The notes under the pieces: model-generated | The model's input: the letters and a program-made list of their open reading frames with translations, nothing else | Told to the model about the DNA's origin: nothing | Database searches by the model: none | Program-made: the position numbers and the translations under genes | In this document: in pieces, positions 1-64,000 of the stretch | How the letters are laid out: each line of letters begins with the position of its first letter | Numbering within the stretch: the stretch's first letter is position 1 | From: Sphingobium sp. CR2-8 | Lineage (GTDB): Bacteria > Pseudomonadota > Alphaproteobacteria > Sphingomonadales > Sphingomonadaceae | Assembly (NCBI RefSeq): GCF_035818615.1 | Contig: NZ_JAYKZY010000001.1 | Span: forward strand, 226,501-290,500 | DNA length: 64,000 nucleotides | Direction: 5' to 3'

Positions 1-324
1 AAACAACACTTCGGTCATGCGCCTGCTGTCGTCATCTCGGACAGCTTTGGGCGGCCCTGGCGCATGGGCGTCGTCTGCGTCGCCTTGGGTGCAAGCGGCT
101 TGCCGGCGCTCCAGGACAAGAGGGGCGAGATCGACCGGGACGGACGGGTTCTGGAAGTGACGCAGATCGCGCTTGCCGATATGGTGGCAACGGCGGCCGG
201 ACTGGCGATGGGCGAAGGGTCAGAAGGCGTTCCTGCGGCCCTTGTCCGCGGCCTGCACTGGACCGAACAACCCAGGCCCGCATCCGCGATCGTCCGCCCG
301 ATGACGGAGGACCTGTTCCGATGA
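1..324 (+). CDS. cofE: Coenzyme F420:L-glutamate ligase, C-terminal part (cut by window edge)
   Basis: The frame is open from base 1 and ends at TGA 322-324. The 107 visible residues include an ISDSFGRPWR stretch, then GxxGLPALQDKRGEIDRDGR and a C-terminal VRPMTEDLFR, all typical of the C-terminal half of CofE/FbiB. That enzyme adds glutamates to F420-0 using GTP. The stop overlaps the next start (ATGA at 321-324), so it is translationally coupled to cofD. The N-terminal half lies outside the window, so a fusion to other F420 domains cannot be excluded. The family assignment is firm because cofD and cofC follow directly. Confidence 0.9.
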   Translation, partial: KQHFGHAPAVVISDSFGRPWRMGVVCVALGASGLPALQDKRGEIDRDGRVLEVTQIALADMVATAAGLAMGEGSEGVPAALVRGLHWTEQPRPASAIVRPMTEDLFR

Positions 325-1253
325 CGGACAAGATCGTCGTGCTGACCGGCGGCGTCGGCGGTGCCAAGCTGGTTCTGGGTCTGTGTCAGGTCATACCAGC
401 CGGCCAGATTACAGCAATCGTCAACACAGGGGACGATTTCGACCATCTGGGCCTGAATATATCGCCTGATATCGACACGCTTCTCTATACCTTGGCGTCG
501 AAGGCAGACCAGGAAAAAGGCTGGGGCCGGGAGGACGAAAGCTGGAACTTCATGGCGGCGTTGCGGTCACTGGGGGGTGAGGACTGGTTCCAGCTTGGCG
601 ATGGCGATCTTGCGCTTCACATCCTGCGGACAGGCCAATTGCGAGCGGGGCAGTCTTTGAGCGCGGTGACCGCCGGGTTCGCCGCGGCCTGGGGCGTCGA
701 CGTGTCCGTCCTGCCGATGAGCGATGATCCCGTCTCCACCATCGTGACGACCGATGAGGGCGATCTGGCGTTTCAGCGCTATTTTGTCGAACGTCGCTGT
801 ATACCGCAAGTCAGCGCCATCCGCTTCGAAGGCGTGCAGACGGCCAAGGCAGCGCCGGGTCTGCTGGAGGCAATCATCGATCCTGCAACCAGTGCCATCG
901 TGATCGCGCCATCCAATCCTTATCTCAGCATCGATCCGATCCTGTCTGTTCCAGGGATAAGGGACGCCCTCGAAAACAGCGTGGCGCCGGTAGTTGCGGT
1001 TTCGCCGATCATCGGCGGGAAAGCTGTCAAAGGACCGACCGTAAAGCTGATGGCCGAACTTGGCCTTCCGGTCTCGTTGGTTACGATCGCAGAACATTAT
1101 GAAGGGTTGATCGACGGTCTGTTGATCAATTCGGGCGATGACCTTGGCGTTGCCGGGATCGTGTCGGCGTCTGCTGATATAATGATGAACAGCCTGGATG
1201 ATCGGGCGCGGGTCGCGCAAGCGACGTTGGCTTTGGCGCAAGCTCTGCGGTGA
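321..1253 (+). CDS. cofD: 2-phospho-L-lactate transferase family protein (F420 biosynthesis)
   Basis: A 310-residue protein of normal CofD/FbiA length. The glycine-rich GGVGGAK motif is at residues 10-16, followed by the NTGDDFDHLGLNISPDIDT-type segment that binds the GDP-linked lactate-like donor, and a late SPIIGGKAVKGP motif. The family moves a phospho-lactyl, phosphoenolpyruvyl or phosphoglyceryl group to the deazaflavin Fo to give (dehydro-)F420-0. It sits between cofE (ATGA overlap) and cofC (TGA of cofD overlaps the GTG start of cofC). No Fo synthase (cofG/cofH or fbiC) is in the window. The donor used in this organism cannot be read from the sequence. Confidence 0.95.
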   Translation: MTDKIVVLTGGVGGAKLVLGLCQVIPAGQITAIVNTGDDFDHLGLNISPDIDTLLYTLASKADQEKGWGREDESWNFMAALRSLGGEDWFQLGDGDLALHILRTGQLRAGQSLSAVTAGFAAAWGVDVSVLPMSDDPVSTIVTTDEGDLAFQRYFVERRCIPQVSAIRFEGVQTAKAAPGLLEAIIDPATSAIVIAPSNPYLSIDPILSVPGIRDALENSVAPVVAVSPIIGGKAVKGPTVKLMAELGLPVSLVTIAEHYEGLIDGLLINSGDDLGVAGIVSASADIMMNSLDDRARVAQATLALAQALR

Positions 1254-1837
1254 CAGGCTGGACCGCGGTCATTCCGTTCAAAGGGAGCGCTGCGCGAAAG
1301 ACTCGCCTCGCAGGGCTCTTCTCTCCCAAGCAGCGCGATCGGCTGAGCTATGCCATGCTTGAGCATACGATCGCGGTTCTGGCAAGCTGCTATGCTGTGC
1401 GGGAGATCGCGGTGTTGTCAGACATGCGTCCTTCTGGATGGGACGGTCGCCTCATCAACGACAGGGGGCAGGGCCTCAATACGGAACTGGGCTCCCTTAC
1501 GAGGAGTCCGTCGATAAGGCGCTTGCTAATCATCCATGCCGACCTTCCTTTACTTAAGCCGCAGGACATTGCCGACCTGCTCGACGTTGCGGGCCAAACG
1601 TCGATGGCTATCGCCCCGGATCATATCGGCACCGGCACGAACGCAATCGCTCTGAACGATCCGACGGGATTTGCCTTTGGGTTTGGTCCCGACAGTTTCG
1701 TGTGGCACGTCGAAGCCGGACGAGGAAGGGCCGGTATCGTCAGGCGCACTGGCCTGGCGCTCGATATGGACACGCCCGATGACTATCATCAGGCCTGTCG
1801 CCACAACCCCCATATCAGTGGCTGGACGACGGATTGA
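1250..1837 (+). CDS. cofC: 2-phospho-L-lactate (or 3-phosphoglycerate) guanylyltransferase
   Basis: A 195-residue nucleotidyltransferase starting with GTG 1250, which overlaps the cofD stop. Landmarks are VIPFKGSAARKTRLAG near the N-terminus (nucleotide-binding loop), HADLPLL at residues 96-102, APDHIGTGTNAI at 122-133 and FGPDSF at 145-150, all standard for CofC/FbiD. The enzyme activates a three-carbon phospho-acid with GTP to make the donor for CofD. Known homologues use 2-phospholactate, PEP or 3-phosphoglycerate, and the sequence alone does not decide which. It is the last gene of the cofE-D-C run; the next gene is convergent. Confidence 0.92.
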   Translation: MTGWTAVIPFKGSAARKTRLAGLFSPKQRDRLSYAMLEHTIAVLASCYAVREIAVLSDMRPSGWDGRLINDRGQGLNTELGSLTRSPSIRRLLIIHADLPLLKPQDIADLLDVAGQTSMAIAPDHIGTGTNAIALNDPTGFAFGFGPDSFVWHVEAGRGRAGIVRRTGLALDMDTPDDYHQACRHNPHISGWTTD

Positions 1838-1887
1838 AAGAGGACCATGCGCCTTGCATGGCGCCTTGCTCAACGGTGCTGGCCTGA

Positions 1888-2901
1888 TCACGCATGTGCT
1901 AAGGTTCCTGCCTGAAAAATCCCGCTTGCCGGCTGCCGACGCCATTCGGACACTGACTGTCCGGTCCAGCGCTTGAAGGAACGGCGAAAACTGCTGTCGT
2001 CATCGAAGCCGAGCAGATTGGCGATCATCTTGCCGCGCTTCCCCTGACGCAGCAGCAGCAATGCTTTCATGTGGCGATATTCATCCAGTATTTCGTGAAA
2101 CCCGCTCCCTTCCGTAGCCAGATGACGTTGGAGGGACCGGGCGCTCATACCCAGCAGTTCGCTCGCCCGCGCAAGGTCCAACGGCCCTTCTGAACGCAGC
2201 AGCGTCCCAAGGCGGCTGGCCAGCGATCCGCTCGCGCCGTCCCAGGCTTGGCGGCACAGTTCATCGCAAATCTTCAGAAGATTGGCGTCCGCCGTTGGAT
2301 TTTGCCGTTCAAGATCCCGGCGGTCGCCTTCCACGAAAGGCACGGCGCAGTTGAACAACAGTTCGTCGGCTTCCAGTTGCGCATAGGCTTCCATCCGGTC
2401 GGGCTTGGGACTGGTAAAGCCGATCCGTCGCAGCCGGAGCCTATGCCCGCTAAGGTTGAACACCGATTGCGTAAAGCCGGCCAAGGTTGATGTGACGCAG
2501 AAATTTTCCGCTTCTGGCATCAGCGGATAACGAGGGGCAAAGGTCATCCGCCACGCGTCTTGCGATGTTTCCAGCGCGGCGCTCAACGGATAGCCTATCT
2601 GGCCGCAAAACTCGGCCCAGTCCGACAGAAGATCCCCGATCGTGGCACAATTGCTTAGGCGATATCCTAGAAGTCCCAGATATTGCAGCTTGATCTGCTG
2701 CCCGCAGGAAATGGCGAAATCGTCCGGAGCAATCGCGGCAACGATGCCATATATGCCCGACATCATGTTGTGCGACACAGGACGCTGCGCCAATATTGCC
2801 TCAAAACTGAGGCCAAAATCCTTAAGGCAGGCGTCAGGATCAAAACCCAGTTCGGCAAGACTGAGGAGATCGCCTCGCAACTTGGTGGGCGCGACCATCA
2901 T
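1888..2901 (-). CDS. AraC-type transcriptional regulator
   Basis: A 337-residue protein. I place the start at the first of two ATGs ending at 2901 because GGAGAGG lies just upstream; an open frame continues to 3030 without a better site. The N-terminal ~190 residues match the ligand-binding AraC_N/arabinose-binding type (PF12625-like). The C-terminal part has both helix-turn-helix motifs: LARASELLGMSARSLQRHL and IANLLGFDDDSSFRRSFKRWTG. It is divergent from the TonB receptor at 3069 across a 167-bp gap and probably controls it and the cupin downstream. The ligand is unknown. It is convergent with cofC, so a link to F420 genes is positional only. Confidence 0.88.
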   Translation of the reverse strand: MMVAPTKLRGDLLSLAELGFDPDACLKDFGLSFEAILAQRPVSHNMMSGIYGIVAAIAPDDFAISCGQQIKLQYLGLLGYRLSNCATIGDLLSDWAEFCGQIGYPLSAALETSQDAWRMTFAPRYPLMPEAENFCVTSTLAGFTQSVFNLSGHRLRLRRIGFTSPKPDRMEAYAQLEADELLFNCAVPFVEGDRRDLERQNPTADANLLKICDELCRQAWDGASGSLASRLGTLLRSEGPLDLARASELLGMSARSLQRHLATEGSGFHEILDEYRHMKALLLLRQGKRGKMIANLLGFDDDSSFRRSFKRWTGQSVSEWRRQPASGIFQAGTLAHA

Positions 2902-3068
2902 CGCTGTTTCCTCTCCTGCACTGGCGCGCACCCTTTGGCACTTGGCGCACTGTTTTTGGCGTCTCGAGCCGCACTTGTAAAGTTGCTGCGCGCCGCACCC
3001 AAGTGGCATTGTAAGGATCATAAAGGCCAAAGTCTATCGGCTGTCGACAACACTAGGGGAGAGATACG
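2902..3068. promoter_or_regulatory. Divergent promoter region, AraC regulator / TonB receptor
   Basis: This 167-bp gap separates the two divergent starts. Several TTGGC(A/G)-type repeats (TTTGGCACTTGGCGCACT near 2935-2955 and GTGGCATTG near 3003) could be AraC half-sites, but I cannot define a consensus. A GGGGAGA ribosome site precedes the TTG start at 3069. Confidence 0.4.
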
Positions 3069-5279
3069 TTGAAGCAAATCTGGGGGGTGAGCCTGATCGC
3101 GCTGGGTATAGTGCCGGCGATGGCGCAGGAAGGATCGGCGGTGGCGCCGCAACAATCATCGTCCGTCGATGACATCGTCGTCACCGCTACCAAGGCCGGC
3201 CAAAGGCTCGATCGCGCCCCCGTCGCTGCCATTTCGGTCGATGCCGCCGACCTCGCGCGACTGAACGTTCAGAGCGTGCGCGATGCCCAAGTTCTTCTGC
3301 CGTCGGTAGTGTACAATGACAGCGGCGGTTCAGCGCAGGTCTATATTCGCGGCATCGGTTCCAACTCGGCCTATGCGGGCCTTGAATCGAGCATCGGCAC
3401 CTATGTTGACGGCGTGTATCTTCAGCGACAGGTGGGCGCATCCGTCGATGTCGTGGATCTCAAGAGTATCGAAGTCCTGAACGGACCGCAGGGGTCGCTT
3501 TACGGCCGTAATGCGACCGGCGGAGTCGTGTTGGTCAACACCAATGATCCGGCTCAGCGCTTCGAGGGCAAGGTTGCAGCCGAAGCTGGCAATTTCGGCC
3601 GACTTGGTGGCGAGGCCATACTAAACATGCCGCTTAGCGATGATCTGGCGTTTCGGGTGGCCGGAAAATATACGCAGCTATCGGGCTATACCCGCAACGT
3701 CGCCAACGGCGAACGGTTGAGCGGGTTCAAATCGGGCACGGTGCGGGCGAAATTCAAATGGACGCCCGGCAGCCGCCTGACCGCAATCGCGTCGGTCGAA
3801 TATCATAACGAAATCAACGACCCGCTGGCACGTCGCACCCTGGTGAACGCGCCGCTGTGCCTGTCGTGCGCCATCTATGGTACGACTCCGCCGACAGATT
3901 TCTACAAGGTGGATCAGACGAAAACGCGCAAGACGGACATCAACTATATCGCCGGCACCCTGAGCCTCAAATATGAAGGTGATGGTTTCGATGTCATCAG
4001 CGTGACGGGGATCAGGCACTTCAACTACGCGATCTTCGTGGATCAGGACTTCGCACGGGCCGACCTCTATAATAGCCGGGCTGAGGAATATGGCACCACC
4101 CTGACGCAGGATGCCTATGTGCGAACACATTTCGACAGCCCGTTCAACTTCATCGCGGGCCTTAGCGGAGAGCTTGACAAGGACAGCCTGCTGATCCGGG
4201 TATTTGGCGATGCCTTTGGACCGTTGCAGGATGCAGGCGGCACGAGTCGCGTGAAACTGGTGTCCATCTCTCCTTATGCCGAAGCCTATATCAAACTGTC
4301 GGAATCGCTCAAGCTGACGGTGGGCGGCCGCTACAATATCGACACCAAGAAATTGCGGGCCATCAACAATCCTGGCAGCGTGATCGCTTTTGGCGCGGTG
4401 CCACGGGTAGATCAGCAGATTACGTTTCGCAATTTCACGCCCCGCATCGTCATCTCGCGCGAAACTGCCACGAGTACGGTCTATGCGAGCTATGGCAAGG
4501 GCGCCAAGAGTGGCGGCTATAACAGTCCCGCCTTCACGCCGCTCGATGCGTTGCGCCCGGAATCGCTCACCAGCTATGAACTTGGCCTCAAGGCCAATGG
4601 TCTCCAGGGGCGGCTCAATATGTCGGTCGCGGGCTTCTATTATGACTATAAGGATATTCAGGTCAGCTATGTGAATGCCTCGACCGGCGGGATCGGGGCG
4701 CAGAATGCCGCCAGCGCACGCATCTACGGGCTAGAACTCAATACATCCTTGCGGTTGACTCAGAGACTGTCCGTGCATGCCGGCGGACTGATCGAACGGG
4801 CGCGCTTCCGCAATTATACCGGGGCCGTCATCTATTGCCCCGCATCTGCGCCATCGCCCACCTATTCCGGTTGCCCCGCGCCCAGCGGTCGTCCGGGGCT
4901 GGTCAGCGGGGTGGCCGATCTGTCCGGCACCCGCATACCGCGCGCGCCAGAGTTGTCCTTCTCGATGGGGGCGAACTATCAATTCCCGATCACCGATGAA
5001 TGGGCGGGCAATTTTACCGTCAACGACCGCTATACAAGTGCTTATGATCTGCTGCCGGGCGCAGGTGGTCCGCTGGGCCTCAGCCACCAGAAGGCCTATC
5101 ATTTCGTCACTCTGGGCTTGGCATTCGAAAATGAGCAGGCGGGGCTGGAGGCGCGCCTCTTCGTCAACAATCTGACGCGCGCGCGCTATTATCTCGACCT
5201 GCCGACATCCGCCTTTGGCGTCGCAGGATCAGCGGGATCGCCACGGACTTTCGGCGGCTCCCTGGCCTATCGTTTCTAA
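3069..5279 (+). CDS. TonB-dependent outer-membrane receptor
   Basis: A 736-residue receptor starting with TTG 3069 behind GGGGAGA. A signal peptide ends about residue 19 (VPAMAQ). The TonB box region DDIVVTATKAGQRL and the plug follow (residues ~35-150, including SLYGRNATGGVVLVNT), then a 22-strand-type barrel ending in a terminal aromatic (AYRF). The architecture matches the sphingomonad FyuA/CirA-like receptors that often sit in aromatic or terpenoid catabolic islands. The cupin gene starts 15 bp downstream, so the two are likely co-transcribed under the divergent AraC regulator. The substrate is not readable; it could be the growth substrate of the island or cobalamin/siderophore. Confidence 0.92.
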   Translation: MKQIWGVSLIALGIVPAMAQEGSAVAPQQSSSVDDIVVTATKAGQRLDRAPVAAISVDAADLARLNVQSVRDAQVLLPSVVYNDSGGSAQVYIRGIGSNSAYAGLESSIGTYVDGVYLQRQVGASVDVVDLKSIEVLNGPQGSLYGRNATGGVVLVNTNDPAQRFEGKVAAEAGNFGRLGGEAILNMPLSDDLAFRVAGKYTQLSGYTRNVANGERLSGFKSGTVRAKFKWTPGSRLTAIASVEYHNEINDPLARRTLVNAPLCLSCAIYGTTPPTDFYKVDQTKTRKTDINYIAGTLSLKYEGDGFDVISVTGIRHFNYAIFVDQDFARADLYNSRAEEYGTTLTQDAYVRTHFDSPFNFIAGLSGELDKDSLLIRVFGDAFGPLQDAGGTSRVKLVSISPYAEAYIKLSESLKLTVGGRYNIDTKKLRAINNPGSVIAFGAVPRVDQQITFRNFTPRIVISRETATSTVYASYGKGAKSGGYNSPAFTPLDALRPESLTSYELGLKANGLQGRLNMSVAGFYYDYKDIQVSYVNASTGGIGAQNAASARIYGLELNTSLRLTQRLSVHAGGLIERARFRNYTGAVIYCPASAPSPTYSGCPAPSGRPGLVSGVADLSGTRIPRAPELSFSMGANYQFPITDEWAGNFTVNDRYTSAYDLLPGAGGPLGLSHQKAYHFVTLGLAFENEQAGLEARLFVNNLTRARYYLDLPTSAFGVAGSAGSPRTFGGSLAYRF

Positions 5280-5294
5280 AAAAGGAGCAAGATC

Positions 5295-5783
5295 ATGAAC
5301 GCTTCCACGACTTTAGCCCACGCAGACGAAGAGCCTGTGCAGCGGATAGCCACCGACGACATCCCATGGCTTCCCTATGCGCTGATTCCGAACACGCAGT
5401 TCCGTGTGCTGCAAGTGGACGAAGACAATAATATCGTCATCCTGAACTTCAAAATGCCGCCCCATACCGTGACGCCGGTCCATGCCCATCATTGCACCGC
5501 TACCGCCTACACGCTGGAAGGGGAATGGTTCTATGACGATCTGAGCTTTCAGAAGGGCGACATCGCGTTCGAAACCACGGTCGAGGTTCACCAACCCGTG
5601 ACACGGGAAAGGGGAGCCATTCTTTTGACCACGCTGATCGGCGGCAGGGGTAATGACAAGCTGCTGGAGGATCATCATCCCGACGGCAGCACCACATTGC
5701 TCCGAACGCGGCTTTTCAAGGCATGTGAACGCATAACGCCAAAAGCCTATGCCGAACTGGACTTCGCGTCATTGTTGAATTGA
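5295..5783 (+). CDS. Cupin-domain protein, dihydroxyacetophenone dioxygenase-like
   Basis: A 162-residue single-domain cupin. The metal-binding motif 1 reads PVHAHHCTATAYTLEGEW (two or three His plus Glu), and motif 2 lies around the KGDIAFETTVEVHQPV segment, where the last His completes the site. The protein resembles the ChrR-like and 2,4'-dihydroxyacetophenone dioxygenase cupins, which bind Fe or Zn and may cleave C-C bonds or act as sensors. An AAAGGAGCAAG ribosome site precedes ATG 5295, 15 bp after the receptor. I infer a role in the island's catabolism, but the reaction is unknown. Confidence 0.75.
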   Translation: MNASTTLAHADEEPVQRIATDDIPWLPYALIPNTQFRVLQVDEDNNIVILNFKMPPHTVTPVHAHHCTATAYTLEGEWFYDDLSFQKGDIAFETTVEVHQPVTRERGAILLTTLIGGRGNDKLLEDHHPDGSTTLLRTRLFKACERITPKAYAELDFASLLN

Positions 5784-5826
5784 ACCCGCTGTCCGGTCGC
5801 GCCGCACGGACTATCCCGTCAATTAA

Positions 5827-5862
5827 ACCCGCCGGGACGCGTGGCACAGCGTTCCGGCGGGT
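5827..5862. terminator. Bidirectional hairpin between convergent genes
   Basis: Two 14-nt arms (5827-5840 and 5849-5862) pair at 13 of 14 positions around an 8-nt loop, built on ACCCGCCGG / CCGGCGGGT. It lies between the cupin stop and the stop of the convergent SDR gene. There is no clear T-run on the plus side. Confidence 0.75.
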
Positions 5863-5879
5863 CGGCAAATCGACCATGT

Positions 5880-6770
5880 TCAGGCTGGGTCAGTCGATTG
5901 CGACATGACGCGGCTCCCCGGAAGCAACTGATTGAACAGCGTATCTATCTCCATATCCGTCGACACCCGCCGACGTTCCAGTAGATCGACTGCGTTACCC
6001 ACAGGATAGCGGGCAGCCGGAACATCTGCTTCCAACGCCTGGATGATGGTTTCTGCCACCGCATCCGGCGCGATTGCAAGGGCATGGGCATTCTGCGAAA
6101 ACGCCTTCTGCTGGGCGTAATAGTGACCGTAGTTGCGTTTGCCCTGATCATCGAGCTGGTCAAATCCACGATCGAGCTGGGCTGCAAAGCCATGCACCAT
6201 GCCCGTTGCGATCGCACCGGGTTGGATCAGCGAAACGGGGATGCCCCATTGGCCCGCCTCAAGCCGCATGGTGTCGGCCAGCCCTTCCAGAGCATATTTT
6301 GAGGCCGTGTAATAGCCAAGCAACGGGAACGCGACCTTGCCCGACATCGAGCCTACAAAGATAAAGCGCCCTTTGCTTTCCCTGATCTGCCCGAGAGTGG
6401 CCTGATAGACTGCGAGATTGGAGACGGTGTTGATCTCGACCGTGCGGCGAAACATCTCGATCGGCGTTGTCTCCAATGGCCCGGACGGATTCACGCCTAC
6501 GCAGCTTATGACCGCCGTGAGCGGTCGGTCGCTGCGGCGAAGTGCGTCTTTGAGTTGAGATATGCCGACATCCGCGGAAGAAAAATCGGCCACGAACAAA
6601 TCTGCCGCACCAAAGTCTTTACTCCTCATCGCTTCAAGGTCGGTGTCGTCTAGGGCTGAACCCAGCACGGTATAGCCAGCGTCCAGCAATTGTCGTGTCA
6701 GGCACTGGCCAACGCCGCCCGACGCGCCCAGAACGAGAATGGTGCCTGTCTGCAACGATTTTTCTGACAT
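5880..6770 (-). CDS. Short-chain dehydrogenase/reductase
   Basis: A 296-residue classical-type SDR. The nucleotide-binding GASGGVGQ motif is at residues ~15-22 and the catalytic YTASK (Tyr-x3-Lys) around 155-159, with a Ser in the FVGSMSGK strand before it. It would oxidise or reduce an alcohol/ketone with NAD(P). It is transcribed away from the Rieske operon, across a 605-bp gap that contains an 18-bp palindrome-like element also found upstream of the second TonB receptor. It likely belongs to the same catabolic set; the substrate is unknown. Confidence 0.88.
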   Translation of the reverse strand: MSEKSLQTGTILVLGASGGVGQCLTRQLLDAGYTVLGSALDDTDLEAMRSKDFGAADLFVADFSSADVGISQLKDALRRSDRPLTAVISCVGVNPSGPLETTPIEMFRRTVEINTVSNLAVYQATLGQIRESKGRFIFVGSMSGKVAFPLLGYYTASKYALEGLADTMRLEAGQWGIPVSLIQPGAIATGMVHGFAAQLDRGFDQLDDQGKRNYGHYYAQQKAFSQNAHALAIAPDAVAETIIQALEADVPAARYPVGNAVDLLERRRVSTDMEIDTLFNQLLPGSRVMSQSTDPA

Positions 6771-7375
6771 TGTTTTTCCTCTTCCTGAAGCCCGGGCAGC
6801 GGGGCATTAGATTTGTTGCGATCGCTGTCGCCTCGTGACATCGAAAACACGCGCCGCAACTTCCGTCGCCTGAACAGGCTGACCATAGCACATCTGATAG
6901 ATCTGTAGATACTATATACTACATCTTTCATTGTGTGAAGTGAAAGGGCATTGACGCCAGCAGGCCGCATTTTTTTTGGAGAAAGCAGGCGTGCTGCCCG
7001 GCTCTTGTGCTCAAAAAATCTGCCGAGGAAGCACGGGCAGGCGGTGCGTCGTACATTATGATAAGTCGTCGGCTCAGAGTGCTCGGTGGCAATAACAGGC
7101 TGCGCAGAATATGGCGCTGGTATAAATGGAGGAGCGAGGCAGGCTGGCTGCGCGCGCGGCTCGGATGGCCCACCCGCCGAGCAATCATTTTATGTTAGGC
7201 ATGGCTTGAAGATGGAGGCAAAGTGGCACCTGGAAGATCGGCAGTCTCGCAAATCGGGCTGGGTGAAGGTCGGTCAGGGCATTGATGATGAAGCTGCAAG
7301 CCATGAAAACGGATTGCGTTGCAGCGAAGGACGTATTAGGTCCTACATACTGTTTTTATAAATGATGAGGATGCC
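6771..7375. other. 605-bp divergent intergenic region, SDR / Rieske operon
   Basis: I see no convincing gene here; the few short open frames lack family features. The region holds an AT-rich patch around 6895-6930 with a palindrome-like element (separate entry), and GTATTAGGTCCTACATAC at 7333-7350, which contains the short palindrome TAGG-T-CCTA just upstream of the Rieske gene. I looked for a cobalamin-riboswitch B12 box and did not find one. Confidence 0.6.
6905..6922. promoter_or_regulatory. Candidate operator shared with 14401-14418
   Basis: GTAGATACTATATACTAC: GTAG/CTAC ends form an inverted repeat over 18 bp. It aligns without gaps to the 18-bp site at 14401 (both have TAG at positions 2-4 and ATACTA at 12-17). 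It lies in the divergent gap between the SDR gene and the Rieske operon. No regulator can be assigned. Confidence 0.4.
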
Positions 7376-8776
7376 ATGGATTACGACTTCCAGAGGGGTT
7401 TCGTCACCTACCCTGACGCCGAGCCTGGCAGTCCCGGCGAGAAGGCTCCCTATATCGATCATGGCACCGCCCGCGTCGATCCCAAGCGCTTCTACAGTAA
7501 AGATGAAGCAGACCTTGAATGGGACAGGATGTGGACGAAGAGTTGGCTCTTCGTCGGCATCAGCCATGATATCGCAGAGGTAGGAGACTGGTTCAAGGCC
7601 GATTATGGCAACGAGTCCTTCATCATTGTTCGGAATGCGGAAGGCGATGACGGCATCTCGGCCTATTTCAATGTCTGCCCGCACCGTGGCAACCGCATCG
7701 TTCATGACGACTTCGGCAGCGTTGGAAGCGATGCGAACGAGGGGGCATGCATCTTCACCTGCGATTTTCACGGTTGGAAATTCGGCCTGGACGGCAAGAA
7801 TGTCGAAATTCGCGATGAGATGATCTTCCGAAAGGAAGCGATCGCCCATCGGCCAGGCCTCAAGGCGGTTCGCTGCAGCGTCTGGAACAGTCTGGTCTTT
7901 ATCAACATGGATCCGAATGCCAAGCCGCTCCTGGAGCAGTTGGACGTCATCCCGCGCCACCTCGCGCCTTATCCGTTCGATAAATACAAGGTCATTCGCG
8001 ATATAGAAACCTGCTGGAATGCGAACTGGAAGGTCGCGCTCGACGCGTTCATTGAATTCTACCACGCGGACGACGTGCACCCGCAACTGGCGAGCTTTAC
8101 GGAGACGCTGGGATGCCAGTATGATCTCTATGGCAACGGAAACAGCCGTATGGTCATCCCGATCGGCAGTGTGCCGGTGCGGTTCGAGGATCGGGCGACT
8201 GTCCCTGAAGGCATGAAGGCTTTCCTTCAGTTCTACGGCGGCAATCCCGATGATTTCACACATTTGGAAGGCCATGAATATAACAAGGCTTTTGCCCAGA
8301 CACGACGTACGTGGGCTAAGCGGCACGGCCACGATCATTTCGATGATCTGACCGATGATCAGATCAACGATGACTGGAATTATTTCATATTCCCCAACGT
8401 GACGATCAACGTGTTCAGCGACGCCTTACTGATCCAGATTTTCCGTCCGCACGAAACCGAACCGCGCAAAAGCTACTATCGCGCTATTTCTCTCTGCCTG
8501 CCGGTGGGCGGCTCGCAGGATATGGTCATGGACCCGGGACAGTTTGGCCCGGAAGCCGTGTCGCCGCCCGGCTGGGACGGGTCGATCCGACCTGAAAAGA
8601 TCGTACCCCAAACGCCAGAGGAATTTGGCTCCGTCCTCGCGCAAGACGCCGTGCGCGTTCCGGAGGTGCAGAAAGGCATCGAGTCGGTGGCATTCGACGG
8701 CTATGTCCTGTCGGAATCGGAAAATCGCATACGGCATTATCTGGCAGAGCTCGATCGTCTGATTGGCAGAGGCTGA
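7376..8776 (+). CDS. Rieske non-heme iron oxygenase, alpha subunit
   Basis: A 466-residue ring-hydroxylating-type oxygenase. The Rieske [2Fe-2S] ligands are C101-x-H103 (CPHRGN) and C129-x2-H132 (CDFHGW). The catalytic domain carries the mononuclear iron ligands H230 and H235 in EFYHADDVH. The residue three before the first His, which normally bridges to the neighbouring Rieske centre, is Glu227 rather than the usual Asp; Glu there is known from carnitine-type oxygenases. No beta subunit gene is present. The ferredoxin is three genes downstream, with the B12 mutase genes inserted between. It starts the operon (9-bp gap to the mutase). A start at ATG 7376 is preceded by GATGAGGATGCC. The substrate is unknown. 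Confidence 0.92.
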   Translation: MDYDFQRGFVTYPDAEPGSPGEKAPYIDHGTARVDPKRFYSKDEADLEWDRMWTKSWLFVGISHDIAEVGDWFKADYGNESFIIVRNAEGDDGISAYFNVCPHRGNRIVHDDFGSVGSDANEGACIFTCDFHGWKFGLDGKNVEIRDEMIFRKEAIAHRPGLKAVRCSVWNSLVFINMDPNAKPLLEQLDVIPRHLAPYPFDKYKVIRDIETCWNANWKVALDAFIEFYHADDVHPQLASFTETLGCQYDLYGNGNSRMVIPIGSVPVRFEDRATVPEGMKAFLQFYGGNPDDFTHLEGHEYNKAFAQTRRTWAKRHGHDHFDDLTDDQINDDWNYFIFPNVTINVFSDALLIQIFRPHETEPRKSYYRAISLCLPVGGSQDMVMDPGQFGPEAVSPPGWDGSIRPEKIVPQTPEEFGSVLAQDAVRVPEVQKGIESVAFDGYVLSESENRIRHYLAELDRLIGRG

Positions 8777-8785
8777 GCGCGCCAG

Positions 8786-10432
8786 ATGAGCGAAAACGCA
8801 AACCTCTTCGAGAGCGTCGAAAACGTCGAGATCAAGCTGTCCCGGACCAAGACCTGGAGCGGGCTGGAAACCGAACCTGCCTATTTCCCCAAAGAACGGG
8901 ATGAGGCCTATACGAAGAATCTGGGTGATCCCGGCAGCTTCCCCTTCACCCGGGGCGCATATCCGCAAATGTACCGCAGCCGCATGTGGACGTTGCGCAA
9001 TATCGTCGGTTACGGTTCGCCGGAAGACACCAGGCAGGGCCTCGAAATGGTGCTGGCGTCGGGCGGAACCGGCGTCAGTATCGTGCCAGATCCGCTGACG
9101 ACCCAGAGCGTGGATGCAGATCACCCTGCTTTCGCGCCGGAAGTGGGGCTGGAGGGCTGTTCGCTCCCAACGTTGCGCGATGCCGAAAGGCTTCTGGACG
9201 GCGTCGATCTCGCAAAAGTGGATACCGCCTGGCACTGGGGTGCAATGGCTTATCCGCTCATCGCATCAGTCCATGCAAAGCGCGGGCAGCCGCTCTCCAC
9301 CCTGCAAGGCTCCAATATGCCGGATATGTTGCAGCAAACGCTGTGCGGTTGGGGTAAGCATCTCGTGCCCGCCGAATTCGGGCATCGCATCGCTGTGGAT
9401 GAGATTGAGTTCAGCGTTCGTAACAGCCCGAAATGGGCGCTGGGCATGCCGCAGGCCTATGATCTACGCGAGCGCGGTCTTTCACCGGCGGGAGAAATAG
9501 CGCTGGGCATGGCCATGATCAACAAGACGATGGAAGATCTGATCGAGCGCGGCCTGACCGTGGATCAGGTTGCGCCCAGCCTGGCGTGGGTCTCGACATC
9601 CGACATCGACTTTTTTGAGGAGGTTGCGAAGTTTCGTGCGCTGCGCCGCTATTGGGCGCGGACAATGAAAGAACGTTTCGGATCGCAGGATGTGCGCGCC
9701 CAGCGGCTTCGCATCGCCTGCCACACGTCGGGCAAATCACTGGTCTACAAGCAGCCGTTGAACAACCTTACCCGTACCGCTATTCAAGGGCTGGCGGCGT
9801 TGTGCGGCGGGGTTCAATCGCTCGAGGCCTGCACATTCGACGAACCGGTATGCGTGCCAACGCACGAGGCAAGGGAACTTGCCACGCGACAGCAGCAAAT
9901 TCTGGCCAACGAAGTCGGCGCGGCCCGCGTGGCCGACCCGTTTGGCGGCAGCTATTATGTCGAAGCGCTCACCGATCAAGTAGAGGCGGAGGCGATTGCC
10001 ATGCTGACGCGGATCGAAAAAGTCGGCCTTATCGAAGCGATCGCCAGCGGCCAGATCGAGCAGATGATGGACGATTTCAATTTCGAATTGCAGCGTGAAA
10101 TGGACAGCGGCGAGCGTATCATGGTTGGCGTCAACCGGTTTGTGCCGGAAGACGAGCCGTCACCCACGCGGTTCAAGTTCGACCGCACGAATACCTATGC
10201 CCACATCCGTCGTTTTTCAGAACTCAAGCAGCAGCGCGATCAGGGCCTATGGTCTACTGCGTTGAACAAAGTGCACACTGTCGTTCGCGACGGCAATAAT
10301 CCGATGCAGGCCATGATCGACGCGTTCATTGCCGACGCCAGCATTGGTGAGATATGGGGAACCGTTCGCGTGGCCTATGGTCATCCTTTCGACCCTTATG
10401 GTCACCTTCAAGCACCGTTGAGTTACACATGA
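8786..10432 (+). CDS. Methylmalonyl-CoA mutase-like large subunit, strongly divergent
   Basis: A 548-residue TIM-barrel subunit of the adenosylcobalamin-dependent acyl-CoA mutase family, about the length of the separate large subunits (HcmA/IcmA type). Family landmarks are RGAYPQMYRSRMWTLR (57-71), FFEEVAKFRALRRYW (276-290), HTSGKSL (313-319), NNLTRTAIQGLAA (326-338) and DPFGGSYYVE. By my alignment from memory, several functional positions differ from methylmalonyl-CoA mutase: Ile73 at the Tyr89 position, Val100 where hydroxyisobutyryl-CoA mutase has Asp117, Met178 at Gln197, Gly188 at Arg207, and Asp226 at the catalytic His244. It may isomerise a different acyl-CoA or have altered chemistry. 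It overlaps the small subunit by ATGA (10429-10432). Confidence 0.88.
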   Translation: MSENANLFESVENVEIKLSRTKTWSGLETEPAYFPKERDEAYTKNLGDPGSFPFTRGAYPQMYRSRMWTLRNIVGYGSPEDTRQGLEMVLASGGTGVSIVPDPLTTQSVDADHPAFAPEVGLEGCSLPTLRDAERLLDGVDLAKVDTAWHWGAMAYPLIASVHAKRGQPLSTLQGSNMPDMLQQTLCGWGKHLVPAEFGHRIAVDEIEFSVRNSPKWALGMPQAYDLRERGLSPAGEIALGMAMINKTMEDLIERGLTVDQVAPSLAWVSTSDIDFFEEVAKFRALRRYWARTMKERFGSQDVRAQRLRIACHTSGKSLVYKQPLNNLTRTAIQGLAALCGGVQSLEACTFDEPVCVPTHEARELATRQQQILANEVGAARVADPFGGSYYVEALTDQVEAEAIAMLTRIEKVGLIEAIASGQIEQMMDDFNFELQREMDSGERIMVGVNRFVPEDEPSPTRFKFDRTNTYAHIRRFSELKQQRDQGLWSTALNKVHTVVRDGNNPMQAMIDAFIADASIGEIWGTVRVAYGHPFDPYGHLQAPLSYT

Positions 10433-10839
10433 ACAAGCCGAACACAGTCCGCTGCATGCTTGGGATGTTGGGCACGGATGTCCATTCCAAGGGCATACGC
10501 ACACTGGCGCGCCTGCTGAACGAAGCAGGCGGCATAGAGGTCGATTATATCGGCGAGCATAATAGCGTGGAGGGAATGGCGGCGGCCGTTGCGGAGCGGA
10601 AGTCCGATGTCGTGGGCATCAGTTTTTCGTCTGCGGCCTATGTCGAATATACGCGTCAGTTGATCGAGGCGATGAAGGCGAAAGGGGTAGGGCACGTCCC
10701 CGTAATTCTGGGCGGAATCATCCATCCGGATGACGTCGAAGAACTCAAGGAGATGGGTGTGGCGGGCGTGTTTGGCGCAGGGTCTAAGACGCAGGACATC
10801 ATTCTTTTTGTACAGAATGCAGGTGTGTCAAGTCTATGA
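10429..10839 (+). CDS. Cobalamin-binding small subunit of the mutase
   Basis: A 136-residue B12-binding Rossmann-like domain. D17-V-H19-S-K-G22 is the DxHxxG motif whose His coordinates cobalt. GISFSS (about residues 64-69) and VILGGIIHPDDVEEL complete the SxL/GG signature around the nucleotide tail. I take ATG 10429, which overlaps the large-subunit stop; the frame is open further upstream but lies inside the large-subunit gene. The split into large and small polypeptides resembles hydroxyisobutyryl-CoA and isobutyryl-CoA mutases. Its stop overlaps the ferredoxin start (ATGA at 10836-10839). The intact cobalt-binding motif argues that the mutase is functional despite its altered large subunit. 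Confidence 0.93.
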   Translation: MNKPNTVRCMLGMLGTDVHSKGIRTLARLLNEAGGIEVDYIGEHNSVEGMAAAVAERKSDVVGISFSSAAYVEYTRQLIEAMKAKGVGHVPVILGGIIHPDDVEELKEMGVAGVFGAGSKTQDIILFVQNAGVSSL

Positions 10840-11186
10840 AGGATTATGTCGATGTCTGCGCGGTTGATGACATTCCCAACGGCAAACATCGCGCCTTTCT
10901 GATCGACGGCACCTCTATACTGGTATTCCGCATCAACGCGGACGCTTACGCGTTGGAGAATCGCTGCACCCATCTTGACTTTCCTCTGGAGGGGGGGCGA
11001 CAGATCGGCACGACAATCGTCTGCCGGAAGCATGGCGCGCGTTTCGATATATGCTCTGGCAAAGTCGTTACCGGACCGGCCGTCGATCCGCTGCGGTGTT
11101 TTTCCACGCGGGTGCGCCAAGGACGCATTGAAGTTCAGCCCGGCGCGACCAGAAACCTAGGCCCGTTCATTGCTCAGGACATCTGA
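10836..11186 (+). CDS. Rieske-type ferredoxin
   Basis: A 116-residue Rieske ferredoxin with ligands C44-T-H46 and C63-x2-H66 (CTH and CRKH), typical of bacterial dioxygenase electron carriers. It would pass electrons from a reductase to the oxygenase encoded at 7376. It is translationally coupled to the B12 small subunit, so oxygenase, mutase and ferredoxin form one operon. No ferredoxin reductase is found in the window, so a shared reductase elsewhere is likely. Confidence 0.92.
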   Translation: MKDYVDVCAVDDIPNGKHRAFLIDGTSILVFRINADAYALENRCTHLDFPLEGGRQIGTTIVCRKHGARFDICSGKVVTGPAVDPLRCFSTRVRQGRIEVQPGATRNLGPFIAQDI

Positions 11187-11197
11187 ATTCACCGAAG

Positions 11198-11716
11198 GAA
11201 TGGCTAAAGCACGGAAACCAAAAGGAGATCGAAGTATGGGTCGCAAGTGCCGCGAGGCTGAGCCGCCTTGAAGACATGAAAGACATAAAGCGCCTGAAAG
11301 ACGCGTTACACAGAACTGGCCAACAGCAGCCGGAAAAGCCCCATACAGGCGGTGAGATCAACGCGCTTTTCACCGACGACGTTTTCACATCGTTGCGACG
11401 GGTGCGCCTCCGTTAATAGGATCGTCTGCGATCAAATGAGCGGTTCGACGACGGCACGCTCCATTATTATTCCTAACGCCTGCTGGGCAACCCCTATATC
11501 GAAGTGAACTGCGATACGACGCAAGGACGATGGCATGTCGCCGTCTCCCTCCACTGGCGAGATATGGGCGCTATTTGGTCGACGGCTTTTTATGACGATG
11601 AATTTGCCCGCACGACCGAGGGCAGGCGCATAAAAGGCCTGTGCGGCAACGCATCTGCCTTCGCGCCGTTCGAAAAGTTGGTGACGGCGCTCGTCTTTAT
11701 TGACCAACGAGTCTAG
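11198..11716 (+). pseudogene. SnoaL/NTF2-like protein, decayed by stop codons
   Basis: One reading frame from about 11198 to the TAG at 11714-11716 reads like a SnoaL-like (NTF2-fold) protein of catabolic islands. It has LSRLEDMKDIKRLKDAL at the start, NALFTDDVF, then RFDDGTLHYYS, GNPYIEVNCDTTQGRWH and AFYDDEFARTTEGRRIKGL. It is broken by tandem stops TAA-TAG at 11414-11419 and a TAA at 11474-11476, all in the same frame. No start codon is evident before the first conserved segment. It lies directly after the ferredoxin, so it was probably once the last gene of the operon. Confidence 0.8.
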
Positions 11717-11873
11717 CCGTGGACCACGACAGAGCTTGCTCCCGCTCTTGCCAAAAACGCCTCACCGCCATTCCGAGCTCCAGTTCCGCCTTTCAAAAAG
11801 CGTTATCCCATCGGAATATCCCGCCGGATGATAGGAGCGACACTCAACTCATCACAGATATGAAGCTCAAGCT

Positions 11874-11908
11874 GAAGGGATCTGGCGCAATCAGCGCCAG
11901 ATCCCTTC
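11874..11908. terminator. Strong hairpin terminator
   Basis: Perfect 15-bp stem (11874-11888 with 11894-11908; GAAGGGATCTGGCGC arm) and a 5-nt AATCA loop. It sits 6 bp beyond the stop of the minus-strand TonB receptor and probably ends transcripts from both sides. The stretch 11717-11873 holds nothing else I recognise. Confidence 0.85.
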
Positions 11909-11914
11909 AATTTC

Positions 11915-14359
11915 TTAGAATCTGAACGTTCCCTGCAGGGTGACTTCGCGAGGCCGCGCCACAGCGCCAACGATCTGGCCGGGAGGCGCCAGCGGTTGAT
12001 CGATCGCGTTGCTGATATAATAGTTGTTCGTAAGATTCTGGGCAATCAACGCCAATTCCCACTTATCATCCGCATCATGCAAACGAACGCTGGTGTTCAA
12101 CAGGGCAAAGCCATTCTGCCGACCAACGGGGTTGAGTGTTTCGCTTGCGTTATAGTTGCTTGTATAGCGAACATCACCTGTAAAACCGATCCTCACCGTG
12201 TTGGTCAGGCCTGTATCATAGGTGAACCCGCCGCTCAGATTGACCTTCGGCGCGCGCGCCAGGCGGCGATCGGTCAGACTTTGGGTAGATGCCGTGCCCA
12301 CCGGCACACAACCTTGTGCCACAGTCTGACCAGCATAACATGGCGCATCGGGGAAACTCTGAAACTTCGCCTCATTATAGGCGGCCGATCCGTGGAGCTG
12401 CAAATCTGCATCGACCTGATAGATCGCCTCGAGTTCGACGCCGGTCGTCCGTGCCGATGCGGCATTGCGGATCTGGTTCGACACCGTGGGTGCATCGAAC
12501 GTCTGAACCTGAAGATTGTCGAATGTGTAGCGATAGGCCGCCGCCGTCAGCCGCAGCTTGCGATTGAAGAATTCGCCTTTGGCCCCAATCTCGAACCCCT
12601 TCACCTTTTCCGGCGCAAAGCGAATGGTGTTCTCAGTAAAGGACGGCACGACCAAGTTGGCCTGCGCATAGCCGCCGGACTTGAAGCCAGTCTTATAGGC
12701 CGCATAAAGCGTCGTATTGCCGTTGGGATGCCATGTCAGCGTCGCCTCTGGCGAGATGTTATCGTCGCTGGACTTGCCGGCTATCAGGTCGCCTTGCGCG
12801 CGAGAGAAGCCGAAGGCCCCAAACGCGGCCTGAACATAGTCGTTGCCGCCGATGGTCTTGTACGATTGATAGGTGTACCGCGCGCCGCCTGCCAGTTGTA
12901 GATTGTCCAGGATGTCGAACGTAACCTGACCAAAGCCGGAATAGGTTTTGGAACTGCTGTCCCAACCGCCGCTAAAATTATCAAACCGTCCGGTTGCTGG
13001 ATCAAGGCCAAGCGAAACAAGGCTGACATTCTGGTTGAACGGAAAGCTTTCGCTTTCGAAAAAGCCGCCTGCCATGAGGTTTATCGGCCCGTCGAAGCTT
13101 GTTTGAATGCGCAGCTCCTGAGCGAAGTCGCGGCTGGCAGAGGCATTATACGCCCAGAAGTTGCCCTGCGACCCGAACTGCACATTGTCGAAGAACTTGT
13201 TCTTGAACTTATAGAAGCTGGTGACTGACGTGATGCTGAAGCTGTCGCCCTCATAGCTTGCGTTGAGCGACGCCAGTACGGCCCAGAAATCATTATAGGG
13301 ATTGCCATCACGCGCATTAGGGAAGGCTGCGGCGCGCTGTGGATTGAACGAAGCTGTCTGACGTCGACCGTCCACCTTGCAGTCGCCGGACGCGTCGATC
13401 AGGGGAGAACCCGTAGCGAAATCAAACGCTACAGGTTTGCCCAGCGGATTGGCGCATTTGATCTCGGTCGTAGAATTCGTCCCGGTGCGATCCTTGGAAT
13501 CCGTCGCAAAAACCTTGAGCACGGCGCGAAATTCGTCCGTTGGCGCCCAGTCTAGCGTCACGCGTCCCAGATATTCGCGTTGCCCAGGGGAGCGCGAATA
13601 GGGAACCGGCGCGTGGGGGAAGAGCGGATCGGTCGGAAGGGTGAAGACCTGCCCGCCTACTCTCATCCAGCCATCCATCTTGCTGGCGCGACCGGCAACC
13701 CTGAAGCCCAGCGTATCGGAAATCGGCCCGGAAATAGCACCTTCCACATAGCGCTGATTTGCCTTGAATTCGTAGCCGGCTCTCACAAAGCCCTTCAGTT
13801 CCTTCGTTGCGCCTGCACTGGAGACCGAAATCACGCCGGCCGGGCTGTTCTTGCCGAAGAACAGCGCCTGTGGCCCCTTCAGCACCTCGACTTGCTCCAG
13901 ATCGAAGAAGCCAGCCGTAATGATGCGGCCGCGGCTTATCTGCGTACCGTCAATATTCACGCTGACGGTCGAGGCAAGACCTGTATCCTGTGATGACGAA
14001 CCGATGCCGCGGATGGTCAGAACGGCGCCCGACCCGCCGCCGCCAGTGGACTGGATCGTCACCTGCGGCACCATTTCTGCGAGCCGTGTGAAGTTCGTAG
14101 TGTTATATTTTGCAATGTCCGCTGCACCCAGCGCAGACACCGCTACGGGGACGTCGATCAAGGATTCCGTTTTCTTGCGTGCAGTGACGACAATGTCCTG
14201 AAGACCGCCCATCGAGCGCGCATCCGATTGTGCTGATTCCTGGGCGGGAGCTGTTGAACCCTCGATCTGAGCCAGCGCAGGGCTGGTGTACATTCCTATG
14301 ATTAACGCGCCCAAGCTCGCCGAGCAAAGGGCTGCCCTAGGTTTGCAAAATGCCGACAC
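11915..14359 (-). CDS. TonB-dependent outer-membrane receptor
   Basis: An 814-residue receptor starting with GTG (14357-14359) after a GGGAGAGA ribosome site. The signal peptide ends near YTSPALAQ (residue ~31). The plug begins with GLQDIVVTARKKTESLIDVPVAVS, a very common sphingomonad form, and includes EQVEVLKGPQALFFGKNSPAGVISV. The barrel ends with TLQGTFRF. It is divergent from the LLM oxidoreductase. An 18-bp inverted repeat at 14401-14418, 42 bp upstream of the start, probably overlaps its promoter. As the second receptor of the island it may import substrate or corrinoid; neither is proved. Confidence 0.93.
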   Translation of the reverse strand: MSAFCKPRAALCSASLGALIIGMYTSPALAQIEGSTAPAQESAQSDARSMGGLQDIVVTARKKTESLIDVPVAVSALGAADIAKYNTTNFTRLAEMVPQVTIQSTGGGGSGAVLTIRGIGSSSQDTGLASTVSVNIDGTQISRGRIITAGFFDLEQVEVLKGPQALFFGKNSPAGVISVSSAGATKELKGFVRAGYEFKANQRYVEGAISGPISDTLGFRVAGRASKMDGWMRVGGQVFTLPTDPLFPHAPVPYSRSPGQREYLGRVTLDWAPTDEFRAVLKVFATDSKDRTGTNSTTEIKCANPLGKPVAFDFATGSPLIDASGDCKVDGRRQTASFNPQRAAAFPNARDGNPYNDFWAVLASLNASYEGDSFSITSVTSFYKFKNKFFDNVQFGSQGNFWAYNASASRDFAQELRIQTSFDGPINLMAGGFFESESFPFNQNVSLVSLGLDPATGRFDNFSGGWDSSSKTYSGFGQVTFDILDNLQLAGGARYTYQSYKTIGGNDYVQAAFGAFGFSRAQGDLIAGKSSDDNISPEATLTWHPNGNTTLYAAYKTGFKSGGYAQANLVVPSFTENTIRFAPEKVKGFEIGAKGEFFNRKLRLTAAAYRYTFDNLQVQTFDAPTVSNQIRNAASARTTGVELEAIYQVDADLQLHGSAAYNEAKFQSFPDAPCYAGQTVAQGCVPVGTASTQSLTDRRLARAPKVNLSGGFTYDTGLTNTVRIGFTGDVRYTSNYNASETLNPVGRQNGFALLNTSVRLHDADDKWELALIAQNLTNNYYISNAIDQPLAPPGQIVGAVARPREVTLQGTFRF

Positions 14360-14400
14360 GATCTCTCTCCCATTAGAACTTAGAATCTTATTTCCAATAT

Positions 14401-14418
14401 ATAGTACTCAAATACTAT
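14401..14418. promoter_or_regulatory. Candidate operator, perfect inverted repeat
   Basis: ATAGTACTCAAATACTAT is a perfect 6-bp inverted repeat (ATAGTA / TACTAT) around a 6-nt spacer, in an AT-rich patch between the divergent TonB receptor and LLM oxidoreductase. The same 18-bp layout occurs at 6905-6922. No cognate regulator is identified. Confidence 0.55.
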
Positions 14419-14607
14419 TTATGTCAACAGGACGTGCGGGTCTGCAAGGTCGCCAACGCCGCGCGCGCCCTCCGAAAGGCACGCTTGACGTCGAAACGGT
14501 TGGAGATAGTATGAAAGAACTAGAATGAGGATGGTGAGGATGCTGTATTGCCCGTCTGCAACTTGCACCCTGGCGTACAACCATGATTACACGAGTGCTG
14601 CGATCCG

Positions 14608-15558
14608 TTGGCGGATCGGGACAGTCGGAATCGTGGACGTCGGATTTTGAGGATAGGCCTGTCCCTCCCCAATAATTGGGGTATCGCCGATGTCGGCGAA
14701 TTGATCGAGATTGGCATCCTTGCCGATACGCGCGGATTTCATGCGCTTTGGACGTCGGAACACCTGACTAATGTCAGCTATGTGCGTGATCGTATTGGTG
14801 ATGCGCCCTATTACAGCGCCTTGTCGATCCTGTCAGCCCTGGCGGTCAGAACAACCCGGGTCCAGCTTGGCACATCGGTTCTGGTCCTGCCTTTTCATAG
14901 CCCCTTCTTTGTCGCCAAATATTTCGCGACCTTGGATCATCTTTCAAAAGGGCGCGCCATTCTGGGCGCTGGTATCGGCAATGTACCCGAAGAATTCGCT
15001 GCGGTCGGAATTGCGTGGAAGGAGCGAGGGGCGCTGACGGACGAGGCCATCGACATCATCCAGGCCCTTTGGTCGACCGGGTCGGCGACACATGCAGGAC
15101 GGAATTGGATGTTCGAGGATGTTCATACGTCGCCCAAACCGTTTGGAGCCATGATCCCGATATGGATCGGTGGCATCAGTGCGGCCGCCTTGCGCCGGAC
15201 GGCTCGGGTCGGACGCGGATGGCAGGCGGTTGCTGTGACGCCCGACGAATTTCAGTCGATGAAAGGAGAGATTGTCGCCCAGGCGATCGCCATCGGCCGC
15301 GATCCTCAGGAAATAGCCGCCAGTATGCGAATTAACATCACCTTCGAAGGAGAGGGAATGACCGAAGGCGAATTGAAAGCGGCGATCGATGTGGATCGCG
15401 TCGACACCTTGCGGCAGGTGGTTGACATCTACCGATCCGCTGGCGCGACCGATATGATCTTTGCGTTGAATTGCCGACGCCCGGACGCAGTAAAGGCGGC
15501 GATTGCGAAAATCGCCGATGCGCTCGCACATCTGCTTTATGAAGGAGCAATTTCATGA
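14608..15558 (+). CDS. LLM-class, probably F420-dependent, oxidoreductase
   Basis: A 316-residue luciferase-like TIM-barrel protein of the TIGR03619-like F420-dependent group. Landmarks are ILRIGLSLPN at the first strand, ALWTSEHL, RVQLGTSVLVLPFHSP, LSKGRAILGAGIGNVPEEF, and PKPFGAMIPIWIGG. The frame opens at TTG 14608, but another TTG in the ILRIG region (about 14647) could be the true start; neither has a strong ribosome site. Its last codon overlaps the SRPBCC start (ATGA at 15555-15558). The cof genes at the left edge make F420 use plausible. The substrate is unknown. Confidence 0.85.
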   Translation: MADRDSRNRGRRILRIGLSLPNNWGIADVGELIEIGILADTRGFHALWTSEHLTNVSYVRDRIGDAPYYSALSILSALAVRTTRVQLGTSVLVLPFHSPFFVAKYFATLDHLSKGRAILGAGIGNVPEEFAAVGIAWKERGALTDEAIDIIQALWSTGSATHAGRNWMFEDVHTSPKPFGAMIPIWIGGISAAALRRTARVGRGWQAVAVTPDEFQSMKGEIVAQAIAIGRDPQEIAASMRINITFEGEGMTEGELKAAIDVDRVDTLRQVVDIYRSAGATDMIFALNCRRPDAVKAAIAKIADALAHLLYEGAIS

Positions 15559-15980
15559 CGATTTCGATCGATGCCGTAATCGATGCCCCCGTGGCCGACA
15601 TTTGGGCTTTGATTTCAGATTTTGGAAATCTCGCGCGATGGCATCCTCTGGTCGAGCGCTGCGAAACCATTGGCGAAGGCGAAGGGGCAGTTCGTACCGT
15701 GTATTTCGCCAATTCCTGGGCCGCCGAAAGGCTCGTCCGTCTGGATCATGATCACCATATCCTGCACTACGCCATTGTCGATAGCGACAAGCCGTCCTCC
15801 ATTGGCCTTAGCGGGGCGATCTCCCTGTCGGAGCGCGGTGATGGCCAGACGGCGATCAACTGGACCTCGGGCGTAGATCAGGGGCGACCGGACGCTGCCC
15901 AGATCGATGCCTATCTCACGCAATATTACCCGACTCGTATCGAGCATTTGCGGGACGCCCTCAAGTCTTCGGTCGCTTAG
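15555..15980 (+). CDS. SRPBCC (polyketide cyclase/dehydrase-like) protein
   Basis: A 141-residue helix-grip protein. It shows the family opening (IDAVIDAPVADIWALISDFGNLARWHPLVERCE), a middle VYFANSWAAERLVRLD strand pair and a long C-terminal helix (QYYPTRIEHLRDALK). Proteins of this fold bind hydrophobic ligands and sometimes catalyse cyclisation or dehydration. It is translationally coupled to the LLM oxidoreductase, so the two probably handle the same intermediate. No catalytic residue can be assigned. Nothing recognisable follows for about 150 bp. Confidence 0.82.
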   Translation: MTISIDAVIDAPVADIWALISDFGNLARWHPLVERCETIGEGEGAVRTVYFANSWAAERLVRLDHDHHILHYAIVDSDKPSSIGLSGAISLSERGDGQTAINWTSGVDQGRPDAAQIDAYLTQYYPTRIEHLRDALKSSVA

Positions 15981-16133
15981 AGCGCGATGGAACTGGCACG
16001 CGCGATCCGGCCTGGGGTGCGCATAGAAGTGACCCGGTTCGTCTGAACAGCCTTTGACGTTTGATAAGTGGGGCGTCTGCGGGCTGATTGTTCAAACTGC
16101 CCCTCAAGTCACAGCCAATTCACGCTGGCACGG

Positions 16134-16310
16134 CTAGCGACAGGTTGTCAAAGTAGGTTTGTCAGGCGTACGCCCGCCAAGGCTCGAACGAGGTCTCCGG
16201 GCATTGCAGAAGCCTAGATATCGGCCAATCGAACTGTGTGCTTCGCTGACCAACTCGTAGGCGTGAAGGTAGACTTCCTCGCACTTCACCTAACGCGATA
16301 GATGCTCGAC
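16134..16310 (-). pseudogene. IS3-family transposase (orfB) 3' remnant
   Basis: On the minus strand 16310-16134 reads VEHLSR, a stop, then VKCEEVYLHAYELVSE, SSIGRYLGFCNARRP and SSLGGRTPDKPTL, closely matching the C-terminus of IS3 OrfB transposases. A nonsense codon replaces a Trp/Lys position. No 5' part or orfA is adjacent. The block 16311-16461 holds nothing recognisable except further IS-like sequence I could not align. Confidence 0.8.
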
Positions 16311-16461
16311 CATGACATTGTCGCGCTATTACGTAGGCTGCCGTTTGCATGATCAACAGCATCGGTCGACCGATGCTGCCAGCCACGCGGATCATCAAGG
16401 CGTGAATAAGTCGAAAGGTTCGCTGGTGCAGCCTCCAGCAGCGTGTTCACGAGAGTTGAGT

Positions 16462-17787
16462 TCAGCCTGCGATACGCGGATCAAGGCCATATTGATCTGG
16501 CGCGCCCAGATGGTGACGCAGGGTCGTGCCTTCATAGTCGAGATGGAACAGGCCGCGTTCCTGAAGGATGGGTACCACGCCGTCGACGAATGCATCGATC
16601 CCATCTTCGTAGACGTCAGGCGATAGCCAGAAGCCATCGGCCGCCTCCGCCTCAAACCATGCTTGCATATGATCGGCAGCCTCCTGCGCGGGACCAGCGA
16701 TCACGGGATGATAGTCGATCACGCCATGCGCCAGAACATCGCGCAGGCTCCATCCTTCGCGCGCTATCTTCAGCGCATGGTCGGAGCGGGGATCGTAAGG
16801 CGATGCCCGGCCTGCAGCGAGTTGTGCCTGCGACAGCGGTTCGTCCAGTTGGTGCCCGTCGAGCCGCAAGCCCAGCATCTGCCCCAGATATCCGACCCGC
16901 TGAGGGAATGTATGTCCACTGACCGCGATCCGCCGATCCAGCCCGGCACGTCTGTCGGGCGCGATCGTGGTCATCAGGCCGGGGAAGAATTTGACCTCAT
17001 CCGGGTCGCGGCCGACACGTTCGGCAGCGTTGCGGAGAGCGGTGCGTTGGGCGCGTGCCTCATCGATCGTGTAAGTCGCGCCGATCACCCCGCTGGCGTA
17101 GCGGCTGGCCACCTCCAGCCCCTGATCCCCACCGCCTGCCTGAAAGATCACCGGCTGGCCCTGCTCGGACGGGGGCAGCGGCAGCGGGCCGCTGGCGCCG
17201 ACATATCGTCCCCGCAAATTGATCGGCCGAATCTTTGCCGGGTCTGCAAACCGTCCCGACGCAGCGTCATGCAACCAGGCGTCCTTTTCCCAACTGCCCC
17301 ACAGCGCCTGAACGATCTGGACAGATTCATGAAGCCGTTGATATTTCTCGTCGCGCGGCGGCACGTTCCGTCCGTAATTTGCCGCGATGGCGGGATCGCT
17401 GGTCGGCACTGCATTCCATCCCGCCCGGCCGTGGCTCATCAGGTCGAGCGCTTTGAACTGGCGAGCCAGATTATAGGGTTCGTTGAAGGTGGTGGAGCCG
17501 GTAGCGACCATTCCGATCCTTTCGGTTCCGCAGGCGACAGCCGCGAGCGTCATCATCGGGTCGATGGTGATCTGCGGTGCTTCGGTTTCTATATCGCCCT
17601 TCAACGCCGGGAAATCGGGCACGAACAGGAATTGGAACTTGCCACGCTCGGCGGCTTGTGCGTAGCGGACCTGATTGTCGAAACTGGTATAGCTGGTGGG
17701 ATCGACGCCCGGCATGCGCCATGCGCCGGGTTGGGAGCCATATCCGTTCCCGAAATGCATGCCGATAATCATCTGTCTCGTCATCAT
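16462..17787 (-). CDS. NtaA/SnaA/DszA-type flavin-dependent monooxygenase
   Basis: A 441-residue luciferase-like monooxygenase of the nitrilotriacetate/dibenzothiophene-sulfone monooxygenase group. It shows the early IIGMHFGNGYGSQPGAWR segment, FLFVPDF, STTFNEPYNLARQFKALDLMSHGRAGWNAVPT and QAGGGDQG motifs. Such enzymes use FMNH2 from a separate reductase, which is not in the window. I take the ATG at 17787 (GAGG just upstream, and a second ATG follows); a GTG at 17802 is an alternative. It is divergent from a TetR gene with two operator copies between them, which implies tight substrate-induced control. The substrate could be an aminopolycarboxylate, sulfone or other small molecule. Confidence 0.9.
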   Translation of the reverse strand: MMTRQMIIGMHFGNGYGSQPGAWRMPGVDPTSYTSFDNQVRYAQAAERGKFQFLFVPDFPALKGDIETEAPQITIDPMMTLAAVACGTERIGMVATGSTTFNEPYNLARQFKALDLMSHGRAGWNAVPTSDPAIAANYGRNVPPRDEKYQRLHESVQIVQALWGSWEKDAWLHDAASGRFADPAKIRPINLRGRYVGASGPLPLPPSEQGQPVIFQAGGGDQGLEVASRYASGVIGATYTIDEARAQRTALRNAAERVGRDPDEVKFFPGLMTTIAPDRRAGLDRRIAVSGHTFPQRVGYLGQMLGLRLDGHQLDEPLSQAQLAAGRASPYDPRSDHALKIAREGWSLRDVLAHGVIDYHPVIAGPAQEAADHMQAWFEAEAADGFWLSPDVYEDGIDAFVDGVVPILQERGLFHLDYEGTTLRHHLGAPDQYGLDPRIAG

Positions 17788-17841
17788 GGTCCTCGTTGCC
17801 ACTATGCGCGCCCTTGCCGTTCAGCGGTGCAAGGCATAGAT

Positions 17842-17862
17842 ATATGGAGATAGTCTCCGTTA
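17842..17862. promoter_or_regulatory. TetR operator copy 1
   Basis: The core GGAGATAGTCTCC lies within an ATAT...GTTA frame. It is a GGAGA/TCTCC inverted repeat, 29 bp before an almost identical copy, in the divergent gap between the monooxygenase and TetR genes. Confidence 0.8.
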
Positions 17863-17870
17863 AGGATCAG

Positions 17871-17891
17871 ATATGGAGATGATCTCCGTTA
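17871..17891. promoter_or_regulatory. TetR operator copy 2
   Basis: The core GGAGATGATCTCC is a perfect 6-1-6 inverted repeat in the same ATAT...GTTA frame as copy 1. An ATG at 17873 lies inside this site, which argues that the TetR protein starts further downstream at 17912. Confidence 0.82.
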
Positions 17892-17911
17892 TTCAAGGGC
17901 ACAGGATCGTC

Positions 17912-18493
17912 ATGCCTCGCACTTCCACTGCTCGTCGCATTCGCAAGGATGCACAACATAACAGGTCGCACATTCTGGACGTAGCGCGTGCGGCCTTTAC
18001 GAGCGCCGGCGTCGATGTGTCGATGGACGCTATTGCCACCCAGGCGGGCGTCGGTCCCGGAACGCTTTACCGCCATTTCCCGAACAAGGACGCCTTGCTC
18101 GCGGCTTTGCTCGACGCACATCATGACGATCTGGAACGCCAGCGTACCATGATCGAGGCCCAGGAGACTCGCCCGGACCGGATATTGGAGCGGTGGATGG
18201 ACGCTCTGGGAGACTGGATGCTGGTGTATGACGGCCTGTCCGAGCCGCTGCGCCAAGGCTGGTCGCGTACGAATTCGCCGCTCAGTCCGACTTGCAGCAA
18301 CGTGATCGACACGACCAACAGGATATTGAGCGCCGCACAGACAGGTGGCACTGTCCGTCCAGGATTGACCGGACGCGACATTTTCCTCGGCGCGCTGGCG
18401 GTTGCATGGGCTGGCGGCACAAGCGCGGCGGACGCAAACACGCGCCATATCCTGCGTGAAATGCTGAAGACCGGATGGCGTCAGCCCGGTTAG
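17912..18493 (+). CDS. TetR-family repressor
   Basis: A 193-residue TetR regulator. The helix-turn-helix segment reads ILDVARAAFTSAGVDVSMDAIATQAGVGPGTLYRHFPNKDALLAA, a textbook match. The C-terminal part resembles the SCO4850-like ligand domain (LSEPLRQGW near the middle). I choose ATG 17912 because the earlier in-frame ATG at 17873 is inside the second operator. It is divergent from the NtaA-type monooxygenase and presumably represses both genes through the twin operators at 17842 and 17871. It is convergent with the next TetR gene (14-bp gap). Confidence 0.9.
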   Translation: MPRTSTARRIRKDAQHNRSHILDVARAAFTSAGVDVSMDAIATQAGVGPGTLYRHFPNKDALLAALLDAHHDDLERQRTMIEAQETRPDRILERWMDALGDWMLVYDGLSEPLRQGWSRTNSPLSPTCSNVIDTTNRILSAAQTGGTVRPGLTGRDIFLGALAVAWAGGTSAADANTRHILREMLKTGWRQPG

Positions 18494-18507
18494 GCGGAAA
18501 AGTCCAT

Positions 18508-19137
18508 CTAAACAGGCGTAGCCGGTGCCGGCGGTAACAGGATGCTCCGCAGCACCAGTTCACATCCTGAGACGAATTTCGGATCTCTGGTGGGATGCGT
18601 GCCAACATGGATTGCAAAGGCGCGCGTAATCACCAGGAGCATCTCGGTCCGAACATCGATCTCGTCCTCGGCGAGTCCTTCCAGCAGTGGCGCCACAAAT
18701 TTGCGGGCCTCCTCGCGAAACTGGCGGTCTACGCGAGCGACGAGCGCTGCGAATTTCGGGTTGCGCGCAGCTTCTGCCAGAATTTCCAGGCTGAGCGCCG
18801 CACGATCATAATCCAGCAGCCACAGAATATCGTTGAGAAATTCATTGATGACCTGATCTGCGTCCAAGGTATCTTGACCGCGCAACCGTGTGACATGCTC
18901 CATGAATTCTTCAAAATCGCGCTCGACCAGCGCGATCATGATGGCCTCTTTCGTCTCGAAATATTTATAGACGTGGCCGACACTCATCGATGCTTCGGCG
19001 CATATCCGGCTCATGCTTGCTGCGTGAAATCCGTCGAGGCGCACGCAGGCGCGAGCAGCATCCAGAATTTGCGTCCGACGACGCTTGTGCCGTTCTGCCC
19101 GTCGCAGCGTCACTGCTTCTGATCCTGCGATAGCCAC
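18508..19137 (-). CDS. TetR-family repressor, divergent from the P450
   Basis: A 209-residue TetR regulator. The DNA-binding segment is ILDAARACVRLDGFHAASMSRICAEASMSVGHVYKYFETKEAIMIALVE, and a C-terminal domain of the TetR_C_6-like type follows. It starts with GTG at 19137; a second in-frame GTG eight codons later has a better AGGA site and is an alternative. The divergent partner is the cytochrome P450 at 19340. A near-perfect 22-bp palindrome between them (19216-19237) is the probable operator for autoregulation and P450 control. Confidence 0.9.
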   Translation of the reverse strand: MAIAGSEAVTLRRAERHKRRRTQILDAARACVRLDGFHAASMSRICAEASMSVGHVYKYFETKEAIMIALVERDFEEFMEHVTRLRGQDTLDADQVINEFLNDILWLLDYDRAALSLEILAEAARNPKFAALVARVDRQFREEARKFVAPLLEGLAEDEIDVRTEMLLVITRAFAIHVGTHPTRDPKFVSGCELVLRSILLPPAPATPV

Positions 19138-19204
19138 CTTGATGCGCTGCCTTCTGACATGAGGAGAAAATAGGAGGGCTTACCGAATTTCAGTCATCAA
19201 TGAA

Positions 19205-19237
19205 CTCTATTAAAAATAGAGTGATCGCTCACACTAT
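19205..19237. promoter_or_regulatory. Palindromic operator for TetR/P450
   Basis: 19216-19237 is a palindrome with arms ATAGAGTGA and TCACACTAT (8 of 9 pairs) around TCGC. It overlaps a second inverted repeat, CTCTATT-AAA-AATAGAG, at 19205-19221. A TTGACT hexamer starts at 19241 and a TATGAT at 19267 (20-bp spacing, longer than ideal), so the operator would sit on or just before the P450 promoter. Confidence 0.75.
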
Positions 19238-19339
19238 TTATTGACTTGCGCGGCGCAGGAAGGCAGTATGATAGCATGGGCGTCCGCGGATTAGCGGCGA
19301 AAAGGCCTGAAGAGCCAGTGGCCAGGAGAGGGAAAGACC

Positions 19340-20563
19340 ATGACATCGACGTCGCTGCCGAGCTTTGCGGACCCGGACATTCAAAAATGTCCATTTCCGT
19401 TTTACGATAGGCTGCGCGACGAACAGCCGGTCTTTCACGATCCGCAAACGGGGCACTATGTCCTCACGCGCTATGATGATGTCCGCAAGGCGTTGCTGAG
19501 TCCGTCAGTCCTGAGCAACAAGACCCCCTTTCTGGGCGACCGCTGGACGCCGGAAGCCAATGCGCTGTTCGAAAAACACGGATGGCTCCCAATGGATACT
19601 TTGGTTTCCAACGACCAGCCGGAACATCGCACCTACCGCACTCTGGTCGATAAGGTTTTTACCCCTGCCAAGGTGAAGGGGCTGGAGCCCGTCATCATCG
19701 AGATGATCGATGAATTGCTCGATAGCCTCAGCGACCGGGAGGAAATCGACTTTCTGGAAGCGTTCGCCATTCCCTTGCCGATGTTCGTCATCGCCGATCA
19801 GTTGGGCGTTCGACGCGAGGATCGCGTCATGTTCAAACATTGGTCGAACGTCGCGGTGGAAACGACGGGTCCGCTGACACCCGAACGTCAGCTCGAGCTT
19901 GCGCAAGTTCTGATCGAACTACAGCAATATATGGCGATCGAGATAGAGCGCGTCCGCACCAAGCCAGACGACATGCTGATCAGTCGGCTGGTGAATCTGG
20001 AAACAGACGGCCGACGGCTGAACGATCGTGAATTGCACAGCATCGTTTTCCAGATTCTGGTCGCCGGGAACGAGACGACCACCACGACATTGGCGTCGGG
20101 CATGCGGCTGATGATCGAGCGCCCTGAACTTGCAGCATCGATCCACGCCGACTTTTCACTTGCCAAGGCGCTTGTCGAAGAGACGCTACGGACCGCAACG
20201 CCTCTGCAATGCCTGTGGCGTACCGCGCTGGCGGATGTCGTGTTTGGCGACATGACGATCCCTGCGGGTTCCATCGTGGAGATGCGTTTTGGGGCGGCCA
20301 ACCGCGATCCTGCCCAGTTCGGCTGCCCGAGCGACGTGGATCTGGAGCGGAAAAATGCCAATAGCCATTTGGCGTTTGGCGCGGGCATCCACCTGTGCAT
20401 CGGCAACCAGCTTGCGAGGGGAGAGCTGCGTCTGGCGTTCCAGGCATTGACGCAACGGCTCACTAATTTCCGGTTCAGCCGTGGCGACGCCAGTTGCCGA
20501 CCACTGGAAGGATATACCCCTTATGGATTGCAGGAACTCTGGATGTCGTTCGATCGACGCTAA
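19340..20563 (+). CDS. Cytochrome P450 (bacterial class I type)
   Basis: A 407-residue soluble P450. The I-helix oxygen-binding AGNET is at 242-246, the K-helix E281-x2-R284 is present, and the heme loop FGAGIHLCIG has Cys353 as the thiolate ligand. A good ribosome site (AGGAGAGGG) precedes ATG 19340. Bacterial P450s of this type hydroxylate terpenoids, steroids or aromatic compounds and need a ferredoxin and reductase; none is encoded next to it, although the Rieske ferredoxin is 8 kb away. Control by the divergent TetR is suggested by the palindrome at 19216. Confidence 0.95.
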   Translation: MTSTSLPSFADPDIQKCPFPFYDRLRDEQPVFHDPQTGHYVLTRYDDVRKALLSPSVLSNKTPFLGDRWTPEANALFEKHGWLPMDTLVSNDQPEHRTYRTLVDKVFTPAKVKGLEPVIIEMIDELLDSLSDREEIDFLEAFAIPLPMFVIADQLGVRREDRVMFKHWSNVAVETTGPLTPERQLELAQVLIELQQYMAIEIERVRTKPDDMLISRLVNLETDGRRLNDRELHSIVFQILVAGNETTTTTLASGMRLMIERPELAASIHADFSLAKALVEETLRTATPLQCLWRTALADVVFGDMTIPAGSIVEMRFGAANRDPAQFGCPSDVDLERKNANSHLAFGAGIHLCIGNQLARGELRLAFQALTQRLTNFRFSRGDASCRPLEGYTPYGLQELWMSFDRR

Positions 20564-20640
20564 CGGCGCAGAGTGACGGTTTGTTGCGAAGCTATAAAGC
20601 GAGGAGCCGGGGACTTTCAGGATTTTCGTGTGCGGCGAGG

Positions 20641-21255
20641 CATAATGGGCAACAAGGAGACCCATTATGCCACGACGGAAAAACCCTCGATACCGAACGA
20701 GATTCTCGATCGGTAACAACCGCAATGGCTATGGTCGCAAGACGGTGACGACCGACAGTGGGCGGATCGAGATCGAGGTGCCACGTGATCGGGCCGACAG
20801 TTTCGATCCGCAGCTGATTGCTAAGTATCAGCGTCGCTTACCAGGCTTCAATGACAAGATCATCTCGATGTATGCGCGCGGCGGCATGACACGCGAGAGA
20901 TCACGGGCCATCTGCGCAATCTATATGTCATTGATGCCTCGCCCGACATGATCAGCACGATAACTGATGCGGTGCTGAAAGAAGCCGCAGCCTGGCAGCA
21001 ACGGCTGCTCGACCCAGCTGATCCGCTGGTTTTCTTTGATGCGATCCGGGTCAGGATCCGCGACGAAGGCATGGTCCGCAAGAAGGCGATCCATCTCGCC
21101 CTGGCGTTATGACTAACGGCACCAAGGTAGTCCTGGAGCTATGGCTGGAGCAGAATAAAGGCGTGAGGTTCTGACTCCGCGTCATGAACGAGCTGCGCAA
21201 TAGCGGCGTCGAGGACATCATGCTCGCCGTCGTTGACTGTGGATCGGTGCCGAAG
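20641..21255 (+). pseudogene. IS256-family transposase, decayed copy
   Basis: From ATG 20667 the frame encodes NGYGRKTVTTDSGRIEIEVPRD and FDPQLIAKYQRR, an IS256 N-terminus. A frameshift near 20890 is followed in another frame by EITGHLRNLY and DASPDMISTITDAVL. A further shift near 21110 leads to LWLEQNKGVRF, a stop at 21174-21176, and LRVMNELRNSGVEDIMLAVVD. The similarity then ends, so the C-terminal half is missing. CATAATGGG (20641-20649) and CCCATTATG (20661-20669) form a perfect 9-bp hairpin that buries the start codon, as known for some transposase messages. Confidence 0.85.
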
Positions 21256-21722
21256 CAGGACCTGGTCCAATTTCATTCATACCACTGTATTGCAACGAAA
21301 AATAACGAGAGGCGGGGTCCCGATAGGCGCTCATTGGGACCCCATCAGCCTCCCACCTTTCAGAACGTTTTCAAATAGTTGTGCCGACTTTAGCCGGGGA
21401 TCAGCTTCGACGCCGATCCACAGTAAGGTGTTGAAATGTGCCTGCGAACATAGTTAGAACAGACCTCTGAAATGCCTACGTAACTGGCAACCCAGCCGTA
21501 TTGATACGAAAAGGGGAGGAGGTAAGTGAGGTTTCAGTTTTAAAATGTTGAATTTTAAGGAGAAAGATTCCAGATCATCCCCGCGCGCCTGCTAGTGGGG
21601 TAGATTTTGGGGTAGAGACAAAAAGCAAACTGAGAATCTCTCGTAAATCAGGCACTTAGTAATAGCTTTTAGGGGCTGCGGGGGGATCCGAACCAGCTAG
21701 GTTGCGGCTTTAGCCCTACATT
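21256..21722. other. 467-bp stretch without a recognisable gene
   Basis: No intact gene is seen. An 8-bp hairpin GGGGTCCC/GGGACCCC (21314-21321 with 21336-21343) lies inside what looks like further IS debris I could not name. GGGGTAGATTTTGGGGTAGA near 21597 resembles GGGGGTATTTTCTGGGGTAA near 23485 upstream of the integrase fragment, so these may be relics of an integrase region. Confidence 0.45.
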
Positions 21723-21730
21723 CAAAAAAC
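21723..21730. repeat. Target-site duplication, left copy
   Basis: CAAAAAAC, repeated exactly at 23161-23168 on the other side of the IS256-family element. An 8-bp duplication is typical of this family. Confidence 0.85.
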
Positions 21731-23160
21731 GATCGTGCCCCAAGGCGTGGTGTAGGTTCGCCTGCGGTAGTCACAGCGACCTCCGGCTAAGCCGGGCTGA
21801 TCAAGCTGCCATGGCAGGCAACGTGATGATGGGATTATCGCTTAAACCTGAGACGCTCTCAAGCGTCATGTAACGGCATCGCTGCACGGCCCATTCATCA
21901 TTCTGTTCCAAGAGGATAGCACCAACAAGGCGGGTGATTGCCTCTTCGTTGGGGAAGATACCGACAACATCGGTGCGCCGCTTGATCTCGCCATTTAGCC
22001 GCTCGATCGGATTGTTGCTGTGCAACTTTGTGCGATGTTGGGCTGGGAAGGTCATGTAGGCCAGCACATCCTCCTCGGCGCTGTCCATCAAGGCAGCGAG
22101 TTTTGGCACGGTAGGGCGCAATTGATCGGCGACGCTACGCCATTGGGCCTTTGCGGCCTCTGGAGTTTCCTGGGCGAAAGCGGTGGCGATGAATGCCGAC
22201 ACGACCCGGCGCCCGCTCTTGCCGGCATGGGCCAGCGCATTGCGCATGAAATGAACCCGGCATCGCTGCCAGGTGGCGCTGAACACTTTGGCGACGGAAG
22301 CTTTTATGCCTTCATGGGAATCGGAGATCACCAGCTTCACGCCGCGCAGACCGCGACGGGCAAGGCTGCGTAGAAAATCGGTCCAGAAGACCTCAGCTTC
22401 GGAATGACCGATCGCCATGCCGAGCACTTCGCGCCGGCCATCGCTGTTGACGCCGACGGCGATGATGACGGCGACCGAGACAATGCGACCGGCCCGCCGC
22501 ACTTTGATATAGGTCGCGTCCATCCACAGGTAGGGCCAGTCGCCTTCAATCGGACGATCGAGAAAAGCCTTCACGCGTTCATCGATCTCCACGCACAGCC
22601 GGCTAACCTGGCTCTTTGAGATACCGCTCATCCCCATGGCCTTCACCAAATCATCGACCGAGCGGGTTGAAATGCCTTGCATATAGGCTTCCTGAATGAC
22701 GGCCGTCAGCGCTTTCTCCGCCAAGCGACGGGGCTCCAGGAACCCGGGAAAATATGTTCCCTTGCGCAGCTTGGGGATCCGCAGCTCGACCGTGCCTGCT
22801 CGCGTCTCCCAGTCCCGATCCCGATAGCCGTTGCGCTGTGCCAAGCGCTCAGGATCTTTCTCACCATAGGCAGCGCCGGTCACACTGCCCACCTCCAGTT
22901 CCATCAGCCGCTGCGCGGCAAAGCCGATCATGTCGCGTAGAAAATCGCCGTCGGCTGTCTTCCCAACCAGGGCGTGCAGGTCCATCTTGTCAGAGGTCAT
23001 CGGTGGTCTCCGTAAGTTGAGCTTCGCAACTCCAACTTATCCGAAGTTCGCCGGTGACCACCCGCGAAACTGACCGGCCGCTACAGCGCTTTATCGATGA
23101 GCGCGCGTCCGGTCAGCTTCGCTAACCCTCAAAACCTACACCACCACCAGGGGCACGACC
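21731..23160 (-). mobile_element. Intact IS256-family insertion sequence
   Basis: A 1430-bp element bounded by imperfect terminal inverted repeats. The left end reads GATCGTGCCCC...GTGGTGTAGGTT, and the right end read inward is GGTCGTGCCCC...GTGGTGTAGGTT. It is flanked by the 8-bp duplication CAAAAAAC. It encodes one transposase on the minus strand. It landed in older mobile DNA between the decayed IS256 copy and the integrase fragment, so it is probably the most recent event in that block. Confidence 0.92.
21801..23000 (-). CDS. IS256-family transposase
   Basis: A 399-residue DDE-type transposase of full family length. It shows the expected order: [80 protein letters not shown] (first catalytic Asp), [18 protein letters not shown] (second Asp), and [15 protein letters not shown] (catalytic Glu). 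It fills nearly the whole intact element 21731-23160. It differs clearly from the decayed copy at 20667, so they are separate insertions. Confidence 0.95.
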
Positions 23161-23168
23161 CAAAAAAC
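23161..23168. repeat. Target-site duplication, right copy
   Basis: CAAAAAAC, matching 21723-21730. The following 360 bp up to the integrase fragment contain no gene I recognise. Confidence 0.85.
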
Positions 23169-23531
23169 CATCAGACTCCTTTTCTAGGGCGCCCTCGGGC
23201 TTTGCGTTTGACTGAAATGATACAGCGAGAGAGGCCATAATATGCCTCTTCCACGAACGGTTTCTCGTTTGGATTTGAAGCCATCGCGGCCGCCTCATTA
23301 ACTCCTGAAAAAATGTAGTTTGAGGCCGAAGCGCTCTCCCGCAACCAAACAGATCAGTATCAAACCGTTTCGGATCATCCCGGAGCGGTTTTTTATGCCT
23401 TTTCTAGCGGATTTGCGCCGTTTCCTGAGATAGCAACGCGGATCATCGGATCGCGGCAAATGCCAGGACGTCGATTTGCATTTGGGGGTATTTTCTGGGG
23501 TAATGGTCGGCGCTCAGTCGGAGATACCCCC

Positions 23532-23726
23532 ATGGCGCTCAAGGAACTCGAGGTTCGTTACGCCACGAAGCGTTCGAAGGATTATAAGTTGGCAGATGAC
23601 CAATGTCTTTATCTGCTTGTCCGCCCAACAGGTTCGCGCCTTTGGCGCATAAAACATCGGTTCGACGGCAAGGAGAAACTGCTTTCGTTCGGACGCTACC
23701 CTGACGTTACTCTCGCATCCGTCCGG
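23532..23726 (+). pseudogene. Tyrosine-type integrase, N-terminal fragment
   Basis: From ATG 23532 the frame reads MALKELEVRYATKRSKDYKL, then LYLLVRPTGSRLWRIKHRF and GKEKLLSFGRYPDVTLASVR. This is the N-terminal DUF4102-type arm domain of P4-like integrases. Similarity stops at about 23720, where the sequence passes into an IS630 transposase gene on the other strand. Only ~65 of about 400 residues survive; the catalytic Arg/His/Tyr domain is gone. It marks a former genomic island end. Confidence 0.85.
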
Positions 23727-23940
23727 ACCTTGGGCATTGAACCGTACCACCCAGTCGCGCACGATCTGCAACGTCACTCCGCCGATGCGCGCAGCATCGC
23801 TGCGGCTTGCGCCATCATAAATTTCCGCCAATGCCAGCAGCCGTCGGCCCCTGCTTCGCGCTCCTTGTCGCACGCGCCAGTCGCCTCAGGCTCAACGCGT
23901 CAAAGTCGTCCCGCAAACCAATCGCTGCACCCATGGCCAT
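23718..23940 (-). pseudogene. IS630-family transposase, N-terminal fragment with frameshift
   Basis: On the minus strand from ATG 23940 the sequence reads MAMGAAIGLRDDF, then LSLRRLARATRSAKQ. After a frameshift near 23870 it continues RRLLALAEIYDGASRSDAARIGG and LQIVRDWVVRFNAQGPDG, the helix-turn-helix start of IS630 transposases. It ends abruptly at the junction with the integrase fragment (~23718-23727). The catalytic domain is missing. Confidence 0.82.
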
Positions 23941-24058
23941 GACCTCCAACAGGAAGCCATAGATTCAGAAATTCAGCGCCTTGGGAATCCCCCTCGTAAG
24001 TCAGCATCACTGAAGGCGGGTATAAGCCATGTGGTAAGCACTGAGGTTTGCCTCAAGG

Positions 24059-26329
24059 CTATCCGATTGTGATCGATGCCGGTGACAGACCTTTCAGCGA
24101 TCGGCGATGGGCGGCGAGATAGGCCATTTCGATCTTGCGGGCATAGCCGACCGTATCGAACAACGACGCCGTCAGGCGGTTGGCCGCGAGGCGCGCCTTG
24201 ATCGTCGCCAGCTTTGCCTGGTCGTGCGCCAGCGCGATCGCGATGCGCTCATAGTCTGCCTTGTCCAGTGCGATCAACTCGGGAAGGCCGATCGCTGTCA
24301 AGAGGCTGGCGCCGACCCGTGCGGCGAACTGCCGCCCCGCCACCGTCAATACCGGCAGGCCTGCCCATAACGCGTCGCTGGCAGTTGTATGTGCGTTCAC
24401 GGCGAAGCTGTCGAGGAAAAGGTCGGCATGGTAGTGGCGGGCCAGATGGTCGGTATGAGGCAGCTTTTCGGCGAAGACCAGCCGGGCCGGATCAACGCCA
24501 CGCGCCGCCGCTTCCTGCCGCAACCGGGTCTCGACCCACGGGTTGGATCGGATCAGCCAGAGCACGCTGCCCTCGACCTGCGCGAGCAAGCGCATCCATA
24601 TTTCATATTCGTCGGGCCCGATCTTCCAGTTCTGGTTGAAGGAACAGAAAACGAAGCCTTCCGCCGGAAGGCCCATCGCAGTGCGATCGTCCGAACAGGC
24701 GCCGATCGCGCGCTGATCGTCGTTGGGCTGGTAGCTGCCCGGCAGCCGAATGACTTGCTCGCTATAGTGGCGTTCGTCGCCCGGGGGGATCACGACCGCG
24801 TCGGCGATGATATAGTCCAGGAAATTGCCGCCGATCGAGCCGGGGTAACCGAGATAGCCGATCTGTACCGGCGCCATGCGTGCGGCAAATAGTGCGGGCC
24901 GCGCATAGCGCGTATGGCCCTTGAGGTCGATGGCGATGTCCAATTGGTGGGTCCGGACCAGATCGACCGCCTCCGCATCGGTCATCGACCGGATGTCGAA
25001 GAAGCCGTCGAGATGCGCCATGATCTTTCGACGCGCGCCTGCGCCGTCGTCCTCTCCGAAGCTGTAGGCGCGGATTTCGAAACGCTCACGATCGTGGGCG
25101 CGAAGCAGGCCGCCGAGCAGGTGCATCGTGGCATGATCGTGAAAGTCGGCCGAAAAATAGCCGATGCGGATCTTGCCGTCGGTGCGCATTGGCGCGGCAA
25201 TAGCGCTACCGTGCGGGTACGCCGCCGCTTCCACGGCCACCTGAGCGCGCGCCAGATGCTTGGCGGGATCATCCTCGAACGTCAAGGCGATAAAGGGCGG
25301 GATCGGCTCGCAACCGGGCGCCTGGGGCACCGCCAAAGCAGCGAACGCGTCACGCCGGGACCAGTCGACAAGATGCGCTTCGAGGTAGAGTTGCTGGGCC
25401 TGAAGAAAGGTGTCGCCAGGCCGGATTTCCAGCGCGCGTCCGAAGGCTGCATGCGCCTCGTCGAGCGCGCCGACGATCGACAGTGCGCTGCCCAGATTGA
25501 TCAGCGCTTTGCTATCCTGGGCGTCCGCCATCGCAGCCGAGCGGAAAGCAGCGATCGCGGCATCCCTGTCACCTCGGTCCAGTTCCACCGATCCCAAGTT
25601 ATTCCAGGCATCGCCATGGCCCGGCCGGATCGCCAGCGCGCGGCGGTAGCAATCGATCGCAGCGGCATGGTTGCGTCGCTCGCGATGGATGTTGCCAAGA
25701 TTGTAGAGAGCGCTGGCATAGTCGGGCTTGGCTGCGAGCGCCTTTTCCAGATGCGTGACGGCGTCATCCTCCCGCCCCTGATCGTTGAGCAGATTTGCGA
25801 GGTTGTAGTGCGCTTCGGCATAACCGGGCCGGAGCCTGATCGCCTCGCGATAACAGCGTTCGGCTTCCGCCAGCTTGCCCTGCCGCCGCAGTGCGATGCC
25901 GAGGTTGCTCTGGTTGATGGCATCGGCGGCATGGGCCGACAGCGCCGTGCGGAACGCTTGTTCAGCGCGCTGGGGATCGTCGAGAGCGAGCCAGGCCGAC
26001 CCGGCGATACCGTGCAGCGCCGCGACATGGGGGAAGCGTTGCAGCAACGCTTCGGTCAGCCGGACCGCCTGCATGAAATCGCCCTGGGCATAGGCCGCGC
26101 CTGCAGCGGCGACGCCGGTCTGCAGCGCGCTGGCGTCGTCCGCTCCCGCCCCGGTTTCCAATCGCGCCAGACCGTCGGCCGCGCGACGGTTGCCGGGAAA
26201 TTTCGCCAGCACCTCCGACAGCAGGCGCCGCGCCTCCTCGATATCGCCGCGCTTTTCCGCGTTCCTTGCCCTGGAAAAGGCCGCCTCTAATCCCATCGCT
26301 CGATCAATCCCTGATGCATCGCTCGACAT
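24059..26329 (-). CDS. TPR-repeat O-GlcNAc-transferase-like (GT41) glycosyltransferase
   Basis: A 756-residue protein. Residues ~10-315 form a run of tetratricopeptide repeats (for example AEAHYNLANLLNDQGREDDAVTHLEKAL and DAWNNLGSVELDRGDRDAAIAAFR). Residues ~385-740 form the SPINDLY/OGT catalytic domain, with RIGYFSADFHDHATMHL, DIAIDLKGHTRYARP, QIGYLGYPGSIG, FCSFNQNWKIGP and NAHTTASDALWAGLPVLT. GT41 enzymes move a sugar onto protein; in alphaproteobacteria relatives glycosylate flagellin or surface proteins. It is last in a seven-gene minus-strand operon (30 bp after the methyltransferase). The acceptor is unknown. Confidence 0.9.
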   Translation of the reverse strand: MSSDASGIDRAMGLEAAFSRARNAEKRGDIEEARRLLSEVLAKFPGNRRAADGLARLETGAGADDASALQTGVAAAGAAYAQGDFMQAVRLTEALLQRFPHVAALHGIAGSAWLALDDPQRAEQAFRTALSAHAADAINQSNLGIALRRQGKLAEAERCYREAIRLRPGYAEAHYNLANLLNDQGREDDAVTHLEKALAAKPDYASALYNLGNIHRERRNHAAAIDCYRRALAIRPGHGDAWNNLGSVELDRGDRDAAIAAFRSAAMADAQDSKALINLGSALSIVGALDEAHAAFGRALEIRPGDTFLQAQQLYLEAHLVDWSRRDAFAALAVPQAPGCEPIPPFIALTFEDDPAKHLARAQVAVEAAAYPHGSAIAAPMRTDGKIRIGYFSADFHDHATMHLLGGLLRAHDRERFEIRAYSFGEDDGAGARRKIMAHLDGFFDIRSMTDAEAVDLVRTHQLDIAIDLKGHTRYARPALFAARMAPVQIGYLGYPGSIGGNFLDYIIADAVVIPPGDERHYSEQVIRLPGSYQPNDDQRAIGACSDDRTAMGLPAEGFVFCSFNQNWKIGPDEYEIWMRLLAQVEGSVLWLIRSNPWVETRLRQEAAARGVDPARLVFAEKLPHTDHLARHYHADLFLDSFAVNAHTTASDALWAGLPVLTVAGRQFAARVGASLLTAIGLPELIALDKADYERIAIALAHDQAKLATIKARLAANRLTASLFDTVGYARKIEMAYLAAHRRSLKGLSPASITIG

Positions 26330-26359
26330 CAGACTAAGGGGCCGACCGATAAAAGATGG

Positions 26360-27160
26360 TTAAGATTGTCTTGGCGCGGTCGGCCGCTTTCGCGCGACGA
26401 CCGCGATCTCGGCGGCATGCTCGGGGAAAGCGGCGCCCAGTCGGTTCAGCCCGCCGACCATATCGTCGCCGATCATATTGATCACCTGCGCCATCTGGTC
26501 GTTCGCAAAGGGCTTGAACATATAGCCCGAAAAATGCAGATCCTCGAAGCCTGCCTTCTCGACCATGTCCTCCAGTATCAGCCGGTCGAAGACCAGGGGT
26601 TGGCCGAGTTTGACGTTGCGGTCGGACAGGCCTGCGGGGCTACGCAGCAGGCCCATCTCGACTCCCAGCAGGCGATGGAAGGACAGAGCATTGGGGACGC
26701 TGACGAACAGATGCCCCTCCGGTGCGAGCAGCGCATGGGCGGCGCTCAGCATCGCCTGCGGATTGGCCGTCTCATGCAATAGGCCGGACAGAAGGACCGC
26801 ATCATAACGATCCGGCGCGACCGCACGCAGCGCGTCCACCCGATCCTCCAGATAACCGCGGGTCAGCCTTAAGTTCGGACAATCGGCCATCCTTTCCGCG
26901 ATTTTGTCGGCATAGAAGGACGGCTCAACGACCATCCACTGCACGATGGACGAAGCCGCAAGATCCAGGCGATCGATCAGCAGGTCGGGGCCGCATCCCA
27001 CTTCCAGCAGCGTTGCGGGCTGGCATGCGGCCAGGAATTCAAGGCACCGGTCCTGTCGCGCAGTGATCAGGTGCCGCTCGAAATCCATGTCGATAAGATA
27101 GGTTTCGGCATAATCGTCCGCGCCCATCAGCTTGGCGGCGGTGGTAGCGGCGTCAGTCAT
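26360..27160 (-). CDS. SAM-dependent methyltransferase
   Basis: A 266-residue class I methyltransferase. The SAM-binding motif I is LLEVGCGPDLLIDRL (residues ~50-64), followed by the Asp/Val motif (MVVEPSFYAD) and YDAVLLSGLLHE (motif IV region). A C-terminal part has the FKPFANDQMAQVINMIGDD stretch. I take ATG 27160, which overlaps the stop of the upstream FAD gene by 8 bp; the frame is open upstream but inside that gene. It would methylate a sugar or lipid-linked intermediate of the cluster; this is inferred from neighbours only. Confidence 0.85.
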   Translation of the reverse strand: MTDAATTAAKLMGADDYAETYLIDMDFERHLITARQDRCLEFLAACQPATLLEVGCGPDLLIDRLDLAASSIVQWMVVEPSFYADKIAERMADCPNLRLTRGYLEDRVDALRAVAPDRYDAVLLSGLLHETANPQAMLSAAHALLAPEGHLFVSVPNALSFHRLLGVEMGLLRSPAGLSDRNVKLGQPLVFDRLILEDMVEKAGFEDLHFSGYMFKPFANDQMAQVINMIGDDMVGGLNRLGAAFPEHAAEIAVVARKRPTAPRQS

Positions 27161-28514
27161 GGGTATAGGCTCCCGCCATGGCGTCGAGGGTCCGGTCGAT
27201 TTCGCGGATGATCTGGTCCAGGAACGGCGCCCCGCCCGCAGAGCGTCCGGCAAAATGCAGGTTGGTAAAGGAGCACAGCGTCTCGCGGAGTTTCGCAGCC
27301 GCGCGACTGTCGCCAAGGGTCGCGACCGGCACGCTGTTTCGATAGTCGGTGCTGCTCTCATCGATGATCCGCGCGTCCACTGGCAAGGCCCCTGCGCTTG
27401 CGCATTCGGCGACGGCCTCCGCCGCCGCCAGATCGCGCCGATCGCCATCTGCGACCAGATGTTCGAAGCTGACGACGTGCAGGCCTAAAGGCAGTTCGCC
27501 CGGATGGCGGTGGAAGATCGCGCGGAAGAAACGGGCGTCGCGGTTGAAGTTCAGGCAATAGCTTGCCTGATGGCCGGGCGCACCGTCGATCAGGACATGC
27601 GATATGCGCAACTGGCGAAATAGCGGCGAAGGGGGCACCGCCAGTCCCACCGCCTCCGCGATGCGCGAGGGGGCCGTCGTGCAGAGCAGTTGGTCGATGT
27701 CCAGTCGCTCGCCGGACCGCAGGATGATCGCGCGGACTCGGCCATGGTCGGCAACGATCCGGTCCAGTCCATCTTCCAGAATGAAGCGCACACCCGCGTG
27801 TGCCAGGCTGGCATGCAGGGCATCGATCCATGTCGATATGCCGCCTGCGCTTGGTCGCAGGAAGGGGCGGTTGGCCCCTGCAGGCAGGTCGGCATGACGC
27901 GCATGGGCGACCCGGCCGGACAGGGCGGGATCCTCCAGCAGTGCGGCAGTCGCCGCACTGTCGCCCAGGATGATCCGTCGCGGCACGAACCACTGCACCG
28001 CCTTTGCGTCTAATTCAGCCAATGCCCTGCCAAACAGACCGTGCACGGCGTCCTGGATCAGGCCATGAGCCAAGGTCGGACCATAGTGGCCAACAGCATA
28101 ATCCAGCGCGGATGCAGGAGCCTCGTCCCCTTGCCTCGCCCCGCGCATCTCTGCAATCACGCCGTGTAGCGCCTCGCCCAGCATAGTGGCGTCCAGGCAG
28201 GAATTTTCCGGATTGAAGCGACCAGCGGTGATGGCCCCTTCACGGGGCCAACCATCCAAATGGGACCAGTCGAAGGCAAAGTCCGGACGATGGAAGAGCA
28301 ACCCGTCCAGCCGCGCATCGCCGGTCGCCACCGGCAACCGCAAGCCCGCGTCCAGTATAAAGGAGTAGCCACCCAACTCTACCTTGGTCGAGTGCCACAG
28401 GCCGCCGACGCCCTTGCTCGCTTCGATCACGGCCACATCCCGCCCGCGCGCATGGGCCAGCGCCGCGCCGACAAGGCCCGCGATACCGCCGCCGATGATG
28501 GCGAGCGCCGTCAT
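27153..28514 (-). CDS. FAD-dependent amine-oxidase/protoporphyrinogen-oxidase-like protein
   Basis: A 453-residue flavoprotein. It opens with the dinucleotide-binding fold AIIGGGIAGLVGAALAHARG and VAVIEASKGVGGLWHS, and ends with a FAD-closing FAGRSAGGAPFLDQIIREID segment. Sugar-mutase and desaturase-like members occur in polysaccharide clusters. It overlaps the GNAT gene by 4 bp (ATGA) and the methyltransferase gene by 8 bp, so it is firmly in the operon. The reaction cannot be named from sequence; a role in modifying a sugar intermediate is inference. Confidence 0.82.
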   Translation of the reverse strand: MTALAIIGGGIAGLVGAALAHARGRDVAVIEASKGVGGLWHSTKVELGGYSFILDAGLRLPVATGDARLDGLLFHRPDFAFDWSHLDGWPREGAITAGRFNPENSCLDATMLGEALHGVIAEMRGARQGDEAPASALDYAVGHYGPTLAHGLIQDAVHGLFGRALAELDAKAVQWFVPRRIILGDSAATAALLEDPALSGRVAHARHADLPAGANRPFLRPSAGGISTWIDALHASLAHAGVRFILEDGLDRIVADHGRVRAIILRSGERLDIDQLLCTTAPSRIAEAVGLAVPPSPLFRQLRISHVLIDGAPGHQASYCLNFNRDARFFRAIFHRHPGELPLGLHVVSFEHLVADGDRRDLAAAEAVAECASAGALPVDARIIDESSTDYRNSVPVATLGDSRAAAKLRETLCSFTNLHFAGRSAGGAPFLDQIIREIDRTLDAMAGAYTHD

Positions 28515-29509
28515 GCGAAACCCGCGTCCACGCGTGCGAGCAGGGCGAGATCCACGTCAAAATGCCAGTGCACGCAGACGCCCGCGCCGAACCGCAATTT
28601 CTGTTTCAGCAAGCCAGTATTGACCCCATAACCATCCGACAAACTGTTGATACCGAACGAAAATACTCTGCATCCGTCGGCCTTCGCCTGCTCCATCACG
28701 GCGCTCAGCAGATAATCCACCGCGCCCATGGCCCGGCCCCGTTCGTTGGACGCGATATATTGGGTGTGCACGGCGCGATGATTATAGGCGATGTACCATG
28801 TTCCGGCGATCATGTCCCCGTCTGGCCCGATAGCCAGCCACAGCGCATTTTCCCCCACGATCCGATCGCGCAGCGACAGCATGTCGGCCAGGCTGTGCAC
28901 GGGCACGGCATCATGCCGTGACGCCAGATTGGCCGACAACAGGTTATGGAAAGCGATCCAGTCCGCCTCGCTTTCTGTTTGCCGCACGGCCACGCCCTTG
29001 CGCGCCGCCGCCGTGATGGACGCCCGCCGCTTGGGCGACATGCGATGATCCTGCTCCAGCCGCACGAAGTTCCAAAGGTCGCTGCGCCGCACCGTGCCGA
29101 CGCGCATCAAGAGGCGAAGGTCGCTCTCGTCAAACTGGCCGCCGAAGATCGCCGGCACGCTTTTGTAGATCATCCGGCGATAGCCCCGGTCAAGGAGCAG
29201 CCGCGCAATATCTGAAAGCAGGCCGGCGCGAGTGGCGGGATCGATCCGGTCCTCAATCAGCCCGCCGAATGTACTGCCAGGATGCGACACGGCCACGTCC
29301 GCCTCGACGGGCGAGCGGGCGAGGGGTAGCACGGCTTGCAGCCGAACGTCGGCTTCTCGCCAGACGCACAGGCTTTCATCCTGAAAACGGTCGCCGTGAT
29401 AGGCCAGGAACCGGCGGCTATGCATCACCGTTCCGCCGTTGCTCCGTCCGATCAGATCATCCCACAGCGCATCATGCCGCGCGTCGTGGAGTGCGATGCT
29501 ATGCGACAT
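28511..29509 (-). CDS. GNAT/FemAB-like acyltransferase
   Basis: A 332-residue protein with a FemAB/GNAT-type fold: LPLARSPVEADVAVSHPGSTFGGLIED near the N-terminus, a central segment (RRMIYKSVPAIF, then MSPKRRASITAAARKGVAVRQ) and a C-terminal AIGPDGDMIAGTWYI, MGAVDYLLSAVMEQAKADG acyltransferase block. I take ATG 29509 (MSHSIALHD), which overlaps the upstream gene by 11 bp. It may acylate an amino-sugar made by the DegT aminotransferase encoded in the same operon. The acyl donor is unknown. Confidence 0.78.
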   Translation of the reverse strand: MSHSIALHDARHDALWDDLIGRSNGGTVMHSRRFLAYHGDRFQDESLCVWREADVRLQAVLPLARSPVEADVAVSHPGSTFGGLIEDRIDPATRAGLLSDIARLLLDRGYRRMIYKSVPAIFGGQFDESDLRLLMRVGTVRRSDLWNFVRLEQDHRMSPKRRASITAAARKGVAVRQTESEADWIAFHNLLSANLASRHDAVPVHSLADMLSLRDRIVGENALWLAIGPDGDMIAGTWYIAYNHRAVHTQYIASNERGRAMGAVDYLLSAVMEQAKADGCRVFSFGINSLSDGYGVNTGLLKQKLRFGAGVCVHWHFDVDLALLARVDAGFA

Positions 29510-31160
29510 GACCCATGGCCTCGTCCGGCTGCTCCTCGTCGAACGCGCCCGCAATAGCCGATAGATGGCCAGCCGGACCTTCCTGTCCGTTCGCGTGAAG
29601 CATGCGCGCAGTCAGGCGCAGCCAGTCGGGAAAGCTTTCCTGTCCCAGCCAGTGGATCGACGGCCAGTCGCCTGACCGCGCCTCCATCAGCCCTTCTTCC
29701 CCGAAATGCACGTCATGCGGGGATCCCGACAGCAGCCAGAGCGCGCGCCGAACGGCGACATGGGGTGTTTCCGGCACCAGTTCCAGCAACGCCGCGCACA
29801 TCGGCTGATCGTTGCGGATACCGCAGATCAGCAGCATCCAGGCCAGCTCACACGGGTCCATCAACCCGAAGCTGTAGAGGGGTGCGGCTGGCGTGCCGCC
29901 GACCTCTACGCCCGCGCGCCAGCTTATGAGGCGCGCCGCTTCATCCAGGTCGCCGTCCAGCATCGCAATCACGCCGCTCAGGAAGCGCGGCTCGGCGATA
30001 TGGCCGATCCATTCAAGCGACTGCGCCAACCGCCGCTGCGCGCCGGACCGGTCCCCGTCGGTCAGGATGGCGACCGTCGCGTCTTCCAATATCGCCGACA
30101 TCGGCGTGTGCGGGATCGTCAGGTCCGCGATGGACGACCCGCAGCCCGCCGCAGACACCTTGCGGAAGCGGCCGAACCGCTCGGTCTGCTGCGGCACCTC
30201 ATCGGCGGCGCAGGTCGCGCGGCATTCGAACCAATCGAGGATATGCGTCCAGTGCGCCCGCGTATAGCGCCCGTGAACCAGATCGTGCCCAGCCTTGCGG
30301 ATGCGCTCATAATGCGCGGGGTCGGCCGATACGTCCTTCATCCGCTGGTACAGGTCCGGCCCCTCCCCCAGCAGGCAATTTTCCATATCCACGAAACCGA
30401 GGGCCTTCACCGTCTCGGAATCGGGCGCGACCAGCACTGCGCCGGCCGCCGGTATCTCCAGATGCTTGCGCACGACATAGTCCAGCCGGGTGGTGTCGGC
30501 GATGGCATAGTGCGACGCGGACAGCAGTCGCGCATATTTCTCATCCCGCGCCTCGAACGGGTTGACGGTGCCCGCAGCATAGCCCGGATGCGGGTAGATC
30601 AGCGTCGGAATGTGATGCGGCATTTCCTCGGTGATCTTCGCCCGCCAGGGATAGAAGGACGGGTAAAGATGACCGCCGAATATGCTGACCGGAATCGTTT
30701 TTTCCAGTTGATGGTCGCGGAAGACGGTGTCGTCGATAAACAGCGGGATGACGAAGCAATCATAGCGGGCGAGTTCCGGCATCTGCTGCAAATGTTCGAT
30801 CCCGCAGAATACCGTGTCCGCGCCATAGTCGGCCAGCGCCCGCAGGATATGCGGCCGCGCCGGATCATGGGGATCGCAATTGAAGAAGAAGGCGCGCGGG
30901 ATGTGCGGATAGGCAAGGGCATTCTTTACGCGCGTACGGATGGGTCGGACCCAGTGCACGGCGTCGTAGATGACGAAATCGGGCCGAACCCGGCCGCAGA
31001 CTTCTTCGAAATCGAAATCCCCTTCGATCGTACTGACGTCGCAATGCAGAGCAAGCGCATGGACCCATTCGTCGGAAATGGCGCGCAGGAAGGGCGCGGC
31101 ATCGGCGTTCACCTGCGGGCGCACGCACAAGGCACGGCGGCGAGGGCGAGGGTCAGCCAT
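29499..31160 (-). CDS. Glycosyltransferase (family 1/CgeB-like) with C-terminal extension
   Basis: A 553-residue protein. The first ~330 residues look like a CgeB/DUF3880-type glycosyltransferase: RPDFVIYDAVHWVRP, RAFFFNCDPHDPARPH, VSIFGGHLYPSFYPWRAKI and IPAAGAVLVAPDSE, HYERIRKAGHDLVHGRYTRAHWTHILDWFE. The remaining ~220 residues are helical and unlike any domain I recognise; they mention no motif. It overlaps the aminotransferase gene by 8 bp and the acyltransferase by 11 bp. It should add a sugar to the cluster's glycan. Confidence 0.72.
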   Translation of the reverse strand: MADPRPRRRALCVRPQVNADAAPFLRAISDEWVHALALHCDVSTIEGDFDFEEVCGRVRPDFVIYDAVHWVRPIRTRVKNALAYPHIPRAFFFNCDPHDPARPHILRALADYGADTVFCGIEHLQQMPELARYDCFVIPLFIDDTVFRDHQLEKTIPVSIFGGHLYPSFYPWRAKITEEMPHHIPTLIYPHPGYAAGTVNPFEARDEKYARLLSASHYAIADTTRLDYVVRKHLEIPAAGAVLVAPDSETVKALGFVDMENCLLGEGPDLYQRMKDVSADPAHYERIRKAGHDLVHGRYTRAHWTHILDWFECRATCAADEVPQQTERFGRFRKVSAAGCGSSIADLTIPHTPMSAILEDATVAILTDGDRSGAQRRLAQSLEWIGHIAEPRFLSGVIAMLDGDLDEAARLISWRAGVEVGGTPAAPLYSFGLMDPCELAWMLLICGIRNDQPMCAALLELVPETPHVAVRRALWLLSGSPHDVHFGEEGLMEARSGDWPSIHWLGQESFPDWLRLTARMLHANGQEGPAGHLSAIAGAFDEEQPDEAMGHVA

Positions 31161-32283
31161 AGGGATCCTTCTGAAAAAACGCGGTGACCGCGTTGATCAC
31201 GCGGTCCTGTTGATCGATGGTCATCCCGGCAAAGAGCGGCAGGCTGATGCCATTGGCCGCGAAATCTTCGGTCACCGGGAAGCCGCGTATGGGCGTGGGC
31301 AGATCGGCGAAACAAGGCTGACGGTGCAGGGGAATGGGATAATGCCGCCCGGTAGCGATGCCGTTGTCCGCCAGATGCGCGCGCAGCGCCTCGCTTGTTT
31401 CGCTTCGCACGACATAGAGATGGAAGACATGGTCGTAATGGACGACGGTGGGCAGATTGAGCGGGAGGCCCGCGAAAGCGAGCTGATAGCGCGCCGCCAG
31501 CATCCGCCGCTGATCGGTCCATTCATCCAGTAGCGGCAGCTTGTGCCCCAGCACCAGCCCCTGGATGCCATCCATGCGATAGTTGAAGCCGACCCGATCG
31601 TGAACATAGCGCTGGCTTTGGCCATGATCGCGCAAGGCGCGGAGTAAGGCCGCATCCTCCGCATCGTCAGTGATGATCAAGCCGCCTTCGCCCGCGCCGC
31701 CCAGATTCTTGCCCGGATAGAAACTGAAGCATCCCATGCGACCAATTGTGCCAACGGCTCGGCCGCCATGGCGCGCGCCAATCGCCTGCGCAGCATCTTC
31801 GATCACCATCAGGTCATGCTCGCGCGCGAAGGATGCGACCGCGTCCATGTCGGCGGGCTGGCCATAGAGATGCACGGGGATGATCGCCCGCACGCCCTCT
31901 TCCATCCGCAGCGCCGTGTCGGCCATGTCGATGGTCCCGGTTGCGGACTCGACATCACAGAAAATCGGCACCGCGCCCGCATAGATCAGGCCCCAGACGG
32001 TGCCGACGAAGGTGTTGGAAGGAACCAAAACCTTGTCGCCCCTGCCGATCCCACCGGCGACCACCGCCAGGTGCAGCGCCGCGCTGCCGCTGCTGACGGC
32101 GACGGCATGGGCAGCGCCCAGATAGTCGCCGATCCTCGCTTCGAAATCCGAAACCCAGTCACCCAGGCAAAAGGCGCTAGCGGCGAAAAGGCGCTCCATG
32201 TCCGGCATCACGGCGTCGCGGATGCGGTCCCATTGGGGGGACAGGTCCATGAAAGGCACCGTGGCTGATGGCATGATGTCCAA
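31153..32283 (-). CDS. DegT/DnrJ/EryC1/StrS sugar aminotransferase
   Basis: A 376-residue PLP enzyme of normal family length. It has GSAALHLAVVAGGIGRGDKVLVPSNTFVGT (cofactor phosphate region), VIEDAAQAIGARHGGR with the Asp that contacts the PLP ring, and SFYPGKNLGG with the Schiff-base lysine. The family makes nucleotide-linked amino sugars from keto-sugars. Its partner is the Gfo/Idh dehydrogenase encoded 15 bp upstream, a pair known from 3-amino sugar routes (WbpB/WbpE and WlbA/WlbC types). The exact sugar is not readable. Confidence 0.92.
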   Translation of the reverse strand: MDIMPSATVPFMDLSPQWDRIRDAVMPDMERLFAASAFCLGDWVSDFEARIGDYLGAAHAVAVSSGSAALHLAVVAGGIGRGDKVLVPSNTFVGTVWGLIYAGAVPIFCDVESATGTIDMADTALRMEEGVRAIIPVHLYGQPADMDAVASFAREHDLMVIEDAAQAIGARHGGRAVGTIGRMGCFSFYPGKNLGGAGEGGLIITDDAEDAALLRALRDHGQSQRYVHDRVGFNYRMDGIQGLVLGHKLPLLDEWTDQRRMLAARYQLAFAGLPLNLPTVVHYDHVFHLYVVRSETSEALRAHLADNGIATGRHYPIPLHRQPCFADLPTPIRGFPVTEDFAANGISLPLFAGMTIDQQDRVINAVTAFFQKDPYG

Positions 32284-32298
32284 CTCCCGAACGCCGGA

Positions 32299-33330
32299 TC
32301 AGGCGATCTTCTTGACCGGCGCGACGATGGCATCCACTCGTCGCAGGCTGGCGTCGAGCCGGGCCTGCGCCATCTCCAATGTCTTCACGATCGACAGGCC
32401 GAAATGCCCGTCGGTCCGGCACCGCTCCTGGCCCAGGATGACGCGGCGGAAATGCTCGACCACCGCGACCAGCGGTTCCGGTCCGGCGACGCGGGGCGAG
32501 GTGACGGAGCCGATGCGATAGCTGGGCAGCAGATCGCCGCGCTCATGCTGCGGCTGGAAGGCGATGCCGCTGTCGTAGATCTTGATCGGCTCGTCGCGAT
32601 TAAGGTCGTCCCACACCACCATTTGCTCACTGCCACCGATGGCGATGCGCCGGACCTTCACCGGCGACATCCAGCTCAAGTTCAAATGGGCGATGAGATT
32701 GCCGGGATAATGCAGCGTCAGATAGGCGATGTCCGCCGATCCATGTCCGAAATGCCGATAGCCCGATGCCTCGACATCGATCGGCTCGCAGCCAAATAGA
32801 TAGGTGATGATCGACAGGTCATGGGGGGCGAGATCCCACACGACGTTCACATCCGGCTGAAACAGGCCGAGATTGACACGCTGACTGTCGAAATAGGAGA
32901 TGCGGCCCAGTGCGCCGCCATGGACCAGCTGCCCCAATTGCATCACGGCGGGATGGAACAGGAAGGTATGATCGACCATAAGCGTCAGTCCGCGCTTCTC
33001 CGCGCGGGCGATCAGGTCGGCGGCCTCATCTACCGACCCGCACATCGGTTTTTCCATCATCACATGTTTGCCCGCGTCCAGCGCCGAGCGCGCTATGCTA
33101 TAGTGCGACGCGACTGGTGTCGCGATCACTATGACATCGATCGCGGGATCGGCCATCACTGCCGCCGGATCATTATGCACCGCCAGTTTCGGATGCGACA
33201 GCGCCAGTTCATCGCGCAGCCCCGGCCGCAAGTCGACCACGGCTTTGAGTGCCAGATGCGGATTGTTCGACAGGACGCGGAATATGTTCCGACCCCAATA
33301 TCCCATTCCGAACAAAGCCACGTTGAGCAT
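32299..33330 (-). CDS. Gfo/Idh/MocA-family sugar dehydrogenase
   Basis: A 343-residue oxidoreductase. The NAD(P)-binding fold is VALFGMGYWGRNIFRVL near the N-terminus, followed by VIVIATPVASHYSIARSALDAGKHVMMEKPM, the family's EKP motif. I take ATG 33330, preceded by GAAGGAA; the frame runs upstream to 33381 without a better site. It is the first gene of the operon and would oxidise a nucleotide sugar to the keto form used by the DegT aminotransferase. The promoter must lie in 33331-33490, where I see no clear boxes. Confidence 0.9.
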   Translation of the reverse strand: MLNVALFGMGYWGRNIFRVLSNNPHLALKAVVDLRPGLRDELALSHPKLAVHNDPAAVMADPAIDVIVIATPVASHYSIARSALDAGKHVMMEKPMCGSVDEAADLIARAEKRGLTLMVDHTFLFHPAVMQLGQLVHGGALGRISYFDSQRVNLGLFQPDVNVVWDLAPHDLSIITYLFGCEPIDVEASGYRHFGHGSADIAYLTLHYPGNLIAHLNLSWMSPVKVRRIAIGGSEQMVVWDDLNRDEPIKIYDSGIAFQPQHERGDLLPSYRIGSVTSPRVAGPEPLVAVVEHFRRVILGQERCRTDGHFGLSIVKTLEMAQARLDASLRRVDAIVAPVKKIA

Positions 33331-33492
33331 AGATTCCTTCACCCCTGCGATCGCCACAGCCTGTCGACCCCAATAGCGCAATGTCGACGTCCATGGTTAA
33401 TAAATGGTTTATTGGGGAACGACTGAGGCAAGGAAACGCCGGAACGGCGGACATCGGCCTCAAAGGCGTAACCCGTGTGTGTTGACATGGCC

Positions 33493-33625
33493 CTACCGAT
33501 AAATGCCGCTGACAAAGCGACATGGTGGCAATCCGGTCCAGGTCTTGAAGGCACGATTGAGCGTCGGCGAATCGGAATAGCCGGGTGCTTGCGCCACGTG
33601 CTCAAGCGCCAAGCTCCGGTCCTGA
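33493..33625 (-). pseudogene. AraC-type regulator remnant, split by IS66
   Basis: On the minus strand the residues left of the IS66 element read EHVAQAPGYSDSPTLNRAF and KTWTGLPPCRFVSGIYR, then a stop at 33493-33495: the second helix-turn-helix of an AraC regulator. Across the IS66 insertion the same frame continues at 38888-38941 (LSAFAARGWLE, then AQDRSLAL) once one copy of the GGTCCTGA duplication is removed. No N-terminal domain is found upstream, so the gene was already incomplete or decayed before or after the insertion. Confidence 0.75.
33618..33625. repeat. Target-site duplication of outer IS66, left
   Basis: GGTCCTGA immediately before the outer element; repeated exactly at 38880-38887. 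Confidence 0.92.
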
Positions 33626-33711
33626 GTACGCCTCCGTTGAGAGTCGCCTTCCCCCGGGCGTGATGGACCGCTCTTAAGTTCGCTCTTGAGAGCGGTCGTA
33701 GGAGCGGTTTT

Positions 33712-34071
33712 GTGGGTCAGATCACGGTTTTCGGCGGGCCTGAGCGTCGGCGACGCTGGCGTGAGGACGAGCGGGCGAAGATTCTGTCCGAGGCATTCTC
33801 ACCGGGTGCCTGCGTGGCACGGATAGCCCGGCAGTATGATGTGTCGACGGCGTTGGTTTACACTTGGCGCCGCAAAGCTGAAGTGCAGGCCGCTGCGTCG
33901 CCGGCGGAGGTCGGCTTCGTCGAAGCTGTCGTGCTTGACGAGGCAGACGGCAACCAGTTGTCATCTGCGCCAGCTGTTGTGGTGGATTTGCCTGGCGGGC
34001 GACGCGTGAACATCTTCGCCTCGGCGCCGCCGGATGTGGCTGCTGCTGTTCTGAAGGCGCTGATCCGATGA
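33712..34071 (+). CDS. tnpA: IS66 TnpA (outer copy)
   Basis: 119 residues from a GTG start. The N-terminal half is a helix-turn-helix protein (RRRWREDERAKILSEAF, ACVARIARQYDVSTALVYTWRRK) of the IS66 OrfA/Tnp_1 type. It overlaps tnpB by ATGA (34068-34071). It is identical to the protein at 36245 as translated. The role is an accessory needed for transposition; it has no catalytic residues. Confidence 0.93.
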   Translation: MGQITVFGGPERRRRWREDERAKILSEAFSPGACVARIARQYDVSTALVYTWRRKAEVQAAASPAEVGFVEAVVLDEADGNQLSSAPAVVVDLPGGRRVNIFASAPPDVAAAVLKALIR

Positions 34072-34415
34072 TCCCGGTCCCGAGCGGCGGTAAGGTCTGG
34101 CTCGCGCTAGGGCATACAGACATGCGCCGGGGAATGAGGTCGCTGGCCTTGCAGGTTCAGCAGTCGCTGAACAAGGACGTCCATGCTGGTGACCTTTATG
34201 TCTTCCGGGGCCGGAGCGGGTCGCTTTGCAAAATTCTGTGGCATGACGGCCTCGGGATGTCCTTATACGCAAAACGTCTGGAAAAAGGGCGTTTTGTGTG
34301 GCCCGCCGCAAAGGACGGGACGGTCGCGATCTCGGCTTCAGCGATGGCTTGCCTGCTCGAGGGCATAGACTGGCGTAACCCTCAGGAGACCTGGCGCCCG
34401 ACACAGGTTGGCTGA
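34068..34415 (+). CDS. tnpB: IS66 Orf2/TnpB (outer copy)
   Basis: 115 residues of the IS66 Orf2-like family: VPSGGKVWLALGHTDMRRGMRSL, VFRGRSGSLCKILWHDGLGMSLYAKRLEKGRFVWP. This accessory protein is always found between tnpA and tnpC. It is coupled to tnpA by a 4-bp overlap and followed by a 119-bp gap before tnpC. It is identical in translation to 36601-36948. Confidence 0.95.
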   Translation: MIPVPSGGKVWLALGHTDMRRGMRSLALQVQQSLNKDVHAGDLYVFRGRSGSLCKILWHDGLGMSLYAKRLEKGRFVWPAAKDGTVAISASAMACLLEGIDWRNPQETWRPTQVG

Positions 34416-34534
34416 TCCCCGGCGTCAATCAAGGTGAGAAAAAGCGCACCTGTCCGGGTACTTTGGCGGGCAAAATGTGCTGGAAAACTGGCTTAAATCC
34501 TGGGGTTTTCGGCAAGTTCGTGCTATAAAAGAGC

Positions 34535-36196
34535 ATGGCCGAAAGCGACCCATCCGACGAGCTCGTCCAGCTTCGCGCTGAGGTTGCCGTCGTTCGGGAG
34601 CGGGCCGAGCAGGCCCAGGTAAAGCTGTTCGTAGCCGAGGCCGAGGTCGCGAAAGTTTGGGCGATCAACGCTGATCTGCTGGCCCGCAACGCCCACCTCG
34701 AACTGATGAACGAGACGATGCGCCGCGACAAATACGGCGCGAGTTCCGAGCGCAGCCGGCGTCTGCTGGGTCAGCTCGAACTCACCTTCGAGGAACTCGA
34801 GGCCAATGCCAGCGAGGCCGAACTGCTTGGCCAAATTGCAGCCGACAAGACCAGCACGGTGGCAGCGTTCACCCGCAAGCGTTCCACCCGCCGCGACTTC
34901 CCGGCCGACGTGCCGCGCGAGAAGGTCGTTATCCCGGCGCCAGAACTTTGCCCGTGCTGCGGCTCGGACGATCTGAGCCATCTGCCCCCGGCGATCACCG
35001 AAACGCTCGAGAGAGTTCCCGCCCGCCACAAGGTGATCCAGACGGTCCGGGAAAAGGTCTCATGCCGTAAGTGCGAGAAGATCAGCCACCCACCGGCACC
35101 CTTCCACGTGACGCCGCGCGGGATGTTCGGGCCGCACTTCCTGGCAAACCTGGCCTTCCAGAAGTACGGTCTGCACCAGCCCCTCAATAGCCAGCGTGAT
35201 CGGCTCGAGGCCGAAGGCATCCCCTTGAGCCTCTCGACGCTCGCGGATCAGATCGGCGCGATCTGCGTGGCGGTGAAACCCCTGTTCCTGCTGCTGGAGG
35301 CTCATGGGCTCGCCGCTGACCGCCTGCATGCCGACGACACCACCGTTCCACTTCTGGCCAAACTGAAAACCAGCGTGGCGCGGATATGGGACTATGTGCG
35401 CGACGATCGCCCGTTCGGCGGCCCGGCGCCGCCAGTGGCGCTGTGCTACTACTCCAGCGATCGCAGGGGCGAGCATCCGCGCGCCCACCTGGCCGGCTAT
35501 ACCGGTATTCTCCAGGTCGACAGGTATGCCGGCTTCAATGCCCTGTTCGAGGAAGGCTGGGCCGATAAGCCCATGACGCGCGCAAATTGCTGGGTTCATG
35601 CACGCCGGGAATTCTTCAAGCTCGTCGACATCCGGCAGCAGCTCAAGCGCAACAAGAAAAAGGGCACCGCGCCGCTCATCTCGCCGCTGGCGACCGAGGC
35701 GCTCGAGATCATTGATCGGCTCTTTGCCATCGAGCGCGACATCAACGGCAAGCCTTCCGCCGAGCGCCTGGCCGTTCGCCAGGAGCTGTCCGCTCCGATC
35801 GTTGCCGAACTGGAGGCATGGATGCACGAGACGCGCAGCAAGCTCTCTCGTCACGATGTCGTGGCCAAGGCCATCGCCTACCTTCAGAACGACTGGGCGG
35901 GCTTCACCACATTCCTCGCCGATGGCCGGATCTGCCTCTCGAACAACGCCGCGGAACGCCAACTGCGCAGCGTTGCTCGGGGAAGAAAAGCCTGGTTGTT
36001 TGTGGGCTCAGATCGCGGCGGCCAGCGCGCCGCGATGATGTTCAGCCTGTTCGGCACGGCTCGGCTCAACGACGTTGATCCGCTCGCCTGGTTCACCGAC
36101 GTCCTCGCCCGGATCGCCGACATCCCACAGAACCGCCTTCACGAACTCCTCCCTTGGCGTACGCCTCCGTTGAGAGTCGCCTTCCCCCGGGCGTGA
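34535..36196 (+). pseudogene. tnpC: IS66 transposase tnpC, disrupted by nested IS66
   Basis: The first 541 or so codons match the intact tnpC at 37068 and include the zinc-finger-like CPCCGSDDL, the C-x2-C segment SCRKCEKI, and the DDE core (LHADDTTVPLL, DRYAGFNALFEEGW, and SNNAAERQLR). At 36158 the nested IS66 begins, replacing the true C-terminus (HWKAAQQQAAEEIAA) with 12 foreign residues. The original tail survives at 38790-38836. The product may still be partly active because the catalytic core is complete. Confidence 0.93.
36151..36158. repeat. Target-site duplication of nested IS66, left
   Basis: CCCTTGGC within tnpC of the outer element, repeated at 38782-38789 after the nested copy. 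Confidence 0.93.
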
Positions 36197-36244
36197 TGGA
36201 CCGCTCTTAAGTTCGCTCTTGAGAGCGGTCGTAGGAGCGGTTTT

Positions 36245-36604
36245 GTGGGTCAGATCACGGTTTTCGGCGGGCCTGAGCGTCGGCGACGCTGGCGTGAGGA
36301 CGAGCGGGCGAAGATTCTGTCCGAGGCATTCTCACCGGGTGCCTGCGTGGCACGGATAGCCCGGCAGTATGATGTGTCGACGGCGTTGGTTTACACTTGG
36401 CGCCGCAAAGCTGAAGTGCAGGCCGCTGCGTCGCCGGCGGAGGTCGGCTTCGTCGAAGCTGTCGTGCTTGACGAGGCAGACGGCAACCAGTTGTCATCTG
36501 CGCCAGCTGTTGTGGTGGATTTGCCTGGCGGGCGACGCGTGAACATCTTCGCCTCGGCGCCGCCGGATGTGGCTGCTGCTGTTCTGAAGGCGCTGATCCG
36601 ATGA
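36245..36604 (+). CDS. tnpA: IS66 TnpA (nested copy)
   Basis: 119 residues, same as 33712-34071: a helix-turn-helix accessory protein of IS66, GTG start, 4-bp overlap with tnpB. This copy belongs to the complete element, so it is the one able to support transposition together with intact tnpC. Confidence 0.93.
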   Translation: MGQITVFGGPERRRRWREDERAKILSEAFSPGACVARIARQYDVSTALVYTWRRKAEVQAAASPAEVGFVEAVVLDEADGNQLSSAPAVVVDLPGGRRVNIFASAPPDVAAAVLKALIR

Positions 36605-36948
36605 TCCCGGTCCCGAGCGGCGGTAAGGTCTGGCTCGCGCTAGGGCATACAGACATGCGCCGGGGAATGAGGTCGCTGGCCTTGCAGGTTCAGCAGTCGC
36701 TGAACAAGGACGTCCATGCTGGTGACCTTTATGTCTTCCGGGGCCGGAGCGGGTCGCTTTGCAAAATTCTGTGGCATGACGGCCTCGGGATGTCCTTATA
36801 CGCAAAACGTCTGGAAAAAGGGCGTTTTGTGTGGCCCGCCGCAAAGGACGGGACGGTCGCGATCTCGGCTTCAGCGATGGCTTGCCTGCTCGAGGGCATA
36901 GACTGGCGTAACCCTCAGGAGACCTGGCGCCCGACACAGGTTGGCTGA
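36601..36948 (+). CDS. tnpB: IS66 Orf2/TnpB (nested copy)
   Basis: 115 residues identical in translation to the outer copy. Standard IS66 Orf2 (HTDMRRGMRSL, RGRSGSLCKILWHDGLG). Coupled to tnpA. Confidence 0.95.
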   Translation: MIPVPSGGKVWLALGHTDMRRGMRSLALQVQQSLNKDVHAGDLYVFRGRSGSLCKILWHDGLGMSLYAKRLEKGRFVWPAAKDGTVAISASAMACLLEGIDWRNPQETWRPTQVG

Positions 36949-37067
36949 TCCCCGGCGTCAATCAAGGTGAGAAAAAGCGCACCTGTCCGGGTACTTTGGC
37001 GGGCAAAATGTGCTGGAAAACTGGCTTAAATCCTGGGGTTTTCGGCAAGTTCGTGCTATAAAAGAGC

Positions 37068-38738
37068 ATGGCCGAAAGCGACCCATCCGACGAGCTCGTC
37101 CAGCTTCGCGCTGAGGTTGCCGTCGTTCGGGAGCGGGCCGAGCAGGCCCAGGTAAAGCTGTTCGTAGCCGAGGCCGAGGTCGCGAAAGTTTGGGCGATCA
37201 ACGCTGATCTGCTGGCCCGCAACGCCCACCTCGAACTGATGAACGAGACGATGCGCCGCGACAAATACGGCGCGAGTTCCGAGCGCAGCCGGCGTCTGCT
37301 GGGTCAGCTCGAACTCACCTTCGAGGAACTCGAGGCCAATGCCAGCGAGGCCGAACTGCTTGGCCAAATTGCAGCCGACAAGACCAGCACGGTGGCAGCG
37401 TTCACCCGCAAGCGTTCCACCCGCCGCGACTTCCCGGCCGACGTGCCGCGCGAGAAGGTCGTTATCCCGGCGCCAGAACTTTGCCCGTGCTGCGGCTCGG
37501 ACGATCTGAGCCATCTGCCCCCGGCGATCACCGAAACGCTCGAGAGAGTTCCCGCCCGCCACAAGGTGATCCAGACGGTCCGGGAAAAGGTCTCATGCCG
37601 TAAGTGCGAGAAGATCAGCCACCCACCGGCACCCTTCCACGTGACGCCGCGCGGGATGTTCGGGCCGCACTTCCTGGCAAACCTGGCCTTCCAGAAGTAC
37701 GGTCTGCACCAGCCCCTCAATAGCCAGCGTGATCGGCTCGAGGCCGAAGGCATCCCCTTGAGCCTCTCGACGCTCGCGGATCAGATCGGCGCGATCTGCG
37801 TGGCGGTGAAACCCCTGTTCCTGCTGCTGGAGGCTCATGGGCTCGCCGCTGACCGCCTGCATGCCGACGACACCACCGTTCCACTTCTGGCCAAACTGAA
37901 AACCAGCGTGGCGCGGATATGGGACTATGTGCGCGACGATCGCCCGTTCGGCGGCCCGGCGCCGCCAGTGGCGCTGTGCTACTACTCCAGCGATCGCAGG
38001 GGCGAGCATCCGCGCGCCCACCTGGCCGGCTATACCGGTATTCTCCAGGTCGACAGGTATGCCGGCTTCAATGCCCTGTTCGAGGAAGGCTGGGCCGATA
38101 AGCCCATGACGCGCGCAAATTGCTGGGTTCATGCACGCCGGGAATTCTTCAAGCTCGTCGACATCCGGCAGCAGCTCAAGCGCAACAAGAAAAAGGGCAC
38201 CGCGCCGCTCATCTCGCCGCTGGCGACCGAGGCGCTCGAGATCATTGATCGGCTCTTTGCCATCGAGCGCGACATCAACGGCAAGCCTTCCGCCGAGCGC
38301 CTGGCCGTTCGCCAGGAGCTGTCCGCTCCGATCGTTGCCGAACTGGAGGCATGGATGCACGAGACGCGCAGCAAGCTCTCTCGTCACGATGTCGTGGCCA
38401 AGGCCATCGCCTACCTTCAGAACGACTGGGCGGGCTTCACCACATTCCTCGCCGATGGCCGGATCTGCCTCTCGAACAACGCCGCGGAACGCCAACTGCG
38501 CAGCGTTGCTCGGGGAAGAAAAGCCTGGTTGTTTGTGGGCTCAGATCGCGGCGGCCAGCGCGCCGCGATGATGTTCAGCCTGTTCGGCACGGCTCGGCTC
38601 AACGACGTTGATCCGCTCGCCTGGTTCACCGACGTCCTCGCCCGGATCGCCGACATCCCACAGAACCGCCTTCACGAACTCCTCCCTTGGCATTGGAAAG
38701 CTGCTCAGCAGCAGGCCGCCGAAGAAATCGCCGCCTGA
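37068..38738 (+). CDS. tnpC: IS66 transposase TnpC (nested copy, intact)
   Basis: 556 residues, the usual IS66 TnpC size. An N-terminal coiled coil (residues ~5-50, heptads in LRAEVAVVRERAEQAQVKLF) is followed by a zinc-binding segment (CPCCGSDDL at ~143-151), SCRKCEKI, and the DDE catalytic domain with LHADDTTVPLL, QVDRYAGFNALFEEGW and a late SNNAAERQLR. The C-terminal IS66 tail HWKAAQQQAAEEIAA is intact here and lost from the outer copy. Confidence 0.96.
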   Translation: MAESDPSDELVQLRAEVAVVRERAEQAQVKLFVAEAEVAKVWAINADLLARNAHLELMNETMRRDKYGASSERSRRLLGQLELTFEELEANASEAELLGQIAADKTSTVAAFTRKRSTRRDFPADVPREKVVIPAPELCPCCGSDDLSHLPPAITETLERVPARHKVIQTVREKVSCRKCEKISHPPAPFHVTPRGMFGPHFLANLAFQKYGLHQPLNSQRDRLEAEGIPLSLSTLADQIGAICVAVKPLFLLLEAHGLAADRLHADDTTVPLLAKLKTSVARIWDYVRDDRPFGGPAPPVALCYYSSDRRGEHPRAHLAGYTGILQVDRYAGFNALFEEGWADKPMTRANCWVHARREFFKLVDIRQQLKRNKKKGTAPLISPLATEALEIIDRLFAIERDINGKPSAERLAVRQELSAPIVAELEAWMHETRSKLSRHDVVAKAIAYLQNDWAGFTTFLADGRICLSNNAAERQLRSVARGRKAWLFVGSDRGGQRAAMMFSLFGTARLNDVDPLAWFTDVLARIADIPQNRLHELLPWHWKAAQQQAAEEIAA

Positions 38739-38781
38739 ACCACGGTACCGCGACAACTCGCGGCGGCTATCGGATGCGTAC

Positions 38782-38887
38782 CCCTTGGCATTGGAAAGCT
38801 GCTCAGCAGCAGGCCGCCGAAGAAATCGCCGCCTGAACCACGGTACCGCGACAACTCGCGGCGGCTATCGGATGCGTACGGTCCTGA
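38782..38887. repeat. Right-hand duplications and tail of the outer IS66
   Basis: Order: CCCTTGGC (38782-38789, nested duplication), the 90-bp right end of the outer IS66 including the tnpC tail (38790-38836), then GGTCCTGA (38880-38887, outer duplication). This makes a 98-bp near-tandem repeat with 38684-38781. The next 183 bp up to the ClC gene hold only the AraC remnant (38888-38941). Confidence 0.93.
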
Positions 38888-39070
38888 GCAGGGCTGCATT
38901 CAAGCCAACCACGCGCTGCGAAAGCTGACAGCGAGCATTCAAGCATCAGATAGCTGAGCGCTTCCCATGAATGCGGACAGGATAGACATTATGAAAGAGG
39001 AACTTATCGATCGGGGCCGAGATACGGCTCGGGGTGAAGGATATCTTCTGCGCCAACAATTGCGTGAAAC

Positions 39071-40372
39071 CTATTCTGCCGATCGCAGGAATCTGCGAGA
39101 AAGCCCGTGATAGAGCTTGTCCTTGCAAACGGATTGGGCAGCAAAGTCGGCAATAAGTGCAGAACCGAGGAGAGGCATCATAAGCCCTCGGCTTGCGGTT
39201 GTCTCTGAAATGATGATGACTGCAGTTAACGGCGCTCTGACGACACCTGTAAAGTAAGCCACCATGCCCAGCAAAACGATTGTGCCCGGCGGGTAGGTCG
39301 GAAATATGGAGCGCAACAAGTCGCCAATGCCTGCGCCTATCGACAGCGAGGGCGCGAAGATACCTCCAGGCAGTCCTGAAACGGCAGTGGCGAGCGTAGT
39401 CATAAATTTAGCAGCACCGAACCAGGCTGGAGCCGCATCGCCCTCGACGATGCTTCGCGCAGTTTCGTACCCTGTCCCCCAAGTCAATCCGGTCAGGGTG
39501 CCGACAACCGCAACTACAAGACCGCACAGAAGCGCAAACAGCACCGGGTGCGCGCGTAACCAAGCCATAGGGGCGATCGACGTCGTTCCGGCGGCAAGCA
39601 TCAGCCGCGAAAAGAGACCTCCGGCAACACCGCCTGCCACGCCTGCGATCGGCGCGGCTATGATGGCTTGGGATACGCCAAGCGTCTGACGCATCGCCCC
39701 GAAGTAGATATAGTCGCCGGCAAGTCCCAAACTTACCATGCCCGCGATCAGGACTGCAGCCATCACCAGCAGCGTCATGCGCTGCTCATACGCTGCAGCC
39801 AGTTCCTCGATAGCAAAGGCGACGCCAGCAAGAGGCGTGTTGAACGCCGCGGCGACACCGGCAGCGCCGCCTGCAATATAGACCGAGGACCGAATGGGAA
39901 TGCGCATCAATCGGTGCATCCGGCCCATGATCGCTGCAGCGATCTGAACGGTCGGCCCCTCGCGTCCCACCGACGCGCCAACCAGTAGGGCGGTCGTTGT
40001 CAGGAAGAATTTGGCGATAGCAGCACGCGCTGAAACGAACGTCGATAAGGCGGCTTCAGGATTTTTCGTGGCCGCCATCACCTGTGGAATGCCTGACCCT
40101 CTTGCGAGAGGCGCAAAGCGGTTCGTCAGCCAAACAATGCCTGCAAAGCCGAGGGGCGTTACGATGAGCGGTAGCCACCGGTATCGATTATAAACAGCGT
40201 GAAAAAGCGTGTTGGCCCTGTCCGCGATATCCGCAAACAGCAAGGCAACCAGTCCAACCAGCACTGCGCCACCCAGGAAGGCCACGCGCCGCCGCCATAT
40301 CAAGGCCTCCGGGCCATGACGACGAAGGAGTACGCGTAAGCGGCGGGGCAGCAAGATGGACAGCGACTTCAC
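39071..40372 (-). CDS. ClC-type chloride channel / H+-Cl- antiporter
   Basis: A 433-residue membrane protein with about ten hydrophobic segments. ClC signature motifs are GSGIPQV (92-98), GREGPTVQ with the gating Glu138, IEE at 188-190 (the inner proton glutamate of antiporters), and GLPGGIFAPSLSIGAG. The presence of both glutamates suggests an antiporter rather than a channel. It starts with GTG 40372 with only a weak ribosome site. No CBS domains are attached. It stands alone between the IS66 block and the glycan locus; a housekeeping role in acid or ion balance is likely. Confidence 0.93.
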   Translation of the reverse strand: MKSLSILLPRRLRVLLRRHGPEALIWRRRVAFLGGAVLVGLVALLFADIADRANTLFHAVYNRYRWLPLIVTPLGFAGIVWLTNRFAPLARGSGIPQVMAATKNPEAALSTFVSARAAIAKFFLTTTALLVGASVGREGPTVQIAAAIMGRMHRLMRIPIRSSVYIAGGAAGVAAAFNTPLAGVAFAIEELAAAYEQRMTLLVMAAVLIAGMVSLGLAGDYIYFGAMRQTLGVSQAIIAAPIAGVAGGVAGGLFSRLMLAAGTTSIAPMAWLRAHPVLFALLCGLVVAVVGTLTGLTWGTGYETARSIVEGDAAPAWFGAAKFMTTLATAVSGLPGGIFAPSLSIGAGIGDLLRSIFPTYPPGTIVLLGMVAYFTGVVRAPLTAVIIISETTASRGLMMPLLGSALIADFAAQSVCKDKLYHGLSRRFLRSAE

Positions 40373-40535
40373 AAGAATAACAACTCAGCTTTGGTGCGAT
40401 AAATGGGCGTCAAAAAATCCCATGGGTGTTTCATCGCATCATGTCCACCCAATGAAAACTGCCTCCTGAAAAGCCGGAGCGCTTCATAGCTGTACCGATG
40501 CGCGGCAGATACTCCGCCAGTTACCAAAGCTCAGT

Positions 40536-42245
40536 CTAACGTAGCTGCGCGAACTCGTTCTCCAGCGCCCGAAGTTGTTCTCGGGAAGTCACATTGGGGG
40601 CCAGGACGGACAGAGCCCTCGGCGACATATCTCCTCGCCGACCACTTACGTTCACCAGGCCAGGCGCCACGCGCGCCACGATACCCGCCGTCACCGGATT
40701 GGATAGGAGATCCCTCAAGGCAGTGTCGATGGAACGACCTTGACGCGCCGGCACGGGAAGGGTCGATGCCCAATCGCCCCACGCGCTGGCCTGACGTCCG
40801 ACCGGCATGAGCGTTTCGAAAAAATGGCTCAGTCCATCGCGTTGGAGATAGGCGCTCGGCGGCAGGAAATCATCGCCAAGCCGGGTCAGCCAACTGTCCA
40901 GATCGCGCTCCAGAGCGTTGCGTGTGGCGGCCATCGCGGGATCATCGACGCGATTGCGCATCTGATAGGGATCGTCGCGATTATCATAGAGCAGCCAAGG
41001 TCCGTGCAACGATCGCACAAAGGTATGGCGCGCCGTCCTCACCCCTCGATAGGCGTCGATCCCATGGGTGCGCGCGGTCGTGATCGGGACGGGCATGCTC
41101 AAAAAGGCACTGGTCGGCGCGGCCTTGTCCGTATGTCCCAGCAGGGACGGCGAAAAATCATGCCCCTGTAAACCTTCAGGCACGGGCACGCCCGCAAGGC
41201 CAAGCAAGGTGGGCATCACATCGGGTGAATTAAGCGGCACATCAATATGCTTGGAACCGGTGCCCAATTTGCGCGGATAGCGCAGCATGAAAGGAACACG
41301 TACGGATTCTTCCCAAGGATAGATCTTATAATCAAGCCCTTGTGACCATGCCATTTCGCCATGGTCCGACGCGAATATGACGATCGTGTCCTCAGCGCCC
41401 AAACGGTCGAGGGATAGCATCAACCGCGCGAAACAGTCGTCCAACGCCGCAATAGCGGCGTAATAGCCACGCAGTTCCTCGATCGCCTTTGCCCGGTCCG
41501 CTTCTGGCACATTGGGGCGAAGGACCAGATCCTTGTCCCGATAGAGGCGGTCATAGGCTTCGGGCGCGGAATAGGGAAAATGGGGTGGCCCCCACGACAA
41601 CATAAGGAAATAGGGATCGTCCTTGCCATGATGCGCTTCGATAAAATTCAGTGCGTCGTCCGTCTGCGCTATCGCATCATAGCCCTGCCAGTAGCGCGGA
41701 CGGATGTCGTCGCCCGCATAATAGATTGAATGATTATAGTCGTGGGTGCATTCGGCGGCCTTCCAATATTGGAAACCGAAGCGCTTATCCGGTGGGATGG
41801 GTTCGAGGCGCCGTTCATAACGTCCTTCCGGGCTGCCATGCAGATGCCACTTGCCAATATAGCCAGTTTGATAACCAGCTTGGGCAAACGCCTCGCCCAG
41901 GGTGATATGACGGGGCACTAACGGCACATCGTTGATATAGACTCCATGCGTGAGTGCATGGTCCCCCGTCATCAGTGATGCGCGAGCGGGGCAACAGACA
42001 GGCGTGCCCGCTACCGCCTGATCGAAGCTCACTGCCTCTTGCCAGAAGCGATCCAACGCCGGCGTGCGGGCATTGACGTCGCCGCGATGGTTGAAAGCCT
42101 GCGCTCGCCATTCGTCCGCCAGCACGAACAGGATATTGGGCCGCTTGCCTGTTTTCGGTCGGGCAACGGCCGCCTGACCGGACAGTGTTGCCGCCATGCC
42201 GGTCATGCCGAGCAGAAAATGCTTTCGAGTCATGCGCATCGACAT
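40536..42245 (-). CDS. Sulfatase (type I, formylglycine-dependent)
   Basis: A 569-residue sulfatase with an N-terminal export signal (RKHFLLGMTGMAATLSGQAAVA). The formylglycine motif is C84-C-P-A-R88, followed by ASLMTG; metal-binding residues include the DE at 44-45 and the ASDHGE block; KWHLHG carries catalytic Lys/His. It would remove sulfate from a glycan in the periplasm after maturation of Cys84 by a separate enzyme not in the window. It is the last gene of the minus-strand glycan locus, 40 bp after the GH106 gene, which suggests a sulfated rhamnose-containing substrate. Confidence 0.92.
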   Translation of the reverse strand: MSMRMTRKHFLLGMTGMAATLSGQAAVARPKTGKRPNILFVLADEWRAQAFNHRGDVNARTPALDRFWQEAVSFDQAVAGTPVCCPARASLMTGDHALTHGVYINDVPLVPRHITLGEAFAQAGYQTGYIGKWHLHGSPEGRYERRLEPIPPDKRFGFQYWKAAECTHDYNHSIYYAGDDIRPRYWQGYDAIAQTDDALNFIEAHHGKDDPYFLMLSWGPPHFPYSAPEAYDRLYRDKDLVLRPNVPEADRAKAIEELRGYYAAIAALDDCFARLMLSLDRLGAEDTIVIFASDHGEMAWSQGLDYKIYPWEESVRVPFMLRYPRKLGTGSKHIDVPLNSPDVMPTLLGLAGVPVPEGLQGHDFSPSLLGHTDKAAPTSAFLSMPVPITTARTHGIDAYRGVRTARHTFVRSLHGPWLLYDNRDDPYQMRNRVDDPAMAATRNALERDLDSWLTRLGDDFLPPSAYLQRDGLSHFFETLMPVGRQASAWGDWASTLPVPARQGRSIDTALRDLLSNPVTAGIVARVAPGLVNVSGRRGDMSPRALSVLAPNVTSREQLRALENEFAQLR

Positions 42246-42285
42246 CGGCTATACCTTCTAGTCGTCAAAGTCGGGAAACTGTCGA

Positions 42286-45200
42286 TCATGGAAGTCGAGC
42301 GAGGTTCGCGTCCTCCAGTTTTCGTCGTGCGACCGGGATCAACTTGATTTCTCCCATCAACCCGGCGGGTAACAGCGGCTCGTCCCCGGTAAAAGATTGG
42401 GGCGCTGAACGCCCGAGCCGGTTCTGCAATATCCAGGTTTGCGGCTGCGATGCCCTTCGGTCGCCGATCAAGCGATTGCGCCAACTATTGGCGACTTTAA
42501 TCGAAAGCCGATTGCGACCGTCGACCAACGCCTCGCTGATGTCTAGCGGACGACCGGGGATCCACATCGTCCCCATCGTCCGGCCGTTCACCGTGACCTC
42601 AGCGATGTTGGCGCATTGCTCAATCGACAGCAGCCAGCGCAATCCCTTCAATGATCGATGCTTGAAACACGTCACATAGCTGGCCGTGCCCGAATGAAAT
42701 CGGATCGCGTCATCTGTCTCCTGCGTCCAGGATCGCAGAGCGGTCACCTGCTTCATGTGCGAACGCGGCTGGTTGTCGAAGCGGATGTCCCACGGACCGC
42801 CAAGAATATGGTGGGGAGGCAAGGCATCAACGCGCACGGAATGGCTGCGCCCGCCGCCCGTGGAAAGCGTCCAATGTCCGGACGCCGTCACATCGACGAA
42901 CGCCCCCTGACGATCTGGGCTGATCACAAGTGCCGAAATGTCTGCCGCCGTGGAGGCAACGAGAGGGCTGGTGTCGCGATGATCGGCCATGAGGATAACC
43001 GATGCCACGGGGCCGAGAGAAAGGCGTACCGCCGTTCCATCCAAACGAGCCTGTCGCGAGGGCAATAGATGCTCCCTGCCATCGACCGGATCAATCATGC
43101 GTATTTGTCTTCCGGTCGTCCGCAAATGCAGATCGAGGTCCAAACTATTGTCGCTTTGGTTCGACAGGAAAAACACGTCACGCTCAGGGGTAATTCTGTG
43201 CGTCCACCTAAGCTCAGGCACAACGCCCTCGATCGCTGGTGCTAGACCCAGGTCGCCCAGAATATGTGCGAGATCGCCGGTTTGATGGACCTTGACCTGG
43301 CTCGAAGAGGCGTTGGAGGCAGGCCACAAGATGTCGATGATCCTAAGCGTTTCCTCCAGCTTCGTCCGCTCCTGCAAGCTCGAAAGTGGCCGCGGTTTGG
43401 GGCCAAACAGCGTTGCGCCCTCCGCAACCAGCTGGTTCAGCTTCACCGCAGTGCGATGGCTGATGGTCAAATCCGGCGGTATTACCAGCATCGCATAGGA
43501 AGCGCCGCTGGGCAGTATGATCCGCCCGTCCTTGACCGAAGCCAGGGTCCAGAGCGCGTCCGCGTTAAGGGAAGTGAAGGCATGACCGGGCGGCGGCGCT
43601 GGTTCCAAATTGTCCTTCACATAAGCACGCGCCGGAATGTCTTCACCCATGAAGTAACAAAGGTCGGCGACCATGCGCCCCTGTTGCAGCCAATGCTGGC
43701 AACGCGACAGATAGCCGATCCATGCGCCCGCCATCGGCCACCAGGTCTGCGAGGGGCTGAAGAAAGCGCCAAGGCCGAACAAGGTTATGCCGGGCTTGCG
43801 ATCTGGAAATGCCTGATGCGCCCAGACGTGCAGGATCATGCGATTGACGCCAAGGCAGAAATTCTCGTCGCCTTGCCGCTTGAAGGAGAAAGGATGCTCG
43901 CTCCAGTCGAGCCCACCGGTCCATGCTTCCGCGCCGACAATCTGCTTGCCATACACCTGTGCGGCGGAAGCGGCTTCCATGACGTCGCTTGGCTTGTCGC
44001 TATTATGGCGCGCATGCCAGAACTCCCCGCATGGCAGGTCGACATCGCGGAAGATCGCCAAGCCATCGCTGGGAAAGCTGGCATTGGCAGGTTCCGAGGA
44101 AAACAGACAATCATGCTGATGCGCCAGGCGCGCAATGGTGCCGAAGAAGCTTTCGGGCAAGAGTTCACCGATCGTCCTGCGCCAGTCCGTGAGGAAGCCA
44201 TCGACGGTCAAGGCATCGTTTACGGGGATGCCGACCAGAACAAGCAGCAACGGGCCTACATCATAGCCTCGTCTTTCCTTAAAAGCCTCTAACAGGCGCG
44301 GAGACCAATTCTGCCCGCGCCCCTCCCAACTATCCATGTGCAATGTTTTGAGGATTTGCGGCGACAGCGAAGGCCCGACACGGCGGATTGCTTCGCCAAA
44401 CCAGCGGTCGAACTGCATTGCCACGGCTTGCGGATCGAACTTGTCACATTCCAGCCCGCCCATGCGTCCAGAGGGTGATGTGGTCTTGCCATTTGTCGTC
44501 GCGCCCACACGCACGACCATCCAGCGCCTCTTATCAGACGGGCGCCAGCGGCAAGCACCGGAAGGCGAGACTTGATCGGAAATGTCAATGATGTCGCTAA
44601 TTGCCACGCAATGACGGCTTGGCAGCATCGCTTCCGTTATGGGATCGGCAAATCCCCATGCCTCGCCCGATCGCACTTGACGGCAATCGACCACCGGCTG
44701 TGCGGAAAGGGTCAACGACGCCAGTTGCAGAGTTTGGCTTGCCGCCATACGGCCATCATGGCCGCTGGAAACAGGCACGCTCTGCGGATCATGCACGAAC
44801 CGGAAATAGCGTGCGCGAACGGGCGGTATGGCATGGTCCAGCTCGACGAGGTTCGCCTGCCAGCCCAGTTGCGGTGCGCGCAGGCGATGCACCGTATGGA
44901 ATGATTGACCATCATCGCTTGCCTGGACGATCAAGCTGTTTGCAGCCGTACTATAGCCCAGCGAGAGAAAGGGCAGGATTGCGACCGACTGGCTCCGGAT
45001 TGTAACGCTAGCGAGCGCGAAAGGACGATCGAACGAATATTGTATCCAGCCGGCCTCTTGCGTGTCGATGACATTATCCGGCTGACCGGTGTTACGAAGG
45101 CGATCGGGCTGGTCTATGGCCCAACTTGTCAATACGCCGGTGCAACGGGAACCGCCGTCATGCCAGGCGTCCGGTACGGGAAAGGCGAAGCTCGCGACGT

Positions 45201-45717
45201 CTCGATAGTAGTTCTCACGGGCTAATGGCTGAGGTAGCGAGGTCGCGCCAGCGTCGTGCGACAGGTGGCTGACCGTCCACACGATTTGCTGCGCTGATTT
45301 TTCCGGTGTGACCCACGCTCCGCCCGCTGTGCCCCATCCATCGCACATGTTCATCCCAATGGTTATGCCGCGATCGCGCGCATGCATCGTGGCAAGGCGC
45401 ACCATCTCCCACCATTGTGGACTGTGTGATTCTACCGGCGGCGCGATCAGCGTCGCTTCACTGACCCCGCCGATGTTGAAGATGATCGCACCTGCAATGC
45501 CCGCGCCATACATGGCATCGAGATCTGCTATGATGCCTTCGCGTGTAATGTTGGCATCCAGCCAATACCAATAGACCCAAGGGCCTGCTCCAGCTTCGAT
45601 CCCTTCACCCTCGGCTGGCGCCGCGAGCGTACCGCCAGGCATGGCGAACGCAGCGCCCAAACCAGCAGTCGCTTTGAGCAGCGTCCTGCGATGCAAGGTC
45701 GAGAAATGATCCATCAT
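42286..45717 (-). CDS. GH106 alpha-L-rhamnosidase-like glycoside hydrolase
   Basis: A 1143-residue secreted enzyme. Twin arginines in HRRTLLKATAGLGAAFA (residues 9-25) indicate Tat or a lipid-free signal. The early WVYWYWLDANITREGIIADLDAMYGAGIAGAIIFNIGG and GITIGMNMCDGWGTAGG segments, the central LHMDSWEGRGQNWSPRLLEAFKERRGYD and a C-terminal galactose-binding-like module (VTVNGRTMGTMWIPGRPLDIS) are typical of GH106. Catalytic residues are not assigned with certainty. It sits between a SusC-like receptor and a sulfatase, so it likely trims rhamnose from an imported sulfated oligosaccharide. Confidence 0.88.
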   Translation of the reverse strand: MMDHFSTLHRRTLLKATAGLGAAFAMPGGTLAAPAEGEGIEAGAGPWVYWYWLDANITREGIIADLDAMYGAGIAGAIIFNIGGVSEATLIAPPVESHSPQWWEMVRLATMHARDRGITIGMNMCDGWGTAGGAWVTPEKSAQQIVWTVSHLSHDAGATSLPQPLARENYYRDVASFAFPVPDAWHDGGSRCTGVLTSWAIDQPDRLRNTGQPDNVIDTQEAGWIQYSFDRPFALASVTIRSQSVAILPFLSLGYSTAANSLIVQASDDGQSFHTVHRLRAPQLGWQANLVELDHAIPPVRARYFRFVHDPQSVPVSSGHDGRMAASQTLQLASLTLSAQPVVDCRQVRSGEAWGFADPITEAMLPSRHCVAISDIIDISDQVSPSGACRWRPSDKRRWMVVRVGATTNGKTTSPSGRMGGLECDKFDPQAVAMQFDRWFGEAIRRVGPSLSPQILKTLHMDSWEGRGQNWSPRLLEAFKERRGYDVGPLLLVLVGIPVNDALTVDGFLTDWRRTIGELLPESFFGTIARLAHQHDCLFSSEPANASFPSDGLAIFRDVDLPCGEFWHARHNSDKPSDVMEAASAAQVYGKQIVGAEAWTGGLDWSEHPFSFKRQGDENFCLGVNRMILHVWAHQAFPDRKPGITLFGLGAFFSPSQTWWPMAGAWIGYLSRCQHWLQQGRMVADLCYFMGEDIPARAYVKDNLEPAPPPGHAFTSLNADALWTLASVKDGRIILPSGASYAMLVIPPDLTISHRTAVKLNQLVAEGATLFGPKPRPLSSLQERTKLEETLRIIDILWPASNASSSQVKVHQTGDLAHILGDLGLAPAIEGVVPELRWTHRITPERDVFFLSNQSDNSLDLDLHLRTTGRQIRMIDPVDGREHLLPSRQARLDGTAVRLSLGPVASVILMADHRDTSPLVASTAADISALVISPDRQGAFVDVTASGHWTLSTGGGRSHSVRVDALPPHHILGGPWDIRFDNQPRSHMKQVTALRSWTQETDDAIRFHSGTASYVTCFKHRSLKGLRWLLSIEQCANIAEVTVNGRTMGTMWIPGRPLDISEALVDGRNRLSIKVANSWRNRLIGDRRASQPQTWILQNRLGRSAPQSFTGDEPLLPAGLMGEIKLIPVARRKLEDANLARLP

Positions 45718-45772
45718 ATCTCCATCGACAGGTGACAGAGCCGAAGCGCCGTCACCTGTCTGGCAGGCTGGC

Positions 45773-48673
45773 TCAGAATTTCGCGCCGAGGGTGACGAAA
45801 AAAGCGCGAGGCTGGTTCAGCAGGATGTTGAAGGGGGCGGCTGGATTGGCCGCAACCGCCGCAGGCGTGAGCGTCTGCCGATTGAGCGCGGTGAGCAGGG
45901 CGCCTGAAGGTGCCCAAGACAATACGCCCTTGGAATTGAACAGGTTATTCACGTTCGCACCGACGCTCAAATTCTCGCTGAGGTTCCAGTTCAGGCCAAA
46001 GTCCACCTCATGATAGGCGGGCAGATTGAAGGCATTATAACGGTTGGCCGGCCGCTTTCCCAAATAGCGCCAGGTCAGGAAGGTGGAGAAGGTGTCCGTC
46101 GGCGAATAGCGCAAGGTAGACGTCGACATGATTTCAGCGGCATTGTCCGCCTTGCCGTTCGGAACCCGGATGATCGTATCGTCGGCGGGACCGGGCGCAC
46201 CGAAATTATAAGTGGCGAAATCCTTGGACTTCGACTTTTGCAGCGTCAGCGCGACGCGAAGGTTGAGGCGATCGACCAGATCGGCATCCGCTTCGACCTC
46301 GACACCATAGGTCATAGTCTGCGACAACAATGGTGCGGGAACGTAGGAAGTGCCATCTGGATTGCTGCCAAAAGCCGTGGTCCCGACATTGCTGAGCTTG
46401 CTGTAGAAGGGGGTGAGGGTCGCGCGAACCCAGTCGCGGCGGAAGCGATAGCCGGCCTCGATCTGTTGGATTTTCTGGGGAATGGGCGTTACATTCTGTA
46501 GTTCGGCCAGTGTGTCATAAGTGGTGAAAAAGCCAAGGTCGGGCGCTTTCTTACCCTGCGAGTAGCGGACATAAACAGAATTGCTTTCGTCGAACTTATA
46601 AGTCGCCGCAGTCGAGAAGGAGAGAAAATCGAGATTAAAGCGATATTCGTACGGTGCCTGATAGGTAACGGCAAAATTGTCGTAGAGCGTGTCCACATTG
46701 CCATCAAGGCCGCCATAGCTGCTGCTGCCCGATTGGGGATTGGCGATCGCTACGTCGTTGGAACCCTTGTTGCGGATATATTCATATCGCAACGCCCCCT
46801 CCAGCGTCAGCCCATCCACGACCTCATAGTCCGCACCGCCGAAGACAGAGAATTGCCGCTGCTTGCCGCGGAACGGCGTTCCCGCGAAACGTTGTCCGAT
46901 CCCGGCGAAGCCATCAGCCGTCGTCACCTGCTGCACGGCCCCGTTTGGCGTCGTCAGCGTGATGTTGAGCATATGCGGTTGATTTTGGAGTGTCGACACG
47001 CCGAAGCCGGCCCCGCCGCCATATTGGTTGACATTGGCGTCGGAGAAGAAGGCGCCCAGCGTGATGCTGCCGCGATCAAGCTTCTTGGAAATGCTGAACT
47101 GGTCCATGATCTCCCGGACCCGCGGATTATAGTTGAAGGCGGTCTGTGTAATGATCGCGTTCTGCAAGACCTGCTGATTGGGCAGGTTGTTCAGCAGCAC
47201 CGTGCGTGCACCGTTCGCATTTCGGACCTGCGCCAGCAATTGGCCAGTCACGACGTCGCGGTATGAATATACGCCATTCGCGGAGGTGTTCAACAATGTA
47301 TTGGTGAAGCCATCGGTAATTGGCAGAGCGAAGGCCAAGGCGGAACTGTCATAATCCGCCTTGTTCCAGTTCACCTTGAAGTTGTTGCGGACCGTCCATC
47401 CACTGTCGAAGTTGTGATCGAACTTCAGGCCCAGAACTTTCGCGGTCGCGTGGACGACATTGCGCCCGTTCCACTGCTTCGTCGGCCCGTTCACGGTCTC
47501 GACATAGTTGTGCGGCGAAGCGGGGATCAGGAAGGAATCGTAGCGGGATATACCCTGCGCGAGGCGCGGATTGCTAAAGTCTCTTCCAGGCTGGAACTCA
47601 TAGAAAGCGTTATGATCGTCCTGATATTTGCCATAAAGCAGGATTGATCCATCGCCATAATCCCACAATAAATTGGCTTTGACCTGGCCACCCCGGTTCA
47701 TCGGATAGGCGTTGTCGCGGGCGCCCTTATTATATCGATAGAAGCCGCTGACGCTATAATAGAGGGCATTCTCGCCGATCTGGCCGCCGGCACGAGCGTC
47801 AAACCGATAATAGGGATTGCGGCCATCGCCTTCCAGCCCCAGGCGGGTGCGCATTTCCAGGCCAGGGCTGTCGCGCCCGGTCTTCGAGATATAGTTGAAG
47901 ATTCCGCCTGGCGCATTAGGCCCAGTCACAACCGCAGTACCGCCGCGCAGGGCTTCCAGCCGCTCCAGGCTCAAATCCTGACGGTAGAAAAAATCCGGTG
48001 TGTAATTGTTGAACGTGACGTTGGTAACCGGCAGACCGTCTTCCTGCATGGAGACATAATAATAGCCGGTTGCAGCTTCAGTGGAGTTGGCGGAGATGCC
48101 GCGCGAATAAACAATGTTGCGTACTTCACCCAGGGCTGAGTTCACAAAGACGCCCGGTACGTTGCGCAATAGATCGGCAGCGCTTGCCGGTACGGACTGT
48201 TGTAACGTCGCTGCATCAAGTGTCGACACCGCGACGGACACAGGAGCCCGCGCACTCAGCGTTCCGGTGACGACGATGTCAGCAGGCGCGGGAGCTTCCT
48301 GCGATACCCGCTCCGACACCGTGCCGACGCCCGCCGCATTCTCCTGCCCGCGGCCTTGCTCGGCTTCCAGTACGAAGGCGCCGCCCGGCGTGCGCAGCCC
48401 GCGCAATCCCGATCCCTGCAGCAAGATGGACAAGGCTTGGTCAGGCGAATAGCGCCCTGAAACCGGGCGGGCACGCTTTCCGCGCACCAGACCGGGCGAG
48501 TAAAGGATTTGCTGGCGGGTCTGCACGATGAACTGGTTCAGCCCCTGATCGAGTGAGGAGGCTGCAATGCGCACCGCAACTTGCTGTGAGCGGACTTCGG
48601 CCTGCGCGGAGGCGATTGTCGCGCCAGTAGCGACAGAGATAGCTAATAAGGACGACACAGAAAAACGGATCAT
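45773..48673 (-). CDS. FecA-type TonB receptor with N-terminal signalling (STN) domain
   Basis: A 966-residue receptor. I take ATG 48673 (MIRFSVSS) because GGGAGGGG precedes it; the frame is open to 48727. A signal peptide ends near ATIASAQA. Residues ~30-110 form the STN domain (SSLDQGLNQFIVQTRQQILYSPGLV, YSPDQALSILLQGSGL), then the plug (ADIVVTGTLSARAPVSV) and a 22-strand barrel ending LGAKF. STN receptors signal through FecR to an ECF sigma, both encoded just upstream on the same strand. It probably imports oligosaccharide released by the sulfatase/GH106 partners. Confidence 0.94.
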   Translation of the reverse strand: MIRFSVSSLLAISVATGATIASAQAEVRSQQVAVRIAASSLDQGLNQFIVQTRQQILYSPGLVRGKRARPVSGRYSPDQALSILLQGSGLRGLRTPGGAFVLEAEQGRGQENAAGVGTVSERVSQEAPAPADIVVTGTLSARAPVSVAVSTLDAATLQQSVPASAADLLRNVPGVFVNSALGEVRNIVYSRGISANSTEAATGYYYVSMQEDGLPVTNVTFNNYTPDFFYRQDLSLERLEALRGGTAVVTGPNAPGGIFNYISKTGRDSPGLEMRTRLGLEGDGRNPYYRFDARAGGQIGENALYYSVSGFYRYNKGARDNAYPMNRGGQVKANLLWDYGDGSILLYGKYQDDHNAFYEFQPGRDFSNPRLAQGISRYDSFLIPASPHNYVETVNGPTKQWNGRNVVHATAKVLGLKFDHNFDSGWTVRNNFKVNWNKADYDSSALAFALPITDGFTNTLLNTSANGVYSYRDVVTGQLLAQVRNANGARTVLLNNLPNQQVLQNAIITQTAFNYNPRVREIMDQFSISKKLDRGSITLGAFFSDANVNQYGGGAGFGVSTLQNQPHMLNITLTTPNGAVQQVTTADGFAGIGQRFAGTPFRGKQRQFSVFGGADYEVVDGLTLEGALRYEYIRNKGSNDVAIANPQSGSSSYGGLDGNVDTLYDNFAVTYQAPYEYRFNLDFLSFSTAATYKFDESNSVYVRYSQGKKAPDLGFFTTYDTLAELQNVTPIPQKIQQIEAGYRFRRDWVRATLTPFYSKLSNVGTTAFGSNPDGTSYVPAPLLSQTMTYGVEVEADADLVDRLNLRVALTLQKSKSKDFATYNFGAPGPADDTIIRVPNGKADNAAEIMSTSTLRYSPTDTFSTFLTWRYLGKRPANRYNAFNLPAYHEVDFGLNWNLSENLSVGANVNNLFNSKGVLSWAPSGALLTALNRQTLTPAAVAANPAAPFNILLNQPRAFFVTLGAKF

Positions 48674-48804
48674 CAACCCCTCCCAAAACTTGTGCGGCCC
48701 CATTTTGTTGGGGACCTTATTCTCCAAGACGCAGGGAAGGCCGGTATGCGAACCGGACTATGAGAAATTTGTGAAAAAACCTGTTCGACCGAACCAGCAC
48801 CACC

Positions 48805-49812
48805 TCAGCGCGAAACATGGCGCAGCATGATACGGCCATGCTGGCCAGGTCGGCTCTCGACATGGAAGCCGATGGCGAGCGCTTCGGTGAAGGCCTGAAA
48901 AGATCCGGTATGGAACGCGCCGCTAACTTTGATCTGGGCAGTCTTATCGTCAGCCAAGACTAGCTGCATTTCGCTATAGCGGTTCATTTCCGCTACGGCT
49001 TGAGACAAGGGAAGATTATCAAACCGGATAATGCCTTCGCGCCAACCCGCCCAGTCTGCCGGGTTCTTTACTGGGCGCAATGTCGCGCCCGCCGGACCCA
49101 CGATCAATAATTGCCGGGGAACCATCGCGATATCGACAGCCTCAGATGTGGACCGCGCTGGTCGAACAGAAACCTTGCCCTCTGCCAGCATGATTTCCGT
49201 TTCATCCTGCTTTATACGCACGTCGAAGGCTGTACCATGGGCTTCCACCCGTTGTCCGCCAGCAAAAACAAGGAAAGGCCTGTCCTTTTGCTTGGCAACT
49301 TCGAACCAGGCCTGTCCAGCGTCCAGCATCACACGGCGCTCCGACGCTGTATAAGCGACCCTGATCCGACTGGCCGTGTTTAGCGTGACACGAGATCCAT
49401 CGCCCAGGGCCAGCGTCAGTTTCTGGCCGACTGCCGTCTGAAACTGCTGCGCATCGGGAAAAGCGACTTGCGCCGATTTTACAGATTCGGGCCGTTCGGA
49501 ACTGGCCGAGCGATAAAGCGTGTAGATCGGTATCACGACCACCGCCAGCGCGAGCAGCAAAGCGACGGTCGTTACGCCTGCGGAGCGATCCGACGCTTTG
49601 CCACGCAATGCGAGCCGTGCAAGAGTCTGCTGGCGCAACGAAAGGATTTCAGGCGCATCGGCCATGCCGCGGACGGCGTCCTGGCCAGCTTTGACACGTG
49701 CATAGGCGGCGTCATGAGCGGGATTGGCGCGCCAGCGATCGAATTCGGCCGACACATGTGCGGATTCTGCATCATTCATGCGTGCATGCCAATGCACCGC
49801 CTCCGCATCCAA
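48805..49812 (-). CDS. fecR: FecR-type anti-sigma/sigma-regulator membrane protein
   Basis: A 335-residue inner-membrane protein with an N-terminal cytoplasmic DUF4880-type domain (AVHWHARM, SAEFDRWRANPAHDAAYARV), one membrane segment around residues 81-100 (VALLLALAVVVIPIYTLY), and a periplasmic FecR domain (LGDGSRVTLNTASRIRVAY, LDAGQAWFEVAKQKDRPFLVFAGGQRVEAHGTAFDVR) ending in an STN-like tail. The frame starts at TTG 49812, 13 bp after the sigma stop; no ATG fits. It passes the receptor's signal to the sigma factor. Confidence 0.92.
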   Translation of the reverse strand: MDAEAVHWHARMNDAESAHVSAEFDRWRANPAHDAAYARVKAGQDAVRGMADAPEILSLRQQTLARLALRGKASDRSAGVTTVALLLALAVVVIPIYTLYRSASSERPESVKSAQVAFPDAQQFQTAVGQKLTLALGDGSRVTLNTASRIRVAYTASERRVMLDAGQAWFEVAKQKDRPFLVFAGGQRVEAHGTAFDVRIKQDETEIMLAEGKVSVRPARSTSEAVDIAMVPRQLLIVGPAGATLRPVKNPADWAGWREGIIRFDNLPLSQAVAEMNRYSEMQLVLADDKTAQIKVSGAFHTGSFQAFTEALAIGFHVESRPGQHGRIMLRHVSR

Positions 49813-49825
49813 ATCGTTCAGATGT

Positions 49826-50374
49826 TCAGCGATGACGCCAATCCTCCAGCGCGTGAATCACATGAGCCAGCGCGCGCGCATAATGTTTCTCCACCGCACG
49901 GCGGGAAATGCCAATAGCCGCAGCGATATCGTTCATGCGGCACTCCTCAAAAACCCGCAGGACGAAGATATCGCGCGATCTTTCTGGGAGTGCCAGCAAG
50001 GCTTCCCGCAACCGCGATATCGCTTCCCTACCTTCCAAGACGCGCAGCGGCGTCATATCCGAACCCGGCACTATATTTTCGTCCAGGCTCAGATGCTGCG
50101 TAATCTGCCGGGCTGAGTCGCGCCTTGCCTTGTCGCGCAGGCTGCTCGCCGCCGTCACGAACAGATAATGTTCGGGCTTTTCGATCGAAAGCGGGTCCGG
50201 CAGCGCGCTTAGCCGCAGAAAAACGTCCTGCACAAGATCTGGCACATCGTGTTGATTGGTAACGCGGCGTTCGAAATAGCGGGTCAACGGACGCGCATAG
50301 AGGCGAGCAAGCCGATTGAGCAAGCTGTAGCGCGCTCTGTCCGAGTGCTTTTGCTCCAGCGCCTGGTTCTCCAA
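49826..50374 (-). CDS. fecI: FecI-type ECF sigma factor
   Basis: 182 residues. Region 2 reads DVPDLVQDVFLRL and the following HYLFVTAASSLRDKARRD; region 4 reads LPERSRDIFVLRVFEECRMNDIAAAIGISRRAVEKHYARALAHV. It heads the locus sigma-FecR-TonB receptor-GH106-sulfatase and would switch it on when the receptor binds its ligand. Region 50375-50544 upstream holds no convincing promoter I can name. Confidence 0.93.
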   Translation of the reverse strand: MENQALEQKHSDRARYSLLNRLARLYARPLTRYFERRVTNQHDVPDLVQDVFLRLSALPDPLSIEKPEHYLFVTAASSLRDKARRDSARQITQHLSLDENIVPGSDMTPLRVLEGREAISRLREALLALPERSRDIFVLRVFEECRMNDIAAAIGISRRAVEKHYARALAHVIHALEDWRHR

Positions 50375-50544
50375 AGCTTCGCCCTTCTAATCGGAGGCTG
50401 ACCAGCTTCTGCTAGCAGCGTTGCAGCTGTTTGAGCAAGTTGTAACCTCTTTATTCTGCCGGAACGTGGGACTGTGTTCGCGCCTGAATAGTGAACTGCG
50501 CCACGTTTGCCGGAGGCTCCAACTCCTGAGAAGGTGGAGCCTGT

Positions 50545-50766
50545 ATGAGCAAGACGACGAACAAATTTGCCCCCGAGGTCCACGAATCAGCGGTACGGAT
50601 GGTGATCGATCACGAGTGCGATTACCCCTCCCGCTGGGCGGCGGTGGTGCCGTTCGCGGAGAAGATCGACTGCGGCAAGCGTGCTGGTGCCCCGGCCGAG
50701 GTCGCCGTCAAGATGACGGCGCTCGAACGCGAGGTTTGCAAGTTGCGACAGGCTTATGCCGTATAG
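50545..50766 (+). pseudogene. IS3-family orfA remnant with internal deletion
   Basis: From ATG 50545 the frame reads [35 protein letters not shown], then jumps to [20 protein letters not shown] and VCKLRQA. IS3 OrfA proteins normally have about 15 more residues at the jump (the ETLRxWVRQ segment), so there is an in-frame deletion. It then runs out into the 3' end of the RND gene on the other strand (13-bp overlap with its stop). No orfB follows. The preceding bases contain TGAACTGCGCCA, like the outer end of such elements. Confidence 0.8.
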
Positions 50767-53700
50767 TGCGGCGCGAGTGATGGCTCTTCCTGTTCTGCGG
50801 GCGGCTTGATCTTGAACCAAAGCGCATAGAGCGCGGGCAAGAACACCAGGGTCAGGATTGTGCCACCCAACGTGCCGCCGATCAGCGTGACTGCCATCGA
50901 TCCCCAAAACACCGAACTGATAAGCGGCACGAACGCGAGCACCGCCGCCAGCGCAGTCAGGATAACCGGGCGCGATCGCTGAACGGTCGCCTCGACCACT
51001 GCGTGGTAAGGCGCCATGCCTTCCTTCTCATGATCATGGATCTGGCCGATCAGGATCAATGTGTTGCGCATCAGGATGCCAGCAAGGGCGATCAGGCCGA
51101 GGATTGCGTTGAAGCCGAAGGGCTGGCCGCTGATCAACAGCGTGGGAACGACGCCGATGAGTCCCAGCGGCGCGGTCAGCAGCACGATCGCCATCGCCGA
51201 AAGGCTGCGGACCTGGAGGATGATGACGATCATCATCAGCACGATCATGATCGGAAAGATCGGCGCGAGGGCGGAATTGGCTTTCTCGGCCTCCTCGATC
51301 GAACCGGCCATGGCGATATGGTAGCCGGACGGAAGGTCCTTGATGATCGGTTGCAGCTTTTTGAATATCGCTGTCGAGACGTCGGGCGGCTGGAGACCAT
51401 CGGCGATGTCGCCACGAACCGTAATCGTCGGCAGCCTGTCTCGCCGCTGGAGGATCGGGTTCTCCATCCGTACTTCCAGTTTGCCGATCTGGCTGACCGG
51501 CACGCGCTGGCCATTGGCGCCGGTCAGCATATAGTCGCCGATCCGCGCGGGATCGAGCCGGTCGCTGCCGGCAGAGCGCGCCACGACATCGACGGTGCGG
51601 ATATCCTCGCGGGCCTGGCTGACGGTAGCGCCGGTCAGCAGGAACTGAAGCTGCTGCGCAACGTCACTGGACGTCAGGCCGAGTGCCCGTAGCCGATCCT
51701 GATCGAGCACGAAGTGGAGGGCGGGCGCACGGTCGCCCCAGTCGGCGTTCACGGTCCGCATCATCGGATCGTCCTGCATGATCTTCTGCGCTTTGGCCGC
51801 GAGGGTGCGGACAATCTCGAGATCGGGGCCGCTGACCCGGAAAGCGACCGGGAAGGGCGAGTAGGGACCGAAAACGAGCTGTGTCGCGCGCACGCGTGCC
51901 TGGGGCGCGAGGCCATCGGCGGCGGCTTGGCGTAGCCGAACTTTCAGGGCATCGCGCGCTTCCTCGTCCGCGGTCAGGACGATGATCTTTGCAAAGGAGG
52001 GGTCGGGCAGCTCGGGCGACAGCGACATGAAGAAACGCGGCGCGCCCTGGCCGACATAGGCGGTCACCATCCTGGCTTCGGGTTGCTTGCGCAGCCAGGC
52101 CTCGACTTGCTTTGCGGCCTCGCTGGTGCGGGCGATGGATGTGCCCTTGGGCATCTGCACCTCGACCAGCACTTCGGGACGGTCGGACGCGGGGAAGAAT
52201 TGCTTGTTGACGAACGGCATGCCGACGCCCGCAATCAGGAACGCGCCCAGCGTCGCGAGCGCGACGAGTTTCTTGCGCCGTACGGCCCAGGCGATAACGC
52301 TGCGCACTTTTTCATAGCGCGGCGTTTGGTAGATTGCGGCATGCCCACCTTCCACCGGCTTGATGTGCGGCAGCATCTTCACGCCCATATACGGCGTAAA
52401 GATCACCGCGACGAACCAGGAGGCGATCAGGGCGAAGCCAACGACCCAGAAGATGTTGCCCGCATATTCACCCGCGGTCGATTGCGCGAACCCGACCGGC
52501 ATCAGCCCGATCACGGTCACCAGCGTGCCCGCCAGCATCGGTGCGGCCGTGTGGCTCCATGCATAGGCGGACGCGCGGATACGATCGTAGCCTTCCTCCA
52601 TCTTCACCACCATCATCTCGATGGCGATAATGGCGTCGTCGACAAGCAGGCCGAGCGCCAGAATGAGCGCGCCCAGCGTTATCCGGTCGAGAACGCGGCC
52701 GGTGGCCCACATGATGACGAGCACGATCGCGAGCGTCAGCGGCACTGCCGCCGCCACGACGATACCGACCCGCCAGCCCAGGCTGATGAGACTGACGATC
52801 ATCACGATCGCCAGCGCCTCCAGGAAGGTGTGCATGAACTGGTTGACCGCCTCGGAGATGTTGACTGACTGATCGGTAACCGGGGTCAGGCTCATGCCGA
52901 GCGGCAGGTCTTCGGTGATCTTGGCGATTTCCGCCTTCAGCGACTTGCCCAGATCAAGGCCGTTCCACCCCTCGCGCATGACGACGCCCAGCAGCAATGC
53001 AGGTTCGCCCTGGCTTCGGATCAGGAAGGCGGCGGGGTCTTCGTATCCGCGTTCGACCTTGGCGATGTCGGACAGGCGCAGCGTGGTGCCGTTTGCAACG
53101 ATGGGCAGGTCGCGGATCTTCGACAGGTCATCGAACGCGCCATCGAGACGCACGACGACCTGCTGTCCCTTGGTCTCGATCGACCCCGCCGGCGTCATCA
53201 TGTTCTGCGCCGCCAGCGCAGCGAAGATGTCGCGTGGCGACACGCCAAGCGTCGCCAGACGCTCCTGCGCGAATTCGACATAGATGCGTTCGGGGCGTTC
53301 GCCCACGATGTTGATCTTGTTGACGCCGGGGACATGGAGCAGGCGCTGCCTTAAGCTCTCCGCCTCGCGAGCCAGGGAGCGTTGTGGCTCCCCTTTCGCC
53401 TTGAGGGCATAGAGCGCGAAGGTGACGTCGCCATATTCGTCGTTGACGAACGGCCCGACCGCGCCGCGCGGCAGATTGGGCGCTTCGTCCGACATTTTCT
53501 TGCGGGCCTGGTAGAATTGGTCCGGCACGTCCTTGGGCGGCGTCGTATCCCGCAACGTCAATGTGGTGAAGGCCAGACCGGGCCGCGTGAAGGTTTCGCT
53601 GCGGTCGTACCAGCGCAACTCCTGCAAACGCTTCTCGAGTGGCTCGGCAACCTGATCCTGCATCTCCTGCGCGGTGGCGCCGGGCCAGGCGGTGACGACG

Positions 53701-53888
53701 GTCATGACCTTGATCGTGAAACCGGGGTCCTCGGCGCGTCCCAACTTCAGGAACGCGACGGTGCCCGCCAGGATGATGGCGATGAGGAAGAACAAAGTCA
53801 CCGATCGTTCGCGGACGGCGAGCGCGGAAAGATTGAAGCGGCCCGGCTTGCCAGGCTCGTCCCCGGGCAGATCGTGCTGGCCGCTCAT
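50754..53888 (-). CDS. RND-type efflux pump inner-membrane permease
   Basis: A 1044-residue AcrB/MdtB-like permease of usual length with 12 expected membrane segments. The N-terminus has [29 protein letters not shown]; the fourth segment carries [21 protein letters not shown] with the acidic pair needed for proton flow. Motifs [27 protein letters not shown] and the second-half repeats are present. Its start overlaps the adaptor stop by 4 bp. It works with the adaptor (53885) and the NodT-type channel (55772). The substrate is unknown. Confidence 0.95.
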
Positions 53889-54975
53889 CGGGCCGCACCT
53901 GCGGCCAGCGCGGCAATTCGCACCTGCTGACCCTGGTGCAACATATGTGCGCCCATCGCGACGAAGCGGTCGCCCGACTTGAGTCCCGATGTCACGGTGG
54001 CCGTCTCTTCACCCAGAGCAGAGACGCGAACCGGCCGCCACGCGACCGTTGGTTTCGCACGCCCGCTCACGATCCAGACGCCCGGACCCCGCCCGGCGTC
54101 GTGCAGCGCGCCAAGCGGCACTTGGGTCGCAACCGCTTCGCCTGGCGTGGCAAGCGTCACCGTGACGGTGGATCCAAGCGGCGATCGAGCGACCGCGCCA
54201 GCAAGGACATAGCGGGCCTCGAACGTGCGCGAAGCGGGGTTCGCCGAGTCGGCGAGCTGGCGCAGCGTGGCGGTGCCGGTTGCGCCGTCATAGGTACGTG
54301 CCTGGGCGGCGGAGCCCAAGGGGGGCGCACCGTCTCGGGCAACTGCACCAGGGCTTCGCGCGGTCCCGACCGGGCTACCCGTACAACGGTCTGTCCGGCC
54401 GCCACCACCTGTCCGGGTTCCGCGAGCGTCTCGACCACCGTGCCGTCGGCATCGGCGAGCAGGACACCGTAGTTCGTCTCGTTGCGCGTCACATTGGCCT
54501 GCGCCTGTGCGGCCGTGAGCTGAGCGCGCGCTAAATCCGCCGCTGCCTTGGCCTGGTCGTAAGCGGAGGCGGATACGGCGCCCGCGCCCACGAGATCGCG
54601 GTAACGCTTTTCGTCGGCAGCGGTCTGCAATGCGCGCGCGCGCGCGGCTTCGACGGTGCCCTGCGACGCGCGGGTCGCCAGCGCCAGATCGGTCAGGTCG
54701 ATCCGCATCAGTGGCTGCCCGCGGCGGACGACCTGCCCGGCGTCAACCAGACGCTCGATAACCTTTCCGCCAACCCGAAAGCCCAGATCGCTCTGCACGC
54801 GGGCCGCGACGATACCGGTGAACTCGCGCGTCGCGGCACTAGCCAGGCTGGAGGTGGCTACCCTGACAAGTGGCGGCTGTGTCCGTGGATCGGACTCGGC
54901 GCGGTCGCACCCCGCCAGCGAAATCGAAAGCAGGGCGGGAAGGCCGAGAGCGAGATGACGATAACGATGGGACAC
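53885..54975 (-). pseudogene. RND periplasmic adaptor (HlyD/MFP) with one-base frameshift
   Basis: The N-terminal frame starts at GTG 54975 (GGAGGA upstream), with a lipoprotein signal (LLSISLAGC) and the hairpin/lipoyl domains up to VQLPETVRP. It then slips into a wrong frame. The correct continuation, LGSAAQARTYDGATGTATLRQL to the end AALAAGAAR, is one base off. The slip lies in a run of six G (54320-54325; C on the coding strand); seven would restore a 363-residue adaptor. It could be a sequencing error, a recent loss or phase variation. Everything else is intact. Confidence 0.85.
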
Positions 54976-55016
54976 GCACAATTCCTCCGAAGTACCGAGG
55001 ATCGATAGGTGTCTTG

Positions 55017-55038
55017 TGACCATATTGTCAATAGGTCA
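55017..55038. promoter_or_regulatory. Candidate TetR operator before the adaptor gene
   Basis: A 22-bp inverted repeat with TGACC at the left end and GGTCA at the right, inner arms ATTG/CAAT. It lies 41 bp upstream of the adaptor start and just beyond the TetR stop. A related 22-bp site with TGACC half is at 55719-55740. Confidence 0.65.
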
Positions 55039-55061
55039 TATTAGATAGGGCCGTTTGCGGT

Positions 55062-55679
55062 CTATGGCGCCAGGCTGCGAAGAATGAGGCTCGTCACTTC
55101 GCTCTGGGCTTCTGGAAGCAGATCGAGATTACGCTCCAAATGCAGCGGATCGATGAACGGGGTCATCGCGTAGAAGATCGACCGACAGATTTCATCGATG
55201 GGCGTTTTGCGTTCGAACTCGCCATTCTCGCGGCCCTCTCGAACGATTTCCTCCAGCATCGTCTTGAGTGCGTCAGAATAGGTCCATGTCGACGCCCAGC
55301 GCTCCGCCGCCGCCAATGCGGCAATCTCGAAAATCTTTCGATCGTCGAAAAACAGCGCAACGCTCGATGCCGTAACACTCTTGAACATGCGTCGAAGCCG
55401 ATCGGTGGAACTGCCGCCTTCGTCTATCGCGGCGCGCGCTTCGCCCAGGATTTGCTCGAGGCGAGCGCCACAAATGGCCTCGCCGATCGCCTGCTTCGAT
55501 TCGAAGAAGCGATAGATATAGGCCTTGGAGAAGCCGATCTCGCGCGCAAGATCCGACACGGTCGTCTTGCCATAGCCATAGCGCGCGAAGCACTCATTTG
55601 CGGCCTCGACGATCTGGTCACGTACGCTGTGTTCGGCTGGCCCGCGGGTCACGGCCGGTTGAGTGGATGCTTTGTTCAT
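55062..55679 (-). CDS. TetR-family repressor of the RND system
   Basis: 205 residues. The DNA-binding part reads IVEAANECFARYGYGKTTVSDLAREIGFSKAYIYRFFESKQAIGEAI. A TetR_C-type ligand domain follows (ALFFDDRKIFEIAALAAAERW). It lies between the minus-strand adaptor-permease pair and the divergent outer-membrane factor; TGACC-type inverted repeats flank it on both sides (55017-55038 and 55719-55740), so it likely controls both transcripts and itself. Confidence 0.9.
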   Translation of the reverse strand: MNKASTQPAVTRGPAEHSVRDQIVEAANECFARYGYGKTTVSDLAREIGFSKAYIYRFFESKQAIGEAICGARLEQILGEARAAIDEGGSSTDRLRRMFKSVTASSVALFFDDRKIFEIAALAAAERWASTWTYSDALKTMLEEIVREGRENGEFERKTPIDEICRSIFYAMTPFIDPLHLERNLDLLPEAQSEVTSLILRSLAP

Positions 55680-55718
55680 GGTTGCTCCATAATCATTCCC
55701 GCCGGGATTGACAAACAG

Positions 55719-55740
55719 TGACCTATACGACCATTAGTCA
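55719..55740. promoter_or_regulatory. Candidate TetR operator before NodT/TetR
   Basis: A 22-bp element beginning TGACCTAT and ending ATTAGTCA (TGAC/GTCA ends), the same length and outer half-sites as 55017-55038. It sits between the TetR start and the NodT-type gene; a GTG that could start the latter is inside it, so I place that start at 55772. Confidence 0.6.
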
Positions 55741-55771
55741 CATTCCAGATGCCATCTTGCAAGGCTTGAAT

Positions 55772-57223
55772 ATGCGATACCTTCGATCCGCATTCCTGTT
55801 GTCAGCTACGGCCACGCTCCTGGGCGGCTGTGCTGTCGGGCCTCGCTACGTCGCGCCGGTTTCCTCGGCGCCGCCTGCTTTTATCGGCAGTCCCGCCGTC
55901 GACTCGCGAGCTGCGGCAACGCAGGTGGCGGACCTGGTCGATTGGTGGCGGGCGTTCCACGACCCGCAGCTGACAAGCCTTGTGGAACGCGCGCTCGCCC
56001 AGAATCTGGATTTGCAGCAGGCAAGCGCCCGCGTCGTTCAGGCGCGCGCCGCGCTGAAGAATGCCAACGCCGCGCTTCTGCCATCCGGCCAGCTGAGCGG
56101 ACAGGCCGGCGAAACCTACCAGTCGCTGGAAACCCCGATCGGGCGGATTGGCAGCGCATTCCCACAGTTCGAACGTTCGACCGAAACCTACGAACTCAAT
56201 CTTGGCGCCAGTTGGGAAGTCGACCTGTTCGGTGGTCGCGATGCCGCTCGCGACGCGGCACGGGCGGATTGGCAGGCTTCGGCTGCGGCAGCGGTCGCCG
56301 CGCGCCTCGCCGTGGCTGCGCAGACTGCCGATACCTATATCGCCATTCGGACCTTGCAGGCGCGTCTCGACGTGGCGCGGGCGCAAAGCGACACCCAGCA
56401 GAAACTCGTTGATCTGATCGCCCTTCAATATCGCAAAGGGGTCGCGGCAGAGCTACAGGTCCGCCAGGCCGAAGGCGCGCTGGCGCAGGTGCGCGCGTCG
56501 ATCCCGGCTTTGCAGAACGAACTCGACATGGCGATGAATGCCCTCGATGTGCTGATCGGCGTTCAGCCCGGCACGACCCGATCCGAACTGGCGCCTCTCG
56601 CCCCGATACCGCTGCCCCCTGCGGTATCGACGGCGGGCGGTCCGGCAGCGCTTTTGCGGCGTCGGCCCGATATCATCGCGGCGGAACGGACGCTTGCCGC
56701 TTCCAACGCACGGATCGGCGTTGCTGTCTCCGAATATTATCCCAAAATCTCGCTCAGCGGCCTGCTTGGCACGGCGACGACGGCGGCGGGCGGCTTGTTC
56801 ACGGGCAACGCGACGCAAGCCAATGGCGTGTTGGGCTTGCGCTGGCGTCTGTTCGACTTCGGTCGTGTCGATGCCGAGATCAAGGTCGCCAAGGGCCGCA
56901 ATGCCGAGGCGCTGGCTGCCTACCGCCTGACCGTCCTGCGTGCGTCGCAGGATGTCGAGGATGCCTTCTCGACGCTGGTGCAGCAGGAGGCTCGCGCGGC
57001 GGCATTGGCGCAGGGCGAAATAGCATTGACGCGCGCGCGGACCTCGTCCTTTGCGGCCTATAGGGGCGGGGTAGCCAGTCTGATCGAAGTGCTCGACGCT
57101 GACCGTCGACTGCTTGAGGCCCGCGATGGTGCGATCCAGGCCCGCGCCGCCGCGAGCCGTGGCGCGGTCGCCTCGTTCCGCGCGCTGGGCGGTGGCTGGG
57201 AACCAACGTCCGTGACGAACTGA
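55772..57223 (+). CDS. NodT-family outer-membrane efflux factor
   Basis: A 483-residue TolC/OprM-type lipoprotein. The start ATG 55772 gives a lipobox signal (LLSATATLLGGCAVGP; Cys19-20 region). Two OEP repeats follow, with the helical QNLDLQQASARVVQARAALKNANAALLPSGQLSG and the second-half FGRVDAEIKVAKGRNAEALAAYRLTVL. It forms the outer channel of the RND pump encoded on the opposite strand, with TetR between. The earlier GTG at 55718 lies in the operator and is unlikely to be used. Confidence 0.9.
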   Translation: MRYLRSAFLLSATATLLGGCAVGPRYVAPVSSAPPAFIGSPAVDSRAAATQVADLVDWWRAFHDPQLTSLVERALAQNLDLQQASARVVQARAALKNANAALLPSGQLSGQAGETYQSLETPIGRIGSAFPQFERSTETYELNLGASWEVDLFGGRDAARDAARADWQASAAAAVAARLAVAAQTADTYIAIRTLQARLDVARAQSDTQQKLVDLIALQYRKGVAAELQVRQAEGALAQVRASIPALQNELDMAMNALDVLIGVQPGTTRSELAPLAPIPLPPAVSTAGGPAALLRRRPDIIAAERTLAASNARIGVAVSEYYPKISLSGLLGTATTAAGGLFTGNATQANGVLGLRWRLFDFGRVDAEIKVAKGRNAEALAAYRLTVLRASQDVEDAFSTLVQQEARAAALAQGEIALTRARTSSFAAYRGGVASLIEVLDADRRLLEARDGAIQARAAASRGAVASFRALGGGWEPTSVTN

Positions 57224-57328
57224 CCACATGATAAGAGGGGGCTGTCGTGGGCAACGGCGACATCCACCTTGCCGGGTTTCGAGCGCCGATTTTCTTCACA
57301 TAGGACCATTAAAAAGGCACATGCAGCG

Positions 57329-58153
57329 ATGATATCTGAAAATAAGCCGATCGCCGTCGTCACTGGCGCCTCTTCCGGCATCGGCCTCGTCGCAGCAAAG
57401 GCGCTGGCCGGGGCAGGCTATCGCGTGTTCGGGACGAGCCGAAAACCAAGCGCGAGCCTCAGTTCCCAAATCGAGATGGTCCAGTGCGACATTACCGATG
57501 ACGGCTCCGTCACACGGGCCATCGCAACGATCCTCGAAGCGGCCGGACGGATCGACCTGTTGGTCAACAATGCTGGTGCCGGCTTGGCTGGACCTGCGGA
57601 GGAAACGTCGATCGCGCAGGCGCGGCAACTGTTCGAGGTCAATGTCTTCGGCCTGATCCGCATGGTGCAGGCCGTCCTGCCGGTCATGCGCGCGGCAGGG
57701 AGCGGGCGGATCATCAATGTCAGTTCGGTGTTAGGGTTCATGCCCGCGCCGTTCATGGCGGTGTATTCGGCCACGAAACACGCGGTGGAAGGCTATACGG
57801 AATCGCTCGATCATGAGATCCGCGGGTTCGGTATCCGTGCGGTTTTGGTCGAACCTGCAAATACCAAGACCGAGTTCGATGCAAACATGACTTGGGCCGA
57901 GGCAACACTCGATGCCTATGCCTCTATACGGTTCGGCGTCGTGAGCATGATGCGTGGCATGGCCGAAACCGGCGATAGCGCGGATGCCGTTGCCGATACC
58001 ATCCTACGCGCCGCGCAGGACCGGAAAGGGACGATGCGCTTCCCCGCCGGCAGCGGACGCAAACTCGGCCTGTTGCGGCGGTTCGTCCCTGCCAAGGCAT
58101 TCGACAAAAGCCTTCGCAAGCAGTTGGGCGTGCCGACCGTCTCGCAAACATGA
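57329..58153 (+). CDS. Short-chain dehydrogenase/reductase
   Basis: 274 residues from ATG 57329. The cofactor motif TGASSGIG is near residue 13, NNAG at ~84, the catalytic Ser in INVSSVLG and YSATK (Tyr-x3-Lys). It closely resembles oxidoreductases that follow efflux operons in proteobacteria (retinol-dehydrogenase-like SDRs). It is 105 bp downstream of the NodT gene on the same strand and may share its transcript. The substrate is unknown. Confidence 0.88.
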   Translation: MISENKPIAVVTGASSGIGLVAAKALAGAGYRVFGTSRKPSASLSSQIEMVQCDITDDGSVTRAIATILEAAGRIDLLVNNAGAGLAGPAEETSIAQARQLFEVNVFGLIRMVQAVLPVMRAAGSGRIINVSSVLGFMPAPFMAVYSATKHAVEGYTESLDHEIRGFGIRAVLVEPANTKTEFDANMTWAEATLDAYASIRFGVVSMMRGMAETGDSADAVADTILRAAQDRKGTMRFPAGSGRKLGLLRRFVPAKAFDKSLRKQLGVPTVSQT

Positions 58154-58178
58154 CTGCCAGCGTCGCAGACTGAACGCA

Positions 58179-58220
58179 CCATGCCTTATTGCATTATAAA
58201 TATAATGCAATAAGGCATGG
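58179..58220. promoter_or_regulatory. 42-bp perfect palindrome; operator and/or terminator
   Basis: Two 20-nt arms (58179-58198, 58201-58220) pair perfectly around AA. The core GCATTATAAATATAATGC (58191-58208) matches the site GCATTATAACCGTAATGC at 60550-60567 in 15 of 18 positions. It lies 38 bp before the MATE gene, so I favour an operator for the TetR at 59758; it could also end the upstream SDR transcript. Confidence 0.8.
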
Positions 58221-58257
58221 GTTTGGGGTGTGTGGACGCATTTACGAGACATGAGAT

Positions 58258-59694
58258 ATGCTGCGGCCATCGACACCTGAAACAGCCAAGTCTGATCCAA
58301 TAGGCACAGGCGCGACGGCACGTTCCGGCAAACCGGCGGTGGGCCTGCTCAGCGGACCAGTGCTAAGGCCGCTGCTTGCCCTCGCATTGCCCACGATGAC
58401 GGTGATATTGGCCCAGATCGGGGTCGGCGTCGCGGAGGTTTTCTATATCAGCCGCCTCGGGACGCAGGCGCTGGCCGGCGCTTCTCTCGTCTTTCCCTTC
58501 TACATGCTCATGACGACGATGTCCGCGGGAGGGCTGGGCAGCGGTGTTTCGTCGGCGGTGGCCCGTGCCATGGGGTCTGGCCGCACCCAAGACGTCCCGC
58601 GCATCTTTGCGCACGCCGTGATCGCTGCGCTGGCGGTGGGGCTTTGTTTCACCGCGATCATGCTGACGACAGGCCCATGGATCTATCATGCCCTGGGTGG
58701 CCGGGGTGAAGCGCTGGCCGCAGCGCTGCGCTATTCGAATATCATCTTCGCCGGAGTGGCTTGTCTCTGGGTCAGCAATCTCTTGGGTTCCGCATTTCGC
58801 GGGATTGGCAACGCCATGCTGCCGGCGCGCATCTCGCTGATCGGGGCGGCGTTCATGATTCCCGCTTCGCCCGCGCTGATCTTCGGAGCTGGCCCCATCC
58901 CCGCCATGGGGATTGCAGGCGCCGGGTTGGCGGTTGTGATCTATCAGGCCGGTGCCACTCTTGCCTTGCTTCACTCTTGGCGAAAATCGGAAAGAGGGTC
59001 CGGCGGGATCGACTTCAGACCCAAGCGGTCCATTTTCGTCGACATCTTCAGGGTGGGCGTGCCCAGTTCGCTCAATGCTCTTCAGCAAAGCATGATGTCC
59101 GTCGTGCTTACCGGCCTTGCCGCGCGGTTCGGAGTGGGGGCGCTCGCGGCTTATGGCATCGCGTCTCGCCTCGATTCGATGATGGTGCCCGTGCTGTTCG
59201 GGCTTGCGTCGGCGGTTCTCACCATGGTGGGCATGAATGTCGGCGCTGGGAATGTTGTTCGCGCCAAACGGATCACCTGGACAGGGGCGGGGGTCGGCAT
59301 GGTTTTGACCGGCATACCGGGCATCCTGTTTGCGATCTGGCCCCATATCTGGCTCGGTCTCTTTTCCTCCGAACAGGCGGTCCTCGCCGAAGGCACCGCT
59401 TATCTGCGCATCACTGGCCCTTTCTATCCGCTGATGGCGCTGGCGTTCATCCTCAGCTTCGCCGCGCAAGGCGCCGGTCATTCTTTCTGGCCGGCCATAG
59501 CTGTCACGGCGCGCCTGGTTTCTGTCGCAGGTGTCGGCTGGATCGCCGTCGATCAGTTCGGTTTCGGCTTTGCCGCGCTGGCTGTCGCAACGGTGACAGG
59601 GATCGTAGCCTATGCCGGCATTTGCGTGATGGCAGTTCGGTCGGGCTCTGTCTGGCGCGCGCGCAAGGTGAAAGCGGCCAAAATCGCAGCATAG
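58258..59694 (+). CDS. MATE-family efflux transporter
   Basis: A 478-residue membrane protein with twelve expected helices in two related halves. It has LALALPTMTVILAQIGVGVAEVFYISRLGTQALAGASLVFPFYMLM in the first half and GVPSSLNALQQSMMSVVLTGLAARFGVGALAAYGIASRLDSMMVPV in the second, characteristic of MATE proteins (DinF/NorM-like). It exports drugs or metabolites in exchange for Na+ or H+. It starts at ATG 58258 and is followed by a convergent TetR gene. The palindrome 38 bp upstream suggests control by that TetR. Confidence 0.93.
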   Translation: MLRPSTPETAKSDPIGTGATARSGKPAVGLLSGPVLRPLLALALPTMTVILAQIGVGVAEVFYISRLGTQALAGASLVFPFYMLMTTMSAGGLGSGVSSAVARAMGSGRTQDVPRIFAHAVIAALAVGLCFTAIMLTTGPWIYHALGGRGEALAAALRYSNIIFAGVACLWVSNLLGSAFRGIGNAMLPARISLIGAAFMIPASPALIFGAGPIPAMGIAGAGLAVVIYQAGATLALLHSWRKSERGSGGIDFRPKRSIFVDIFRVGVPSSLNALQQSMMSVVLTGLAARFGVGALAAYGIASRLDSMMVPVLFGLASAVLTMVGMNVGAGNVVRAKRITWTGAGVGMVLTGIPGILFAIWPHIWLGLFSSEQAVLAEGTAYLRITGPFYPLMALAFILSFAAQGAGHSFWPAIAVTARLVSVAGVGWIAVDQFGFGFAALAVATVTGIVAYAGICVMAVRSGSVWRARKVKAAKIAA

Positions 59695-59757
59695 CCCAAA
59701 TGCGGCACTGCAAGAGGGCTTCGCCAGTACGTCACATGATCACCTGAAAAACAGGAC

Positions 59758-60345
59758 TTACCGTGCGGCCTCCGTGCCGAGCGCAAACATCATGGCCATA
59801 GAGAAGGTGCTGTCGAGTATCTCCTTCGATGATGCCGCGTCGGACACGGCGCGTGCCGACTGTATACCGCCACATATCATCGCCAGCAGGGCGATAGCGG
59901 CAGGTCGGCGCTGGGCGGCTGAAAAGCGTTCCAAACAAGCGGCAAGAACATCGACAAGCGCGGACGTCCCCTCGGTATAGATGGCACGTACCTTGTCGCT
60001 CTCCCGCGCGATCTCCCCCACGATACTGGCGTTCAGGCAACCCGCCGCAAAAGTGTCGCGATGTCCCTCGCTCAAATAGGCGCGGAGAAAGGCTTCAAAG
60101 CCGTCGGGCTTCTTAAGGGTGTCGCTGATTGCGTGAAGTCGCTCGCGGTTGAGTTCGGCAATCGTGGCGCTGACCAGATCGTCCTTCGATTTGAAATGGG
60201 TATAGAATGTGCCGTGCGTCAGGCCAGCCTCCTGCATCAACGGCGCCAGCCCCACAGCGTTGATGCCGTCCCTGCGAAAACGCAGCGATGCGATATCGAC
60301 GATACGCTTGCGGATCGTTTCATTATGTTCCGGGCTGTATCGCAA
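59758..60345 (-). CDS. TetR-family repressor
   Basis: I place the start at TTG 60345 (LRYSPEHN), with GAGGG eight bases upstream, giving 195 residues; the frame extends to 60480 but those residues look unrelated. The DNA-binding part reads IVDIASLRFRRDGINAVGLAPLMQEAGLTHGTFYTHFKSKDDLVSATI, and the C-terminal part is of the AcrR/TetR_C_41-like type. Convergent with the MATE gene and divergent from the TonB receptor. An 18-bp palindrome at 60550 and a matching one at 58191 suggest it controls both neighbours. Confidence 0.88.
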   Translation of the reverse strand: MRYSPEHNETIRKRIVDIASLRFRRDGINAVGLAPLMQEAGLTHGTFYTHFKSKDDLVSATIAELNRERLHAISDTLKKPDGFEAFLRAYLSEGHRDTFAAGCLNASIVGEIARESDKVRAIYTEGTSALVDVLAACLERFSAAQRRPAAIALLAMICGGIQSARAVSDAASSKEILDSTFSMAMMFALGTEAAR

Positions 60346-60623
60346 GTCTTTTCCCTCTGATCGTGCACGTTGGCATCCCAACTGGGCTTTCAACCTTAGA
60401 CCAGGATTTCGGTCCGCCTCAAGGCCGATCAGATAGGCTCGCCATGGCGTTTCGCTCGTCCTCTCATCTTTGCCGGTCACAAAACAGCCGCTTGCCCGGC
60501 CGATAGATTTTATTCTCTACTTAAGAAATAGACATTTGGCGAGGGCATGGCATTATAACCGTAATGCAAAATGAGCGGCTGGCCTGTGCTTTTGCAAAAC
60601 CAACCGCAAGATCCTGGGGGATA
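60346..60623. other. Divergent region TetR / TonB receptor
   Basis: 278 bp. It contains the operator at 60550-60567. No other gene is recognised; the open frame of the TetR gene runs back through part of it, but those residues are unlike TetR proteins. I see no obvious -35/-10 pair. Confidence 0.5.
60550..60567. promoter_or_regulatory. Palindromic operator shared with the MATE promoter
   Basis: GCATTATAACCGTAATGC: perfect 6-bp arms GCATTA/TAATGC. It matches the core of the palindrome at 58191-58208 except for three central bases. An ATG at 60564 lies inside it, so the receptor start is placed at 60624. Confidence 0.8.
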
Positions 60624-63077
60624 ATGCCCGTAATATTGAAATCCTACGGTCGTCTAGGCTCGCTTCTCGGCGTGTCCGCGGCGTGCTGGCTCCCCTTGGC
60701 GGTGTCCTTCGCCCACGCTGCCGAGCCGATGGAGCAGGCGGGGCCTGCACAGCAGGACGCGATAATCGTCACCGGCACGCGAAAGTCCGACCGGACTCTT
60801 GCGCAATCTCTCGCCCCCATCGACGTCGTCCAGTCGAAGGCGCTCGAAACCGTGCCGTCCGCCGACCTGAACGACAAACTGTCGCGCCTCATCCCGTCCT
60901 ATCAGGTGCAGCGCAATACCGTTGCCGACGGCAATATCTTCTTTCGTTCCGCGACGCTCCGCAATCTGTCACCCGACCACACTCTGGTTCTGGTCAATGG
61001 CAAGCGTCGGCATCGTTCGGCATTCGTCGACGTGACGCAACTGGGCGCTCAAGCGGTGGACGTCGCGCAGATACCGGCCATCGCCCTGAAGCAGGTCGAG
61101 GTGCTACGCGATGGCGCGTCGGCCCAATATGGATCGGACGCCATCGCAGGTGTCATCAACTTCATTCTTGAGGATCGGCCCGGCGTGCGCGGCTATGTGC
61201 AGGCGGGCCAATATTATGCGGGTGACGGAGAGAATTACCAGGCAGGCATCAGCGGGGGACTGGCGCTCGGCGATCGCGGCTCCCTCACCATCAGTCTGGA
61301 ATATAATGATGGTGACCGGACTGCGCGCAACGATCAGAATGACGCCGCCCAGGCTTTGATCGATAATGGCGGGCGCTTTGGAAATGCCGCATTCTATCGT
61401 GATGCGATCCGCAATCCCGCGCAGCGGATCGGTCAGCCCAGGCAGCAGAACTACCGCAGCTTCGTCCATGCCAAGCTGGACCTCACCGACGACGTCAGTC
61501 TCTATTCGTTCGGCAGCTATGGCTACAGCAAGGGTGAGAACGACTTCATCTGGCGCAACCCGGAAAGCAACGCCCTGTTCGACCCGCTCCCTCTCTGGGG
61601 CAATTGGACGTTACGGTCCGTCTATCCCGGCGGCTTCGCACCCAATTTCAAGGCGCGCAGCAAAGACGTGGATATGGTCGCGGGTCTGAAGGGCAAGCTG
61701 ACCGACGATTTCGCCTGGGATCTGAGCGGCCGTTATGGTCGCAACCAGATCCGGTACAATCTCGACAACACGATCAATGCCTCGCTAGGGCCGGATTCGC
61801 CGACCAGCTTTTATGCCGGGAGCCGGACCCAGACCGAATATGGGGCCAATCTCGATCTGACCTGGCAACCGGATGTGGGTTTGTCGACGCCGCTGACCGT
61901 GGCCTTCGGCGGCGAATATCGTCACGAAGAATATCGCGCTGGAACGGGCGAAGCTGCCTCCTATGCGCTGGGTCCAGGCGCGGCATTCGGCTACCCCGGC
62001 GGCGCGAACGGCTTTTTCGGGACCGACCCGACACAGGCCGGAACATTCGGTCGCCATAGCGTTGCGGCCTATGCCGATCTCGATGCGCAGATCGCCCCTT
62101 CATTCGAAGTCGATGTTGCGGGCCGTTTCGAACATTATTCGGATGCAGGCTCCGCCTGGACAGGCAAGATCGCGGCCCGATACGAAATGACGCGCGCACT
62201 GGCGATCAGGGGTGCGTTCAGCACCGGATTCCGGGCACCGACGCCCGGCCAGGCGAACCTGACCAACACCAGCCAGCGGCCTACGGACGATGGCTTGTCC
62301 ATCCTGACGCGGGGCACGATTCCATCCATCAATCCGGTCGCCGTCCTGCGCGGGGGCAGGGCGCTGAAACCAGAACGCTCGGTCAATATCAGCGCCGGTT
62401 TCGCTTACGCGCTCTCCTCGCGGGCGAACCTGACCGTCGATTACTATAATATCCGGGTCAAGGATCGGCTCGGCCTGTCGGCTAATTACACGCTGACGCC
62501 GCAGGAGCGAACCAATCTGGTCGCATCGGGCGTGACGCTGGCGCAAGGGCTGGACACGTTCAATTTCTATGTGAACGGCTTCGTCACCCGCACGCAGGGC
62601 GTGGACGCGGTTCTGTCCTATCAGTTCCCCGTGGCCGCAGAAACCACGGTCGGCCTGACCGCGCTCTACAACTATAATCAGACGCGCGTCATCCGTGCCG
62701 ATCGCGGCGTGCTGTCTCCATTACTGCGCCAGTCGCTCGAAGACAGGCTACCGCATCACAAGGCGTCTTTCACCATAGACGCATCGCACCGCCAGTTGCA
62801 GGCGACGTTGCGGGGAACGTGGCTGAGCGCGTGGACGCAACCATTTTTCGACAATGTCGCGATGAACCAGCGGTTCGGCAGCGAAGCGTTTCTGGATGCG
62901 AGCCTGAGCTATGCCGTGACGCCCGCTATCAAGGCGACGATAGGCGTCGAAAACTTCCTTGGCAACTACCCCGACCGGGAGATCGCGCTCGCTTCGTTGG
63001 GCGCGCGATATCCGGTCTATCGCCCATATGAGGCCGATGGCGGCCGCTATTATGTGCGCCTGGGCGTCAGTTTTTGA
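60624..63077 (+). CDS. TonB-dependent siderophore-type receptor
   Basis: An 817-residue receptor from ATG 60624 (GGGG ribosome site upstream). The signal peptide ends near VSFAHAAEP; the TonB box region is DAIIVTGTRKSDRTL. The plug includes NLSPDHTLVLVNGKRRHRSAF and QVEVLRDGASAQYGSDAIAGVINFI, which places it with the iron-siderophore/vitamin-like receptors of sphingomonads and xanthomonads. The barrel ends GVSF. It may be co-transcribed with the class V aminotransferase 32 bp downstream. Control by the TetR at 59758 would be unusual for iron uptake, so another ligand is possible. Confidence 0.93.
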   Translation: MPVILKSYGRLGSLLGVSAACWLPLAVSFAHAAEPMEQAGPAQQDAIIVTGTRKSDRTLAQSLAPIDVVQSKALETVPSADLNDKLSRLIPSYQVQRNTVADGNIFFRSATLRNLSPDHTLVLVNGKRRHRSAFVDVTQLGAQAVDVAQIPAIALKQVEVLRDGASAQYGSDAIAGVINFILEDRPGVRGYVQAGQYYAGDGENYQAGISGGLALGDRGSLTISLEYNDGDRTARNDQNDAAQALIDNGGRFGNAAFYRDAIRNPAQRIGQPRQQNYRSFVHAKLDLTDDVSLYSFGSYGYSKGENDFIWRNPESNALFDPLPLWGNWTLRSVYPGGFAPNFKARSKDVDMVAGLKGKLTDDFAWDLSGRYGRNQIRYNLDNTINASLGPDSPTSFYAGSRTQTEYGANLDLTWQPDVGLSTPLTVAFGGEYRHEEYRAGTGEAASYALGPGAAFGYPGGANGFFGTDPTQAGTFGRHSVAAYADLDAQIAPSFEVDVAGRFEHYSDAGSAWTGKIAARYEMTRALAIRGAFSTGFRAPTPGQANLTNTSQRPTDDGLSILTRGTIPSINPVAVLRGGRALKPERSVNISAGFAYALSSRANLTVDYYNIRVKDRLGLSANYTLTPQERTNLVASGVTLAQGLDTFNFYVNGFVTRTQGVDAVLSYQFPVAAETTVGLTALYNYNQTRVIRADRGVLSPLLRQSLEDRLPHHKASFTIDASHRQLQATLRGTWLSAWTQPFFDNVAMNQRFGSEAFLDASLSYAVTPAIKATIGVENFLGNYPDREIALASLGARYPVYRPYEADGGRYYVRLGVSF

Positions 63078-63109
63078 TCCCACAGCCCGATATTTCAGGA
63101 GAGACTTGC

Positions 63110-64000
63110 ATGTCCACAGCCACCGCTGCTTTCGCGCCCTTCAGACATTCTGCCGTCCCAACGCCGATCGCCGACATCGGCGCGATCGCACGGCAGGATG
63201 GGGATCGCGACGCGCATTTCTGGGAAGCGTTGCGCGCACAATATTCGGTCTCCGGTGGCCTCGCCTATCTGGATAACGCGGCCTATTCGCCGCCGCCGAA
63301 CCTGATCCTCGAAACGCAGGAACGGTGGCAGCATCAGTTGTCGGCCAATCCCGCCAATCCAATGCGGCTGGGAGAGCTGGAGCCGGTGCGCGCGAATATT
63401 GCAGACGCGATCGGCGGTTCGGAGGAGGAGATCACTCTCACACGAAGCACGACGGAGGGGTTCAGCCTGCTACTTTACGGGTTCGACTGGCATGCTGGTG
63501 ACGAAATCCTGTTTGACGGCGGCGATCATCCGTCCATCCGCGCTATTCTGGAAATATTGCAACGACGCTATGGCGTGCGGGCGATCGACGCAGGGCTTGG
63601 CGATGACGTGCCCGGCGATGATGCGATCGTCGCGCGCTACACGAACAAGCTGACCGCACATACGCGGCTCGTCCTGCTGTCTCATGTGAACGGCTGGACC
63701 GGCAGGCGCATGCCGGTTCGCCGCATCGCCGACGCAGCCCATGCCAGCGGCGCGCTGGTTGCGCTGGATGCGAGCCAGTCATTCGGCGCGCTGCATCTGT
63801 CAGTTGGCGACCTTAGCGTCGATTTCGTGGCCGCTCCGGGCCACAAATGGGCGGCGGCGGGCCATGGCGGCGGCTTTGCCTATTTCCGCCATGCAACTCA
63901 GGCGATCGTGTGGCCTACTGTGGGCGGCGGATATGATCCCAAATCGACTTCGCCGTTCGACCAGAGCGCCCGTCGGCTCGACCGTAACGCCGGTCAGAAA
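63110..64000 (+). CDS. Class V aminotransferase (cysteine desulfurase/isopenicillin-epimerase-like), partial
   Basis: Open from ATG 63110 (AGGAGAG upstream) to the window end, 297 residues visible. It has YLDNAAYSPPP near residue 53, a TRSTTEGFSLLL segment for PLP phosphate, HVNGWTGRRMPVRRIADAAHASGALVALDASQSFGAL with the Asp that pairs to the PLP ring, and APGHKWAAAGHGGGF with the Schiff-base Lys. The family includes cysteine desulfurases, kynureninase-like and isopenicillin N epimerase-like enzymes. The 3' end is outside the window. It follows the TonB receptor by 32 bp, so the pair may handle a sulfur- or amino-containing ligand. Confidence 0.88.
   Translation, partial: MSTATAAFAPFRHSAVPTPIADIGAIARQDGDRDAHFWEALRAQYSVSGGLAYLDNAAYSPPPNLILETQERWQHQLSANPANPMRLGELEPVRANIADAIGGSEEEITLTRSTTEGFSLLLYGFDWHAGDEILFDGGDHPSIRAILEILQRRYGVRAIDAGLGDDVPGDDAIVARYTNKLTAHTRLVLLSHVNGWTGRRMPVRRIADAAHASGALVALDASQSFGALHLSVGDLSVDFVAAPGHKWAAAGHGGGFAYFRHATQAIVWPTVGGGYDPKSTSPFDQSARRLDRNAGQK

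Follow-up and report, generated by a model that had tools for sequence, protein, structure and literature searches.

A sphingomonad Rieske oxygenase operon encoding a putative B12-dependent acyl-CoA mutase of a distinct clade with replaced active-site residues

Introduction

Hydroxylation of tert-butanol by a Rieske oxygenase, en route to 2-hydroxyisobutyrate, is known from Methylibium and Aquincola; the 2-hydroxyisobutyrate is then CoA-activated and rearranged by a split B12 mutase, HcmAB (PMC7176365, PMC2847961 and PMC4517660). The interconversion of pivalyl-CoA and isovaleryl-CoA, treated in PMC10481361, provides a chemical precedent for freeing a quaternary carbon. Here we analyze an operon from Sphingobium sp. 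CR2-8 that lies within a stretch of 64,000 nucleotides, hereafter the window, and that combines genes for a Rieske oxygenase and a split B12 mutase. A sequence-only reading of this DNA knew of no pathway with such an arrangement, but the logic of oxygenation, CoA activation and B12 rearrangement is already that of tert-butanol/2-hydroxyisobutyrate degradation; the exact four-gene order was found in sphingomonad loci only, among the loci compared. To our knowledge, the aerobic bacterial breakdown of quaternary-carbon skeletons (gem-dimethyl terpenoids, steroids) is only partly understood.

Results

Operon architecture

The operon consists of four genes:

7376..8776, + strand: Rieske oxygenase (RO) alpha subunit, 466 aa (Pfam PF00355 and PF00848, Rieske and Ring_hydroxyl_A; motifs)
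8786..10432, + strand: B12-dependent acyl-CoA mutase large subunit (mutL), 548 aa, of a distinct clade with an altered active site (PF01642, TIGR00641, tree, residue counts)
10429..10839, + strand: B12-binding mutase small subunit (mutS), 136 aa (PF02310, TIGR00640)
10836..11186, + strand: Rieske-type [2Fe-2S] ferredoxin, 116 aa, HcaC/AndAb-like (PF00355; NCBIfam matches below cut-off)

The coordinates bear out the uninterrupted run described earlier, with junctions of +9, -4 and -4 bp and both overlaps formed by ATGA. The mutS start at 10429, which creates the first overlap, recurs in the relatives; the open reading frame list instead begins mutS at an upstream ATG, 10354 (161 aa). A search for the same gene order elsewhere, as the sequence-only reading had proposed, recovered it together with both -4 overlaps at three of the 14 other full-length mutase loci (L003, from Sphingobium sp. 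15-1, L004 and L005), all of them sphingomonad, with gaps between RO and the mutase of 16, 147 and 74 bp. In comparisons with L003 and L005, dN/dS was 0.04-0.08 for RO, mutL and mutS and 0.17-0.18 for the ferredoxin, at dS values (1.5-2.1) that are close to saturation. Judged from these ratios, RO, mutase and ferredoxin are under purifying selection. Since the three loci repeat both order and overlaps, and dN/dS is low, the arrangement is not a product of chance.

Mutase family, clade and active site

By sequence, the two subunits are assigned to the AdoCbl-dependent acyl-CoA mutase superfamily, as both pass curated cut-offs: mutL matches PF01642 with 432 bits and TIGR00641 with 389.4 bits (cut-off 303.8), and mutS matches TIGR00640 with 83.0 bits (cut-off 57.45). 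The closest solved structure to mutL is that of 2-hydroxyisobutyryl-CoA mutase (HCM, 4r3u), and modeling of mutL predicted the fold, and returned the nearest structures, of ordinary acyl-CoA mutases. The base-off motif DxHxxG is present in mutS as TDVHSKG and in all 15 clade small subunits aligned; four residues before it, Met (15/15 clade members) replaces the Lys found in all seven references aligned.

In a tree of 66 sequences, 15 formed a distinct clade with a support of 1.0 and a stem of 1.02 substitutions per site. We take Q197 and H244 (methylmalonyl-CoA mutase, MCM, numbering), Q330 and small-subunit K604 to hold the migrating thioester carbonyl or to line the site in known mutases. 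The Q197 equivalent is Met in every clade member and Gln in all 51 other proteins, whose subtype labels are inferred, while at the H244 position the clade has Asp (12 members) or Asn (three) and all 51 others have His; among the 120 nearest homologues listed, the two positions are Met and Asp. Neither residue is a curated defining feature, yet every non-clade protein compared keeps both. Q330, kept in 49 of the 51 non-clade proteins, is replaced in the window mutase, as is the K604 equivalent. With all four replaced, an ordinary carbonyl shift cannot be taken for granted. Overall, ten columns are invariant across the 15 clade members and deviate in no fewer than 48 of the 51 others, one of the ten being a gap in the latter, and many of these columns fall in segments that carry MCM active-site residues.

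Other positions bear on the substrate. Arg66 (15/15 clade members, 40/51 others) and Arg284 (15/15 and 51/51), presumably CoA-binding residues, are kept, which fits a CoA-thioester substrate. MCM Tyr89 and Arg207, which we take to serve the substrate's free carboxylate, correspond in 15/15 clade members to Ile or Met and to Gly (or Trp, depending on gap placement), respectively. The equivalent of Ile90, which we regard as an HCM position, is kept as I73 (Ile in 112 of the 120 homologues listed), and that of Asp117, presumed to read the substrate hydroxyl in HCM, is V100 (Val in 116 of those 120). Judged from these alignments, the new element is the mutase, a clade in which residues invariant in all 51 other proteins are replaced, and its active site is the most unusual feature of the operon. 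As the cofactor motif is kept while otherwise universal residues are replaced, the clade could show which parts of the mechanism are essential.

Oxygenase and ferredoxin

RO is identified by Pfam and motifs as a Rieske non-haem iron oxygenase alpha subunit. Its Rieske motif (CxH..CxxH) and its H-x4-H iron-site motif (YHADDVH) are intact, as is the Rieske motif CxH..CxxH of the ferredoxin. Three residues ahead of the first iron-site His stands a Glu, at what we take to be the site of the bridging Asp in NDO. A PDB sequence search returned carnitine monooxygenase (79 bits) and phthalate 3,4-dioxygenase (73 bits) as the nearest solved relatives, and no NCBIfam equivalog scored above its cut-off (best GbcA, 102 bits versus 670); these searches and those of the literature yielded no named substrate.

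Distribution and gene neighborhoods

RO (79-100% identity) was found in three of 298 family genomes, representing three genera, and the mutase (E<=1e-150) in the same three, the window's own genome included; across the phylum sample the mutase clade occurred in one of 398 genomes, namely the window's own. An indirect comparison, by the length of the longest contig, of the 120 mutase and 119 RO homologues listed gave 11 shared lengths, one of which was that of the already known L017 plasmid, compared with 0-1 in ten shifted controls. From organism titles, we take the clade loci to span Alpha-, Beta- and Gammaproteobacteria and Actinomycetota. These comparisons support the view that RO and the mutase form a conserved pair.

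At more distant loci, the mutase is accompanied by a member of this RO family, by a P450, by a CoA ligase or by MeaB. Specifically, Hydrocarboniphaga L010 carries RO, CoA ligase, mutL, mutS and meaB (gaps 15, 1, -1, -4); L015 carries ligase, mutL, mutS, meaB and ferredoxin (-4, -1, -4, 0); and L006 carries mutL, mutS, ligase, SDR, LLM and P450 (-1, 8, 6, 3, 46). Two unrelated oxygenase types thus accompany the same mutase, P450 in L006 and RO elsewhere; L012 has both P450 and a distant RO. The expectation that a CoA ligase and a mutase chaperone would lie near homologues was borne out: a ligase is in the mutase operon of L006, L010, L012 and L015, and MeaB is on the stretch of seven of the 14 other loci. 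No ligase was seen in the 21 kb examined of L003 or L014; in the window's own genome, about 38 kb separate the ligase from RO, and MeaB gave only a sub-threshold match (20 bits versus 23.1).

The catabolic island

The operon closes a large catabolic island, the start of which lies some 35 kb upstream of the window. Of the island genes compared, the majority are conserved in an Erythrobacteraceae MAG. Around the operon in G093, which is the MAG of L005, genes encode a ligase, acyl-CoA dehydrogenases, MaoC, a CitE-type protein, a CoA transferase, a crotonase, an HMG-CoA-synthase-like protein, a thiolase and a split 2-oxoacid dehydrogenase. Further genes in the window are:

321..1837, + strand: cofD and cofC, for F420 biosynthesis (both above cut-off, in TIGR01819 and TIGR03552)
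1888..3030, - strand: AraC-type regulator, possibly regulating the island (PF12833, PF12625)
3069..5279, + strand: TonB-dependent receptor, candidate for substrate uptake (PF00593, PF07715)
5880..6770, - strand: SDR oxidoreductase upstream of the operon, candidate pathway link (PF00106)
11915..14359, - strand: second TonB-receptor-like open reading frame, 814 aa, downstream of the operon (ORF and tblastn)
14608..15558, + strand: F420-dependent LLM-class oxidoreductase (TIGR03619, 199.8 bits, cut-off 166.9)

In tblastn, the open reading frame at 11915..14359 and the receptor at 3069 matched common regions of L015 and L016. Upstream of the window are cofGH and a gene for an F420 reductase; cofGH and npdG score above cut-off in L019. 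The island core is also found elsewhere without this mutase: Sphingobium 'Tom' strains carry it, and the stretch examined there (L041) lacks the mutase. From names and isolation text we would guess that these are the tomatine-degrading isolates of PMC10653915, whose passages on the isolates do not mention this cluster.

Proposed function and alternatives

The sequence-only reading had suggested that an oxygenase product is activated and then rearranged by B12 chemistry; the co-occurrence of RO and mutase in the same three of 298 genomes and the linkage to ligase and MeaB speak for this part, whereas the supposed novelty of the logic did not hold. Building on what is observed (the order and conservation of the genes, their linkage to genes for ligase, MeaB and beta-oxidation, and the mutase clade with its replaced residues), we propose, with confidence evenly balanced between acceptance and doubt, that the operon is a methyl functionalization and carbonyl shift module of an island for the breakdown of a bulky alicyclic compound resembling a terpenoid or steroid. 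RO, with electrons from its own ferredoxin, would oxidize a methyl group attached to a sterically hindered carbon, finally to a carboxylate. A CoA ligase from elsewhere in the island (inside the operon in several relatives) would form the acyl-CoA, and the AdoCbl mutase would shift the CoA-carbonyl from the hindered carbon to a neighbor, allowing the beta-oxidation enzymes of the island to act. We infer the group oxidized, the step order, the class of substrate and the occurrence of a 1,2-shift. The replaced site residues, the distance of the ligase from RO and the lack of a visible ligase in the stretches of L003 and L014 weigh against the proposal. Such a module would offer a concrete, testable answer for quaternary-carbon skeletons and would add a new branch to the radical B12 enzymes.

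A bolder form of this proposal is possible, although we hold it only tentatively: the clade may be the first B12 radical mutase class in which a new His/His/Asp/Trp set has taken the place of the carbonyl-binding machinery. Its substrate would be a polycyclic terpenoid or steroid bound to CoA, and bacteria would dispose of quaternary carbons bearing gem-dimethyl or angular methyl groups in three stages: oxygenation, activation with CoA and a radical shift of the skeleton. The active-site difference hints at an undescribed breakdown of highly branched carbon skeletons. Searches of CC-licensed PMC papers gave no support for resin acids or abscisic acid as substrates.

Oxygenase and mutase may instead serve separate steps and merely be co-expressed, RO acting early on a ring or side chain and the mutase late, after ring cleavage, on a short branched acyl-CoA such as a 2,2-dimethyl-diacid. 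The many other island enzymes are compatible with this, among them MaoC and CitE-type lyases, the sort used for short branched diacids. In addition, and counting against our main proposal as well, G201 (L086) has a diverged RO (47%) with a ferredoxin, a 31% ligase and E1/E2 without a mutase of this clade, and no oxygenase was seen in the 6.5-14 kb examined of each of three of the 14 loci (L007, L008 and L013). Against it, oxygenase, ligase and mutase are close neighbors in the distant L006 and L010, and ligase and mutase overlap in L015; this recurring closeness favors consecutive steps, and we consider separate steps somewhat improbable.

Less likely still is another radical reaction (ring contraction or expansion, a non-thioester shift, or an elimination) on a CoA-bound polycyclic substrate, by way of the new His150, His313 and Asp/Asn226. 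The ten clade-fixed columns, the Asp or Asn at the H244 position and the long clade stem would fit such chemistry, but the predicted ordinary fold and nearest structures, the CoA ligase that travels with the mutase and the retained putative CoA-binding residues argue against it.

We regard a tertiary-alcohol route through a 2-hydroxyisobutyryl-CoA mutase, of the kind used in MTBE/TBA degradation, as very unlikely. HCM is the best solved relative, Ile is retained at the position of Ile90, and the known pathway also draws on a Rieske oxygenase (PMC2847961). However, Asp117 has become Val, the Gln and His of three HcmA-type references have become Met and Asp, and homology to Methylibium is distant: RO is 24% identical over 39% of the query, mutL is 38% identical to HcmA, and the ligase matches HCL over only 30 residues. 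A large island would moreover be superfluous for 2-hydroxyisobutyrate, and we rejected this function on the replaced residues and the distant homology. A methylmalonyl-CoA mutase handling propionyl-CoA from the pathway would belong to the same superfamily, but this function was likewise rejected as highly improbable, because the genome has a separate 784-aa PF01642 protein (781 bits, at C2:1731917) and the Tyr89 and Arg207 equivalents are replaced. Finally, IS66 copies 22 kb downstream and gene content that differs from locus to locus might suggest chance neighbors in a mobile region without any functional link, an idea rendered barely credible by the -4 overlaps conserved in four loci, the joint occurrence of RO and mutase, and purifying selection.

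Comparison with known systems

No published account of the cluster or of the mutase clade was found in the titles and abstract beginnings listed by searches of CC-licensed PMC papers. Carnitine monooxygenase CntA and its relatives resemble RO as its nearest solved relatives, and CntA presumably likewise has Glu as bridging residue; the match amounts to only 79 bits over about 210 residues. Methylmalonyl- and ethylmalonyl-CoA mutases share fold and cofactor with the window mutase, but in MCM the B12 domain is fused, whereas the window mutase is split. IcmF resembles it in the proposed AdoCbl 1,2 rearrangement; IcmF is, however, fused to a G protein and shares 23-24% identity in the fold match, and the three IcmF-sized proteins compared (L075-L077, identified by length) keep Gln197, His244 and Gln330. 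In Marinobacter L026 and Diaphorobacter L030, the uncharacterized order crotonase, mutase, B12 protein, CoA transferase also places a split mutase next to a crotonase, and the tree as drawn puts these mutases next to the new clade. They keep Gln197 and His244, and their loci have a CoA transferase instead of a ligase and no Rieske oxygenase annotated in the stretches read.

The MTBE/TBA system differs in gene arrangement and in sequence. In Methylibium L018, with gene names assigned in part from PMC4517660, the mutase operon lacks the Rieske gene, which is found some 10 kb away. At the window's locus we found no HCM-type operon with an HCL-type ligase, and the low identity of RO to the Methylibium protein taken as MdpJ does not indicate orthology; mutS is 29% identical to its counterpart. 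The two systems nevertheless share, according to the papers cited above, an earlier Rieske oxygenase, a CoA ligase, a split AdoCbl mutase and a MeaB-type G-protein chaperone, components that recur in the operon and its relatives.

Organization and conservation of the operon

The sequence-only reading had described a Rieske oxygenase (RO), the large (mutL) and small (mutS) subunits of a B12 mutase and a Rieske ferredoxin as one run of four genes. This description holds, with junctions of +9, -4 and -4:

7376-8776: Rieske oxygenase, first gene of the operon
8786-10432: mutase large subunit, second gene
10429-10839: mutase small subunit, third gene
10836-11186: Rieske ferredoxin, fourth gene

The cofactor motifs of the encoded proteins are intact, and dN/dS is 0.04-0.18 against two relatives (L003 and L005), at dS near saturation. 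No ferredoxin reductase was found among the proteins scanned with Pfam at 321-11186. Just 3' of the operon lies a gene for an FMN-dependent NtaA/DmoA-type monooxygenase (16462-17802; TIGR03860 above cut-off), a 65% relative of which ends a mutase-bearing Parafrankia contig (L013).

Six peptide patterns, run once against the genome collection, retrieved 14 loci, 13 of them full-length and one a fragment (L016) that was excluded. With a Paraburkholderia plasmid, PPGU19_p3 (L017), added, the comparison set comprises 14 full-length loci besides the window, two of which (L006 and L007) belong to a single MAG. These loci were collected via the mutase, and the counts are therefore biased towards it. 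The mutL and mutS genes are adjacent in all 14, with mutS preceding mutL in three actinobacterial loci (L011-L013). When the same four-gene order was sought elsewhere it was recovered in part: RO-mutL-mutS-ferredoxin with both -4 overlaps recurs in three of the 14 (L003-L005), and the other loci differ, for example RO-ligase-mutL-mutS-meaB (L010) and mutL-mutS-ligase-SDR-LLM-P450 (L006). More distant ferredoxins are present at L009 (31%) and L015 (39%).

In 8/14 loci (L003, L004, L005, L009, L010, L014, L015 and L017) the stretch examined includes an RO from this family (54-81% identity). Three more carry other oxygenases, namely a P450 (L006), a distant RO (30%; L011), and a distant RO (27%) together with a P450 (L012); the stretches examined at L007, L008 and L013 hold no oxygenase. 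The expected neighbors were likewise found only in part, an AMP-forming CoA ligase in ten loci (only 28-31% similar in two) and the mutase chaperone MeaB in seven, with no MeaB on the stretches examined at the window, L003, L004 (only 5.6 kb) and L005. The window's whole genome encodes two PF01642 mutases and an adenosyltransferase, and a search of it returned no MeaB above the Pfam cut-off; mutase maturation may differ in this group.

As a two-sided check of co-occurrence, 298 family genomes were searched for each gene; mutL (E<=1e-150) turned up in three and RO (E<=1e-100) in six. The genomes with an RO at 79-100% are exactly the three with mutL, and belong to three genera; by our own arithmetic, an independent draw would produce this coincidence about once in four million. 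The remaining three have RO relatives at 41-47% and no mutL, and one of them (G201, locus L086) has a ferredoxin (42%), a ligase (31%) and E1/E2 genes beside the RO relative. Among 398 genomes sampled phylum-wide, either gene was found only in the window's own genome at the thresholds used. Between 120 listed mutase and 119 listed RO homologues, the length of the longest contig agreed in 11 cases (one being the L017 plasmid); each of ten shifted controls produced 0 or 1 such agreement.

A mutase clade with a replaced active site

By both sequence and fold search, the closest solved structure to mutL is 2-hydroxyisobutyryl-CoA mutase (HCM; 4r3u); mutL is 38% identical to the HCM-type Methylibium protein, and its predicted model has a pLDDT of 84.8. 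The alignment set 15 members of the clade against 51 PF01642 proteins from outside it: eight references, one of them the second, 784-aa mutase of this genome, and a non-random sample of 43 further sequences (29 top-scoring loci and 14 hand-picked for lower-scoring types). The positions Gln197, Arg207, Tyr243, His244 and Gln330 are given in methylmalonyl-CoA mutase numbering.

The equivalent of Gln197 is Met in 15/15 clade members and Gln in 51/51 others; that of His244 is Asp (12) or Asn (3) in the clade and His in 51/51 others; and that of Gln330 is His in 15/15, with Gln (49) or Val (2) in the others. Among the 51 others, position 207 is Arg in 41 and Gln in 10; the clade has Gly there (15/15), with a one-residue insertion directly after it (Trp 12, Gly 2, Tyr 1); an alternative alignment sets the clade Trp opposite Arg207. 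Altogether, ten alignment positions are invariant within the clade and differ in at least 48 of the 51 others, one of the ten being a gap in the others. Met178, Gly188, Trp189, Asp226 and His313 are invariant in the best 120 of 2930 homologues (8000 candidates scored), beyond which Trp189 (inserted Trp/Gly/Tyr) and Asp226 (Asp/Asn) vary. In mutS, DxHxxG is retained, and the Lys found four positions N-terminal to its Asp in 7/7 references is Met in 15/15 clade members.

In a FastTree phylogeny of 66 sequences the 15 members form one clade (support 1.0, stem 1.02 substitutions per site), which, in the tree as drawn with support values unprinted at these nodes, adjoins an uncharacterised split-mutase type of Marinobacter and Diaphorobacter, with the HCM group next. 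This neighboring type (L026 7195-11217; L030 3195-7145), encoded with a crotonase, a B12 protein and a CoA transferase, has Ala at the Tyr243 position and Val at the Gln330 position.

Genomic setting

The window covers bases 226501-290500 of a 918,701-bp contig (C1) in a 4.5-Mb genome of three contigs. A catabolic island closes with the operon at its downstream end. Island genes can be recognised as far as ~35 kb upstream of the window; the 40 kb further upstream (L038, L040) gave no island-gene matches apart from one TonB-type hit. Two upstream loci of the same contig, L020 and L019, carry relatives of PPGU19_p3 genes, and F420 biosynthesis genes sit between these and the mutase operon:

L020, L019: AMP-forming CoA ligase, LLM enzyme, FAD_binding_2 flavoprotein, SDRs
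L020, L019: SRPBCC and NTF2 proteins
L020, L019: acyl-CoA dehydrogenases, CoA transferase, crotonase, HMG-CoA-synthase-like enzyme
L020, L019: 2-oxoacid dehydrogenase type (E1alpha/E1beta, lipoyl protein, E2)
L019 16179-19523 and window 1-1837: F420 block in the order cofGH fusion, F420 reductase, 252-aa ORF, cofD, cofC

The cofGH and F420 reductase genes are upstream of the window, and cofD and cofC form its left end; F420 biosynthesis genes are embedded in a sphingomonad catabolic island, with F420-class LLM enzymes close by. The island further includes a CitE-type lyase, MaoC proteins and a PRK06157 thiolase (above cut-off). The flavoprotein resembles flavocytochrome c and 3-ketosteroid-dehydrogenase models, scoring below both cut-offs; on the Paraburkholderia plasmid its annotation is split into two genes (L017 10167-11575), and the L020 counterpart is a single 445-aa ORF.

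An Erythrobacteraceae MAG (G093, the source of L005) carries the RO, mutase, ferredoxin, ligase, beta-oxidation, HMG-CoA-synthase-like, thiolase and E1/E2 genes within ~37 kb, and also has a second RO copy (51-52%), as read from L039 and L089. The island core is found without the clade mutase on two plasmids, one from Sphingobium sp. TomTYG64 (L041) and one from Diaphorobacter (stretch L042), so the module of oxygenase and mutase appears to have been added for a particular substrate. At 110 kb from L042, the Diaphorobacter plasmid bears another type of mutase (L030).

Elsewhere in the window, two IS66-type elements stand in direct tandem (33626-38691; 2533-bp copies, 100% identical), and 40536-48727 encodes, consecutively, a sulfatase, a GH106 alpha-L-rhamnosidase and a TonB receptor.

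Proposed pathway and precedents

Since oxygenase, ligase and mutase are linked in distant loci, with either an RO or a P450 as the oxygenase, action in consecutive steps fits. The oxygenase would convert a methyl group to an acid, the ligase would form the CoA ester, and the mutase would shift the CoA-carbonyl. Given the active-site replacements seen in the alignment, the radical reaction may differ from a plain carbonyl shift. From gene content we infer a bulky alicyclic, terpenoid- or steroid-like substrate: the island's two TonB-type receptors, flavoprotein and SRPBCC proteins, and the relatives' OYE (L005, L017, L039) and DUF1302/DUF1329/MMPL genes (L017). Given the GH106 gene at 40536-48727, aglycones of glycosides may feed into the island: the saponin-hydrolase candidates of Sphingobium RC1 include a GH106 enzyme in an excerpt of PMC10653915.

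Precedents are available for such a sequence of steps. Excerpts of the literature on the MTBE/TBA route (PMC7176365, PMC2847961, PMC4517660) describe an oxygenase, CoA activation and a mutase, and IcmF interconverts pivalyl-CoA and isovaleryl-CoA according to part of PMC10481361. Isobutylene degradation, in the portion of its description available to us, leads as in the MTBE/TBA route to a 2-hydroxyisobutyrate mutase step, by way of a di-iron oxygenase.
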